Shown here one piece after another: positions 1 to 49,701 of a stretch of DNA of 49,701 nucleotides. How positions within the stretch are numbered: position 1 is the stretch's first letter; each line of letters starts with the position of its first letter. This DNA comes from Phycisphaerae bacterium (GTDB lineage: Bacteria; Planctomycetota; Phycisphaerae; Sedimentisphaerales; Anaerohalosphaeraceae): assembly GCA_018052735.1 (NCBI GenBank), contig JAGPMT010000021.1:1-49701 (forward strand), in the 5' to 3' direction. The position numbers and the translations under genes are program-made. The notes beneath the pieces are model-generated. The model did no database searches and had not been told where the DNA came from. It was given only the letters and a program-made list of their open reading frames with translations.

Positions 1-374
1 GTGCCGCCTGCCGGACGCTGGAGGGGAATATCCCGATAAAAAGTATCCCATACAGCAACTGGCGGAGAGGCCGGCCGTTCGACCCCATCTATGACGGCAC
101 TGATACTATACGTGCTGGAAAGTGTTGTTGTATCAAGAATGTTTGTCGAATCGGTAATTGGTGTTGAGGTAATGCGGGTTGAGCCGCGATAGACATGATA
201 GCCGATATTTTTCCCCCATTCGGTGCCGAGCATGCGCCACCCGACATATACCTGATTGGAGCTTATCCGAACAGCAACTGTGCCGCGGTCGAGATTTTCC
301 ATATAGCGAGCCGCATATACCATAGAAGGCGACAGCAGCAAGCATATAATAATAGCAATCGCGCATAGTCTCAT
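1..374 (-). CDS. Rhamnogalacturonan lyase, PL11 family (N-terminal part, cut by window edge)
   Basis: Polysaccharide lyase that cleaves the rhamnogalacturonan I backbone by beta-elimination, leaving unsaturated galacturonyl ends. Read from an ATG at 374, the frame stays open to base 1 for 124 codons. It starts with a hydrophobic signal peptide (MRLCAIAIIICLLLSPSMVYA) followed by RYMENLDRGTVAVRISSNQV and the VGWRMLGTEWGKNIGYHVYR stretch, which is the recognisable N-terminal beta-strand module of PL11 enzymes. A GGGGGTG ribosome-binding site lies 4-5 bases before the ATG. A competing open frame that starts a few bases upstream (390) is Cys/His/Arg-rich and has no family resemblance, so I reject it. 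The gene is divergent from the ECF sigma operon, and its product fits the GH105 and GH106 enzymes across the control region. The catalytic part lies outside the window, so activity is from family resemblance only. Confidence 0.85.
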   Translation of the reverse strand, partial: MRLCAIAIIICLLLSPSMVYAARYMENLDRGTVAVRISSNQVYVGWRMLGTEWGKNIGYHVYRGSTRITSTPITDSTNILDTTTLSSTYSISAVIDGVERPASPPVAVWDTFYRDIPLQRPAGG

Positions 375-550
375 TTACACCCCCGAGCAATAAGTTTACC
401 CTTCGAGCAGTTTCTTTATTGGATATATAGTTTCTAAGCCGCTTTTTTACAGATTTTATATTTTTTTTATAAATAATTATAAAAACATCTATATCCTAAC
501 CAGTAATGAGGGCTATAATAAACCAGTTTAGGAGCTCAGAGGGAAACAGA

Positions 551-1096
551 ATGGGAGAAGAGACAAAGCACGGAAATACAAGGAATTATCAGCTTTTTAT
601 AAAACTGTATCTGGCCAATGAGCGCCGCATATACGGATACATCAGGTCGTTTATACCTAATTGGTCGGATGTGGATGACCTGATTCAGGAAGTGGCCTCT
701 GTAATGTGGTCTAAATTTGGTGAGTTTGAGCGGGGGACCAACTTTTCCGCATGGGCGTTAAAAATTGCACATAATCAGGTGCTGAATTATTACAAAAAAA
801 GGAAAAAGGATAAGCTTTATTTCAGCGACCAAGTTATTGAAGCACTGGCTGAAAAGGGGATAAAACAGATGCCGGATGTTGAAGAGCGTCTGGAGATTTT
901 GCGAAAATGTCTGAATAAATTGAAAAGCCATGAGCAGACGCTCATTCAGATGCGCTATGAGCCGGGTGCTTCAACCAAAAGCGTATCCTTACAAACCGGC
1001 AAGGAACTGCATGTGCTGTATCGGCTTTTAAATAAAATCCACGCCAAACTTCTACTGTGCATCCGGCAGATGCTTGCGGAGGGAGAACCGCTGTGA
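551..1096 (+). CDS. ECF RNA polymerase sigma factor (planctomycete type)
   Basis: Extracytoplasmic-function sigma-70 factor, 181 residues, that should direct RNA polymerase to its own operon when released by its partner. Region 2 is clear: DVDDLIQEVASVMW followed by the aromatic FSAWALKIAHNQVLNYYKK helix; region 4 covers roughly the last 60 residues (LNKLKSHEQTLIQMRYEPG onward). I chose the ATG at 551 because AGAGGG precedes it at suitable distance; the upstream in-frame ATG at 506 has no ribosome-binding site. Its stop overlaps the next gene's GTG start by four bases (GTGA), a translational-coupling arrangement typical of sigma/anti-sigma pairs. It resembles the sigma factors that are numerous in planctomycetes. 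The glycosidase genes directly downstream suggest that it controls polysaccharide use, which is inference. Confidence 0.85.
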   Translation: MGEETKHGNTRNYQLFIKLYLANERRIYGYIRSFIPNWSDVDDLIQEVASVMWSKFGEFERGTNFSAWALKIAHNQVLNYYKKRKKDKLYFSDQVIEALAEKGIKQMPDVEERLEILRKCLNKLKSHEQTLIQMRYEPGASTKSVSLQTGKELHVLYRLLNKIHAKLLLCIRQMLAEGEPL

Positions 1097-2808
1097 CTTT
1101 TACACCCGAACAATTAAATCGTTTGTTTTACCTGTTCGGAGGTGTGCGGGACGGGACGATCAGCCGGCAGGAGTTTAAGGAGCTCGATGCACTGCTGGCC
1201 GAAAACCAGCAGGTATTGGATCTTTATTGGGATTATGTGTCTTTGTGTACGGATCTGTGCAATCTGCAGGCGGCCACGCAATACAATAAGGGCATTTCTG
1301 TGTCTCTGGAGAGCCGTTTGGAAGAACCGGAGTGTCTCCAGGCCGCATCCGAGGCGGTTTCTCTCGAGATGCTCCAGCTCTGGGGTGAATATGAAAAGCA
1401 GGCACGGGCCATCCATCTGCCTCAGGAGGATGAATCCGAAATACCTGTCTCAAAAATTCCGGTGGAAAAACCAATTCGCAGGGTTTCCCGGTCCTCGCTG
1501 CTGACGATAGCGGTTTCTTTGGCGGCAATATTAGTTTTGCTGGTTTATATTTATCTCCATCCGTATCCGTCCTATGAGGTGGCAACAGTGCTGGATGCGA
1601 TAGATGCACAATCCGCTTCGGGAGCAGCATTTCGTGAAGGCCAGCGTATTTCAGCGATGTCCGATTGGATTCAGCTCGATAAAGGCGTGGTCAAAATTGA
1701 GACGGACAGAGGAGTTCAGATTATTCTGGAAGCTCCTGCGGCATTTCAGTTTACAAGCGGCTCAGAAATTGTATTGGATCAGGGACGTCTTCTGACGCTG
1801 ATAACATCCGAGATGGGAAACGGTTTCAGTGTTCAGACAACAGACTCTAAAATTATAGACATGGGGACGCTTTTCGGCGTTCAGGCAGATCCGCACCGAG
1901 GAACCGAGCTGCATGTGTTCAAAGGGAAAACTGTTTTGATTCCAAGCACGAAAAGCAAAACTAAAAATGCAGTTGATGTATCTGCAGGGCAGGCCTTCAG
2001 CATCGACCGACAGACCAGCGAGGTCAAGCCGATAGCGCTGAATCAGGAGGCGTTTGTACAGGCGATTGATTCCAAGAGCCGTTTTCTTTGGAGAGGACGG
2101 CATAGGATTGACCTGTCGGATGTGGTGGGGGGCGGCAGCGGTTTTGGAACCGGCCGCTTCGGAATGGGATTGAATCCAAAAAACGGGCAGTTTGGAACGG
2201 TGGAAAATCTGATTCGCAAAAGCCCAAACACGTATATTTTAATTCCGTCCAGTGTTTTTATCGACGGAGTATTCGTTCCCAACGGACAAACAGAGCAGGT
2301 CGTCAGCTCTCGGGGGCATTGCTTTGAGGATTGTCCTGCAACATCCGGGGTGTATTACGCTGATATCTCCAATTGCCCTGAATTTATCCGGACAGAAAAA
2401 GACGGCCGCCGTTACCCGCTGGTTTTGGACGGCATCAATTACAGCCAGCCCGGCAAAGCCTGTATTTTTCTCCATGCCAATCTGGGGATAACCTTTGACT
2501 TGGATGCGTTCCGTTCCCGTCTGCCGGATGTCCGAATTGTTTGTTTTCAGGCAGACATCGGCGTCAGCGAATCTGTTCCCGGCTCCTTCTCGGCGGACTT
2601 CTGGGTGCTTGTCGATGGGCGGGTGCGGTACAAGCAGACGGATGTGCAGACCAAAGGGCGTATCGACACGGTTGCTATTGAATTAAATGAGAACGACCGG
2701 TTTTTGACGCTGGCTGCTACAGAAGGCCAGATAGAAGAAGAAAACCGTCCCAGCAGAATCGGTTATGACTGGTGTCTTTTTGCTAATCCTATTTTAATAC
2801 TGGAGTGA
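1093..2808 (+). CDS. FecR-type anti-sigma/sensor protein with C-terminal NPCBM-like domain
   Basis: Probable membrane anti-sigma factor for the preceding ECF sigma, 571 residues from a GTG start at 1093 with GGAGGGAG upstream. Residues 1-130 form a cytoplasmic helical region (LNRLFYLFGGVRDGTISRQE) of the type that binds sigma. One membrane segment spans about 136-155. A FecR domain follows at about 190-290 (KGVVKIETDRGVQIILEAPA, then IDMGTLFGVQ and the HVFKGKT strand). The C-terminal 150 residues, including LDGINYSQPGKACIFLHANL and FSADFWVLVDGRVRYK, match the NPCBM/NEW2 carbohydrate-binding-like fold. The layout suggests an outside sensor domain tethered through the membrane to a sigma-binding domain. 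GH2 starts four bases after its stop. Direct sugar binding and signalling are inference; FecR proteins elsewhere sense TonB-dependent transporters. Confidence 0.82.
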   Translation: MTFTPEQLNRLFYLFGGVRDGTISRQEFKELDALLAENQQVLDLYWDYVSLCTDLCNLQAATQYNKGISVSLESRLEEPECLQAASEAVSLEMLQLWGEYEKQARAIHLPQEDESEIPVSKIPVEKPIRRVSRSSLLTIAVSLAAILVLLVYIYLHPYPSYEVATVLDAIDAQSASGAAFREGQRISAMSDWIQLDKGVVKIETDRGVQIILEAPAAFQFTSGSEIVLDQGRLLTLITSEMGNGFSVQTTDSKIIDMGTLFGVQADPHRGTELHVFKGKTVLIPSTKSKTKNAVDVSAGQAFSIDRQTSEVKPIALNQEAFVQAIDSKSRFLWRGRHRIDLSDVVGGGSGFGTGRFGMGLNPKNGQFGTVENLIRKSPNTYILIPSSVFIDGVFVPNGQTEQVVSSRGHCFEDCPATSGVYYADISNCPEFIRTEKDGRRYPLVLDGINYSQPGKACIFLHANLGITFDLDAFRSRLPDVRIVCFQADIGVSESVPGSFSADFWVLVDGRVRYKQTDVQTKGRIDTVAIELNENDRFLTLAATEGQIEEENRPSRIGYDWCLFANPILILE

Positions 2809-2812
2809 ACAA

Positions 2813-5800
2813 ATGAAGCACGGATGGCTTGTATTTGTTGCAATCAGCATTGTATCGGCTGGATGGGGGAAATCTTTATCTGCCTCTGTTTCTCTAAGCG
2901 GAACGTGGCGGTTTGCCCTTGACAAAGAAGGGCAGGGAATCAGTCAGGAATGGTTTAAGCGGGTGCTGCCGGAAACAATCCAATTGCCCGGAACGCTGCA
3001 GGAGCAGGGCTTTGGAGATGAAGTATCTACAGCCACACCGTGGATGTCGCGGCTGCATGACAAACATTGGTATCTGCGGGTAGACTATGAACGATATGCC
3101 CAGCCGGGCAATATCAAGATACCCTTCTGGCTTCAGCCCGAACGGCATTATATTGGCTGGGCGTGGTATCAGCGGGACATAGAAATCCCGGCCGTCTGGC
3201 AGGGCCGGCGCGTGGTACTGACTCTGGAGCGACCCCACTGGTCTACGACGGTCTGGCTCGATGAGAAGCAAATCGGCTTCAATGACGGGCTTTCAGCGCC
3301 TCATATTTACCCATTAGGTCTTGTAAGTCCGGGGCGGCATCGGTTGACGATTTGTGTTGACAACCGAATGCTGCAGGACATCCGCGAAGACGCTCACAGC
3401 ATCACCGATTCCACGCAAACCAACTGGAATGGCCTAATCGGCACTCTTTCTTTAACCTCTACGACGCCCGTTTGGATTGATGATGTGCGGGCGTTTTCAG
3501 ACATAGAAACAAAAACAGTACATTTGAAAGTATGGATAGGCAATATGACCGGCAAGGCCGGCAGCGGTACCTTGTATGTCAATGATAAGCCGATTCCCGT
3601 ACAATGGACGGCGGAGGCAGGATATGCAGAAGCGGATTATCCGCTGGGGGACAGTGCTGCCCTGTGGGATGAGTTCCATCCTTCGCTGCACCGGCTGACG
3701 CTGAAGCTGACGGGGCAGCAGGCCGACGACCAGCGGGAACTGACAGTCGGATTGCGGCAAATCAAGGCCGAAGGGGGGCGCTTTTATTTAAATGGGCGCC
3801 GGGTTTTCTTCCGCGGGACGCATGAAGGGTGTCAGTTTCCGCTGACCGGCTATCCGCCCACAGATGTGGAATCGTGGCGGAAAATATTCAAGATCTGCAA
3901 AGATTATGGTCTTAACCATATGCGGTTTCATTCCTGGTGTCCTCCGGAAGCGGCTTTTACAGCGGCCGATGAAATGGGCATCTATCTGCAGCCGGAATGT
4001 TCCAACTGGGGACAGTATTCATCCCGCGATACCCGCCTTGTGGAATGGCTCGAAAGGGAAACAGAGCGAATCATTCGGGCTTACGGCAATCATCCTTCTT
4101 TTGTATTGTTTTCAACCGGCAATGAGCCGGCCGGGCCTTGGCAGGAACCCTTGCTGAAATGGTGCCGGGACTGGAAGGCCCGCGACAACCGGCGTCTGTA
4201 TGCCAGTCAGACTGGCCGTTTCTTTGCGGAACGTCCCGGCCCTGTGCCGGATATTGACTATCTGGATACAATGCGCATCGGCTCGTATATGTTTCGCGGT
4301 GCAACCGGCTGGTTCGGCAGCGATTTTTCCCGTTCTTTGGAAGGAACGACGTACCCTGTTATTTCCCATGAAACAGGTCAATGGTGCGTGTATCCAGATT
4401 TTTCGGAAATCCCCAAATACACCGGAAAACTGAAACCGAAGAATTTTGAGATATTCCGAGACTCGCTGGCCGAACACGGCATGCTGGACCAAGCGGGCGA
4501 TTTTCTGCTTGCCAGCGGGAAGCTGCAGGCCGCCTGCTATAAAGAGGAAATTGAGGCCTTGCTGCGAACACCCGGAATGGGCGGATTTCAGCTTCTGGAT
4601 CTGCACGATTATCCCGGACAAGGGACGGCACTGGTTGGGATTTTGAATGTTTTCTGGGAATCCAAAGGATACATTACACCGTCGGAGTTCCGGCGTTTCT
4701 GCAATGCGACAGTTCCGCTGGCGCGGATGAAGCGCCAGATTTATACAACAGCCGAACAGCTCAATGTTGATTGTGAGATTGCGCATTTCGGAGCGCAGCC
4801 GCTTCAGGATGTCCAGCCGTTTTGGAAAATTGTTGATTCCGGCGGCAAAGAAGCTGCCGGCGGTCAGTTTGAAAGAAAAACCATAACTGTCGAAAACGCT
4901 ATTCCGCTGGGGACGGTTTCAATCTCTCTGGGCAGTCTCAAAGCGCCGGCCAAATACCGGCTTGTAGTGGGGCTTTTGGGCATGGAGATTGAGAATGACT
5001 GGGAGTTCTGGCTGTATCCGGCGCAATTGGATACAGCAGTGCCGCAGGATGTTGTTCTTACACGTTCTTTCGAAGCGGCGGCAGCGGCACTTCAAAAAGG
5101 GCAGAAGGTTTTGCTGATGCCGACTTCGGACCAGCTTCAGTGGCAAAGTCCGCCTATCGGCCGGCTGCCGATTTTCTGGAATCGTCTGATGGGTCCCGGC
5201 TGGGAGCGGTTTTTAGGGCTGGTCTGCCAGCCGTCTCATCCGGCGCTGGCATTCTTCCCGACGGATGAGCATTACGATTGGCAATGGCAGGATGTTTTCA
5301 GCCCTGCGTGCCGGGCTGTGAATATCGATGCTCTGCCCAAGACGCTCAAGCCGATTGTGCAGATGATTGATGACTGGAACCGCAATTATAAACTGGCCGC
5401 AGTATTTGAATGCCGCGTCGGTTCAGGCCGGCTGCTGGTGTGTGCGGCGGATTTGGAGTCAAACCTCGATAGGCGGCCGGCCGCACGCCAGCTTCGCCGG
5501 AGTCTGCTGGATTATATGGGGGGCAGTCACTTTAATCCGTCGGCAGAGATTTCGTTAGAGCAGTTGGAAGGGCTGCATTTTGATAACCGAATAATGAAGA
5601 AACTGCAGGCCGCTGTTACCGCCAGCATGCAGAATCCCGGCAATCCGGCTTCCAATATCCTTGACGGCAATCCCAATACCTATTGGCTTGCGGGAGGACG
5701 CGGGCAGGGGCATCCGTATGAGTTGGCAATTACATTTCCGCAGGCCGTTGCGCTGAAGGGGCTTGTATGGATGAACCGCCAGAACCACCGGGAACATGAA

Positions 5801-6100
5801 GGTGATGTCCGTGATTACAGGATTGAAATCAGCAGTGACGGACAGAATTGGACACTGGCAGCACAAGGCCAATTGAAATCAACATTTCATCCTCAAACGA
5901 TAGATTTCGGCAAAACAACGGACGCCGGCCGCATTAAAATACATATCTTGTCCGGATTTGGGGGCGATTCCACTGCTTCTGTAGCCGATGTGGCTGTTCT
6001 TTATGCCGGTCCGAAGCTGGCAGATGATGGATCGCAGCCGAGCATCTATCAAAAGCAGAAAACAGCGACAGAAGAAATATTTGAAGGGCCGATCCCTTAA
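2813..6100 (+). CDS. Secreted glycoside hydrolase family 2 protein with C-terminal F5/8-type (discoidin) domain
   Basis: Retaining exo-acting glycosidase, 1095 residues, with an N-terminal signal peptide (cleavage near residue 24). Domain order: GH2 sugar-binding jelly roll (about 90-200, with WAWYQRDIEIP and the ERPHWSTTVWLDEKQIG strand), Ig-like domain, TIM barrel from about 320 (RFYLNGRRVFFRGTHEG, MRFHSWCPPEAAFTAADEMG). The proposed acid/base is E438 in STGNEPAG and the nucleophile E520 in ISHETGQW; both are inferred from GH2 motif positions. Residues about 940-1070 form a discoidin-like domain (SNILDGNPNTYWLAGG, RIEISSDGQNWTLAAQG). GGAGTG precedes the ATG and the gene follows fecR by four bases, so it is in the sigma operon. 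Substrate cannot be read from sequence; beta-galactosidase or beta-glucuronidase action on pectic or xylan side chains are the likely options. Confidence 0.85.
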   Translation: MKHGWLVFVAISIVSAGWGKSLSASVSLSGTWRFALDKEGQGISQEWFKRVLPETIQLPGTLQEQGFGDEVSTATPWMSRLHDKHWYLRVDYERYAQPGNIKIPFWLQPERHYIGWAWYQRDIEIPAVWQGRRVVLTLERPHWSTTVWLDEKQIGFNDGLSAPHIYPLGLVSPGRHRLTICVDNRMLQDIREDAHSITDSTQTNWNGLIGTLSLTSTTPVWIDDVRAFSDIETKTVHLKVWIGNMTGKAGSGTLYVNDKPIPVQWTAEAGYAEADYPLGDSAALWDEFHPSLHRLTLKLTGQQADDQRELTVGLRQIKAEGGRFYLNGRRVFFRGTHEGCQFPLTGYPPTDVESWRKIFKICKDYGLNHMRFHSWCPPEAAFTAADEMGIYLQPECSNWGQYSSRDTRLVEWLERETERIIRAYGNHPSFVLFSTGNEPAGPWQEPLLKWCRDWKARDNRRLYASQTGRFFAERPGPVPDIDYLDTMRIGSYMFRGATGWFGSDFSRSLEGTTYPVISHETGQWCVYPDFSEIPKYTGKLKPKNFEIFRDSLAEHGMLDQAGDFLLASGKLQAACYKEEIEALLRTPGMGGFQLLDLHDYPGQGTALVGILNVFWESKGYITPSEFRRFCNATVPLARMKRQIYTTAEQLNVDCEIAHFGAQPLQDVQPFWKIVDSGGKEAAGGQFERKTITVENAIPLGTVSISLGSLKAPAKYRLVVGLLGMEIENDWEFWLYPAQLDTAVPQDVVLTRSFEAAAAALQKGQKVLLMPTSDQLQWQSPPIGRLPIFWNRLMGPGWERFLGLVCQPSHPALAFFPTDEHYDWQWQDVFSPACRAVNIDALPKTLKPIVQMIDDWNRNYKLAAVFECRVGSGRLLVCAADLESNLDRRPAARQLRRSLLDYMGGSHFNPSAEISLEQLEGLHFDNRIMKKLQAAVTASMQNPGNPASNILDGNPNTYWLAGGRGQGHPYELAITFPQAVALKGLVWMNRQNHREHEGDVRDYRIEISSDGQNWTLAAQGQLKSTFHPQTIDFGKTTDAGRIKIHILSGFGGDSTASVADVAVLYAGPKLADDGSQPSIYQKQKTATEEIFEGPIP

Positions 6101-6131
6101 TGCAAATTGGTTATTCTTATTCGGAGAAAAG

Positions 6132-6157
6132 GTACCTGTGATTGTGCTTACAGGTGC
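6132..6157 (+). other. Hairpin between GH2 and GH106 genes
   Basis: GTACCTGT pairs with ACAGGTGC (8 pairs, one G-U) around a 10-base loop in the 90-base gap. No T-run follows, so it does not look like a terminator; it may be an RNA processing or stability element within the operon. The functional role is speculative. Confidence 0.35.
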
Positions 6158-6190
6158 TTCTAATACTGCTGACAGGAAAGGACTGAAGAC

Positions 6191-8947
6191 GTGGCTGTTA
6201 TAAAATGCAGCGGGAGCAAGCGGTTATTAATAACAGGGCTTATGGGATGGATGTTTCTTATCTGCAGCTGTGCAGCACAACCGACGGCTTCGCCGTGGCC
6301 GGCAATGGAGGCCCAATGCCGGCCGTGGACCTATTGGTGGTGGATGGGCAGCGCGGTGGAGAAGGACAGTATTGCGTTTCAATTGGAGGCATATCAAAAG
6401 GCAGGGCTGGGCGGAGTCCATATTATTCCCATCTACGGCGTCAAAGGATACGAAAAGCAGTATATTGAGTATCTCAGCCCCCAATGGTTGGAGATGCTGG
6501 ATTATACAGTGCGTCAAGCCCGTCAGCTTGGAATGGGCGTGGATATGACGCTGGGCACCGGCTGGTGCTTTGGGGGGCCGACGATTACAAATCAGCAGGC
6601 CAACGCGGTTGTTGAGCATGCCGTGCAGACTATTGAAGCAGGTCAATCATCGGTAAAACTCAGATCTGCATTGCCGTTGTATGTTGCTGCTTATGGTCCC
6701 GGACAAAAGGCGGTGGATTTGACAAGCCGCCTGAAACCCGATGGCACCCTCGACTGGACAGCTTCCGACGGTACATGGCAGGTGTATGAACTCTGGCAAA
6801 AGCCGTCCGGCCGAAAGGTCAAGCGGGCGGCACCGGGTGGCGAAGGGCATATGCTCAATCCGTTTTATCGGCCGGCGATGGAAGAATATCTGGCTTGGTT
6901 CGATCAGGCATTTAAGGATTACAGCGGGCTGAAGCCCCGGGCGACTTATCATGATTCGTATGAATATGTCTCCAATTGGTCGCCGGATTTACTGAGCGAG
7001 TTTTACAAACGGCGGGGTTACCGTCTCGAAGAGTTTTTGCCGGAGTTTCTGGGATACAGTCAAGACACCGAACGGACTAGCCGCCTGAAGGGAGATTACC
7101 GTCAAACGCTGTCAGATTTGATGGTAGAAAATTATTCGCTGTGGGTCCAATGGTCGCATAAAAACGGCTTTATAACCCGCAATGAAGCCCACGGTTCTCC
7201 GGGAAACCTTCTTGATTTGTATGCTCTTGCTGATATCCCCGAGACGGAGTTTTTCCGACTGGACCGCAATCCGCTGGTGGCCAAATTCGCTTCATCGGCG
7301 GCTCATACGGCAGGCCGTCTGCGAACCAGCAGCGAGACAGGAACATGGCTAAAAGAGCACTTTCATGTGACGCTGGGCCATTTGAAAAATTTTATTGATG
7401 GGCTGTTTATCAGCGGAATCAACCATATTTTTTATCACGGTACCTGTTATTCTCCCAGAGATGCCGAATGGCCCGGTTGGGTCTTTTATGCATCCACCCA
7501 GATGAATCCCCGCAATTCTATCTGGTATGATGTGAATGCCCTGAATGCCTATATTACGCGATGCCAATCGGTATTGCAGGCCGGCCGGCCGGATAATGAC
7601 TTGCTGGTCTATTGGCCAATCAGCGACTACTGGCACAATCCGAAGGGTATGAATCTGGATATGACCGTCCACAGTACGCAATGGTTGGCCCAGCAGCCCA
7701 TCGGCCGATTGGCAAAAGAGTTATGGAACAAAGGATATGCCTTTGACTATATTTCTGACCGCCAGCTTCAGCAGGTCTATTATGACACCGGCAGAATCAA
7801 AGTTCCCGGCGGCGATTATCGGGTTGTTGTTGTGCCGCATTGTACCTATATCCCTCTTGACAGTCTGCAGAAGTTGTTTTTGCTGGCTCAGCAGGGGGCG
7901 ATCATTCTGTTTGAGAAAGCGCTGCCGCAGGATGTACCGGGATTGGGCGACTTGGAAAGACGTCGCGCTGCTCTGAAAGCATTAATGGACTCAATAATTT
8001 GGCAGCCGCAGTCCGGTTTGGTGAAGACAGGCAAAGTCGGCCAAGGTGCATTTTATGTCAGTGAAGATGTCGCATCTCTAATGAATCAAGCCGGCATTCA
8101 GCGCGAAACTCTGGTTGACCATAAGGGATTATATTATATCCGCCGCAGAGATGATAAAGGATATTGGTATTTTGTAACCAATCAGGATGAACAGTTTACA
8201 GAAAATCCAGCTGTGTCTGCTTTTGCCGGATGGATTACTCTGACTCGGCCGGCACAATCAATTCTTATTATCGACCCAATGGATGCCAAAACCGGATTCA
8301 GCCCAATGCGGCAGACACAGGACGGAAGGACACAGGTTTATATCCAATTGCAAGCCGGCCAATCGCTGATTCTGCGTCTTTTTGGTGAAAAACAAAATGA
8401 TGCCGTCCGATGGACATGGCATCAGGATGCGGATTCCCTGAGGCTGGAAGGCAGCTGGAAAGTAGATTTTATTACGGGCGGGCCGCAGCTTCCGCCTTCT
8501 TTTTCGACCACTGTGCTTGAATCTTGGACCAAACAAGGCCAAGAGGCTCAGCGATTTGCAGGCACGGCCCGCTATCGTCTGACTTTTGACTTGCCCCAGA
8601 TGAGGGCTGATGCCTGGCGGCTGGACTTAGGCAGAGTGGCTGCCAGTGCACGTGTTCGTCTGAACGGACAGTCTCTGGGAACAGTGTTCTCTGTGCCGTT
8701 TGCCGTCGAAGTACCCAAGACACTGCTGAAGTCCAATGCCAATCAGCTGGAGATTGAGGTAACAAATCTTTCGGCCAATCGCATTCGGGATTTAGATATA
8801 CGCCAAGTGCCGTGGAAATACTTTGGGGATATCAATATTGTTAATATTGATTATAAAAAGTTTGATGCTTCGCAATGGGAGATTGTTGAATCGGGTCTTT
8901 TGGGGCCTGTGACCCTTATTGCCTTAAACGAGTACAGCCCGCAGTAA
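6191..8947 (+). CDS. Glycoside hydrolase family 106 alpha-L-rhamnosidase (probable lipoprotein)
   Basis: Inverting alpha-L-rhamnosidase, 918 residues, expected to remove terminal rhamnose from rhamnogalacturonan fragments. The family signature is the N-terminal CRPWTYWWWMGSAVEKDSIA block followed by LEAYQKAGLGGVHIIPIYG. It continues with MGVDMTLGTGWCFGGPTI, a barrel region with RATYHDSYEYV and FRLDRNPLVAKFASSAAHTA, then INHIFYHGTCYSP. A C-terminal beta-sandwich near 830-900 (WRLDLGRVAASARVRLNGQ) is usual in GH106. The GTG start at 6191 has AAAGGA upstream. The leader LLITGLMGWMFLICSC contains a lipobox-like end (Cys27), suggesting lipid anchoring. It lies in the sigma operon between GH2 and the URO-D-like gene. 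Family assignment is firm, exact linkage preference is not. Confidence 0.87.
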   Translation: MAVIKCSGSKRLLITGLMGWMFLICSCAAQPTASPWPAMEAQCRPWTYWWWMGSAVEKDSIAFQLEAYQKAGLGGVHIIPIYGVKGYEKQYIEYLSPQWLEMLDYTVRQARQLGMGVDMTLGTGWCFGGPTITNQQANAVVEHAVQTIEAGQSSVKLRSALPLYVAAYGPGQKAVDLTSRLKPDGTLDWTASDGTWQVYELWQKPSGRKVKRAAPGGEGHMLNPFYRPAMEEYLAWFDQAFKDYSGLKPRATYHDSYEYVSNWSPDLLSEFYKRRGYRLEEFLPEFLGYSQDTERTSRLKGDYRQTLSDLMVENYSLWVQWSHKNGFITRNEAHGSPGNLLDLYALADIPETEFFRLDRNPLVAKFASSAAHTAGRLRTSSETGTWLKEHFHVTLGHLKNFIDGLFISGINHIFYHGTCYSPRDAEWPGWVFYASTQMNPRNSIWYDVNALNAYITRCQSVLQAGRPDNDLLVYWPISDYWHNPKGMNLDMTVHSTQWLAQQPIGRLAKELWNKGYAFDYISDRQLQQVYYDTGRIKVPGGDYRVVVVPHCTYIPLDSLQKLFLLAQQGAIILFEKALPQDVPGLGDLERRRAALKALMDSIIWQPQSGLVKTGKVGQGAFYVSEDVASLMNQAGIQRETLVDHKGLYYIRRRDDKGYWYFVTNQDEQFTENPAVSAFAGWITLTRPAQSILIIDPMDAKTGFSPMRQTQDGRTQVYIQLQAGQSLILRLFGEKQNDAVRWTWHQDADSLRLEGSWKVDFITGGPQLPPSFSTTVLESWTKQGQEAQRFAGTARYRLTFDLPQMRADAWRLDLGRVAASARVRLNGQSLGTVFSVPFAVEVPKTLLKSNANQLEIEVTNLSANRIRDLDIRQVPWKYFGDINIVNIDYKKFDASQWEIVESGLLGPVTLIALNEYSPQ

Positions 8948-8984
8948 AACAGCTTGTTGGATATCCAGTTCTGAAAGTGCAGAA

Positions 8985-10151
8985 ATGAAGAAAGAGACAA
9001 TGACTTCGCGTCAGCGGGTATCCGCTGCATTGAACCATCAGCAGCCGGACCGTGTGCCGATAGATCTCGGCGGTTTTCAGACCGGCATTCATGTAAAGGC
9101 CTACAAAAATCTGCTGGACTACTGGGGCCTTCAAGAGAAGATTCAGATTATGGATCCAGTTCAGCAGCTTGCCAAGCCCAGCGAAACTGTTTTGCAGCGG
9201 TTTCACGTGGATATTCGCTATATAACATCCAGAAGTCCGGCGGGATTTGACGGATCCATAAAAACCAATCGGCGAAGCGGCCGTATATGGCACGACCTGA
9301 CCGATGAATTCGGCGTTATATGGTCAATGCCCGATGACCGGCCGCTGTATATGGATATTTCCTATCATCCTTTGGCAAATGCATCCATTACGGAGTTGAG
9401 ACATTATCCGTTTCCCAACGGCAAAGACCCGTCCCGTTTTGCCGGTCTGCGGGATGACGCGGCTCGTCTGCGTCAGGAAACTCCCTATGCCCTCAGCACC
9501 GGCATCGGCGGGGTGATTTATGAGACTTGCTGGTATCTGCGGGGGCTGGAGCGGTGGTATATAGATATGATGGAAAATCCAGCCTTTTGCGAAATGCTGC
9601 TGGATAAGATGCTGGCTTATTGGATGGATTATTATACCGGCTTTTTAAGAGAAGTCGGCGACCTTGTGGATATTGTAATGCTCGGCGATGATTTGGCAGG
9701 TCAGGATGGGCCTCTGTTCAATCCGGAGTTTTATCGAAAGGTTGTCAAGCCCCGTCAGAAGAAGCTGATTCAGCATATCAAATTGCTGACAGCAGCCAAA
9801 ATCTGGTATCATACCTGCGGGGGGTGCAAACTCTATATTCCTGACCTGCTGGACAATGGAATTGATATCCTCAATCCCATTCAAATCGGTGCTGCTGGAA
9901 TGGAGCCGGCACAGATCAAGCGCCAGTTTGGCGATAAACTGGTTTTCTGGGGCGGGGCGATTGACTCCCAGCATGTACTGCCTTTTGCGTCACCGCAGCA
10001 GGTCCGGGAAGAAGTCCGCCGGCATCTTGAAATATTCAAGCCCGGCGGCGGCTATGTCTTTAACAATATTCACAACATCCAAGCCGAAGTTCCTGTCGAA
10101 AACATCGTTGCGCTGTATGATGCGGCTTATGAATACGGATTTTATGAATAA
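8985..10151 (+). CDS. Uroporphyrinogen-decarboxylase-superfamily protein, corrinoid methyltransferase-like
   Basis: A 388-residue protein of the URO-D fold that is probably not the haem enzyme. The N-terminus has TSRQRVSAALNHQQPDRVPI, the usual opening of the MtaA/CmuA-like branch. Near residues 271-273 it carries YHTCGG, an His-x-Cys pair like the zinc site of methylcobamide:CoM-type methyltransferases, followed by NGIDILNPIQIGAAGM and LVFWGGAIDSQHVLPF. The C-terminus GGYVFNNIHNIQAEVPVENI is also typical of this group. No signal peptide is present, so it acts in the cytoplasm. It sits between GH106 and GH105 with short gaps (37 and 27 bases). A role in demethylating methyl-ether sugars such as 4-O-methylglucuronate is a hypothesis; no corrinoid protein or partner methyltransferase is encoded in this window. 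ATG 9000 is an alternative start. Confidence 0.75.
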   Translation: MKKETMTSRQRVSAALNHQQPDRVPIDLGGFQTGIHVKAYKNLLDYWGLQEKIQIMDPVQQLAKPSETVLQRFHVDIRYITSRSPAGFDGSIKTNRRSGRIWHDLTDEFGVIWSMPDDRPLYMDISYHPLANASITELRHYPFPNGKDPSRFAGLRDDAARLRQETPYALSTGIGGVIYETCWYLRGLERWYIDMMENPAFCEMLLDKMLAYWMDYYTGFLREVGDLVDIVMLGDDLAGQDGPLFNPEFYRKVVKPRQKKLIQHIKLLTAAKIWYHTCGGCKLYIPDLLDNGIDILNPIQIGAAGMEPAQIKRQFGDKLVFWGGAIDSQHVLPFASPQQVREEVRRHLEIFKPGGGYVFNNIHNIQAEVPVENIVALYDAAYEYGFYE

Positions 10152-10178
10152 AAGTCGGATACCCAATGGAGATGCACA

Positions 10179-11387
10179 ATGAAAAACAGCAGGATTTACT
10201 GGATATGGGCAATTGCTCTGATGGCAGGTTTTATGTTCAGCACAGCTGGCTGTTCGGCAGAACACCAGAAAGAGGCTGGTCATTCTGGGACAGCTAAAGC
10301 CGACTATGAGCTGCCCCCGCAAGCGGATATACTGGCAGCCATGCGGCTGGCCAATCAGTATTTTATGGATAAGTGGCCGGACCCCGGCAAACCGATTGTA
10401 ACGGATAAAACGCGTCCCAGCAATATCTGGACCCGCGGCACGTATTATGAAGGGCTGATGGCTCTTTATGAAATCGACCCGCAGAAAACCTATTATGACT
10501 ATGCGGTTGCTTGGGGACAAGCCCATCAATGGGGGCTGCGCAGCGGCAGCAGAACCCGCAATGCCGATGACCAATGCTGCGGGCAAACCTATATAGATTT
10601 ATACCGCATTGATCCCAAACCCGAGCGGATCGCCCAAATCAAGGAATGCATTGATGCCATGGTCAGCAGTGATAAAAACGATGACTGGTGGTGGATTGAT
10701 GCGCTTCAGATGGCAATGCCGGTGTTTGCTCGTTTGGGAGTTCTTTATCAGGATAACCGCTACTTTGAAAAAATGTATCAGCTCTATATATATACCAAGG
10801 AAAAACACGGCGACAACGGCCTGTATAATCCGCAAGATCATCTGTGGTGGCGGGATAAGGATTTTGACCCGCCTTACCGCGAACCCAACGGCGAGGATTG
10901 CTACTGGTCGCGGGGCAACGGCTGGGTGTTTGCGGCGCTGGTTCGGGTTTTGGACATAATGCCTTCGGATGCGCCGCACCGCGACGAGTATATCAAAACC
11001 TTCCGGGAAATGGCCGCTGCCCTGCTGCCGATTCAGCGGCCGGACGGCTTCTGGAATGTCAGTCTGCACGATCCAACCAACTTCGGCGGCAAGGAATTGA
11101 CGGGAACGGCATTCTTCACCTATGGATTTGCCTGGGGGGTTCGCAAAGGCATGCTGGAAGAAGCCGTCTATCTTCCGGCTGCTGTTCGCGGCTGGAACGG
11201 AATGGCCAAAGAAGCGCTGCATCCCAACGGTTTTCTCGGATATGTTCAGAGTACCGGCAAGCAGCCCTCCGACGGCCAACCTGTAACGTATGACAAAGTG
11301 CCCAATTTTGAAGATTATGGATTAGGCGGGTTTCTTTTGGCCGGCAGCGAAATCTACAAATTATCTCAGCAGTACAGAAGCCGGTAA
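10179..11387 (+). CDS. GH105 unsaturated rhamnogalacturonyl hydrolase, lipoprotein
   Basis: Hydrolyses the unsaturated uronate that pectate or rhamnogalacturonan lyases leave at the non-reducing end of oligosaccharides. The 402-residue product has a signal peptide ending in FSTAGC with Cys25 as probable lipid-anchor residue. The (alpha/alpha)6-barrel family signatures are visible: IWTRGTYYEGLMALYE, NADDQCCGQTYIDLY, WWWIDALQMAMPVFARLG, YWSRGNGWVFAALVRVLD and ELTGTAFFTYGFAWGVRKGM. Length matches GH105. TGGAG precedes the ATG. Its substrate is what the divergent PL11 lyase at the window start would produce, which supports a shared rhamnogalacturonan pathway. The unsaturated glucuronyl hydrolase family GH88 is a relative, but the motifs fit GH105 better. 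Confidence 0.87.
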   Translation: MKNSRIYWIWAIALMAGFMFSTAGCSAEHQKEAGHSGTAKADYELPPQADILAAMRLANQYFMDKWPDPGKPIVTDKTRPSNIWTRGTYYEGLMALYEIDPQKTYYDYAVAWGQAHQWGLRSGSRTRNADDQCCGQTYIDLYRIDPKPERIAQIKECIDAMVSSDKNDDWWWIDALQMAMPVFARLGVLYQDNRYFEKMYQLYIYTKEKHGDNGLYNPQDHLWWRDKDFDPPYREPNGEDCYWSRGNGWVFAALVRVLDIMPSDAPHRDEYIKTFREMAAALLPIQRPDGFWNVSLHDPTNFGGKELTGTAFFTYGFAWGVRKGMLEEAVYLPAAVRGWNGMAKEALHPNGFLGYVQSTGKQPSDGQPVTYDKVPNFEDYGLGGFLLAGSEIYKLSQQYRSR

Positions 11388-11424
11388 ATCAACTCTGCTT
11401 ATGATAAAAGTGATCAGGTGTCAG

Positions 11425-13524
11425 ATGACTTTATGTTGCATGAGAAGCCAACGATGGATTCTGTATTGGCTGGCTGTTTTTCTCGGAAGTACGGCAGCCG
11501 GCGAAGACGGTTACCGCTTGTGGATGCGTTATGAAAGAGCGGATTCCGCCTGTCTGCTGCAGTATCACAGGCAGGCAACTGAAATTGTTATTCAGGGGCA
11601 GACCGAGACATTTACGGTGATTGAAAAGGAGCTGCAGCAGGGCCTGTCCGGTTTGTTGGGAGTTGCGGTTCCTTCTGCATCGTCTGTTACACAGGATGGA
11701 GCCATTGTCGTCGGCACATACCAGACATCGCCGATTATACAGGAATTGTTCAGCAAAAGCAGAATAGACAGTCTTGGTTCAGAAGGATATCTTCTTTGCT
11801 CTGTGTTCTGGAAGAAGCATCCGATAACAGCCGTTGCTGCTAAAGAGCCGATAGGAGCACTCTATGGGGTCTTTCACCTGCTCCGGCTGATGCAGACTCA
11901 GCAGCCGCTTCAAGAGCTCTGCATTCATCAGAAGCCGCAGATTCAGTATCGGCTTCTGAATCATTGGGATAATCTCAATGGTTCTGTGGAGCGCGGCTAT
12001 GCCGGCCGCTCATTGTGGCAGTGGAACCGGCTTCCCAGCCAGATTGAACAGCGTTACACGGATTATGCCCGTGCCAATGCTTCCATCGGCATCAATGGAA
12101 CTGTGTTGAACAATGTAAATGCCCAAGCCGAAGTTTTGACAAGTCAATACCTGCAAAAGGCCGCTGTGCTGGCGGATATTTTCCGTCCTTACGGCATTCG
12201 GGTGTATTTGAGCGTAAAATTTACAGCCCCTATTGAAATCGGGGGGCTGGATACGGCAGATCCTCTACGGCCGCAGGTACGTCAATGGTGGCGTCAGAAG
12301 GCAGAGGAAATATATCGTTTTATTCCCGATTTTGGCGGATTTCTGGTCAAGGCCTATTCGGAAGGCCAGCCGGGCCCGCAGGCGTACAACCGGACGCATG
12401 CGGATGGGGCCAATATGCTCGCCGAGGTCCTGCGGCCGCATGGAGGCATTCTGATGTGGCGTTCGTTCGTTTATGATACTTCTATTGATTCAGACCGAGC
12501 CAAATGCGCCTATAAAGAGTTTGTGCCGCTGGATGGCCAATTCGGTCCGAATATCTTCATTCAAACGAAGAATGGACCGATTGACTTTCAGCCGCGAGAG
12601 CCGTTTAATCCGCTGTTTGGGGCAATGCCGAAAACGCCGCTGATGATGGAGCTTCAGATTACACAGGAATACACCGGACAGGCCAAACATTTGGTCTATT
12701 TAGCGCCGCAGTGGAAAGAAGTGCTTTTCTCAGATACTTTTGCCAACGGTCCCAACACTCTGGTGAAGGATATTGTTGACGGCAGTGCCCAAGGCCATTC
12801 TATCAGCGGCATAGCTGGTGTCAGCGGAATCGGCAGCGACCGCAACTGGACGGGCCATCATTTCTCACAGGCTAACTGGTATGCTTTTGGACGCTTGGCT
12901 TGGGATATGTCGCTGTCAAGCGGGCAAATTGCCGAAGAATGGATTCGGATGACCTGGACCAATGACCCGCAATCTGTATCAGCGATACGCTGTATGATGG
13001 AAGGTTCCTGGCAAGCGTGTGTCGATTATATGACTCCGTTGGGGTTGCATCATTTGATGGCCGAAGGGCATCACTACGGTCCGGATCCGGGATTTGTGCA
13101 CGCCGGCAGGGCAGATTGGAGTTCCACGTATTATCATCGTGCCGACTTGGAAGGACTCGGCTTTGACCGCACCGACAAAGGCAGCAATGCGGTCAGCCAG
13201 TATCATCCGCCGCTGCGGGATTGGTGGAATTGCTCCGAAACCTGCCCGGAAAAATACCTCCTGTGGTTTCATCATATTCCATGGAATCAGCAGCTTAGCT
13301 CGGGACGCACGCTGTGGAAAGAGTTGCAGGCCCATTACCAAAGCGGAGTAGAATATGTCGAATGGATGCAGCGTGTCTGGGAATCACTCAAGGGGAATAT
13401 AGATGCCGAACGTTACAAAGATGTACAGCAGCGTCTGACAGTACAGTACGAAAATGCTGTCCAATGGCAGAATGTATGTCTGACTTACTTCGGGCGTTTT
13501 GCAAAGGGAGATTCAGACAAGTGA
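11425..13524 (+). CDS. GH67 alpha-glucuronidase
   Basis: Removes (4-O-methyl)glucuronic acid from the non-reducing-end xylose of glucuronoxylan oligosaccharides by inversion. From the ATG at 11425 (AGGTG four bases upstream) the product has 699 residues with a signal peptide (ILYWLAVFLGSTAAG); the upstream ATG at 11401 lacks a ribosome-binding site. The N-terminal domain starts GYRLWMRYERAD. The barrel shows the catalytic set: E313 in KAYSEGQPGP as acid, D387 in GPIDFQPREP and E415 in QITQEYTG as the base pair; the spacing agrees with characterised GH67 enzymes. It is the last gene of the sigma operon, 37 bases after GH105, and converges on the GH30 gene whose product it would process. Oddly, it is grouped with rhamnogalacturonan genes rather than the LacI unit. 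Confidence 0.9.
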   Translation: MTLCCMRSQRWILYWLAVFLGSTAAGEDGYRLWMRYERADSACLLQYHRQATEIVIQGQTETFTVIEKELQQGLSGLLGVAVPSASSVTQDGAIVVGTYQTSPIIQELFSKSRIDSLGSEGYLLCSVFWKKHPITAVAAKEPIGALYGVFHLLRLMQTQQPLQELCIHQKPQIQYRLLNHWDNLNGSVERGYAGRSLWQWNRLPSQIEQRYTDYARANASIGINGTVLNNVNAQAEVLTSQYLQKAAVLADIFRPYGIRVYLSVKFTAPIEIGGLDTADPLRPQVRQWWRQKAEEIYRFIPDFGGFLVKAYSEGQPGPQAYNRTHADGANMLAEVLRPHGGILMWRSFVYDTSIDSDRAKCAYKEFVPLDGQFGPNIFIQTKNGPIDFQPREPFNPLFGAMPKTPLMMELQITQEYTGQAKHLVYLAPQWKEVLFSDTFANGPNTLVKDIVDGSAQGHSISGIAGVSGIGSDRNWTGHHFSQANWYAFGRLAWDMSLSSGQIAEEWIRMTWTNDPQSVSAIRCMMEGSWQACVDYMTPLGLHHLMAEGHHYGPDPGFVHAGRADWSSTYYHRADLEGLGFDRTDKGSNAVSQYHPPLRDWWNCSETCPEKYLLWFHHIPWNQQLSSGRTLWKELQAHYQSGVEYVEWMQRVWESLKGNIDAERYKDVQQRLTVQYENAVQWQNVCLTYFGRFAKGDSDK

Positions 13525-13617
13525 ATGATTGGTAAGCAATCGCCCCCGTCCGGCTTGCGGAGTTCTTGATGGGTCTTGAAGATTGTTGGCGGCATTGAGA
13601 TAGTAAAACTGTCTTAT

Positions 13618-15729
13618 TTAATGGGGCTCCAGAATAGCCGGCTGCCAATTCTCTATGCATCCGACAGTTTCCGGCTCATTGCAAACCATCCACTGCTTGA
13701 GCAGGGCTGCTGCATCGAACAGGTCGATATGATTATCCCCTGTTAAATCAGCCGAGTAGTTGGGTGCCGGCGGCTGCGGCGTTTCAGTCAGCCATTGGTG
13801 AGCCAGCAGCAGCAAATCGCTCCAATCGACACGGCAGTTTCCATCAAGGTCTTCCGGCAGGCGGAAACCCCATGCGATGACCTTGCTGCAATCAGGGGGA
13901 ATAACCGAGCCGGTTAAGGACAGAGTAGTGATAGACATTGCTGGGATACTCAATGTATCGGTTGGATTAAATGTTCCCAGATGTTCAGTATTCTGCGAGG
14001 CCGTACTGCGATAAATGTCGCCGCTGTTGATTGAGAACTCAGGGATAGAAACAGTCAGCTCGACGGCAGCAGAGCCGGGATTGATAATAACTGCTGACAG
14101 ATGCTGATTATCGGGACTGATGTAGGCAGATATCCGCAGCCCGGCAATATCCAGAACGGTTCCCAGCCGCTGCCAGCCGGAGTGAATAAACGCAGAAAAA
14201 TGCTTGAATCCATAATAATCGTTATTGAGAGTATAGCCGGATGAAGTTAAGGTAATCAGACCTCCGCTGTTCCAGAATAAATCCCAATACAAGTAAGCTG
14301 CAACCCCTTCAACTGTCAGAGAATTGTGCAGCAGCAGGGCTAAATTCAGGGCATCCGGCCAAGCATTGGTTGCATCCTCATATTCCGACTGAAACAGGGG
14401 TTTGGTGCCGTATTGAGAGGCGAAATTAGCCATGGTCGTTAGATAGCGGTCCGGCTCATCTCCGCAGCCGGCACCGCCAGTACTGTTGCTGCAGTTGTAC
14501 AGATGGTGAGCATAGCCGTAGACATGGGAATCATCGATAAGATTGCTGATATAATTCCCAATATTTGAAAATCCGGTTGTTTCCGGGGCCAGCATCTTCG
14601 GCATCAAAAGCCCCATCTGCCCATTCAGCTCCTGCCAGACCGCTTCAAAAGCCAAATTATAGCCGGCCATTGTCGAGGTCTCTGTCGCCCATAAATAGCA
14701 GGTGTCCCACCCGGAATTGACATAGTCCGGCTCGTTCTGGATATTAATATAAGTTGCTGCAATTCCCCGGGAAGCCCAACTAACCAGACTTCTATACCAC
14801 CAATTTGCGAATTCCGGATACATATACTCGTTGTACTCATTTTTTTTCAGCGTTCCTTCACGGGTGTTGTTGTTGCTTTTCAAATAGGCCGGCGGAGACC
14901 ATGAAGAAATCATAATTTTCAACGGCCTTCCGGTAAGAGCCCGTGCTTCCCGAATGATTTGAGCGGTACGGTCCATATATGCTGAATCGATTTCAAAGGT
15001 ATTCCGGATTCGATAAATCTCCAATCCAAGCTGATTAAACATCAAATCATACAAAGTGTTTTTCTGGGGATGATTGACCAGCAGGCCTTCATACCATGCG
15101 CCGGCAGCACCGAATCCTTCAATAATCTGATGACGATCAGAGATATCAATGCGACAGCTTGCTGTACTGGAATCTGGTCCAAGAACTTCGGCGTCATCGA
15201 CATAGAAACTGATTCCGGCTGCAGGACCTTCAAAATAGATATCCAGATAAGTCAATGTGCCAGAAACAGCCAGCGTAAATTGCCCTGTTAATTGGGTCCA
15301 TTGGCTATTACTGACTGTTTTCTGGGAAATCCCGATATATTTTGTGCCCGCATCGTCCCGCTGCTCAACCGTCAATTTAATGGTGTCGCTGGCGGTATTT
15401 TCAAGCCGTACCCAGCCCGAGATGGTTACGGTTTGTCCGGGTGCTGCTTTGCCGAGTATCGATTGTTTGATGCCTTGCCAGACGGCTGTTCGGTTATAGG
15501 CACGGCCGCATTGCAAGCCGCTGCGGGGGGAGGCGGTGACCGCAGAAATGGAGCAGTTTCTGGCTTGCCAGCCGGTTGTGCCTTCTTCAAAGCCGGGATT
15601 GGTTAACAAATTGACAGCACTGTAAAGGAGAGAATTAAAGGTAAAAAAGACAAATAAAAGTCCGTATTTGATAGATGTGTGAAAATTATATTTGTACAAT
15701 AAACGGCAAGTATGGATGTGTTCTATCAC
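13618..15729 (-). CDS. Secreted GH30 (probable glucuronoxylanase) with N-terminal CBM and two dockerin-like repeats
   Basis: 703-residue secreted endo-acting enzyme. The GTG start at 15729 has AAGGGGG upstream, then a signal peptide ends near LLYSA (38). Residues about 40-185 form a CBM4/9- or CBM22-like beta-sandwich (LLTNPGFEEGTTGWQA, ISFYVDDAEVLG). The GH30 barrel begins RIDISDRHQIIEGFGAAGAW; acid/base is E333 in IQNEPD and nucleophile E449 in QSEYED, assigned by motif. GH30 side beta-domain ends at SIPAMSITTLSLTG. The C-terminus has two calcium-loop repeats, DLDGNCRVDWSDLLLLAHQW and DLTGDNHIDLFDAAALLKQW, of dockerin type. Glucuronate-directed xylanase action (GH30 subfamily 8) is inferred from the GH67 and GH3 context. 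It has its own promoter with a LacI-family operator. Confidence 0.85.
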   Translation of the reverse strand: MIEHIHTCRLLYKYNFHTSIKYGLLFVFFTFNSLLYSAVNLLTNPGFEEGTTGWQARNCSISAVTASPRSGLQCGRAYNRTAVWQGIKQSILGKAAPGQTVTISGWVRLENTASDTIKLTVEQRDDAGTKYIGISQKTVSNSQWTQLTGQFTLAVSGTLTYLDIYFEGPAAGISFYVDDAEVLGPDSSTASCRIDISDRHQIIEGFGAAGAWYEGLLVNHPQKNTLYDLMFNQLGLEIYRIRNTFEIDSAYMDRTAQIIREARALTGRPLKIMISSWSPPAYLKSNNNTREGTLKKNEYNEYMYPEFANWWYRSLVSWASRGIAATYINIQNEPDYVNSGWDTCYLWATETSTMAGYNLAFEAVWQELNGQMGLLMPKMLAPETTGFSNIGNYISNLIDDSHVYGYAHHLYNCSNSTGGAGCGDEPDRYLTTMANFASQYGTKPLFQSEYEDATNAWPDALNLALLLHNSLTVEGVAAYLYWDLFWNSGGLITLTSSGYTLNNDYYGFKHFSAFIHSGWQRLGTVLDIAGLRISAYISPDNQHLSAVIINPGSAAVELTVSIPEFSINSGDIYRSTASQNTEHLGTFNPTDTLSIPAMSITTLSLTGSVIPPDCSKVIAWGFRLPEDLDGNCRVDWSDLLLLAHQWLTETPQPPAPNYSADLTGDNHIDLFDAAALLKQWMVCNEPETVGCIENWQPAILEPH

Positions 15730-15786
15730 TTTTCTTTTGCCCCCTTATATGAGAAATTCAGGCAATTATTTTGCCTCTTCTTTGTT

Positions 15787-15802
15787 CAGTAAACGTTTAC
15801 TG
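15787..15802. promoter_or_regulatory. LacI-family operator upstream of GH30 gene
   Basis: CAGTAAACGTTTACTG is a perfect 16-base palindrome with the central CG expected for LacI-family regulators. It lies about 12 bases downstream of the GH30 -10 box, a position where a bound repressor would block initiation. The same 14-base core recurs directly upstream of the lacI-type gene. Confidence 0.85.
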
Positions 15803-15814
15803 AGGATATAACTT

Positions 15815-15844
15815 ATTTTATTTAGAAAAGACCAGTGTTGTCAA
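15815..15844 (-). promoter_or_regulatory. Sigma-70-type promoter of GH30 gene
   Basis: On the minus strand TTGACA (15844-15839) and TAAAAT (15820-15815) are separated by 18 bases. The LacI-type operator follows immediately downstream, and the GTG start lies about 85 bases beyond the -10 box. Confidence 0.7.
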
Positions 15845-16069
15845 TGTGATTTACCGCATACCTTCTATTTACGTCGAAATAACCCCAATATCAGGCTTTT
15901 TTAACACAAAGTCCGATAAAAATATTTTACCAAAACAAAATTACAATGCGTGCAGAACAGTTTTTAGATTTTGCTTTAAAATCTTTTAAAATAAATACTT
16001 ATAAATATTCACAAGGATTCCAGTTCGGGTGAATAATTAGGACAAAATTGTGATTTATAAGATTATTTC

Positions 16070-16099
16070 TTGACAGCTTATGATATGAGAGAATAAGCT
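16070..16099 (+). promoter_or_regulatory. Candidate promoter of lacI-type operon
   Basis: TTGACA at 16070-16075 is a consensus -35 box. The best -10 at 18-base spacing is TAAGCT (16094-16099), a weak match, which is partly why confidence is moderate. The operator begins four bases downstream. Confidence 0.5.
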
Positions 16100-16102
16100 A
16101 TA

Positions 16103-16116
16103 AGTAAACGTTTACT
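16103..16116. promoter_or_regulatory. LacI-family operator upstream of lacI-type gene
   Basis: AGTAAACGTTTACT, a perfect 14-base palindrome identical to the core of the GH30 operator, between the putative -10 box and the gene start at 16148. Indicates autoregulation and shared control of both divergent transcripts. Confidence 0.85.
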
Positions 16117-16147
16117 GATGCTTTTCATGCTGACGAGGAGAGGAAGG

Positions 16148-17173
16148 ATGGCCAAGAAACGGTCGGTACCTACCGTTCGGGAAATAGCATCCCACTGCGG
16201 TGTAAGTGTTGCTACGGTCAGCCGCGTTCTAAACCGCAAATATACCAATGGTTTTTCCGTTCGCCAAGAGCTGCATAATCACATCACAAAAGTAGCCGAT
16301 GAGCTTGGCTACCGTCCAAATCTTGCCGCTAAAAACCTTGTCCAGCGTCAGACGATGACAGTGGCTATCCTGGGTTGCAATACTGTTTTCGGCTGGCCAA
16401 GCAATATTTATCAGAATACCAGTGAGGCGGCTATACGTCTTCTACAAAGCCGGGGCTACAATGTCTGTATAACAGCGCCAAATCTGGAAAGAGATAATAC
16501 AGAATTGCCGCCTTGGCGTGTGGACGGCGTGCTTGTACTGCAGGAGTGTTCTCCTGAGACTATCGATGAGATGGAACGGATTGATGTGCCCTATGTTGTT
16601 GTCAACGGGAAAGGGGGTCCCAGTTGTTCATCGGTTGTGCCGGACGATATCCATGCGGCCCGGCGTGCAGTGGAGCATCTTCTGGGATTGGGGCATCGGC
16701 GGATTGCCTATGCAGGTCCAACACCCCAGCACCGCAGCCATGCCAGTGTGGCCGATCGTCATCAAACCTATCTTTCTGAATTGAGGATTCGCGGATTGGA
16801 GCCCATCGCCGGGCATAATGAACAGTTTATTTCCGGATTGGATTATCTGGTATCGGTTGTTCTTAAGCAGAAAGCTACGGCTATTGTGGCCTACGACCAT
16901 GTTATTGCCCTGAAAATCCTGCACGATGCCCATATCTTGAATATCGATATTCCCCGGCAGGTTAGTTTAATCTGTTTTAACGATGAATATCTGTGTGACA
17001 TGGTAATGCCGCCGCTGACAACCATCGGAGTGCCGTCACGGCAAATGGGGCAAATCGCTGCCGAAATGCTTCTTCGGCAGATGGAAGCGGCTCCCGGCGA
17101 ACGGCCTGCCGAACATATTCGCGTGCAGCAGGAGCTGGTTGTTCGTTCGTCCACGGCAGAGCCAATTCGATAA
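16148..17173 (+). CDS. LacI/GalR-family transcriptional repressor
   Basis: 341-residue DNA-binding regulator. The N-terminal helix-turn-helix VREIASHCGVSVATVSRVLN (about residues 9-28) and hinge helix region YRPNLAAKNLVQ are standard LacI features, followed by a periplasmic-binding-protein-like sensor domain (MTVAILGCNTVFG to EHIRVQQELVVRSS). The ATG at 16148 has GAGGAGAGG just upstream; the earlier ATG at 16118 abuts the operator and lacks a ribosome-binding site. Two palindromic operators flank the divergent promoters, so it probably represses itself, the downstream genes and GH30. The inducer is likely a xylan-derived oligosaccharide, judged only from the regulated enzymes. Confidence 0.9.
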   Translation: MAKKRSVPTVREIASHCGVSVATVSRVLNRKYTNGFSVRQELHNHITKVADELGYRPNLAAKNLVQRQTMTVAILGCNTVFGWPSNIYQNTSEAAIRLLQSRGYNVCITAPNLERDNTELPPWRVDGVLVLQECSPETIDEMERIDVPYVVVNGKGGPSCSSVVPDDIHAARRAVEHLLGLGHRRIAYAGPTPQHRSHASVADRHQTYLSELRIRGLEPIAGHNEQFISGLDYLVSVVLKQKATAIVAYDHVIALKILHDAHILNIDIPRQVSLICFNDEYLCDMVMPPLTTIGVPSRQMGQIAAEMLLRQMEAAPGERPAEHIRVQQELVVRSSTAEPIR

Positions 17174-17199
17174 AAAGGCAATTTACTGGAGGCAATATT

Positions 17200-18450
17200 A
17201 TGGGAAAGATGAGAGTTTGGATAACAGTTCTGATAATCGCTATGGCTGCTGCTGCCCCTGCTGTTGAGGTTATCAGCATCGACATCAATAATTACGGCAA
17301 TGAAATCGCCTATTCCGGCGAGGCGGCGGTTTCGGGTGCATCTCAATGGATTGCCTATTACGGGGGCTGGGGAGTGCCGGCTGGTTCGCCCCGAAGTGCC
17401 AATCTTGCTAAAACCGGAACGATTCAGGCCAGCACTTATGCCGAGCAGGTTTGGATCGGGGACCCCGGCGGACACAGCTATGTAACCGGCGCAAGCAGCG
17501 GTTTATTGGATGACGGTTTTGTAAGCAATACGCCTTCTCCCACGTTTACGGGAAACGATCCGAATATATCCTTTATTGGTCTGGATCTGTTTGGCGATGC
17601 CGGTCTGAGCCATGCCTACAAGGGCACATTTGATGTTTATCTATACGGCAACAGCGCAGGAAGCTTTAAACTGACGGATGCCAACAGCGTCAGCCCTCGT
17701 CTTATAGCGGCAGGAGCTGTAACCGGAACAGTCACCCCCGGGGTATTCGAATTAGGCAAAAATTATGTTGTGTTTGAAAATATATCGATTGCTGACCCCA
17801 ACAGTGTCCGGCTGTGGTATTCCAATGAGCTGAACGGCATCCAGCTTGTCGGCAAGAAAATGCCGGTGCAGATTCAGAAAACAGGCACCGTTATCAGTGC
17901 CGTCAATTATACGGCAGCCTATGATACCAATAGCCGAGATGGAGAACCTACCCGTTATGGGCCGGATACAGGATATACGGCAGGAATCGGAAGTTATGTC
18001 TCGTATTTGGCTCCGGGAGAATATATGGATTATGATATAACGGTTGATCTTGAGAATATGGGGCAGTACAGTCTCACTGCAGGTGTTGTTACCGCCTCAG
18101 GTTCCGCTTCCATGCAGATATTTATTGATGGGGTATTGTTGGGAGCTGTCACCTGTCCCCAGTATGCCGATGGGATGATCTATGAGACAACAGCACGTAC
18201 GATCAATCTTTTCCCGGGCAGTCACACAATAACGTGGAAAACACCGACAATCCGCTATAACAATATTGTGGACCTCAGACTCAATTACAGCGGGCCTGTT
18301 GTAATGAGCAATTGTGCCCAAGTACGGACGTACGGATTCAATTATCCCGGCGACCTGACGGGAGATTGCCGGGTCGATATGCAAGATCTGGCATTGATCA
18401 TTGAAAATTGGGCTAACTGCTATGATCCCCAGCCCGGTGCATGCGATTAA
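17200..18450 (+). CDS. Secreted protein with CBM6/35-like domain and C-terminal dockerin-like module
   Basis: 416-residue exported protein of unknown function. The signal peptide is MGKMRVWITVLIIAMAAAAP. Residues about 22-220 are a beta-rich region with no family I recognise (VEVISIDINNYGNEIAYSGE onward, with FIGLDLFGDAGLSHAYKGTF). Residues about 225-370 resemble carbohydrate-binding modules of the CBM6/CBM35 type (SYLAPGEYMDYDITVDL, INLFPGSHTITWKTPTIRYN). The end carries NCAQVRTYGFNYPGDLTGDC followed by RVDMQDLALIIENWANC, one dockerin-like calcium loop flanked by cysteines, as in the GH30 and LamG proteins nearby. No catalytic domain is evident. GGAGG lies before the ATG and the gene follows lacI by 26 bases. 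A substrate-binding or cell-surface role is inferred. Confidence 0.72.
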   Translation: MGKMRVWITVLIIAMAAAAPAVEVISIDINNYGNEIAYSGEAAVSGASQWIAYYGGWGVPAGSPRSANLAKTGTIQASTYAEQVWIGDPGGHSYVTGASSGLLDDGFVSNTPSPTFTGNDPNISFIGLDLFGDAGLSHAYKGTFDVYLYGNSAGSFKLTDANSVSPRLIAAGAVTGTVTPGVFELGKNYVVFENISIADPNSVRLWYSNELNGIQLVGKKMPVQIQKTGTVISAVNYTAAYDTNSRDGEPTRYGPDTGYTAGIGSYVSYLAPGEYMDYDITVDLENMGQYSLTAGVVTASGSASMQIFIDGVLLGAVTCPQYADGMIYETTARTINLFPGSHTITWKTPTIRYNNIVDLRLNYSGPVVMSNCAQVRTYGFNYPGDLTGDCRVDMQDLALIIENWANCYDPQPGACD

Positions 18451-18507
18451 ATTCGCCCAAGCTGGATAACAAGGTATCAGGAAACGATCGGTATGAGGAG
18501 AAAGAAT

Positions 18508-20205
18508 ATGAGATCTCAATATATGTTAGGGCTTGTTCTGCTGCTGAGCGGTTTTGCGCGGGCAGACAATGTGGTGAAGACCCTTTATCTGGACGGTGTT
18601 TATATGGGTCAGACGACAGCCGAAGCCGCGCTGGTCTATGCCTATGACCGTCTTATTATCGGAGCAGAGGGGGGCGTTGGCTATCGCTATAACGAATACA
18701 ACGGCAAGATTGATGAATTTGCGGTGTACGCCGGCATCTTAAATAGTTTGCGGATTACCGCTCATTACAATGCGCTGTATTCCGATCCCAATGCTTATGT
18801 CAATCAGGTACTCAGCGACAATCCTTTGCTGTATCTGCGGTTTGAGGACCCCAACAGTTTCAATAACAGCCCCGCCAAAAACAGCGGAACTGCCAACGTA
18901 AACGGTACCTACATTGACAGTGTATCCCTTTCGGCCGGTGTTGCGGGCAAAGCAGCCGTATTTCACGGCGATGCTCCCGATGGAGCAGGGGATTGCGTGG
19001 ATGTCTCGGATGCATCGGGGGCTTTTTCTCTGGAGGATATTACGATTGAATTATGGATGCAGATCACAGCAGATCCTAATACTTATCCGCGGTTGTTCCA
19101 GCATAATGGCGGATGGGACAGCCCCAGCAGCTATGGTGTTATGCTGGTTGATGCAAACACTATTGGTGTAATCGGTGGCGGAACGACAAATTATTTCGAT
19201 ACGTCCGGAGGCGTATCCATTGCAGACGGCAATTGGCATCATCTGGTCGTTACATACGATTCGACGATTGAGCAGATTACACATAAATCCTATGTGGAAG
19301 AAGTGATGGATGATAATCCGGTGCTGTATCTGCGGTTTGAAGAGTTTCCCCTTGTGGATTCATCTGCCAACAGCTACTGGGTTGCACATAATACGGGCGT
19401 CCAGCTGAGTCCCTTTGAGACCTCGTGGGGAATCGACAATTCGGTCTATATTCCCAACAGCGCTGATAATGCCGTAGCGGCAGGGCCGGCAGCGGCAATG
19501 CCGGCAGATTTGACGCTCACTGGCGACAACTATGCTTTTGCTGATGGCGATATCACATTTGAGTTCTGGGTAAACAGCACAGGGATGGATGCTTATGCTA
19601 CTATTTTTCAGCAGGGCAGGACAGAACTGGTGGCTCCGGGCATCGGGAACAGCAATGGTACTTTGCGGATTTTATGCGGCGATGACGGAAATCCCGATAA
19701 CAATCAGAACTGGACTTATACCGGTGCAGCTACACCCTTGGACGGCAAATGGCATCATATTGTTCTGACATATGATGAGATTGATCCGGATCATATGACA
19801 ATTGAACTGTATAAGGATGGGGCTAAAGTATCGACCAAAGCGATTACCAGTACAACCGGTCAGGCCAAATTAGGGCCCGAGCTGAATCACCTTGTTATCG
19901 GCGGCACGGGTACCTATACAGCAACGAATCCCGGCAATCGCTTCTCGGGTCTGATTGATGAATTTGCAGTGTACGCCGGCGTGCTTTCGGAAAGTCGTGT
20001 GGCCACACACTACGCAGCGGGACTGGCGGCAATGAAGCCCAAGACCTGCCGGCAGGTGTGGATTAAAGGGCAAGGGCTGACTGCCGATGTAGACAAGGAC
20101 TGTGATGTGGATTTGACCGATTTTGCGGCGGTGGCTTCCGGCTGGCTGCTGTGCAATGATCCTGCGTTGTTTGGGACGGATCCAGACTGTGCTGCAAATT
20201 GGTAA
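18508..20205 (+). CDS. Secreted multi-LamG protein with dockerin-like C-terminus
   Basis: 565 residues from the ATG at 18508 (GAGGAG eight bases upstream; the ATG at 18493 lies inside that site). Signal peptide ends at GFARA. The mature protein opens in the second half of a LamG/concanavalin-like domain (KTLYLDGVYMGQTTAEA, YNGKIDEFAVYAG), continues with the first half of another (DNPLLYLRFEDP to NWHHLVVTYDS), then has one complete LamG domain (DNPVLYLRFEE to IDEFAVYAGVLSESRVATHY). The C-terminus has CRQVWIKGQGLTADVDKDC and DVDLTDFAAVASGWLLC, a divergent dockerin-like loop. LamG domains commonly bind glycans or act in adhesion; no enzyme domain is seen. Lies in the LacI-controlled unit, 57 bases after its neighbour. 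Confidence 0.72.
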   Translation: MRSQYMLGLVLLLSGFARADNVVKTLYLDGVYMGQTTAEAALVYAYDRLIIGAEGGVGYRYNEYNGKIDEFAVYAGILNSLRITAHYNALYSDPNAYVNQVLSDNPLLYLRFEDPNSFNNSPAKNSGTANVNGTYIDSVSLSAGVAGKAAVFHGDAPDGAGDCVDVSDASGAFSLEDITIELWMQITADPNTYPRLFQHNGGWDSPSSYGVMLVDANTIGVIGGGTTNYFDTSGGVSIADGNWHHLVVTYDSTIEQITHKSYVEEVMDDNPVLYLRFEEFPLVDSSANSYWVAHNTGVQLSPFETSWGIDNSVYIPNSADNAVAAGPAAAMPADLTLTGDNYAFADGDITFEFWVNSTGMDAYATIFQQGRTELVAPGIGNSNGTLRILCGDDGNPDNNQNWTYTGAATPLDGKWHHIVLTYDEIDPDHMTIELYKDGAKVSTKAITSTTGQAKLGPELNHLVIGGTGTYTATNPGNRFSGLIDEFAVYAGVLSESRVATHYAAGLAAMKPKTCRQVWIKGQGLTADVDKDCDVDLTDFAAVASGWLLCNDPALFGTDPDCAANW

Positions 20206-20315
20206 GCGGCAGCATCAAGCAGAATAAAGATTGCCAGATAGATAAAAACAAATGCGGCAGAATCTGTCTCGGCGTGCGAGGCAGGCATTAATTTTTTGGT
20301 TGGGAGGATGTAACG

Positions 20316-21212
20316 ATGAAGAAACTGAATGCAGCAAAGATTGTTTTGGGTGTTTTGTGCGCAGCGATGAGCGTTTCATCGCCGGCTGCCTACAGGGATG
20401 TTGTAATGGCAGACAATCCCTTGTCGTTTTGGGAGTTCGAGGATGCTTCCAGTGCCAACGGCGATGTCTGCCTCGATTCGGCAACCCGTGCCTATAAAAA
20501 TGGCACCTACATTACTAATGGTACAGGCGTTGCGGATATTGCTCTGGTACCCGGAAAGGTCGGCCAGGCGGCGCAGTTAAACGGTTCAGGCAGCGGCGGT
20601 GCCGGCAACTGCATTGATATCTGGGATGGTGCTGCCTATCCCTATTCCTTGTCCAAGGACAGCTTCGGCTATCCTCTTCAGACGGTTTCGCTTGAGGCTT
20701 GGATCAAGAGCAGCACCACGGGCGGCTATGCCCGCATTATGCAGCACAACGGCGCCTATAATACCTTGGATGGTTACGGGATTGGGTCCTATGGTTCGAC
20801 GACCGGAGACATCACGGTGATTGGAGCCGGAACTACATGGTACACCGGCACGGGCAATGTCTTTGACGGCGAATGGCATCATATCGTTGTGACCTACAAT
20901 CCGCTTCTGGATAATGAAGATGGCATAGACGATATGTACGAGTATGTCTATATTGACGGTGTCGGCAAATGGGGCAATGTTATCGAAGACGGGGCGTTGG
21001 GCTTTAGTTACGACCGTCTGACCCTTGGCAGTGAAGGCAATCGATGGTATTTGTACAATGGTTTTGTCGGCCTGCTCGACGAAGTGGCAATTTATGATAC
21101 TGTACTAAGCGCTGACCGTGTTGCAGCTCACTACGCCGCAGGTATAATACCTGAGCCGGCTACGTTAACCCTGCTGGGATTGGGTGCAATTGCCTTATTG
21201 CGGAAGAAGTAG
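20316..21212 (+). CDS. LamG-domain protein with PEP-CTERM sorting signal
   Basis: 298-residue exported protein with one LamG/concanavalin-like domain (MADNPLSFWEFEDASS, VSLEAWIKSSTTGGYARIMQ, DGEWHHIVVTYNP, GLLDEVAIYDTVLSADRVAA). Signal peptide MKKLNAAKIVLGVLCAAMSV precedes it. The C-terminus reads PEPATLTLLGLGAIALLRKK: the PEP motif, a hydrophobic helix and a basic tail, which is the PEP-CTERM exosortase-recognised signal. GGGAGG lies nine bases before the ATG. Known PEP-CTERM proteins are processed and released to or retained at the surface by exosortase; no exosortase gene is in this window. Same LamG family as the upstream protein but a different C-terminal fate. Confidence 0.8.
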   Translation: MKKLNAAKIVLGVLCAAMSVSSPAAYRDVVMADNPLSFWEFEDASSANGDVCLDSATRAYKNGTYITNGTGVADIALVPGKVGQAAQLNGSGSGGAGNCIDIWDGAAYPYSLSKDSFGYPLQTVSLEAWIKSSTTGGYARIMQHNGAYNTLDGYGIGSYGSTTGDITVIGAGTTWYTGTGNVFDGEWHHIVVTYNPLLDNEDGIDDMYEYVYIDGVGKWGNVIEDGALGFSYDRLTLGSEGNRWYLYNGFVGLLDEVAIYDTVLSADRVAAHYAAGIIPEPATLTLLGLGAIALLRKK

Positions 21213-21257
21213 TCCTGTTTTAAAATTGGCAGCGTGTAGGGAAAAGGAACAGAAGTA

Positions 21258-21287
21258 GCAGCGGCCCGCTGTCCAGCGGGCCGCTGC
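21258..21287. other. Strong GC-rich perfect inverted repeat after the PEP-CTERM gene
   Basis: GCAGCGGCCCGCTG and its exact complement CAGCGGGCCGCTGC are separated by two bases, giving a very stable hairpin 45 bases after the stop codon. No T-run follows (AAGGGGGAGGGGG does), so a standard Rho-independent terminator is not supported. It may be a transcript-end stabiliser or partial terminator splitting the LacI unit. A TATAAT at 21305-21310 lies just beyond it, but no -35 box is apparent. Confidence 0.6.
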
Positions 21288-21360
21288 AAGGGGGAGGGGG
21301 TGTGTATAATCGGATAGCAGCAGGGAGAATTAAAGGATAAATGTTTGGAAGGAAAAAGAC

Positions 21361-22122
21361 ATGAGAAAGAAAATAGGATTTACCTTGATTGAGCTGCTGG
21401 TGGTGATAGCAATTATTGCTCTACTGCTGTCGATTATGATGCCTGCACTGAAGAGAGCCAAAGAAGCGGCCCAGCGAACCGTATGCATTAATAATCTCAA
21501 GTCACTGGGAATTGCCAACGAATTGTATGCCAATCAGCATAATGGAGCTTATGTGCCGATTTTAGACAGAAACCGTAAGGATTTTCAGAACCACTGGATT
21601 ACCAATATGTCCTTTCGTGCCAATCTGGACTTGGATTCTTTTCAAAGCAATTCGACGATGAAATATAAATCGCCTGAGAAGTTTCTGTGCCCGACCGATA
21701 AAATCGGCAAAGATCCCGCCAATGCAGTACAGGGTGTATTAATCAGCTACGGCTATAATTATACCGACTGGGGATGGGATATGGTTGATTGTGCCGGCCA
21801 CAAAATGAGCAACATTACCTCTCCTGCGACACGCATCGCTTTTATTGACTCTAATGACTGGTGGGTTCAGTGGTCTGCTGCGGACTATCGCAAGGGTTGG
21901 GATGTGCTGGGGCAGGCCAATATTCAGGCCTATAAAGATGTCGGATTGCACGGTCCTACTATCTACCGCCACAGCGAGGGGGCCAATATCGGTTTTTATG
22001 ACGGCCATGCCGAGTACAACAAGAAAGAGGAAATTTTTATTATCAAGGATTTTGAGGCCAGCCCCAAACAGCCCGGCCGGTGGGTGGTCAATCCCCAAAA
22101 ATACCTTCAGAACAATCTGTAA
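21361..22122 (+). CDS. Type II/IV pseudopilin-like protein with H-X9-DG motif
   Basis: 253 residues. The N-terminus [20 protein letters not shown] is a classical prepilin peptidase site: cleavage after Gly6, Phe at +1 and Glu at +5, followed by the hydrophobic assembly helix. The C-terminal part has [16 protein letters not shown], matching the H-X9-DG motif of the large planctomycete/verrucomicrobial pseudopilin-like family (DUF1559-type). GGAAGGA lies before the ATG. These proteins are abundant in this phylum and their function is not established; they are thought to be secreted or surface-displayed. Placement between the LamG proteins and the transporter suggests a link to xylan use, which is inference. 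Confidence 0.82.
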
Positions 22123-22211
22123 AAGGCATTTTTTATCAGTATGGAGACTGGATAAAGACATTACCCGCAGATAAACCTGTCTAAAGATCTGTTTTTTTAA
22201 AGGAATCAGCA

Positions 22212-23618
22212 ATGGAATCGAACGCACAGAAGCTATCTATTTTTGAAAAAATCGGTTACGGTCTTGGGGATACAGCTTCCAACCTGTTTTTCCAAATTTT
22301 CATTATTTTTCTGCTTTACTTTTATACGGATGTGTTCGGCATAACAGCAGCCCAGCTTGGCTTAATGCTGCTAGTGACCCGTTTTTGGGATGCAGTCAAC
22401 GATCCCATTATGGGCATGCTTGCCGACCGTACGGTTTCACGATGGGGCAAGTTTCGACCCTATCTTTTATTTGGTGCGGTGCCGTTCGGCATATTGGGTG
22501 TACTGATGTTTACAACACCCCAGTTTAGCCCGACCGGCAAACTGATCTACGCCTATGTAACGTACATTGCTATGACAATGATTTACACCGCCGTTAACGT
22601 CCCGTATGCAGCGCTGATGGGGGTTATCAGTCCTGACTCTATGGAGCGAACGGTTGTTTCGTCATTCCGTTTTGTTCTGGCGTTTGTCGGAATGTTTATT
22701 GTGCAGTATGCCCTGCTTCGACTGGTGAAGCTGTTCGGCGGAGGCAATGAGCAGCTTGGCTGGCAGCTGGCTGCGGCAGCCCTTGCAGGTCTGGCGGTGG
22801 TGTTGTTTCTGATTACTTTTTTTACTACCCGCGAACGCGTGCAGCCCATCGGCCAACAGCGTAATAAACTGGCCGATGATCTTAAGGATCTTCTGACCAA
22901 TAAGCCATGGCTGCTGATTGGCAGCGCCACGGTTTTCCAATTGATGTTCATTGTGATCCGAAGCAGCAGTATTATGTATTATTTTGAATACTACCTTGGC
23001 AATAAGGAATTGTCATTTTTCGGCAAAACAAAAGTCTACTCCTTTGAGGATATCGTTTCGGCTTATCTGCTGACAGGAACAGTTTTTACCATTCTGGGGG
23101 CTGTTCTGACCAAATGGATTGCCCGGGCTTTTGGAAAATCCCAGACTTATTCCGGCGGATTGGCCATAGCAGGGATCGCCAGTGCACTGGTGTTTGTGCT
23201 GGGGCCGGACGATATTGTTCTTCTCTTCGTGCTGCAGTTTATTACGTCATTTGCCATCGGACCGGTATCGGTTCTGCAGTGGGCTATTTATACCGATACA
23301 GCCGATTATTCCGAATGGAAAACCAATCGGCGGGCGACTGCATTGATTATGGCTGCATCCCTTTTCGCCTTGAAAATGGGTGTAGCGCTGGGCGGGACAG
23401 CACAGGCATGGATTATGGCTGCTTACGGCTATGTTGCCAATCAGCCGCAGACCCCGCAGGCCCTTACAGGCATTCGCATGGTAATGAGTGTGTATGCTGG
23501 TATTTTTGCTCTGTTAGGTGCGGCTGTTATGCTGTTTTATCCATTGAATAACCAGCGGATGAAAACGATAGAGTCACAATTAAATGAGCGCCGGCAGAAA
23601 AACTCTGCAGGCAATTGA
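22212..23618 (+). CDS. GPH-family sugar:cation symporter (MFS, MelB/XynB-like)
   Basis: 468-residue integral membrane transporter with about 12 hydrophobic segments. Family marks include GYGLGDTASNLFFQIFIIFL at the start, VTRFWDAVNDPIMGMLADRT and the RWGKFRPYLLFGAVPFG loop, all typical of the glycoside-pentoside-hexuronide group that includes MelB and xyloside transporters. AAAGGA precedes the ATG. It lies between secreted xylan-associated proteins and a cytoplasmic GH3, so import of xylo- or glucurono-xylo-oligosaccharides is the natural proposal. Substrate and coupling ion cannot be read from the sequence. Confidence 0.87.
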   Translation: MESNAQKLSIFEKIGYGLGDTASNLFFQIFIIFLLYFYTDVFGITAAQLGLMLLVTRFWDAVNDPIMGMLADRTVSRWGKFRPYLLFGAVPFGILGVLMFTTPQFSPTGKLIYAYVTYIAMTMIYTAVNVPYAALMGVISPDSMERTVVSSFRFVLAFVGMFIVQYALLRLVKLFGGGNEQLGWQLAAAALAGLAVVLFLITFFTTRERVQPIGQQRNKLADDLKDLLTNKPWLLIGSATVFQLMFIVIRSSSIMYYFEYYLGNKELSFFGKTKVYSFEDIVSAYLLTGTVFTILGAVLTKWIARAFGKSQTYSGGLAIAGIASALVFVLGPDDIVLLFVLQFITSFAIGPVSVLQWAIYTDTADYSEWKTNRRATALIMAASLFALKMGVALGGTAQAWIMAAYGYVANQPQTPQALTGIRMVMSVYAGIFALLGAAVMLFYPLNNQRMKTIESQLNERRQKNSAGN

Positions 23619-23676
23619 ACAGACCATTTTTTGAGAACATCAAATAGAACAACACGAAAAGAAAAGGATTGAAAAA

Positions 23677-25980
23677 GTGCCGATGAATAAGACAGAGAAC
23701 AAGAAGCATCCGTATTGGAATCCTGATTTACCGGTTGAACTACGGGTACAAGATCTTCTTTCGCGGATGACGTTGGAAGAAAAAGTCGCGCAGATGCTGT
23801 GTGTATGGCAGAGCAAGTGTGGGACTTTTTTCGATGAAAAAGGACATTTTAATCCGCAAAGCAGCAAACTCAACTTGCAAAACGGCCTCGGCCAGATAGG
23901 GCGGCTCAGCGATGCGGCCGGGGGCTTAACTGCTTATAAAACAGCCCAGATGGCCAATGCTATTCAGGAATATATGCGGAAAAATACCCGACTTGGCATA
24001 CCTGTTGTCATTCATGAGGAGTGCCTTCACGGGCATGCTGCCTTAGGGGCAACCAGCTTCCCGCAGCCGATAGGATTAGCAGCCACGTTCGATCCGGAGC
24101 TTGTTATGCGGCTTTATCAAATGACAGCCGAAGAAACCCGTCTTCGGGGAGCCCATCAGGCCTTGACTCCGGTTCTGGATGTGGCGCGAGAGCCGCGATG
24201 GGGGAGGGTTGAAGAAACCTTTGGTGAAGATCCCTATCTGGCAGCCCAAATGGGGCTTGCAGCTGTTCGGGGATTTCAGGGGGATGGGACTTTTAAGGAT
24301 AAAAAACATCTGATAGCAACGCTCAAACACTTTGCCGCCCACGGCCAGCCTGAATCGGGAACCAACTGTGCTCCGGTTAATGTATCCCAGCGTATCCTGC
24401 GTGAAGTTTTTTTATATCCTTTCAAAAAGGCCGTGCAAGAAGGGCCTGCTATTAGTGTTATGGCTTCCTATAATGAAATTGACAGTGTGCCTTCCCATGC
24501 CAACAAATGGTTGCTGCAGGATGTCCTGAGGAAGGAATGGGGCTTTAAAGGGTATGTAGTGTCGGATTATTATGCGATACGGGAGCTTAACGAGAGGCCC
24601 GGCTTTTTCGGTCAGTATTTAGCCGAAAATCCCAAACAGGCCGCAGCGCTGGCTGTCAGAGCCGGCGTGAATATTGAACTGCCGGATCCGGATTGCTATC
24701 CGCACCTGATTCAGCTTGTCAAGGAAGGAAGCATTCCAGAATCACTTTTGGATAATCTTGTTGCGCCAATGCTTGAGTGGAAATTCAGGCTGGGATTGTT
24801 CGAAGATCCGTGGGTCGATCCGGATGCCGCAGAACGAATTGTCGGGTGTGAAGAAAACAGCCGTCTGGCGATGGAAGCAGCCAGAAAAACTGTTACGCTG
24901 CTTAAAAATGACGGCGCAGTGGCACCGTTGAACGCATCGGCTATTAAAACACTGGCCGTAATCGGACCCAATGCGGATCGCGTTATGCTGGGCGGTTACA
25001 GCGGAACTCCGCCGCGTTATACGACTGTCCTGCAGGGTCTCCGTGACTTTTTGGGCAATTCTGCAGAAATTCTTTATCACGAAGGCTGCAAAATCACCGT
25101 CGGCGGTTCTTGGCAGCAGGATGAAGTGATTTTGAGTGATCCAGCCGAAGACCGCAAGTCGATTGCCGAAGCAGCAAAAATCGCCCGGCAGGCGGATGCT
25201 GTCGTGCTTGTCATCGGCGGCAACGAACAGACCTCGCGTGAGGCATGGGATAAAAACCATATGGGCGATCGGGCAGACCTGCGAATGGTAGGTTTGCAGG
25301 ATGAACTAGTCGATGCGGTAGCGGCTTCCGGCAAGCCGGTTATTGCGGTTCTCTTTAACGGTCGGCCGCTGGATATTCGTCATCTGGCCGAAAAGGTTCC
25401 TGTTATTTTTGAGTGCTGGTATCTGGGGCAGGAAACCGGGCCAGCGGTAGCGGAGGCCTTGTTTGGGCAGCTCAATCCCGGCGGCAAGCTGCCGATTTCT
25501 TTTCCCCGCTCTGTCGGACATATTCCTGCTTATTATAATTATAAACCTTCTGCCCGCCGCGGATACCTGTTTGATTCTGTAAGCCCTCTGTATGCATTTG
25601 GATTCGGCCTCAGCTATACGCAATTCGCATTTACCAATCTTCGGCTCCAAAAACAGACAATTCGTCCGGACGAATCAACTACTGTCTGTGTTGATGTGAC
25701 CAATACGGGCAGCCGGGAAGGCGACGAAGTCGTGCAAATGTATATACGCGACTGTTACAGTACTGTAACCCGTCCGGTCAAAGAACTGAAGGGTTTCCAG
25801 CGGATTTCTCTGGCTCCGGGACAGACCCGCACTGTGCATTTTGATATTGAGCCGGAACATTTGGCGTTTTATAACATTGATATGGACTATATTGTTGAGC
25901 CGGGGGCTTTTGAGATAATGGTCGGCAATTCTTCCCGTGACTGCGATCTTAAGAAAGTGATTCTGACAGTCAGCGGATAA
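23677..25980 (+). CDS. Glycoside hydrolase family 3, probable cytoplasmic beta-xylosidase/beta-glucosidase
   Basis: 767-residue retaining exo-glycosidase without signal peptide. GTG start at 23677 with AAGGA eight bases upstream. The N-terminal barrel shows VQDLLSRMTLEEKVAQML, VIHEECLHGHAALGATSFPQ and DVAREPRWGRVEETFGEDPY. The nucleophile is D297 in GYVVSDYYAIRE. The alpha/beta sandwich follows (VTLLKNDGAVAPLN, VIGPNADRVMLGGYSG) and a C-terminal fibronectin III-like domain (VCVDVTNTGSREGDEVVQMY). All three GH3 domains are complete. With the importer just upstream, it would split oligosaccharides inside the cell. Beta-xylosidase is favoured by the GH30/GH67 context; beta-glucosidase is not excluded. 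Confidence 0.9.
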   Translation: MPMNKTENKKHPYWNPDLPVELRVQDLLSRMTLEEKVAQMLCVWQSKCGTFFDEKGHFNPQSSKLNLQNGLGQIGRLSDAAGGLTAYKTAQMANAIQEYMRKNTRLGIPVVIHEECLHGHAALGATSFPQPIGLAATFDPELVMRLYQMTAEETRLRGAHQALTPVLDVAREPRWGRVEETFGEDPYLAAQMGLAAVRGFQGDGTFKDKKHLIATLKHFAAHGQPESGTNCAPVNVSQRILREVFLYPFKKAVQEGPAISVMASYNEIDSVPSHANKWLLQDVLRKEWGFKGYVVSDYYAIRELNERPGFFGQYLAENPKQAAALAVRAGVNIELPDPDCYPHLIQLVKEGSIPESLLDNLVAPMLEWKFRLGLFEDPWVDPDAAERIVGCEENSRLAMEAARKTVTLLKNDGAVAPLNASAIKTLAVIGPNADRVMLGGYSGTPPRYTTVLQGLRDFLGNSAEILYHEGCKITVGGSWQQDEVILSDPAEDRKSIAEAAKIARQADAVVLVIGGNEQTSREAWDKNHMGDRADLRMVGLQDELVDAVAASGKPVIAVLFNGRPLDIRHLAEKVPVIFECWYLGQETGPAVAEALFGQLNPGGKLPISFPRSVGHIPAYYNYKPSARRGYLFDSVSPLYAFGFGLSYTQFAFTNLRLQKQTIRPDESTTVCVDVTNTGSREGDEVVQMYIRDCYSTVTRPVKELKGFQRISLAPGQTRTVHFDIEPEHLAFYNIDMDYIVEPGAFEIMVGNSSRDCDLKKVILTVSG

Positions 25981-26004
25981 GCAGCGTTTTCGGATAAGAA
26001 GCCG

Positions 26005-27531
26005 CTATTTGTAATTCCGAACAAATTCTGTCAGAAGCCGCACTCCAAAGCCGATGGAGCCGGCCGTCTCGCCTTCTGCGCCTCCCCAAACGCCGACGCC
26101 GGCCATATCAATATGTGCCCATTTGGCTTTGCCTACAAACTGGCTTAAAAAGGCCCCTGCCGTACAGGCCCCACCCCATTTGCCGCCGGTATTTTTCAAG
26201 TCAGCGATTTTGCTTTTCATCGCTTCCAGATATTCGTCATCACAGGGCAGCGGCCAAATCCGCTCACCGGTTTTGGCCGAGGCGGCCTTCAGTTGTTCCA
26301 TCAGCTCATCATCATTGCCCAGCAAACCCGCCCGCTTCTGTCCCAATGCTACAACACAGGCGCCGGTCAGTGTGGCTATATCAACGATAACAGGACAGCC
26401 CAGCGTATTGGCGGCATACGCCAGAGCATCGCACAAAATCATACGGCCCTCTGCGTCCGTGCTGTGGATTTCTACAGTTTTGCCGCTGTATGTGGTTATA
26501 ATATCACCCGGACGATAACTTCTGCCGGACGGCATATTTTCGGCAGCTGGAATGATGCCGAAAACACGCACTTTGGGCTGTAAGGCAGCGATAGCCCTCA
26601 TCGCGCCGAGAACCGCCAATCCGCCGGATTTGTCAAATTTCATATCCTGCATTCCTTCGCCCGGTTTGAGTGAAATACCGCCTGAGTCAAATGTTATCGC
26701 TTTGCCGACCAGCGCAACCGAAGAAAGGCGCCCTGATGCTCCCGCGGGTGTGTATTCTAATACAATCAGACGAGGAGGATTGTTGGAACCTTGCCCCACA
26801 GCTAAAATACCTTCCATTTTTTTTGTCTGCAGCTGCCTTTGGTTGAATATTGTACAGCGCAGCCGTGAACTGATTTGGGAAAGCCTTTTGGCTTCTGCAG
26901 CCAGCACGGCAGGGGTAATCACATTGGCGGGGCGGTTGGCGAATGCACGGGCATAGTTTTGGGCCGAACCTGTGATGATGCCGGCAGCGGCTCCTTGTTT
27001 GAGCTGCTTGACGACAGCAGGGCTGCTATCGGCTAAAATGATTTTCAGGCGCGCAGGACGTTTCTTTTCGGGATTTGTTATATATTCATCATAGCGAAAA
27101 GCTCCGAACATTGCTCCTTCAGTCAGAATCTGACCAATATCTTCCATTGCCAGCTTCGCAGCGGCATCTGAATGCAGACAGAATACGGCCGAGCCGGCAT
27201 TTATCTCGACCGCTTTGCCGGCAGCTGCTGCAGCGCATTTGTGCAGCACAGCAGCCGTCAGCTTACTGCGCTTGCCTAAGCCGACCAGAAGAAGCCGTTT
27301 AGCAGCTAACTTGCCATTTGTATACAGCAGACAAAGGCTTGCAGCTTTCCCGTCAAAATCCCCAAGCTTTTCTATGAATTTGATCTGCCCGCCCAACCGT
27401 TTATCAAGTTCTTTTATCAGATGTCCTGAGTAATTATCCTCAAAAACTCCCACCGCTGCTATATCGGCAGCACAGGTAAAGATGTCGGTCTTTTGTACCC
27501 CAACTGCAATGTCTATTAACTGTTTAGTCAT
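26005..27531 (-). CDS. pepA: Leucyl aminopeptidase, family M17
   Basis: 508-residue cytoplasmic dimetal aminopeptidase that releases N-terminal amino acids. The N-terminal macro-like domain is variable (VGVFEDNYSGHLIKELDKRL). The catalytic domain has VGKAITFDSGGISLKPGEGM with the metal-binding Lys and Asp, MKFDKSGG, and HSTDAEGRMILCDALAYA with the Asp/Glu ligands and catalytic Arg. DIATLTGACVVALG and WAHIDMAGV complete the family pattern. It converges with the GH3 gene 24 bases away and is followed by no downstream gene on its strand; the sulfatase lies 24 bases upstream. A housekeeping role is likely. Confidence 0.93.
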   Translation of the reverse strand: MTKQLIDIAVGVQKTDIFTCAADIAAVGVFEDNYSGHLIKELDKRLGGQIKFIEKLGDFDGKAASLCLLYTNGKLAAKRLLLVGLGKRSKLTAAVLHKCAAAAAGKAVEINAGSAVFCLHSDAAAKLAMEDIGQILTEGAMFGAFRYDEYITNPEKKRPARLKIILADSSPAVVKQLKQGAAAGIITGSAQNYARAFANRPANVITPAVLAAEAKRLSQISSRLRCTIFNQRQLQTKKMEGILAVGQGSNNPPRLIVLEYTPAGASGRLSSVALVGKAITFDSGGISLKPGEGMQDMKFDKSGGLAVLGAMRAIAALQPKVRVFGIIPAAENMPSGRSYRPGDIITTYSGKTVEIHSTDAEGRMILCDALAYAANTLGCPVIVDIATLTGACVVALGQKRAGLLGNDDELMEQLKAASAKTGERIWPLPCDDEYLEAMKSKIADLKNTGGKWGGACTAGAFLSQFVGKAKWAHIDMAGVGVWGGAEGETAGSIGFGVRLLTEFVRNYK

Positions 27532-27555
27532 TGGTTCGGTCTTTCATTAAATTTA

Positions 27556-29040
27556 TTATCTCTGTAACGAGCTGTTTCTTTCAGATGCAAAGAAAGGAAA
27601 TGTTTTGTTTGGCTTGTGTGCTTGATGGATAAGAAAAGTCATTTTTTCAATTAATTGCGGATGCGCAGCTGCAATATTGTTTTCTTCCGACGGATCCTCA
27701 GCTAAATCATACAATTCCAAGGGAGCATCCGGATTGTTCATCGCATTCAGGCGAACGGCCTTCTGATTCCCAATAAGGACGGCTTGTTTGCCCCCGCGCT
27801 CGTGAAATTCCCAATACAGATAAGGATGCCGAAGTTGTGCATCTGGATTGCCCAGCAGCACAGGCAGAAATGAAATGCCGTCACTGTCAGGAAAGCTTTG
27901 TGTTCCTGCCAGCTGAGCAAATGTCGGCAATGTATCCCAAAATGCGCTGATATGATCTGTGCGGGTTCCGGCTTTGATGACGCTGGGCCAGCGAACCAGC
28001 AGCGGTACACGAATACCGCCTTCGTATAAATCCCGCTTATATCCCCGCAAAGGCCCATTGCTGTCAAAAAAGTCTGGATCTCCGCCGCCTTCTTTGTGCG
28101 GCCCGTTGTCGCTGCTGAAGAAGACAATGGTATTGTCATCAATATGCAGTTCTTTCAGCAGGGTTAAAATCCGTCCTACATCTCGGTCCATCCGGTCAAT
28201 CATTGCCGCATAGGCCGCCCGGGGATGGAGCTGACGTCCATAATCCTGATTGGGATTGGGAATAAACGGATTGTCTTCTGGAAACAGCCCTTTGTATTTC
28301 TCGAGCGAGTCTGCAGGAACTGCCAGTTCGGCATGCGGGATAGTCAGAGCCAAATAGGCAAAAAAAGGCCTCTTGTGGTGCGTTTTAATAAATTCAATTG
28401 CCTGGTCAACGATTAAGTCATGACAATATTGGCCGGTTTGCTTTTCAGGGTCGTTGCCGGGCAGGTAAACCTTTTCATTATTTCGCCAAAGATACCGCTG
28501 GTAGTATTTATGAGCCATTGTCTGGCATTTAAAGCCGAAAAATTCATCAAAGCCCTGACGATTCGGGTCGCCTGAACTGTCAGGTCCTCCCAGCCCCCAT
28601 TTACCGAAAGCACCGGTACTATAGCCGGCCTCCTTCAGAACAGAGGCCGCCGTTTTTGTTCCTGCTGCCAGCGGCCATTGGCCTTCCGGCTCAACACTCA
28701 GGTTGCCCCGAATCTGGCAGTGGCCGGTATGCAGTCCGGTCATTAGCGAACACCGCGACGGAGCACAGACTGTGCTGCCGGCATAATGCCGGGTAAAGAG
28801 AAGACCTTCGTCAGCCAATCGGTCAATATGGGGAGTGCTGAACCGCTTTTGACCATAACAGCTTAAATCGCCATATCCGAGGTCATCGGCGAGGATGTAA
28901 ATGATATTGGGTTTACCTGCTGACTGTCGGCGGCAGATTTGCTGGGTTGAACAGCAGCCTGCGTAAACAGCTGCCGCACTCGCAGCAGCTGTTTTAAGAA
29001 AGTGACGCCGTGAATACAGTTTTTGTGGATGCGTTTTCAT
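27556..29040 (-). CDS. Sulfatase (arylsulfatase A-like), Tat/lipoprotein signal
   Basis: 494-residue type I sulfatase hydrolysing sulfate esters. The leader contains YSRRHFLKTAAASAAAVYAG followed by CC, combining a twin-arginine motif and a lipobox-like end. The metal-binding start is NIIYILADDLGYGDLSCYG with DD at 52-53. The active-site motif STVCAPSRCSLMTG (Cys92) is the C-x-P-S-R formylglycine site, so maturation by an anaerobic or FGE-type enzyme encoded elsewhere is required. Middle-domain SSDNGPHKEGGG and RVPLLVRWP are also family marks. Its ATG overlaps the prfB stop by four bases. Natural substrates could be sulfated algal or animal glycans; nothing local identifies them. Sulfatases are often many in marine planctomycetes. 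Confidence 0.92.
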   Translation of the reverse strand: MKTHPQKLYSRRHFLKTAAASAAAVYAGCCSTQQICRRQSAGKPNIIYILADDLGYGDLSCYGQKRFSTPHIDRLADEGLLFTRHYAGSTVCAPSRCSLMTGLHTGHCQIRGNLSVEPEGQWPLAAGTKTAASVLKEAGYSTGAFGKWGLGGPDSSGDPNRQGFDEFFGFKCQTMAHKYYQRYLWRNNEKVYLPGNDPEKQTGQYCHDLIVDQAIEFIKTHHKRPFFAYLALTIPHAELAVPADSLEKYKGLFPEDNPFIPNPNQDYGRQLHPRAAYAAMIDRMDRDVGRILTLLKELHIDDNTIVFFSSDNGPHKEGGGDPDFFDSNGPLRGYKRDLYEGGIRVPLLVRWPSVIKAGTRTDHISAFWDTLPTFAQLAGTQSFPDSDGISFLPVLLGNPDAQLRHPYLYWEFHERGGKQAVLIGNQKAVRLNAMNNPDAPLELYDLAEDPSEENNIAAAHPQLIEKMTFLIHQAHKPNKTFPFFASERNSSLQR

Positions 29041-30156
29041 GAAGGTTTATGTTTTTTCTGTGCCCGATAGCGAAGGTAGCTCTCGATGAACGGTTCGATA
29101 TCCCCGTCCAGAACTGCCTGTACGTTGCCGCTCTGATAGTCTGTACGATGGTCTTTGATCATCTGATACGGCTGGAGTACGTAACTTCGTATCTGATTGC
29201 CCCAGGCGATATCGCCTTTACTGGAATAAAGTTTAGCCAGTTCTGCATCGCGCTTCTGCTGCTCAAGCATATACAATCTGCTCTTGAGCAGTTTCATTGC
29301 TTCTGCCTTGTTTTTATGCTGACTGCGGTCATTTTGACATTGGACGACAATATTGGTTGGCAGATGTGTTATCCGGACGGCGGAGCTGGTTTTATTGACA
29401 TGCTGACCGCCAGCTCCTCCGGCGCGGTAGTAGTCAATCCGCAGGTCCTCTTCATTAATGTCTATTTCGATGTCGTCTTCATACTCCGGCATCACATCCA
29501 CTGCGGCAAAGCTTGTATGCCGGCGTCCGGCCGCATCGAACGGACTGATGCGAACCAGCCGATGGACACCCGTTTCGCAGGAAAGCTTGCCGAAGGCAAA
29601 CGGCCCTTCGACCCGCAGGGTAATCGAGCGAATACCGGCTTCCTCGCCCGGCGTAAGATCAAGCTGCTCATACCGATACTTGTTGTCGTCAAAATAACGT
29701 GTATACATCCGCAGCAGCATTGCCGCCCAATCACAGCTTTCAGTCCCTCCGGCTCCAGCGTGAATTCCGAAAAAGCAGGGGCGTGAATCATCCGGACCAT
29801 TGAGCATTCCGGCTATTTCGATTTTATCGCATTGAGCAGCCAGTTTTTCCAAATCGGCCTGTATCGAAGCCAATGTTGCCTCGTCTCCTTCTTCACTTGC
29901 TAATACAAACAGCTCATGAATGTCCTGAAGGGTTTTTTCGGCTTCCTGAATAGGCGCAATCACCGATTTAACGGTACTAAGCTGCGTAACGACCTGACGG
30001 GCGGTTTCAGGATTGTCCCAGAAGTGAGGTTGTGCAATTTGCTTCTCTAATTTATCACGAAGCGCAATTTTGGCAGGCACGTCAAAGCCAGTCCCGGACT
30101 TGTTCAATCCGGGCCTCTAAATCACCAATTGATGTACGAAGTTCTGCTAATTCCAT
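29037..30156 (-). CDS. prfB: Peptide chain release factor 2 with programmed +1 frameshift
   Basis: RF2 releases peptides at UGA and UAA codons. The gene begins at the ATG at 30156 (MELAELRTSIGDLEARIEQV and on to DWL, 24 codons), hits an in-frame TGA at 30084-30082, and continues in the +1 frame as DVPAKIALRDKLEKQI to the stop at 29037. The slip site CTT TGA C equals the classical RF2 autoregulatory site, so this is not a sequencing error or pseudogene. Downstream features are intact: stop-codon recognition tripeptide SPF in VRISPFDAAGRRH and the peptidyl hydrolysis motif GGQ in GAGGQHVNKTSSAVR. An apparent TTG start at 30107 in the downstream frame is an artefact. The total coding length is 1119 bases after removing the slipped base. 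The sulfatase gene overlaps its end. Confidence 0.95.
30081..30087 (-). promoter_or_regulatory. RF2 programmed +1 frameshift site
   Basis: Minus-strand CTTTGAC: Leu codon 24 (CTT) followed by the in-frame UGA codon 25 and C. Low RF2 favours slippage into the +1 frame, raising RF2 synthesis. A modest purine stretch, CGGGAC, lies three bases upstream in the place of the Shine-Dalgarno-like stimulator known from Escherichia coli. Confidence 0.93.
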
Positions 30157-30321
30157 AAATTATGCATCTGTTATCTTTTTAATCCAGCACCTATATAGTA
30201 TTACTGCTGTGTAATTTAATCTTATACCCTAAATAACCAAAATTTGCAAGGATTTCTAAAAAGGTTTATAGTCCGATTCGTTTTAGAAGGGGAGGAATAA
30301 TAATTCTGTTTTGAAAGCATG

Positions 30322-31965
30322 TCAATTCCGATGCGGTTCCAATTGCGGCAGCTTCACAAATCCTGCCTGCCATACGTCCGTCTCTGTTTGCTTCTGGGCT
30401 TGCTGAAGTATATCGGGATTCATCCTGTTTTTTTCCATATAGACCGGCAGGCCCTTGTTGAGGAAATAATCCACGAGTTTTTGCCAGTTTTTTGTTTCTT
30501 CATGAATAATCCGTATATCCTCTCGTCCTCCTTCGAGCTGTATTAAGTAACGATAAGTCATAGCGGGCCAATAGGTTGTTATGATTGCGCTGTTGGCGGC
30601 AAAAGAGGCCTTGGAAATTTTCTGCAACTGCTCCAAATTCTTCTTTTCTGCGGCTGTATTGCGGTTGACTAACGGGTAATTTGTAACCAGCAGAAAAAGC
30701 GGAATAATCAAACAAATGTACCGATAAATAACTGTTTTTCTGCCCGCTTCTTGTCCGCCTGAGGCACCTATTCCTGCCAGCATCGCCAATCCAGCAAGGC
30801 CGGGGATTGTAAATGTAAGGTTATCCCAGCGGTGATGCCAGAGGATAAAGATGAGATTGGCCGAAAACATCCATAATCCAAGCAGCAGCCATCCCCAGTT
30901 TTTCCGGTGCTGAATTAATCCGGCTGCTGCGGCGGCTAATCCGAGTATTCCGATACTCGTGCCGGTTCCTTGTTCGCTGTTTCGCCTGTCCCCTGACGGA
31001 AATCGTTCGCCTGCTGCTCCCATACCGCTTAGCAGCCAAACATACTTATTCATATCCCACGCCATCACTGAGGTATTAAACTTGGCATCTTTTTTGTACA
31101 TCAGCCCCAGACAGTACTGTACAGCCCCTTTGATGCGCTGAAGCAGAGGAGGGATATAAACCTCGAAATGATCGGCCAAAATCTGAAATCGAAGTGCCGA
31201 GTCCCGTCCGTATAAGGCCTCGGTTCTTTTTTGGGGATGATTTTGGATAAGATGAAAACTTACTGTAAAGAGAAAAGGAAGAATAAACACGATGGCAGCG
31301 GCCAGCAATTGCAGAATGCTGAGTTTAACTTCTTTTCGCACGGAAGCCCACAGCAGTAAAAATCCCGGCATTATCAGTATCTCTGATATTCTGTCTGCTG
31401 TACATATCCCAAGAACTGCCGCTGCCGCATACAGCCAAACAGAACGTTTGCTGTCAATGAACCGGACAATGCAATAGAGCCCCCAAAGCAGAAACATCGC
31501 ATAAAAAACATATACTTCTGCTGCCACACTGAAGGACCAGTAAATACTGCTTAATCCCAGCGTCAGTGCCCCAACCACTCCAGCTATGATGCTTCCTGTG
31601 ATTCGCCGGATGGTTCCATACAGCGCAAGACAGCCCGCTGTGCCGCTGATAACCATCATAAAATTGATCCGCCATGCTGCGGAGGGTCCGAAAGGCAGCA
31701 TGCTGAACAACTTGCCAAAGCATACTTCAATAGCATACCCCGGCGGATGACACACCCCTAACAGAGGACTCATAAACTGCAGTTCGGCCGAATCCCCTGC
31801 ATCCACACCCTGCAGCATAGTTGCGGTGTAAATCGTAAAAAGAAATAACGCCAATCCTGCGCCTGCTGCCGCTTCCGACGCTGCCCAATGTCTGCGGATA
31901 CCTGCAGGCGGAAGGGGGGAGCTGTTATCAGCTGGTTGGGGATTTGCTTTTTTTCTCTTTCCCAT
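30322..31965 (-). CDS. DUF2723-family multi-spanning membrane protein (glycosyltransferase-like)
   Basis: 548-residue polytopic membrane protein. The N-terminal part has LALFLFTIYTATMLQGVDAG followed by DSAELQFMSPLLGVCHPPGY, the acidic first-loop signature of DUF2723 proteins, related to the GT-C/PMT type glycosyltransferases. Several further membrane segments follow (IAGVVGALTLGLSSIYWSFS, and a block at about 380-450); the last ~100 residues look extramembranous. I place the start at 31965 (MGKRKKAN), which overlaps the end of the upstream oxidoreductase by 38 bases; the longer frame back to 32040 is out of character and deep inside the neighbour. Protein or lipid glycosylation is plausible from the superfamily, not shown. 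Confidence 0.75.
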   Translation of the reverse strand: MGKRKKANPQPADNSSPLPPAGIRRHWAASEAAAGAGLALFLFTIYTATMLQGVDAGDSAELQFMSPLLGVCHPPGYAIEVCFGKLFSMLPFGPSAAWRINFMMVISGTAGCLALYGTIRRITGSIIAGVVGALTLGLSSIYWSFSVAAEVYVFYAMFLLWGLYCIVRFIDSKRSVWLYAAAAVLGICTADRISEILIMPGFLLLWASVRKEVKLSILQLLAAAIVFILPFLFTVSFHLIQNHPQKRTEALYGRDSALRFQILADHFEVYIPPLLQRIKGAVQYCLGLMYKKDAKFNTSVMAWDMNKYVWLLSGMGAAGERFPSGDRRNSEQGTGTSIGILGLAAAAAGLIQHRKNWGWLLLGLWMFSANLIFILWHHRWDNLTFTIPGLAGLAMLAGIGASGGQEAGRKTVIYRYICLIIPLFLLVTNYPLVNRNTAAEKKNLEQLQKISKASFAANSAIITTYWPAMTYRYLIQLEGGREDIRIIHEETKNWQKLVDYFLNKGLPVYMEKNRMNPDILQQAQKQTETDVWQAGFVKLPQLEPHRN

Positions 31966-33325
31966 AAAAGCTCGAGTCCCTGATAATACATCCGGTCGGC
32001 AGACCGCGGCGCAGCAGCTGCGAACATCCGCTGCAGGCAATACAGACTTTATTCTCTTCCAAAGTCCCCTTGTTTAGCAGGTCTTTAGCAAAATCCGGAT
32101 AGGCAAAAGCCATCCGCCCGACACCTATCATCTTACTTTTTCCCAATGCTTTTGCAGCTGCTCCTGCGTATCCCATCATCGGACCAAGCCAGCTATAGCC
32201 CGTTCCAACAAAAACAGCATCAGGATAACACTTTTGCAGCTCACCGGCCAGTGTAATCATTCGCTCAACGCCTTTAAGCGGATGTTCAGGTGAGATATAC
32301 CCATCTGTGGCCGAACGATTGAATGGGCGGCCAAGGTGTGGATTCAGATACGGATTACCGATTGTGAAATTGAAAAGTCGAACACCTCGCTGCACGAGCA
32401 GTCCCATCAGTTTTTTAGGTTCATCCAGATCGGCTTTAGAGAAATCATCGTGGCTGACTCCCCAGCCGTATGGATAGGGGATAGCATCGTAAAAGCCAAG
32501 CCGGCAGGAAATCGGGCAATCCGCACCAAGATTCTGATGAATCTTGTCGATGACCTCAAGGAGAAAGCGTGAGCGATTTTCAAATGTAGTGCCGTATTTT
32601 CCCTGTCGGCAGCGGCTGGATAGAAGTTCACTTATCAGGTATCCATGACAGGCCTTGATATCCACCGCATCAAAGCCGGCATCAAAGGCCAGTTTTGCCG
32701 CCTCTATATATTTCCATTGAAGATTATCAAGATATTCATCGTCTACTAAAACAGTCTTATCTGGAGGCAGAGCACTTGCATAATTAGCAGCAGGAACAGG
32801 CATCGGACATAGTGCATCGCGATAGGGATCAGATTGAAGAATCATTGGTTCTGGGCAATCCTTGGGGCGACTGTACCTGCCGGAATGTGTAAGCTGTGCT
32901 ACCATGACAGGGCGGTGTTTTGAACCAATGCTGTCGTTGGCTGTTCTCCGAATCAGATAAATCAGCTCGGAAAATGCTTTTTTGTTTTCTTTATGTATCC
33001 AGAGCTGATGTGAATTAGACCGACCCTCTGGAACCACTGCGATGGCCTCTACCCATATCAATCCAGCACCGCCGGCAGCGAAACGTTGGTATCGGCGAAA
33101 TGTCAGGGGGCTAGGGGTACCATCCGTATTCCCGTCAGCCCCTTCCATCGGATGAATAGCAAAAGAATTCGGGATACAAAGGACACCGGCCTGCACCGGC
33201 TCTGACAGAATGGAGATATCGTTCTGTACATCAATATGACAATCTGCATCGATGCATAGACGCTTAAGGGTTTCTATGGACTTAAGTTTGCTCAGAATGG
33301 CAGTTGTTTTATCCGTTAATCCCAT
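31928..33325 (-). CDS. NADH:flavin oxidoreductase / old yellow enzyme family, with cysteine cluster
   Basis: 465-residue FMN-binding TIM-barrel oxidoreductase. Marks include NSFAIHPMEGADGNTDG, YQRFAAGGAGLIWVEAIAV, MVAQLTHSGRYSRP, FDAVDIKACHGYLISELLS and the substrate loop NPYLNPHLGRPFN. The C-terminus has CIACSGCSQLLRRGLPTGC, a C-x2-C-x2-C-x11-C pattern resembling the 4Fe-4S site of 2,4-dienoyl-CoA-reductase-like members, though these usually have a large second FAD/NADH domain that is missing here. AAAGG five bases before the ATG at 33325 supports that start; a TTG at 33394 and ATG at 33379 have none. Substrate unknown. The DUF2723 gene overlaps its 3' end. Confidence 0.8.
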   Translation of the reverse strand: MGLTDKTTAILSKLKSIETLKRLCIDADCHIDVQNDISILSEPVQAGVLCIPNSFAIHPMEGADGNTDGTPSPLTFRRYQRFAAGGAGLIWVEAIAVVPEGRSNSHQLWIHKENKKAFSELIYLIRRTANDSIGSKHRPVMVAQLTHSGRYSRPKDCPEPMILQSDPYRDALCPMPVPAANYASALPPDKTVLVDDEYLDNLQWKYIEAAKLAFDAGFDAVDIKACHGYLISELLSSRCRQGKYGTTFENRSRFLLEVIDKIHQNLGADCPISCRLGFYDAIPYPYGWGVSHDDFSKADLDEPKKLMGLLVQRGVRLFNFTIGNPYLNPHLGRPFNRSATDGYISPEHPLKGVERMITLAGELQKCYPDAVFVGTGYSWLGPMMGYAGAAAKALGKSKMIGVGRMAFAYPDFAKDLLNKGTLEENKVCIACSGCSQLLRRGLPTGCIIRDSSFYGKEKKSKSPTS

Positions 33326-33518
33326 CGTATCCTTTGTAAAATTCAGGAAATCCCCATAACCATACTCCAAAATTGACATTGTGTCTACTGTCAATTGACA
33401 CTTTAATCTGCTTCTGAGGAAATGATTCAGGTAAGAGAATTAGCATAGGGAGGATGAACTGTCAATGCAGTTTACTATCAACTATTTTGAGAGCTGCAAA
33501 GCAGCGTGCGGAATTCTG

Positions 33519-34307
33519 TCAGGAATGAATGACAAATTCCTTTTTCCGGCTGGTCATCTGGGCTTTCAGCCGGGCTACGATTGATGAATGCATTTGCGAA
33601 ACACGCGACTCGGACAAGTCCAGCGTTGCCCCGATTTCCTTCATTGTCATTTCTTCATAGTAATACAGAATAATGATAAGCCGTTCCGCGCGGGTCAGAC
33701 CTTTGGAAATCAGGTTTTTCAGATCTCGTTTCTGCGCTTCCGTAACAGGATTCTTGCTTTTCTGATCTTTTATAATATCGATTTCGCGAATATCCTTTTC
33801 ACCTTCATGTTCGTTAAATTTATTATTCAGCGAAATCAATCCAATGGCATTGGCATCACGTTGAAGGCGGCTGAATTCTTCTCTGTCAAGATTCAATTCA
33901 TCCGCCAATTCTTCATCGGTTGGCATTCTTCCGAGGATGGCTTCCAGAGTTTGGCGGGCTCGCTCCAGCTGGTGAGCCCTGGCCCGGACCAGTCGGGGTA
34001 CCCAATCCATACTGCGAAGCTCATCCAATATACTGCCGCGGATTCGGGGAGTGCAATACGTTTCGAACTTAACCCCGCGTTCCGGGTCGTAGGCTTCGAT
34101 AGCGTCCTTAAGACCAAAGATGCCGGCCTGAAACAAGTCATCCAGTTCGACTTTATCCGGCAGCTTAATCCAGATGCGTTCAGCAGTATATTTAACCAGA
34201 TGCAGATAATGTTCCATCAGCAGATTGCGGCACTGCTCTGAGCGGGTCTTAAAAAACTCTGTCCAAACCTGTTCGATATTTATTTTATCTGTCTGGGCGG
34301 TTTTCAT
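33519..34307 (-). CDS. fliA: FliA/WhiG-type (sigma-28) RNA polymerase sigma factor
   Basis: 262-residue group 3 sigma factor. Region 2 is HYLHLVKYTAERIWIKLPDK, DDLFQAGIFGLKDAIEAYDP and FETYCTPRIRGSILDELRSM, followed by the FliA-like DWVPRLVRARAHQLERA. Region 4 has TRAERLIIILYYYEEMTMKE and LDLSESRVSQMHSSIVARLK. GGAGGT lies seven bases before the ATG at 34307; the ATG at 34322 lies inside that site and is rejected. It follows an FlhG-like ATPase gene and a FlgB-like gene on the same strand, an arrangement seen in flagellar regulation loci, but no flagellar structural or FlgM gene is nearby. Alternative assignments are a stress or development sigma factor of the SigB/WhiG type. Confidence 0.85.
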   Translation of the reverse strand: MKTAQTDKINIEQVWTEFFKTRSEQCRNLLMEHYLHLVKYTAERIWIKLPDKVELDDLFQAGIFGLKDAIEAYDPERGVKFETYCTPRIRGSILDELRSMDWVPRLVRARAHQLERARQTLEAILGRMPTDEELADELNLDREEFSRLQRDANAIGLISLNNKFNEHEGEKDIREIDIIKDQKSKNPVTEAQKRDLKNLISKGLTRAERLIIILYYYEEMTMKEIGATLDLSESRVSQMHSSIVARLKAQMTSRKKEFVIHS

Positions 34308-34445
34308 GCCTGAAACCTCCATGTTTTACAGTATTGAGCATTTATAGGTCCGATAAGTTTAACGTCTCTTATTGACCGTCCGCCTCTACTGACGCCAAAC
34401 TTCCGCAATGAGGCGAAAAACTATCGGCCGTTTTTGCGGTTAACT

Positions 34446-35264
34446 TTAAAAGAACCAGTTAGCCACTTTACGTAAAAATCCATCCTTGTTAATTGTTTTA
34501 TTCGTTCCCTGCGTCAGTCGCTGACCGATGGCCTCCAATGAACGAGAGATATCTGCTTTGGGAAATGCCTGTACTACAAGTTCCCGTTGGCGTACGGCTG
34601 TCAATAAATAGTCATCCCGACACAAGATTCCTGCCTCATAGACCGGCACACCGAGAAACCGAGCTGCTACATCGGATATTTGCCGATATACTTTTTTCCC
34701 CTCGATGCGTGAACAGGCCATATTGACAAGCAGACTAATCTGACCCGGATACTGCTTGGAGCTGAGTACCTTAATCATCGCATATGCATCAGTCATGGCT
34801 GTCGGCTCCGGAGTGGTGACGACCAGCGTATGGTCTGCTGCCATGCAGAAACCGATGACTGCCGAATGAATACCCGCACCGGTATCAATTAGAATCACAT
34901 CAGCTCGGTTGTGAAGAGCTTCCATCTCCTCCATCAGACGCTGACGCTGAAAGCTATTCAGGTTGGCTAACGTTTCTATTCCCGACCCGCCGCAGATGAT
35001 TTCTATGCCGTTGGGACCAATATGAGTAATTTGTTCAAGGGTACGCTGCCCCGATATAACATGACCGAGATTATAGCGGGGCTGTATATTCATCAGAACA
35101 TCCAGATTACCCAAACCTAAGTCCGCATCCAGCACGGTTACACGCTGATTCTGAGCGGCTATGCAGACAGCCAGATTGGCGGTTATGTTGGTCTTTCCTA
35201 CACCGCCTTTCCCGCTTGTAACAGCCAATACGATTGTATCTTTATTGTTCCGGCGTTCCGGCAT
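34446..35264 (-). CDS. flhG: MinD/ParA-type ATPase, FlhG (FleN)-like
   Basis: 272-residue P-loop ATPase. The deviant Walker A is SGKGGVGKTNITANLA at residues about 17-32, Walker A' DADLGLGNLDVLM near 47 and the ILIDTGAGIHSAVI Walker B region at about 125-140. FlhG proteins set flagellar number or position with the GTPase FlhF; MinD proteins act in division-site placement. The genetic neighbours (FliA-like sigma downstream, FlgB-like upstream) favour FlhG. The N-terminus is only about 16 residues before the P-loop and lacks the DQAxxLR motif by which some FlhG proteins stimulate FlhF. No FlhF gene is in the window. Assignment between FlhG and other MinD relatives is moderate. Confidence 0.75.
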   Translation of the reverse strand: MPERRNNKDTIVLAVTSGKGGVGKTNITANLAVCIAAQNQRVTVLDADLGLGNLDVLMNIQPRYNLGHVISGQRTLEQITHIGPNGIEIICGGSGIETLANLNSFQRQRLMEEMEALHNRADVILIDTGAGIHSAVIGFCMAADHTLVVTTPEPTAMTDAYAMIKVLSSKQYPGQISLLVNMACSRIEGKKVYRQISDVAARFLGVPVYEAGILCRDDYLLTAVRQRELVVQAFPKADISRSLEAIGQRLTQGTNKTINKDGFLRKVANWFF

Positions 35265-35418
35265 ATGGATTGTCGTGGTTGCCTATCGGTTATGCTTACT
35301 CTTATACTGCTGCCGGTGTTGTCGCCGAACACAACGCGACACAATTATCCTATGGCCTTCTGCAAAAGCTGGGCATTAGAAAACAATGTCAAAATGCACG
35401 CAGTTTCGCCGGCGGACC

Positions 35419-35823
35419 TTAAAGCAGCCCTTGTTTATGCTTGAGCAGCTCAACAGCAATTCGGTTATTCATTAAATTTTCAGAGAGCTTATGAATCTGC
35501 ATCTGCAGATATTGCTTTACATTTGATTTCAGCAGTTTTTCCGCCTCCAGATCAACAGTCGGCAATGCATCAAAACATCCATCCTGCCCGAAGGTAATAT
35601 GCTCCCGATCGCACAGGAGCAGCCGCTGGGAACGCAGATGCTCTGAAAGCGCTTCGGTCATGCACTCAGCAAACTCACCAACCGGCAGGTCTTTGGGACG
35701 AAATCCTTCCGACTTGTAATCGAACAAATTGCGTGTCAATATGTCGCGGCGACGTTCTGTGAATTCTATTATTTGCGTCAGAACCTCAGTGACGTTGTCA
35801 AGAGTGATAGAGGTTGTTTTCAT
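35419..35823 (-). CDS. Small FlgB-like protein (possible divergent flagellar rod protein)
   Basis: 134 residues without signal peptide or membrane segment. I do not recognise a firm family, but the layout resembles FlgB proximal-rod proteins: N-terminal helix with FTERRRDILTRNLFDYKSEG where FlgB has the R..iLa.NiAN.dTPGy stretch, then FRPKDLPVGEFAECMTEAL (compare rDldF..aL), an HITF segment, and a C-terminal VDLEAEKLLKSNVKQYLQMQ helix that matches the FlgB VDld.E....N...Y pattern. The DTPGY core itself is altered to KSEGF. It lies 25 bases after the MerR-like gene and 154 bases before flhG on the same strand. Function as a rod protein is inference; a regulator derived from one is possible. 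Confidence 0.5.
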   Translation of the reverse strand: MKTTSITLDNVTEVLTQIIEFTERRRDILTRNLFDYKSEGFRPKDLPVGEFAECMTEALSEHLRSQRLLLCDREHITFGQDGCFDALPTVDLEAEKLLKSNVKQYLQMQIHKLSENLMNNRIAVELLKHKQGLL

Positions 35824-35848
35824 CTGTCAGTTTCCTATGGTTTTTTCT

Positions 35849-36130
35849 TTATGATGATCTTGCCGACAGTGAATCTTCCGATTCAAAAATCTTCTGAATC
35901 TCCGTAAGGGTTTTGGTTTTACGCAGTTCATGAATCCGCCATAGCCGTTCAAACACAGATTCGTCGTACAGACGATGCCCTCCTTTGGTCCAGTCGGTTT
36001 CACGGATAAGCCCCATGGTGGTGTAATTGTGAATGGTCTGGCGGGTAAAGGGAGTATTTTGGACAATTTCACCAATACGATACAGCTTTGCCGGAACGCA
36101 AAACGCCTCTTTCGCTTGATGAACCTGCAT
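35849..36130 (-). CDS. MerR-family-like DNA-binding protein
   Basis: 93-residue small regulator. LYRIGEIVQNTPFTRQTIHN at residues about 16-35 forms the helix-turn-helix and YTTMGLIRETDWTKGGHRLY the wing of MerR-type domains. The remaining ~35 residues (FERLWRIHELRKTKTLTEIQ) are the start of the dimerisation helix; no effector domain follows, so it is a short-form member such as is seen in plasmid- or phage-borne excisionase-like or HspR-like groups. GAGGG lies nine bases before the ATG. The gene heads a row with flgB-like, flhG and fliA. A palindrome at 36267-36280 upstream could be its operator; this is untested. Confidence 0.75.
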   Translation of the reverse strand: MQVHQAKEAFCVPAKLYRIGEIVQNTPFTRQTIHNYTTMGLIRETDWTKGGHRLYDESVFERLWRIHELRKTKTLTEIQKIFESEDSLSARSS

Positions 36131-36266
36131 GTTTGAAAACCCTCACAATCAAAGATGTTCAATTAATAATTTTTGTGTTTTATAAAATGTAAAAGTTATT
36201 AAGGAATTGTCAAAGAAATTTTCGTCAAAATCTTTAATTTTTTATAAAAAGTTTTATTGAAAAGAC

Positions 36267-36280
36267 TTATCGGACGATAA
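36267..36280. promoter_or_regulatory. Candidate operator palindrome
   Basis: TTATCG-GA-CGATAA, 14 bases, about 137 bases upstream of the MerR-like start. MerR-type regulators bind inverted repeats, but the arm sequence and spacing are not those of any member I know, so the link is only positional. Confidence 0.35.
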
Positions 36281-36522
36281 ACTCCACGATAGAAAGGATT
36301 TTGTGGATGAGTCAATATTTTTGTTAACCGAATTTTAATATAAAAAACCATCGACTTGATAAAACTAGCAATTCAAAAAAGAATTGAGACAAACAAGATA
36401 AAGACTTGTTTTGTCTTGATATAGCTTTTATTGTTGTCATATCAATGCGGAAGTTTTAATTCAAGCGATAGTTATTAAAGCTCTGTTGTTTAAAGCGATG
36501 AGGTTAAATTCAATCTTCCGAG

Positions 36523-36551
36523 TTGTTGGATTGGAATACATCGCTTATAAT
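36523..36551 (+). promoter_or_regulatory. Candidate promoter of ECF sigma/anti-sigma pair
   Basis: TTGTTG (36523-36528), 17-base spacer, TATAAT (36546-36551), ending about 49 bases before the GTG start. The -10 is perfect, the -35 matches four of six. Confidence 0.5.
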
Positions 36552-36600
36552 AAAAAAACGACATAGAACGTTATAACAGACAAGAGAGTGGAACAACAAA

Positions 36601-37215
36601 GTGGCTTTTTTTAATCACTACAGCGAGACCAAAAGCTTCGATGATATAACCTTGGTTCGCCAATGCCAAAGAGGCGATTCGAAAGCAATGGACTGCCTGA
36701 TTCTTAAGTATCAGGATAGAATATATAATACAATTCTAAAAATTTGCCAAAATCGTGATGATGCGGCGGAACTTACACAGGATACGTTTGTCAAAGTATT
36801 AGAGAGCATTCAGAGCTTCAGCGGCCGAAGCAGCTTTTATACTTGGCTGTTTCGGGTGGCTGTAAATCTGACGCTCAACCACTGCCGTAAGCGGTTCAAG
36901 ACTACGGCTGTATCGCTGGATGCAGCAAATGAGCATTTTGAAAAAGACAAGGAACGTCTTGTATCTATGCTGGCCGATCCAAATGGACCGGATCCGGCAG
37001 AGATTGCTCAGCAGAAAGAGCTGGCACAAATTGTAGTGAACCTGATAGGCCAGTTGCCGCAGGATTTTCGTGTGGTTCTGGTATTGCGGGATATAGAACA
37101 GATGGGTTATGCTCATATTGCCGATGTTCTTGAGCTTGAAATTGGCACGGTAAAAAGCCGCCTAAGCCGGGCACGTACGTTATTGCGGGAATTATTAGAA
37201 CCGGTGCTGACATGA
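36601..37215 (+). CDS. ECF RNA polymerase sigma factor (RpoE-like)
   Basis: 204 residues. Region 2 is TLVRQCQRGDSKAMDCLILK, DDAAELTQDTFVKVLESIQS and SSFYTWLFRVAVNLTLNHCR; region 4 is LPQDFRVVLVLRDIEQMGYA followed by HIADVLELEIGTVKSRLSRA. The GTG start at 36601 is preceded by a weak GAGTGGA. The last codons overlap the ATG of the anti-sigma gene by four bases (ATGA), so the two are probably made in a fixed ratio. It belongs to the general RpoE-type ECF group, distinct from the planctomycete-type factor at 551, and no polysaccharide gene is attached to it. The signal is unknown; envelope stress is a reasonable guess. Confidence 0.9.
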   Translation: MAFFNHYSETKSFDDITLVRQCQRGDSKAMDCLILKYQDRIYNTILKICQNRDDAAELTQDTFVKVLESIQSFSGRSSFYTWLFRVAVNLTLNHCRKRFKTTAVSLDAANEHFEKDKERLVSMLADPNGPDPAEIAQQKELAQIVVNLIGQLPQDFRVVLVLRDIEQMGYAHIADVLELEIGTVKSRLSRARTLLRELLEPVLT

Positions 37216-38207
37216 ATGACACACCCAAGCCAGAAATTGAGGAATTGCTGAGCGCCTTGATTGATGAGGATGCCAGCGAGCGTCAAAAGACCGAATTCAA
37301 GCGGCTTTTGCAGCACGAACCGGCTTTGGCCGATCAGCTTGCCGCATTGCGGCATCAAAAGCAGCTGCTTAATGCATTGCCCATAGAACCGGCACCGGAA
37401 TCCTTGCTGGCCGATATCAAAGCTGCGATGGAACGTAATCTGATTCTCGGAGATTATCGGGAATCTTCACGGTCGGTAATGGGCGCCGGCAATTTGTTGT
37501 TGCGGCGGATTTTGACGGTTGCAGCGATGCTGCTGCTGCCGTTAGGATTGCTGGGTGTGGTGGTTTTTGAGATTCTCAAGCCGCCCGCTGAAATTTCCAG
37601 CTATGTTCCTGCAAAACAAACATTGGCCGACGAACATACAGCATCATCTCTTCCCTCTGTTCCTGCTGCTCCAACGCCGCCATTCGAAGGTTTTCTTGTA
37701 TTTAAAACAAGTCAGCCGATGGCTGTCGGCAATTTCATTGAAAAAAAGGTTTTTGACATCGGGTTAATACGTTTTATGGTGCCAAATCGCATCGATGATA
37801 CGATGACCTATCAGATTACAGCCCCTGCTGAAAAGATTGCTGAATTGGTTGATGCCCTGCAGCCGGTTTGGCCTCGCTGTGAGCAGGTAATCCTGAATGT
37901 TTACAATAGCGCAAACAAGCAGACGATTGAAATTCCTAATGTACAGCCGGAGCAAATCAGCACTTTAGCCAGAGAAGACAGCCCTGAACTTCTTGCTCGA
38001 TTGGCCGTACGATATGCATCAGCAAATTTAAAAAGGGATGATTCTTATGCAGGCAGACCGGCCGGAATAGAAAATCAGTTATCGGACAACATATATCCCG
38101 AGCTAAATCCTCCCATCTTAACAGGGCGATATGCCCCCAATCAAACGACTCCAGTTTTAGAACAGCCTGTAAAGCTGCATATTTCCGTAAAGCGAAATGC
38201 CGAGTAA
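37212..38207 (+). CDS. Membrane anti-sigma factor
   Basis: 331-residue protein. Residues 1-60 (EIEELLSALIDEDASERQKT, LLQHEPALADQLAALRHQKQ) form the N-terminal helical anti-sigma domain as in RseA-type proteins, but without the His/Cys zinc motif of ZAS domains. A single membrane helix covers about 95-115 (ILTVAAMLLLPLGLLGVVVF). The C-terminal 215 residues face outside; they contain a domain of unknown family (FMVPNRIDDTMTYQITAPAE, VILNVYNSANKQTIEIPNV) that resembles the DUF of other planctomycete anti-sigma proteins only loosely. Translational overlap with the sigma gene supports the pairing. Regulated proteolysis is likely for release, by analogy. Confidence 0.8.
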   Translation: MNDTPKPEIEELLSALIDEDASERQKTEFKRLLQHEPALADQLAALRHQKQLLNALPIEPAPESLLADIKAAMERNLILGDYRESSRSVMGAGNLLLRRILTVAAMLLLPLGLLGVVVFEILKPPAEISSYVPAKQTLADEHTASSLPSVPAAPTPPFEGFLVFKTSQPMAVGNFIEKKVFDIGLIRFMVPNRIDDTMTYQITAPAEKIAELVDALQPVWPRCEQVILNVYNSANKQTIEIPNVQPEQISTLAREDSPELLARLAVRYASANLKRDDSYAGRPAGIENQLSDNIYPELNPPILTGRYAPNQTTPVLEQPVKLHISVKRNAE

Positions 38208-38245
38208 CTCAACCAAGTCTGCCTTCTCCATATAAGGATGCTTTG

Positions 38246-38785
38246 ATGCTGAAACCTGATAACACCTGTCTGATACTGATTGATATTCAGGAAAAGCTGC
38301 TGCGCGTGATGCACAATCCGGAACAAGTTGTTAAGAACTGCTCTATTCTCATACAGGCGGCAAAAGCCCTCGGGATTCCTATCATATGGTGTCAGCAGGC
38401 TCCATCTGCTCTTGGTCCGACGGTTAATGAACTGGCCTCGCTGCTGGGGGATTTTACCCCAATAGATAAAACCAGCTTCAGTTGTGCCGGCAATAAAAAC
38501 TTTCTGGATGCACTGGATGCCCTTGGCATTCAGACGGCCGTCCTGTGCGGCATTGAAACACATGTATGTGTGTTTCAGACAGCGACAGATTTAATACAAA
38601 AGGGACTGTATATTCATGTCATCGCCGATGCAACATCGGCCCGCACACTGGAAAACAAACAAATCGGACTGGACCGAATGAAGTCTGCAGGTGCAGTTAT
38701 CAGTTCGACCGAAATGCTTCTGTTTGAGCTGCTTGGAGATTCCAAACACGAAAAATTCAGAGAACTGTCGAAACTGGTTAAATAA
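38246..38785 (+). CDS. Isochorismatase-family cysteine hydrolase
   Basis: 179-residue alpha/beta hydrolase of the nicotinamidase/isochorismatase superfamily. The catalytic triad can be placed: D13 in TCLILIDIQEK, K75 in PIDKTSFSC and C108 in GIETHVCVFQT, with the cis-peptide-forming motif just before it. The ATG at 38246 has AAGGA eight bases upstream; the TTG three bases before it is less likely. The family acts on amides or vinyl ethers (nicotinamide, ureidoacrylate, isochorismate); small YcaC-like members have no assigned substrate, and nothing in the context settles it. It follows the anti-sigma gene by 38 bases and could be cotranscribed. Confidence 0.87.
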   Translation: MLKPDNTCLILIDIQEKLLRVMHNPEQVVKNCSILIQAAKALGIPIIWCQQAPSALGPTVNELASLLGDFTPIDKTSFSCAGNKNFLDALDALGIQTAVLCGIETHVCVFQTATDLIQKGLYIHVIADATSARTLENKQIGLDRMKSAGAVISSTEMLLFELLGDSKHEKFRELSKLVK

Positions 38786-38847
38786 ATCTTTCTCGGCTGA
38801 CAGCAATTCGGTTTTTGAAGATTGAAGTACCCGTGTCTGCTGCAGTA

Positions 38848-39150
38848 TTATTTTTTTGACGCTTCCGTCGCAGTGCTTTTATTTTCAGATTTTGATTCGG
38901 CCTTAGAATCCTTCTTGGCTGGCGAGGCAGCGGACTTTTCACTTTCGGCAGCTTTTTTATAACTTTCGGAGCGATAGTCGGTCTGGTAAAATCCGCTGCC
39001 TTTAAAGATTAATCCTGCTCCTGTTCCCAGCAGCCGTTTAAGAGTTGCCTTGCCGCATTCAGGACACTTTTTGAGCGGCTTGGCAGCAATAGATTGAAAA
39101 GCTTCCAGCTCATAATTGCAGTAATCACACTTATATTCATATGTCGGCAT
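38848..39150 (-). CDS. FmdB-type zinc ribbon protein with Lys/Glu/Ser-rich tail
   Basis: 100 residues. The zinc ribbon is MPTYEYKCDYCNYELEAFQS with a second pair in CPECGKATLKRLLG, the FmdB/RRF1-type regulator pattern. Residues 60-100 are a low-complexity charged tail (SEKSAASPAKKDSKAESKSE). The start at 39150 has GGAGGT six bases upstream, and the ATG is one base beyond the grpE stop, so it is translated with the chaperone row. The longer frame back to 39240 lies in grpE and is rejected. FmdB proteins are described as putative transcription or assembly regulators; the role here is unknown, but its tight linkage with dnaJ and grpE suggests a connection to stress response. Confidence 0.87.
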   Translation of the reverse strand: MPTYEYKCDYCNYELEAFQSIAAKPLKKCPECGKATLKRLLGTGAGLIFKGSGFYQTDYRSESYKKAAESEKSAASPAKKDSKAESKSENKSTATEASKK

Positions 39151-39151
39151 A

Positions 39152-39754
39152 TTACACCTCCGATTCCGTGTCTGTAGTTTCTGCCTCTTCCTGCGGTACA
39201 TCCGGGGCAGGAAGATCCTTCTCCTCAAATTTATTAACAATCACCTTGCTTGGCCGCAGCACCTGCTCGCCCAGCAGATAACCTGTTTGGCATACCTCCA
39301 AAATCGTATTATCCGGCTTATCCGGTTCGCACCGCTGCATCAGGGCTTCATGCAGAGCCGGATCAAATGGCTGTCCCACTGCATCGATTCGTTTGACTCC
39401 CAGCGTCTTGAGCGCATCGAGCATATGCTCAAACACCAGTTGAATCCCTTGGAGAAAGTTCTCCAGCGACTGTTGACTCTGTGAGGCGGCTCCGTGGGAT
39501 AGGGCGCGCTCAAAATTATCGATTGTAGGAAGCAGCGAACGCAGAAAAGTTTTTTTTTCGTAAAGAACCGATTCGGCAATCTGCCGGGGAATGCGTTTTT
39601 GGTAATTGGCATAATCGGCACTGACGCGCTGAAGCTGCTCTAGTGTTTCATTCTTTTCGGCCTTCAGTTTGTCAATCTGCTGATTCAGCTCTTTAATTTG
39701 CTCTTCCAGTTCAGCAATTTTTTTGTCAGCTTTTGTAAGATCTTTTTCGCTCAT
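39152..39754 (-). CDS. grpE: GrpE nucleotide exchange factor
   Basis: 200-residue co-chaperone of DnaK. The N-terminal half is a long coiled coil (KKIAELEEQIKELNQQIDKL to ETLEQLQRVSADYANYQKR), the C-terminal half a beta domain with QPFDPALHEALMQ and the family end ILEVCQTGYLLGEQVLRPSK. Length matches GrpE. The start is two bases past the dnaJ stop and the fmdB-like gene starts one base after its own stop. It catalyses ADP release from DnaK; dnaK itself is not in this window, which is unusual given that dnaJ and grpE are adjacent. Confidence 0.95.
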   Translation of the reverse strand: MSEKDLTKADKKIAELEEQIKELNQQIDKLKAEKNETLEQLQRVSADYANYQKRIPRQIAESVLYEKKTFLRSLLPTIDNFERALSHGAASQSQQSLENFLQGIQLVFEHMLDALKTLGVKRIDAVGQPFDPALHEALMQRCEPDKPDNTILEVCQTGYLLGEQVLRPSKVIVNKFEEKDLPAPDVPQEEAETTDTESEV

Positions 39755-39756
39755 AA

Positions 39757-40890
39757 TTATTTATTAAAATGCTGCCTGATTTTCTCGAAAAAACTCTTGG
39801 TTTCCGAGTCTTGTTCTTCTGTTTTAGCAAAATCCCGCAGCAGCCGTTCCTGCTCAGCGGTCAGTTTTTTCGGAATGACCACCGAAAGCTGCACCAGCAG
39901 GTCGCCTTTAACGCCGGTGCGGATATCCGGCAGGCCCTGTCCGCGAATTCGCAAAATACTCCCATGCTGGCTGCCGGCCGGAATTTTCAGCTGCCGTGTT
40001 CCATCCAGCGTCGGCACATCAATTGTGCTGCCCAGCGCCATCTGGGTAAAGCTGAGGGGTACTGTAACCACCAGATTGGAACCGTCCCGCATTAGGAATG
40101 GATGCGATTTAATCCGTACATAGCAATACAAATCGCCCTGAGGCCCGCCCATTTTACCGGGTTCGCCTTCCCCCGCGACACGAATTCCCTGCCCCTCATG
40201 GACACCAGCAGGAATCTTGACATTGAGTTTCCGTTTTTTAGGAACCTGACCGCTGCCGCGGCATTTTTTACAGGGATCGGTAATCACCTCGCCTGCGCCC
40301 CGGCATTGCGGACAGGTGGATACCATCTGAAAAAAGCCCCCCAATCCTGCCCTCTGCACCTGACCGCTGCCCCCGCACATCGTACAGCGGGTGGGCTGTT
40401 TGCCTTTGGTAACACCGGTGCCGCTGCAATCGGGGCATACATCCTGCCGCGTAAATTCAATAGTTTTTTCTGTTCCGCGGGCTACTTCTTCCAGTGTTAA
40501 TTCCACAGCTGTTTCCAAATCGTACCCGCGTGAGGCACGCCGGCCGGAACTGCTCCGGCGGCGCCCTCCACCGAAGATATCCCCAAATACATCCCCGAAC
40601 ATATCCCCGAAGATGTCGCTGATGTCGCTGACATTCATATGGGAATAGTCATGGACACCGTATCCGCGCAGACCGTCATGACCGAACTGGTCATAGCGTT
40701 TGCGTTTTTCTTCATCGCTGAGAACTTCATAGGCCTCAGCGCATTCCTTGAATTTTTCTTCGGCTTCTTTGTTGCCGGGATTTTTGTCAGGATGGTATTT
40801 GATGGCCATCCGCCGATAGGCGCGTTTAATATCATCGGCTGATGCGTTTCGCTCAACCCCAAGCACCTCATAATAATCGCGTTTGGCCAT
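39757..40890 (-). CDS. dnaJ: Chaperone DnaJ (type A Hsp40)
   Basis: 377-residue co-chaperone. J domain at residues 1-70 has [20 protein letters not shown] with the essential HPD. A short Gly/Phe/Arg region follows ([16 protein letters not shown]). The cysteine-rich domain has four CxxCxGxG-type repeats: [24 protein letters not shown] and CKKCRGSG. The C-terminal beta domains hold [20 protein letters not shown]. It stimulates the ATPase of DnaK and delivers unfolded proteins. It is downstream of groEL with a terminator-like hairpin between (40951-41007), so it may also have its own promoter; none is obvious. Confidence 0.95.
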
Positions 40891-40950
40891 AAGCTATCTT
40901 GATCCAATATATATAAACACCGAACTGTCTAATTCGGATACGTGTTTTAT

Positions 40951-41007
40951 AAAGAACAAAGCCGAGTCCCGTCTGTGCTCTGCCCCCAACCCCAAGCGGG
41001 ACCCGGC
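40951..41007 (-). terminator. Rho-independent terminator after second groEL
   Basis: Read on the minus strand: GCCGGGTCCCG (41007-40997) pairs with CGGGACTCGGC (40971-40961), 11 pairs including one G-U, around a 25-base loop, then TTTGTTCTTT. Placed 16 bases past the groEL stop and about 60 bases before dnaJ, so it may separate the GroE transcript from dnaJ-grpE. Confidence 0.75.
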
Positions 41008-41022
41008 AATAAAAATCGCCGC

Positions 41023-42639
41023 TTAAATTACCGCACCAAGAACGGCATTTTCGGGCTTATCTTCTTTCAAATCTGCAATGACAACATTGGTTGTCAGCAT
41101 CAATCCGGCAACAGAGGCTGCATTCTGCAGGGCGGTACGAGCAACCTTGGCTGGATCGATGATGCCGGCCTTGATCATATCCACATATTGGCCGGTATTG
41201 GCGTCATAGCCGATATTGTCGCTTTTTTCGAGCAGTTCAGCCACAACCACATCGCCTTCGCCGCCGCCGTTTTCGACGATTTGGCGAGTCGGGGCTTTCA
41301 GGGCGCTAATCATAATATCGTATCCAATCTTTTCATCGCCTTTGGCTTTAGCTTTGGCTTTTTCAACCTCCGCGATAGCCCTCAGATAGATTGTTCCGCC
41401 GCCGGGGACGATACCTTCCTGCGCTGCTGCCTTGGTAGCATGCAGGGCGTCGTCCAGCAGATCTTTGCGTTCTTTCATTTCGGTTTCGGTTGCGGCCCCG
41501 GCCTTAATAACTGCCACCCCGCCGGTCAGTTTCGCAAGGCGTTCCTGAAGTTTCTCTTTGTCATAGTTGCTGGTCGTTTTTTCAATCTGATTGCGAATCT
41601 GGTCGCAGCGGGCTGTGATGTCTTTCTTCTTGCCGGCACCTTCGATTATTGTGGTGTTGTCTTTGCTGACCACGATCTTCTTGGCGCGGCCCAATTGCGA
41701 CAATTCTATGCTTTCCAGCTTAATGCCCAAATCTTCGGTAATCAGCTGACCGCCGGTTACAATGGCCAAATCCTGCATCATGGCTTTGCGGCGGTCACCA
41801 AATCCGGGAGCTTTGACAGCGCAAACCTTTAGGATGCCCTGCAGCCGGTTGATTACAAGTGCCGCCAGCGCCTCACCCTCTACATCTTCTGCAATAATCA
41901 GCAGGGGAGCGCCGATTTGAGCAATTTTTTCCAGCAGCGGCAGCAGTTCCCGCAGGTTGGAAAGTTTCTTTTCATGCAGCAGAATATAGGCGTCTTCGAG
42001 AACACACTCGAGCGTTTCGGCACTGGTCATAAAATAAGGCGACAGATAGCCTTTATCAAACTGCATGCCTTCAACAACCTGCAGTTCTGTTTCCATTCCC
42101 TTGCCTTCTTCGACTTCAATGACGCCTTCCTTGCCCACCTTATCCATAGCATCAGCCAAAATCTCCCCGACCGCCGGATTGTTGTTGGCGCTGATGGCAC
42201 CGACTTTGGCAATATCTTCATGCCCCTTGACGGGTTTGGCAGAAGCAGTGATAAAATCGCTTACCACCGCCGCCGCTTTGCTGATGCCCCGCTGAAGGGC
42301 AACGGGATTGACACCGGCAGCAACATATTTAAGCCCTTCATTGTAAATTGCTTCCGCCAGAACCGTAGCGGTTGTTGTTCCATCGCCGACAACATCACTG
42401 GTTTTACTGGCCACCTGATTGACCATTTTGGCACCGATATTCTTGAACGGGTCCGGCAGCTCTATTTCCTTGCTGACCGACACCCCGTCCTTTGTGACCT
42501 TGGGGGAACCGTAGCTTTTGTGCAGCAGCACATTGCGGCCTGTCGGGCCGAGGGTTACTTTGACGGCAGCAGCGAGCTGCCCCAGCCCTTCTTTGAGCTG
42601 GGCCCGGGCCGTTTCCTGAAACATCATTTGTTTTGCCAT
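41023..42639 (-). CDS. groEL: Chaperonin GroEL, second copy without GGM tail
   Basis: 538-residue Hsp60 subunit. ATP-site motifs [31 protein letters not shown] and the [20 protein letters not shown] stretch are intact, as is the apical [20 protein letters not shown]. It ends [23 protein letters not shown] and lacks the Gly-Gly-Met repeat tail of the other copy. GGAGGT lies nine bases before the ATG, 44 bases after groES. Sequence differs from the first copy throughout (for example [20 protein letters not shown] versus [20 protein letters not shown]), so it is a diverged paralogue, not a recent duplicate. It could make a client-specialised ring. Tails are known to act inside the GroEL cavity in other bacteria. 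Confidence 0.95.
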
Positions 42640-42683
42640 TGTTTGATAACCTCCATACTATCTTAGGGATAGTTGAAATTCAG

Positions 42684-42974
42684 TTATTTTTCGACGATAC
42701 CCAGAATCTCGCTTTCGCGAAGAATCTTGTATTCCGTCCCTTCTATCTCGACTTCCGAGCCGCTGTATTTGCCGTAGAGCACGATATCATTCTTCTTGAC
42801 ACTCATACTGCCGCGGCTGCCGTTGTCCAGAAGCTTGCCGGGGCCGACAGCAATCACCTTGCCCATCAGCGGTTTTTCTTTGGCTGTGTCCGGCAGAACG
42901 ATTCCGCCGGCGGTTTTGTTTTCTGCTTCCTGCGGCTTGACGACCACGCGATCTTCCAATGGTACCAGTTTCAT
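42684..42974 (-). CDS. groES: Co-chaperonin GroES
   Basis: 96-residue Hsp10 lid of the GroEL cavity. It has [20 protein letters not shown] at the start, a mobile loop about residues 17-33 ([17 protein letters not shown]), and [20 protein letters not shown] and [12 protein letters not shown] at the end, all typical. AGGAGAG lies before the ATG. It sits between the two groEL genes, 69 bases after the first and 44 bases before the second, so one GroES may serve both. Confidence 0.97.
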
Positions 42975-43043
42975 ATATGTCTCTCCTGTTTAATTGATTG
43001 TCGGTTATGTTGCTGTTTTCGGCAGTATTCTGCCGTTTGGGCT

Positions 43044-44702
43044 TTACATCATATCCATATCATCCATACCGCCCATACCGCCCATGCCGCCATGTCGGCC
43101 GGCGCCGGCGGGCTCTTTGTCCTTCGGTTTTTCTGTAACAATGCAGTCGGTAGTCAGCAGCAGACCCGCGACCGAAGCTGCATTCTGCAGGGCGATGCGC
43201 GTAACCTTATGAGGATCGATAACACCGGCCTCCAGAAGGTCTTCATAGATGTCTTTGTCAGCATTGTAGCCAAAGCCGCCTTTGCCCTGAGCAACTTTGT
43301 TGACGACAAGGGTTCCGACGGCACCGGCATTTTCTGCAATATAGTAGCAGGGCATCTTGAGGGCATTGGCTACAATATTCGCACCGGTCTGCTCATCGCC
43401 TTCCAGTTTGAGTTTCTTGACCGCTTCAATGCAGCGGATTAAGGCAACGCCGCCGCCGGGCACGATGCCTTCTTCAATAGCCGCACGGGTGGCATGCAGG
43501 GCATCTTCAATCCGGGCCTTCTTTTCCTTCATTTCGGCTTCGCTGCCGGCGCCGACATTGATCTGTGCAACGCCGCCGGTTAGTTTCGCCAGCCGTTCCT
43601 GAAGTTTTTCACGGTCGTAATCGCTTGTTGTTGTTTCGATTTCACTGCGAATCTGGGCAATCCGTCCCTTGATTGCTTCAGATGAGCCAGCCCCTTCCAC
43701 AATTATTGTATTGTCGCTATCAATGGTAATCTTTTTGGCTTGACCAAGCTGGCTGAGCGTTACTTTATCCAGCTCAATCCCTAAATCTTTGAAAATCGGC
43801 TGGGCGCCAGTCAAGATGGCAATATCTTCCAGCATGGCCTTGCGGCGGTCGCCGTAGCCGGGAGCCTTCACGGCCGCAACCTGCAGAATGCCGCGCAGTT
43901 TGTTGACAACCAGTGTCGCCAGCGCCTCGCCTTCGACATCTTCGGCAATAATCAGAAGGGGGCGTTTGCTCTTGGCGACAGCTTCCAGCAGCGGGACAAT
44001 CTTTTGGACATTGCTGATTTTATCTTCATAAACCAGAATATAGGGCTTGTTCAGTTCGCAGGTCATATGGTCTGCATCTGTTACAAAGTGCGGCGACAGA
44101 TAACCTCTGTCGAACTGCATGCCCTCTACATACTCGACAGTCGTTTCAAGACTCTTACCCTCTTCAATCGTGATCACGCCGTCTTTGCCGACCCGCATAA
44201 AGGCCTCGGCCATCTTCTTGCCGATTTCGACATCGTTATTGGCGCTGATGGCAGCAATATTGACAATGTCATCTTTTTTGGCGATATCGATCGGCTTGGC
44301 AAGTTTTGCTAATTGGTCAACAGCTGCCGCAACGGCCTTCTGTATGCCGCGATTCAAGCTCATCGCATCTGCCCCTGCGGCAAGATTCTTAAAGGCCTCT
44401 CTGAAAAGTGCTTCGGCCAGAACAGTGGCTGTGGTGGTGCCGTCACCGGCGACTTTGGATGTTTTGCTGGCTGCCTCACGGACAAGCTTGGCTCCCATGT
44501 TTTCAGCCTTGTCAACCAGCTCGATTTCTTCGGCTACGGTTACACCGTCTTTCGTAACGGTAGGTCCGCCCCAGCCCTTATCAATAATTGCACACCGGCC
44601 GCGTGGACCTAATGTGGATTTCACAGCAGCGGCCAGTTTTTCAACACCGGCCAATAGGGCGTTGCGGGCTTCGCTGTTAAAAGCTAAGTCTTTCACTGCC
44701 AT
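43044..44702 (-). CDS. groEL: Chaperonin GroEL, first copy with GGM tail
   Basis: 552-residue Hsp60. The N-terminus is [20 protein letters not shown]; the ATP-site motifs [15 protein letters not shown] and [16 protein letters not shown], the apical [20 protein letters not shown] and the [20 protein letters not shown] stretch are present. The C-terminus carries the Gly/Met repeat [23 protein letters not shown] lies close before the ATG. It heads the chaperone row (groEL, groES, groEL, then dnaJ, grpE, fmdB-like). I found no CIRCE element upstream, so HrcA control is not supported by the visible sequence. Confidence 0.96.
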
Positions 44703-45226
44703 AATGTTGCCTCTCCTAATTTCCGTTTAATGTAGTTAGATTGTCTTTTTTTAAAACCACAGAAGAACGCTAAATATGCAAAATCAATACCAGTCACAAA
44801 AGCTTTCTTAATTCAAGACCGAGTAAAATCTTTATAAGCTATTTTATAGAAAGAAGATACAGATTCAATAACATTCTGACAAAGACTCCCGAAAATCAGT
44901 CAAATCTATATCATCTGCCATTTATAACCAATCAACACCAGGGATATTCTGCCATTCCGGCAGAGCGATAAACACCGGGAGGATATCCAAAGAATGACAT
45001 AGAAATGACATAGATAGAATAGAAGAGATGGAAAACACCGAAAAAATTGTACAGACGGCAAAAATTTACTTGACTTTATATTGATTTATAGGATAATGAA
45101 AAATCTTTATATGATTTGATTATCATTTCCCGCCGCTTCAGCATTCGGATTCCATATTGCATATGGGGGTGGGATGTTTTTTTAAATTGACTATTTAGCA
45201 AGTGGATAGAGAAAGACAGAGTTTTT
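44703..45226. other. Divergent groEL/fusA intergenic region (524 bases)
   Basis: Mostly AT-rich with no open frame that I can support. It holds a small hairpin TCTGCC-ATTCC-GGCAGA at about 44947-44963, a plausible fusA promoter (45070-45097), and no CIRCE palindrome. For the groEL direction I find only weak candidates, for example TTGTGA with TATTTA 17 bases on, in the region 44770-44800. Confidence 0.5.
45070..45097 (+). promoter_or_regulatory. Candidate fusA promoter
   Basis: TTGACT (45070-45075), 16-base spacer, GATAAT (45092-45097). About 130 bases before the fusA start, giving a long leader. A second TTGACT lies at 45187-45192 near the start but has no matching -10 box. Confidence 0.5.
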
Positions 45227-47320
45227 ATGGAAAAAATCAGCAGAATCAGAAATATTGGTATTTCGGCTCATATTGATTCAGGCAAAACGACCCTTAGCGA
45301 GCGCATATTGTATTATGCAGGCCGCATTCACAGAATGCAGGAGGTCCGCGGCGAAGGAACCGGAGCAACAATGGATTTTATGGACCTCGAGCGGGAGCGC
45401 GGCATCACCATTACCTCCGCCTCAACACAGGTTATCTGGAAAGACCGCTATATCAATCTTATCGATACACCCGGTCATGTGGACTTTACCGTTGAGGTAG
45501 AACGGTCGCTGCGTGTGTTGGATGGAGCGATTATGGTGCTTTGTTCTGTCGGGGGTGTACAGAGCCAGTCCTTCACGGTTGACCAGCAGATGAAGCGCTA
45601 CCGTGTGCCGCGCATTGCTTTTATCAACAAGATGGACCGCACGGGAGCCGATCCCGAACGGGTGTGCAAAGATATGCGGGAAAAACTGGGGCTTAATGTT
45701 GTCCCGCTGCAGATTCAATTGGGGCAGGCCGATAATTTTCAGGGTGTTGTGGATCTGATTACGATGGAAGCCGTAACCTTCGAAGGCGATAACGGCGAAA
45801 AGGTTGTCCGCAGTCCTGTCTGGTCAGACTATACCGAAGCGGCCCAGATTGCGCGCCAAGAAATGCTGGAAGCCCTGAGTATGTACAACGATGAAATGAT
45901 GACCCTTCTGCTGGAAGACAAGCCCGTCGATGAAGGGATGATTCGAAGCACCATCCGCGAGGCCACAATCAACCGCGATATTGTTCCGGTGATGATGGGT
46001 TCGGCGTTTAAAAACAAAGGCGTCCAGCTTCTGATGGATGCTGTCTGCGACTACCTGCCAAGCCCGCTGGACCGCTGCGCCTTTGCCCGCGACCATGACA
46101 ACGGCGGCACCGAAACGCCTCTGGCAGGGGATCCCGATGCGCCGCTTGTTGCGATGGCATTTAAGATTGCCGATGAAACCTATGGGCAGCTCACCTATAC
46201 CCGCATTTATCAGGGACGCATTGAAAAAGGCAAATCCTATCGGAATGCCCGTACCAACAAGATGCAGCGCATCGGCCGTATTGTACGGATGCATGCCAAC
46301 GACCGTGAGGATATTTCCGATGCCGGCCCGGGCGATATTATTGCGCTGATCGGGGTGGATTGTGCCAGCGGCGATACCTTCTGCGGCGAAGGCATCAATT
46401 ATTCACTGGAAAGCATCTATGTGGCCAATCCGGTCATTAGTCTGTCGATTACTCCCGCCAGTTCAGCCGACCAAGACCGTATGGCCAAGGCCCTGAGCCG
46501 ATTTATGAAAGAAGACCCGACCTTCCGTGTCCACAGCGACCCTGAAACAGGCCAGACGATTATCGCCGGAATGGGGGAACTGCACCTTGATATTTATGTG
46601 GAGCGGATGCGTCGGGAATTCAAGGCCAATGTAACGTTTGGCCAGCCGAATGTCAGCTATCGTGAAGCGCCGACTATCGAGGCCGACTTTAACTACAAGC
46701 ATAAAAAGCAAACCGGCGGCGCCGGGCAGTATGCCCATGTGGTTGGGCGGCTGATTCCGCTGCCGACAGATGCCGATGCACCTTATGAGTTTGAGGACAA
46801 TATCGTCAGCGGGCACATTCCCAGCGAGTATATCCCGGCTGTCAATAAGGGCTTTCAGGAAGCGATGAAAAAAGGACCTCTGGCCGGGTATGAAATTACC
46901 GGTGTCAAAATGTGTTTGAATGACGGGTCGTTTCACCCTGTCGATTCGAGTGAAATGGCCTTTCGTATTTGTGCCCGCGATGCCTTTCATGAGGCCTTCA
47001 AAAATTCCAAACCCTGTCTGCTGGAGCCGATTATGAAAGTAGAAGTGGAAACCCCTGCGGAGTATCAGGGGGCTATTGTCGGTGACCTCAACAGCCGCAG
47101 GGGGATGATTATGGGGGCCGAACAAAGAGGACCCTTAACAGTCGTACGGGCCGAGGTGCCGCTGGCCAGTATGTTTGGATACGCTACTGTGGTGCGGGGT
47201 TTGAGCAAGGGAATGGCGACATTCACGATGGAAATGTGCCGCTATGCCCCGGTTCCCAACAAGCTGGCCGAAGAAATTATCTTCCAGAGGCGACAGGCCC
47301 AGCAGGCCGCGAGGAAATAG
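45227..47320 (+). CDS. fusA: Elongation factor G, mitochondrial-like (spd) type
   Basis: 697-residue translational GTPase catalysing ribosome translocation. G1 is IGISAHIDSGKTTLSERILY, G2 ERERGITITSAST, G3 DTPGHVDFTVEVE and G4 NKMDRTGAD. Domains II-V are complete through PTFRVHSDPETGQTIIAGMG and EVETPAEYQGAIVGDLNSRR. Residues such as AHIDSGKTT (not AHIDAGKTT), LYYAGRIHRMQEVRGEGTGA and VDQQMKRYRVPRIAFINKMD resemble mitochondrial GFM1 and the spd-type EF-G1 known from spirochaetes, planctomycetes and some deltaproteobacteria. No strong ribosome-binding site precedes the ATG (AGAG only). A second, recycling-type EF-G is expected elsewhere in such genomes. Confidence 0.95.
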   Translation: MEKISRIRNIGISAHIDSGKTTLSERILYYAGRIHRMQEVRGEGTGATMDFMDLERERGITITSASTQVIWKDRYINLIDTPGHVDFTVEVERSLRVLDGAIMVLCSVGGVQSQSFTVDQQMKRYRVPRIAFINKMDRTGADPERVCKDMREKLGLNVVPLQIQLGQADNFQGVVDLITMEAVTFEGDNGEKVVRSPVWSDYTEAAQIARQEMLEALSMYNDEMMTLLLEDKPVDEGMIRSTIREATINRDIVPVMMGSAFKNKGVQLLMDAVCDYLPSPLDRCAFARDHDNGGTETPLAGDPDAPLVAMAFKIADETYGQLTYTRIYQGRIEKGKSYRNARTNKMQRIGRIVRMHANDREDISDAGPGDIIALIGVDCASGDTFCGEGINYSLESIYVANPVISLSITPASSADQDRMAKALSRFMKEDPTFRVHSDPETGQTIIAGMGELHLDIYVERMRREFKANVTFGQPNVSYREAPTIEADFNYKHKKQTGGAGQYAHVVGRLIPLPTDADAPYEFEDNIVSGHIPSEYIPAVNKGFQEAMKKGPLAGYEITGVKMCLNDGSFHPVDSSEMAFRICARDAFHEAFKNSKPCLLEPIMKVEVETPAEYQGAIVGDLNSRRGMIMGAEQRGPLTVVRAEVPLASMFGYATVVRGLSKGMATFTMEMCRYAPVPNKLAEEIIFQRRQAQQAARK

Positions 47321-47383
47321 AAAGAACGCGATTCTTCCACACCGCGTTAAAATACGGCGCAGACAGGTTGCCTGTGTTTCTTT

Positions 47384-47416
47384 GCGGGCGCTGACGTCCG
47401 CGTTACCAAGTTTTTT
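47384..47416 (+). terminator. Possible fusA terminator
   Basis: GCGGGC (47384-47389) pairs with GTCCGC (47396-47401), with one G-U, loop of six, followed after nine bases by TTTTTT (47411-47416) that runs into the stop codon of the convergent tadG-like gene. The gap from stem to T-run is long, so it is only a candidate. A second small stem ACAGG-TTG-CCTGT lies at 47362-47374. Confidence 0.4.
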
Positions 47417-48773
47417 ATTCCACAAGATAGGACTTTTCAGCGATTTTGGGTCTGCCGGCGAAATTGATCGTTATGGCATCGTTACTGCCTTTTCCATTTA
47501 TTAAGATTGAATAGGCAATCAAACGTGTACCGAAACCATTGCCTGAACCGCTGATTTCCAAATGATTATTCGGGAAATAGATTTCTCCGTTTATATTGAG
47601 ATAACCGGTACCCTGAATTTCCGCAGGCGCAGTGTCTGTTCGACTCTGGAAGATGGCAATAACGCGGCCATCGCTTACCGGCAATCCCTTAATGTTAACC
47701 ATTCCCGTTTCGCTGGTGCTGATTAGAACTTTTCCGGTATCAACAATGTGGAACATAACTCCGCTTGTCGCATTCAATTTGGCACTTCCGCTGATTTGTA
47801 AACCAGCACCGCCCAACTGATAAATACCACTTTCCAGCGTAATATTATCGCCGCCCTTGAAATTAAAACCGTTCGGATAATAGCCGGGTTTTAGCGTGAC
47901 TGTCCTGCTTGACGCTGGAGAGGTTGGGGAAACAGGTAAATAAGACGGAGGTATTGTCGGCTCAATCAACGCTTCGGGACCGTTCAGTCGATAGGGATCC
48001 ATAAACCTCACGTCTGTATGAGTTGTATCCAATTGTGTCTGAACATCCAAAGTAGGAGGTGGAACATATTTATCATCAAGGTCTTCACCAATATACATGC
48101 GTTCCGCTATAATAAGCGGGTCAGCATTTCCGCTCATTAAAACATTGTAACCTACCCGTATTGCTCCTCCATTTTGAACGTCTACAATGGGTTGCCCCTT
48201 AAATTCTAAATCTGTAATCGAATGCAAACCGGCTCCATAAGCATCATCAACCTTGGCGACGGCGTATTTCTGGATGCCGATGTTATTGACTTGGAAAATG
48301 GGGCCGAACATCAGCGGCAGTGTTCCGTTGGGGTTCCCGTCTTTTTTTTGGACGACGACCAGCATGGAATCCGGCGTATCATCATCCGCATAAAGTATGC
48401 GTGAATGGTCAATATAGCGGCCAATATAAACACCGCCGCCGCTATTGAGAATTGCACGTATGTTGGCTGAATTTTTAAAATCAATCTGGCCGTCAAAAGA
48501 GCCGTTTTCATTTATCCAGACTGGTCTTTGTGCTGCATAATTCTTAGCGGCATATTCTACGGCTTTCTGTCGGGCGTTATATCCAAGAGGCGAAGAGTCA
48601 GGGTCGGGAACCCATCTTGCTCCGGCTAAGGCCGCTGCATCGGCAGCATTGTGGAGCTGATGACCGGTGATATACACACGGGCGGCATCTATCACAAGCC
48701 CCATAAAGCCGATAAATACAATCAGCAGAACCGCTACCCAGACAATTGCGATGCCTTTGTGTTTGAGTTGCAT
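47415..48773 (-). CDS. TadG-like pilus assembly protein
   Basis: 452-residue membrane-anchored protein. The N-terminal segment HKGIAIVWVAVLLIVFIGFM followed by GLVIDAARVYITGHQLHNAA and DAAALAGAR is the TadE/TadG (Flp pilus assembly) N-terminal domain: a single membrane helix and an invariant D..R..... QLQ.AADAAALAG stretch. The large exported part is beta-rich, with KLNATSGVMFHIVDTGKVLI and YLNINGEIYFPNNHLEISGS near the end, resembling a beta-helix; its function is unknown. AAGGAAG lies ten bases before the ATG. It is on the minus strand, 600 bases from the flp pilin gene on the plus strand, so it is in a separate transcript. The C-terminal region is not assigned to a family. Confidence 0.8.
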   Translation of the reverse strand: MQLKHKGIAIVWVAVLLIVFIGFMGLVIDAARVYITGHQLHNAADAAALAGARWVPDPDSSPLGYNARQKAVEYAAKNYAAQRPVWINENGSFDGQIDFKNSANIRAILNSGGGVYIGRYIDHSRILYADDDTPDSMLVVVQKKDGNPNGTLPLMFGPIFQVNNIGIQKYAVAKVDDAYGAGLHSITDLEFKGQPIVDVQNGGAIRVGYNVLMSGNADPLIIAERMYIGEDLDDKYVPPPTLDVQTQLDTTHTDVRFMDPYRLNGPEALIEPTIPPSYLPVSPTSPASSRTVTLKPGYYPNGFNFKGGDNITLESGIYQLGGAGLQISGSAKLNATSGVMFHIVDTGKVLISTSETGMVNIKGLPVSDGRVIAIFQSRTDTAPAEIQGTGYLNINGEIYFPNNHLEISGSGNGFGTRLIAYSILINGKGSNDAITINFAGRPKIAEKSYLVE

Positions 48774-48956
48774 ATCTATCTTCCTTCATAGAAGTGATTT
48801 CGGAAGCCGGCAGGGGCTGCATTGCAAATTGGTGCACAGCTTGCTGCCGGCAGGAATCCACATTATTTTATCATACCAAATTTTTTGGAAAATCACAAGC
48901 AGAAGGGTGTCTAAGCCAAATAAAAAAGAAAATTTCTTATGGAAACGGTTTTTTCT

Positions 48957-48980
48957 GCTATCGGTAAAAATACCGACAGC
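48957..48980. other. Hairpin with downstream T-run
   Basis: GCTATCGGTA and TACCGACAGC enclose AAAA, ten stem positions with one mismatch; on the plus strand TCTCTTTTT follows within a few bases, so it looks like a small terminator. No plus-strand gene lies just upstream for it to end, so it may terminate a small RNA or be incidental. Confidence 0.4.
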
Positions 48981-49043
48981 AATCTCTTTTTCCTATAATA
49001 ATGAACCTGAATACAATGATGCTTCGTCTTTATCGGACGGAGC

Positions 49044-49082
49044 TTGGGAAACGATAAGCAGTCTTAAAAATTATCGTCCCAA
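49044..49082. other. Long imperfect inverted repeat upstream of flp
   Basis: TTGGGAAACGATAA pairs with TTATCGTCCCAA across a 13-base loop, 12 pairs with a two-base (AA) bulge. No T-run follows directly. A regulatory or structured RNA role upstream of the pilin is possible but unproven. Confidence 0.4.
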
Positions 49083-49374
49083 ACCGATGTTTTCTTGAAA
49101 TATTTTGCCTTCTGCTGTACAATAAAAGCTAATTGATGACTATGTGGGAGTTAAACAAAAATCCGACAGCACAGTTAAATTCCTGTAAGATGGAAGAGAG
49201 GACAACGAAAAAAATAAAATAAGGAATTGTTTGACACCGTTCATTTCGCTGCATGTGATTGACTTTTTGTTCTCTAACAATTGTACATAAAAAAGGTGCG
49301 TAAACCTATCAAAGGAATAAGAAAATCTCACGGACGAAACAGGACTCCATTTTGTTAAGAAAGGTGGGAATGCA

Positions 49375-49554
49375 ATGAAAACACTGGTAAGCTTTCTGAA
49401 GGATGAGCGCGGCTTGGAAACCGTCGAGTGGGTTGTGATGGCTGCCTTGATTGTTCTGGGATTGGTAGCACTGATCACAGGTTTCAAATCCAAAGTTGCC
49501 GGCGTGTTCACAGATGTTGGCAATGAAATTGATGCAGCCAAAAACACTCAGTAA
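49375..49554 (+). CDS. flp: Flp-family type IVb pilin
   Basis: 59-residue pilin precursor, too short for simple ORF thresholds. Sequence: MKTLVSFLKDERG then LETVEWVVMAALIVLGLVAL. The prepilin site is G13/L14 with Glu18 at +5 and Trp at +6, as in Flp pilins, followed by a hydrophobic assembly helix and a short polar tail ending DAAKNTQ. GGTGGGA lies before the ATG. It is the major subunit of tight-adherence pili. A prepilin peptidase gene starts 23 bases after its stop, and the tadG-like gene is nearby. Confidence 0.9.
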   Translation: MKTLVSFLKDERGLETVEWVVMAALIVLGLVALITGFKSKVAGVFTDVGNEIDAAKNTQ

Positions 49555-49577
49555 TTTTTATTAGTGTTTGTTTTTGT

Positions 49578-49701
49578 ATGCTGTTTGATGGCGGGGCTGT
49601 AAGTGCAGCATTATTCCAGTGGGGCGTCGTATTAGGCGCCTCACTGGCTGCGGCACTGTGGGATATCAAGAGCCGCCGGATTCCCAATGTGTTAACCCTG
49701 C
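49578..49701 (+). CDS. Prepilin peptidase CpaA/TadV, A24 family (start only, cut by window edge)
   Basis: First 41 codons: after MLFDGGAVSAALFQWGVVLG comes ASLAAALWDIKSRRIPNVLT, the signature of the first catalytic Asp in A24 aspartic prepilin peptidases (WD..SRRIPN). Membrane-embedded protease that cleaves Flp-type pilins. The short CpaA/TadV class lacks a methyltransferase domain. Truncated at the window end. Located directly after the pilin gene it would process. Confidence 0.87.
   Translation, partial: MLFDGGAVSAALFQWGVVLGASLAAALWDIKSRRIPNVLTL

Follow-up and report, generated by a model that had tools for sequence, protein, structure and literature searches.

Planctomycetes are important degraders of complex polysaccharides, and little is known of how they sense their substrates. 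The window analyzed here, which is the whole 49,701-nucleotide stretch of contig JAGPMT010000021.1 from a Phycisphaerae bacterium (source genome 2.88 Mb, 70 contigs), contains an ECF sigma gene and an anti-sigma gene heading an operon of carbohydrate enzymes. This arrangement raises the question of whether a single membrane protein, the anti-sigma factor, could itself recognize a polysaccharide and switch on the genes that follow it.

The sigma and anti-sigma factors

The sigma gene (551–1096, forward strand) encodes an ECF sigma factor of the gvs1 type, which scores 146 bits against TIGR02989 in the NCBIfam profile scan (E = 8e-43; cut-off 124.6 bits) and is 62–65% identical to its orthologues. 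The gene runs from an ATG at 551 to a stop codon at 1094–1096; a further in-frame ATG lies upstream at 506. The adjoining gene (1093–2808, forward strand) encodes a FecR-CBM51 anti-sigma factor of 571 amino acids, identified by Pfam profiles and a structure model. Its GTG start at 1093 overlaps the sigma stop codon (GTGA), consistent with the translational coupling proposed in the initial annotation, and the start codon of the next gene is located 4 bases past its own stop. Gene calls, profiles and predicted fold confirm the pair, with the anti-sigma gene directly beside the ECF sigma gene as in the FecR/PupR regulators of cell-surface signaling (CSS). The pairing is not due to chance, because a FecR-type gene immediately follows all 12 gvs1-type sigma genes of the source genome, and a gvs1-type sigma gene is directly upstream of 79 of the 82 FecR-CBM51 genes that have a called upstream gene.

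The AlphaFold model of the full-length anti-sigma factor (pLDDT 89.9) consists of N-terminal helices, one long helix and two periplasmic domains. The putative sigma-binding cytoplasmic domain (residues 1–128; 1093–1476, forward strand, as for all domains of this protein) is predicted to be helical, with a disordered stretch at residues 72–87. It is followed by a single transmembrane helix (residues 133–155; 1489–1557) with basic residues on its N-terminal side, a FecR/PupR-type juxtamembrane domain (residues 160–333; 1570–2091) and a CBM51 (NPCBM) domain with insertions (residues 335–571; 2095–2805), which is the proposed sensor. For the single sequence, the FecR Pfam score is 18 bits, below the cut-off of 24, which 11 relatives within the source genome exceed, and the NPCBM score of 24.4 bits only just passes its cut-off (23.9). 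Despite this weak Pfam support, both assignments are confirmed by the predicted fold. The juxtamembrane part (residues 186–336 or 186–333) matches PupR (6ovk) with Z 15.9 (2.8 Å, 135 residues) and BDI_1681 (4m0n) with Z 15.8. Residues 335–571, modeled separately (pLDDT 94.8), form a beta-sandwich that matches the CBM51 structure 2vmh with Z 15.5 (2.1 Å, 139 residues), compared with Z 9.3 for the next unrelated fold, so that the NPCBM-like C-terminus postulated earlier holds at the level of predicted fold as well as of family profile (PF08305). His461 and Asn463 are conserved in the CBM51 part, and Gly258 and Thr259 of the juxtamembrane domain are invariant across 84 aligned sequences.

The N-terminal domain is the only part of the anti-sigma factor in which sequence identity tracks that of the sigma factor. 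Pairwise identities of the sigma factors and of the cytoplasmic domains are correlated (rho 0.34; partial correlation 0.34, with 0 of 300 permutations as high), whereas rho between sigma and the FecR part is 0.07 and between sigma and the CBM51 part 0.08. This pattern fits sigma binding by the N-terminus, as had been suggested, combined with independent evolution of the sensor. One further locus, L072, carries FecR and CBM51 parts of the window clade (up to 60 and 56% identity, respectively) together with a sigma factor and cytoplasmic domain that are nearest to other lineages, and is apparently a natural chimera in which the two anti-sigma halves have been exchanged.

The operon and the rhamnogalacturonan setting

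The operon, which had been followed to 6100, reaches 13,524 and contains five genes downstream of the pair, all on the forward strand. The first (2813–6100) encodes a GH2 enzyme with an F5/8-type-C domain, exo-beta-1,4-galactosidase-like (NF049890, 1004 bits, below the cut-off of 1500). It is followed by genes for a GH106 alpha-L-rhamnosidase (6191–8947) and a URO-D family protein similar to MtaA/CmuA (8985–10,151), both assigned by Pfam and NCBIfam, a GH88/GH105 unsaturated uronyl hydrolase (10,179–11,387; PF07470, 4e-84) and a GH67 alpha-glucuronidase (11,401–13,524; Pfam), which is the final gene; the next gene (13,618–15,729) is on the opposite strand. Divergently from the sigma gene, a gene for a PL11 rhamnogalacturonan-I lyase (3–374, reverse strand; PF18370 RGI_lyase, 1e-26) is cut by the contig end, leaving its N-terminus.

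The GH2 and GH106 proteins are closest to NCBIfam models named for the Bacteroides proteins BT4151 (exo-beta-1,4-galactosidase) and BT4145 (alpha-L-rhamnosidase), both with scores below the cut-offs. We take BT4151 and BT4145 to be part of the rhamnogalacturonan-I locus of B. thetaiotaomicron. To judge from sequence, PL11, GH105, GH106 and the beta-galactosidase constitute a coherent rhamnogalacturonan-I set. GH67 is the sole member of the operon that points to glucuronoxylan.

This setting is conserved around the window regulator's clade. The anti-sigma clade has a tree support of 100, and eight of its loci were selected by similarity of both sigma and anti-sigma factors, before enzymes were counted. 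Close homologues of PL11, GH106 or GH2 are present near six of the eight clade loci and 5 of the 80 others (p = 2e-5, which overstates independence, as the orthologous loci L023, L024, L025 and L026 are closely related and the clade represents about four independent lineages), and the neighborhoods of L022 (4.5 kb) and L026 in this count are limited by contig ends. GH97 is present near 4/8 clade loci and 0/80 others. L072, which shares the anti-sigma clade and has a different sigma factor, was placed among the 80; PL11, GH106 and GH2 are all absent from its neighborhood. PL11 is divergent from the sigma gene in L020, L023 and L024, as it is in the window; GH106 homologues are found near the regulator in L021, L023 and L024, and GH2 homologues in L023, L024 and L025. 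L023 and L024 further carry GH28, GH43, GH97 and GH2. The proposed carbohydrate locus is thus borne out, specifically as one for rhamnogalacturonan-I. PL11 also occurs beside three regulators outside this clade.

Relatives of the regulator and their neighbors

A scan of named genomes yielded 80 further FecR-CBM51 loci, nearly all in Sedimentisphaerales or Phycisphaerae. The initial annotation had described FecR-NPCBM proteins as widespread in planctomycetes; full-length matches were found in only 9 of 294 planctomycete genomes, mostly of one family, in a scan that scored four candidates per genome, such that per-genome counts are lower bounds. Within the source genome, the 12 FecR-type proteins carry nine CBM51, two LamG and one repeat-rich sensor end.

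The gene downstream of FecR-CBM51 is on the same strand in 82 of 86 relatives. It most commonly encodes a secreted LamG/Ig-type protein (38/86), and in 22/86 a prepilin-like protein. The proposal that FecR-NPCBM genes generally head glycosidase operons is weakened by these counts, although glycosidases are moderately enriched; in a comparison of neighbors, PL11, GH106 or GH2 is kept in the window regulator's own clade, and secreted LamG/Ig proteins are the usual neighbors across the relatives as a whole. The Pfam tallies of neighbors and controls, each given as the top 25 families, are the basis for an estimate and not a test. Some glycosidases are also present in random control stretches. A dockerin-like motif forms the C-terminal end of many LamG-type proteins; the idea of a cellulosome to which this motif gave rise was ruled out, as the source genome has no cohesin.

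These neighbors suggest another function, in which the pair would mainly govern a surface apparatus. Its components would be a prepilin-like protein and secreted LamG/Ig proteins that terminate in dockerin-like or PEP-CTERM sequences; the CBM51-like domain would sense either a partner protein or exopolysaccharide made by the cell itself, and the presence of glycosidases would be incidental. In addition to the downstream genes, this is favored by the clustering of LamG ORFs within 10 kb of FecR regulators in the source genome (13/42, compared with 6% expected; p = 6e-7), where GH43 shows no concentration (1/18). However, the window operon has glycosidases and no LamG gene, and the clade keeps its rhamnogalacturonan enzymes across species. 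The LamG proteins may moreover be glycan-capture proteins, in which case a surface apparatus would merge with glycan sensing. We regard control of a surface apparatus as unlikely.

Chance is a second explanation: in a genome rich in carbohydrate enzymes, a regulator that responds to an unrelated envelope stress would have glycosidases nearby in any case. It is favored by the lack of concentration of GH43 genes within 10 kb of these regulators and by the glycosidases of the control stretches. Against it stand the clade-specific association with PL11, GH106, GH2 and GH97, the predicted glycan-binding fold of the sensor, and the distribution of GH43, PL11, GH28 and GH106 genes taken together, of which 5/28 are located within 10 kb of a FecR regulator of the source genome (p = 0.02) and 9/28 within 15 kb (7.8% expected; p = 2e-4, a somewhat favorable value given that both radii were tried). 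A chance neighborhood is very unlikely.

A proposed one-protein glycan switch

The closest known architecture is that of the CSS anti-sigma factors. PupR consists of a cytoplasmic domain, a membrane helix, a juxtamembrane subdomain and a C-terminal STN subdomain, and binding of the PupB transducer needs both periplasmic subdomains (PMC7186176). The window protein shares the neighboring ECF sigma factor, the N-terminal helical domain (on the evidence of the model and of co-evolution), the single membrane helix and the all-beta juxtamembrane domain. Unlike PupR, it has in the model a CBM51 at residues 335–571 and no STN there, a difference in a defining feature from classical CSS; in addition, an adjoining transducer gene was not seen, and the setting is one of carbohydrate, not iron. 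Operation as a CSS-type regulator through a TonB transducer, for which the clearly PupR-type juxtamembrane domain beside an ECF sigma factor would speak, is highly improbable: the STN that PupB binding requires along with the juxtamembrane part (PMC7186176) is replaced in the model, and no gene for a TonB-dependent receptor or transducer was present among the window genes scanned to about 29 kb (the contig ends just upstream of the pair) or, for receptors, among the matches listed for the neighborhoods in other genomes.

RsgI of Clostridium (Acetivibrio) thermocellum, the partner of SigI, offers the functional parallel. It too is a one-protein transmembrane anti-sigma factor with interchangeable carbohydrate-binding-type ends and several paralogues per genome, and it controls polysaccharide-degrading genes, as is proposed here by analogy. 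The sensor end of the window protein likewise appears to vary among paralogues, with CBM51, LamG or repeat-rich ends predicted on one chassis within one genome, which supports the analogy as initially drawn. In contrast to RsgI, the sigma factor is of the gvs1 ECF type (TIGR02989) and not of the SigI group, the periplasmic part is FecR/PupR-type in place of the RsgI autocleavage domain, the sensor would occupy the periplasm of a Gram-negative cell, and Pfam and NCBIfam scans detected no RsgI profile in the anti-sigma factor. Relative to RsgI, the earlier description of the system as assembled from unrelated parts is correct, but the origin of the FecR part is known: it is the juxtamembrane domain of CSS regulators.

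The sensor shares the beta-sandwich of CBM51 proteins such as C. perfringens GH95CBM51, but has about 19% identity, spans about 240 residues with insertions and is fused to an anti-sigma factor and not to an enzyme. Bacteroides ECF/anti-sigma and HTCS regulators are similar in having many paralogues beside carbohydrate-enzyme genes and in sensing glycans at the envelope, as is proposed here; they differ in that the present system has no SusC/TonB transducer or histidine kinase, the sensor being a CBM on the anti-sigma factor itself.

Our best reading, based on the model and on analogy, is that the parts are known and that their combination, a CSS regulator whose transducer-contacting domain has been exchanged for glycan-binding modules, would work like RsgI outside the RsgI family. 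No report of FecR joined with NPCBM was found in the literature searched. The chances seem to us evenly balanced that Gram-negative planctomycetes have yet another design of anti-sigma factor that senses polysaccharides as a single protein, in which interchangeable glycan-binding modules in place of STN provide substrate-specific switches (12 in the source genome) and sensor halves move between sigma lineages, as in L072. If so, iron-type cell-surface signaling would have been rebuilt as glycan sensing without a TonB transducer, and the sequence of the sensor domain would link directly to the substrate, making planctomycete carbohydrate regulation predictable.

For the window itself, we think it fairly probable that the pair is a one-protein transmembrane glycan switch tuned to rhamnogalacturonan-I. 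In the model that we infer, the helical cytoplasmic domain would hold the gvs1 ECF sigma factor when ligand is absent, and the periplasmic part would be the FecR/PupR juxtamembrane domain capped by CBM51 in place of STN. Rhamnogalacturonan-I oligosaccharides that reach the periplasm, probably through their galactose- or rhamnose-bearing ends, would bind CBM51, which would expose the FecR part to proteolysis. The membrane helix would then be cut by a site-2 protease, and the freed sigma factor would direct transcription of the operon that encodes it and possibly of the divergent PL11 gene. RseP cleaves FecR-type regulators once they have undergone a first round of processing (PMC5411451, PMC11637429), FoxR cleaves itself at a Gly–Thr pair (PMC11637429), to which Gly258–Thr259 may correspond, and RsgI acts via autocleavage, RseP and ClpXP (PMC12203970). 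An M50 site-2 protease is present in the source genome, as it is in all control genomes.

A promoter motif shared by the sigma genes at large was sought in the upstream regions of about 80 of them and rejected, as only T- and A-rich tracts exceeded shuffles. A matrix scan found no box similar to that described below before PL11, GH2, GH97 or GH106, which counts against the proposed switch. Upstream of the sigma gene, the box AAACATCTATATCC (483–496, forward strand), spotted by eye, is a candidate part of the sigma promoter. A similar box precedes the sigma gene in L021, L023, L024 and L025, and is the top match of each locus for a matrix derived from these boxes themselves. Its recurrence in four orthologues fits self-activation.

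Sensor ends of related anti-sigmas

FecR anti-sigmas without CBM51 are encoded at three other loci of the same genome (L017, 4710–6422; L018, 9484–11229; L019, 9584–11302), each adjoined by its own gvs1 sigma; CBM51 is replaced by LamG in two of the three and by a repeat-rich end in the third. Among the FecR-CBM51 loci from the scan of named genomes (L020–L099), L072 (6666–8874) is an apparent natural chimera, in which the sensor half belongs to the window's clade and both the sigma and the cytoplasmic domain to a different lineage. L050 lies on a contig titled Balneolaceae, which is probably a mis-binned planctomycete contig, the alternative being transfer.

Operon partners and the URO-D family gene

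Two kinds of operon partner recur 3′ of the anti-sigma in L020–L099: prepilin-like genes, and genes for secreted LamG/Ig proteins whose ends are either dockerin-like or PEP-CTERM; despite the dockerin-like ends, no cohesin was found in the window's genome. Within the window's operon, a URO-D family gene (8985–10151) is flanked by GH106 on one side and GH105/GH67 on the other. Its product is kin of MtaA/CmuA-like corrinoid methyltransferases, and might act on methyl groups of 4-O-methyl-glucuronate or pectin.

Genes beyond the operon

The gene at 13618–15729, which runs convergently to the operon, encodes a CBM4_9 protein that carries dockerin type I at its end and gives a weak GH30-like match. 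At 36601–38207, a second sigma gene overlaps a 331-aa gene by four bases, in what looks like a further sigma/anti-sigma pair. Judged by sequence appearance only, a GroES-like gene lies between two GroEL-like genes (41023–44702).
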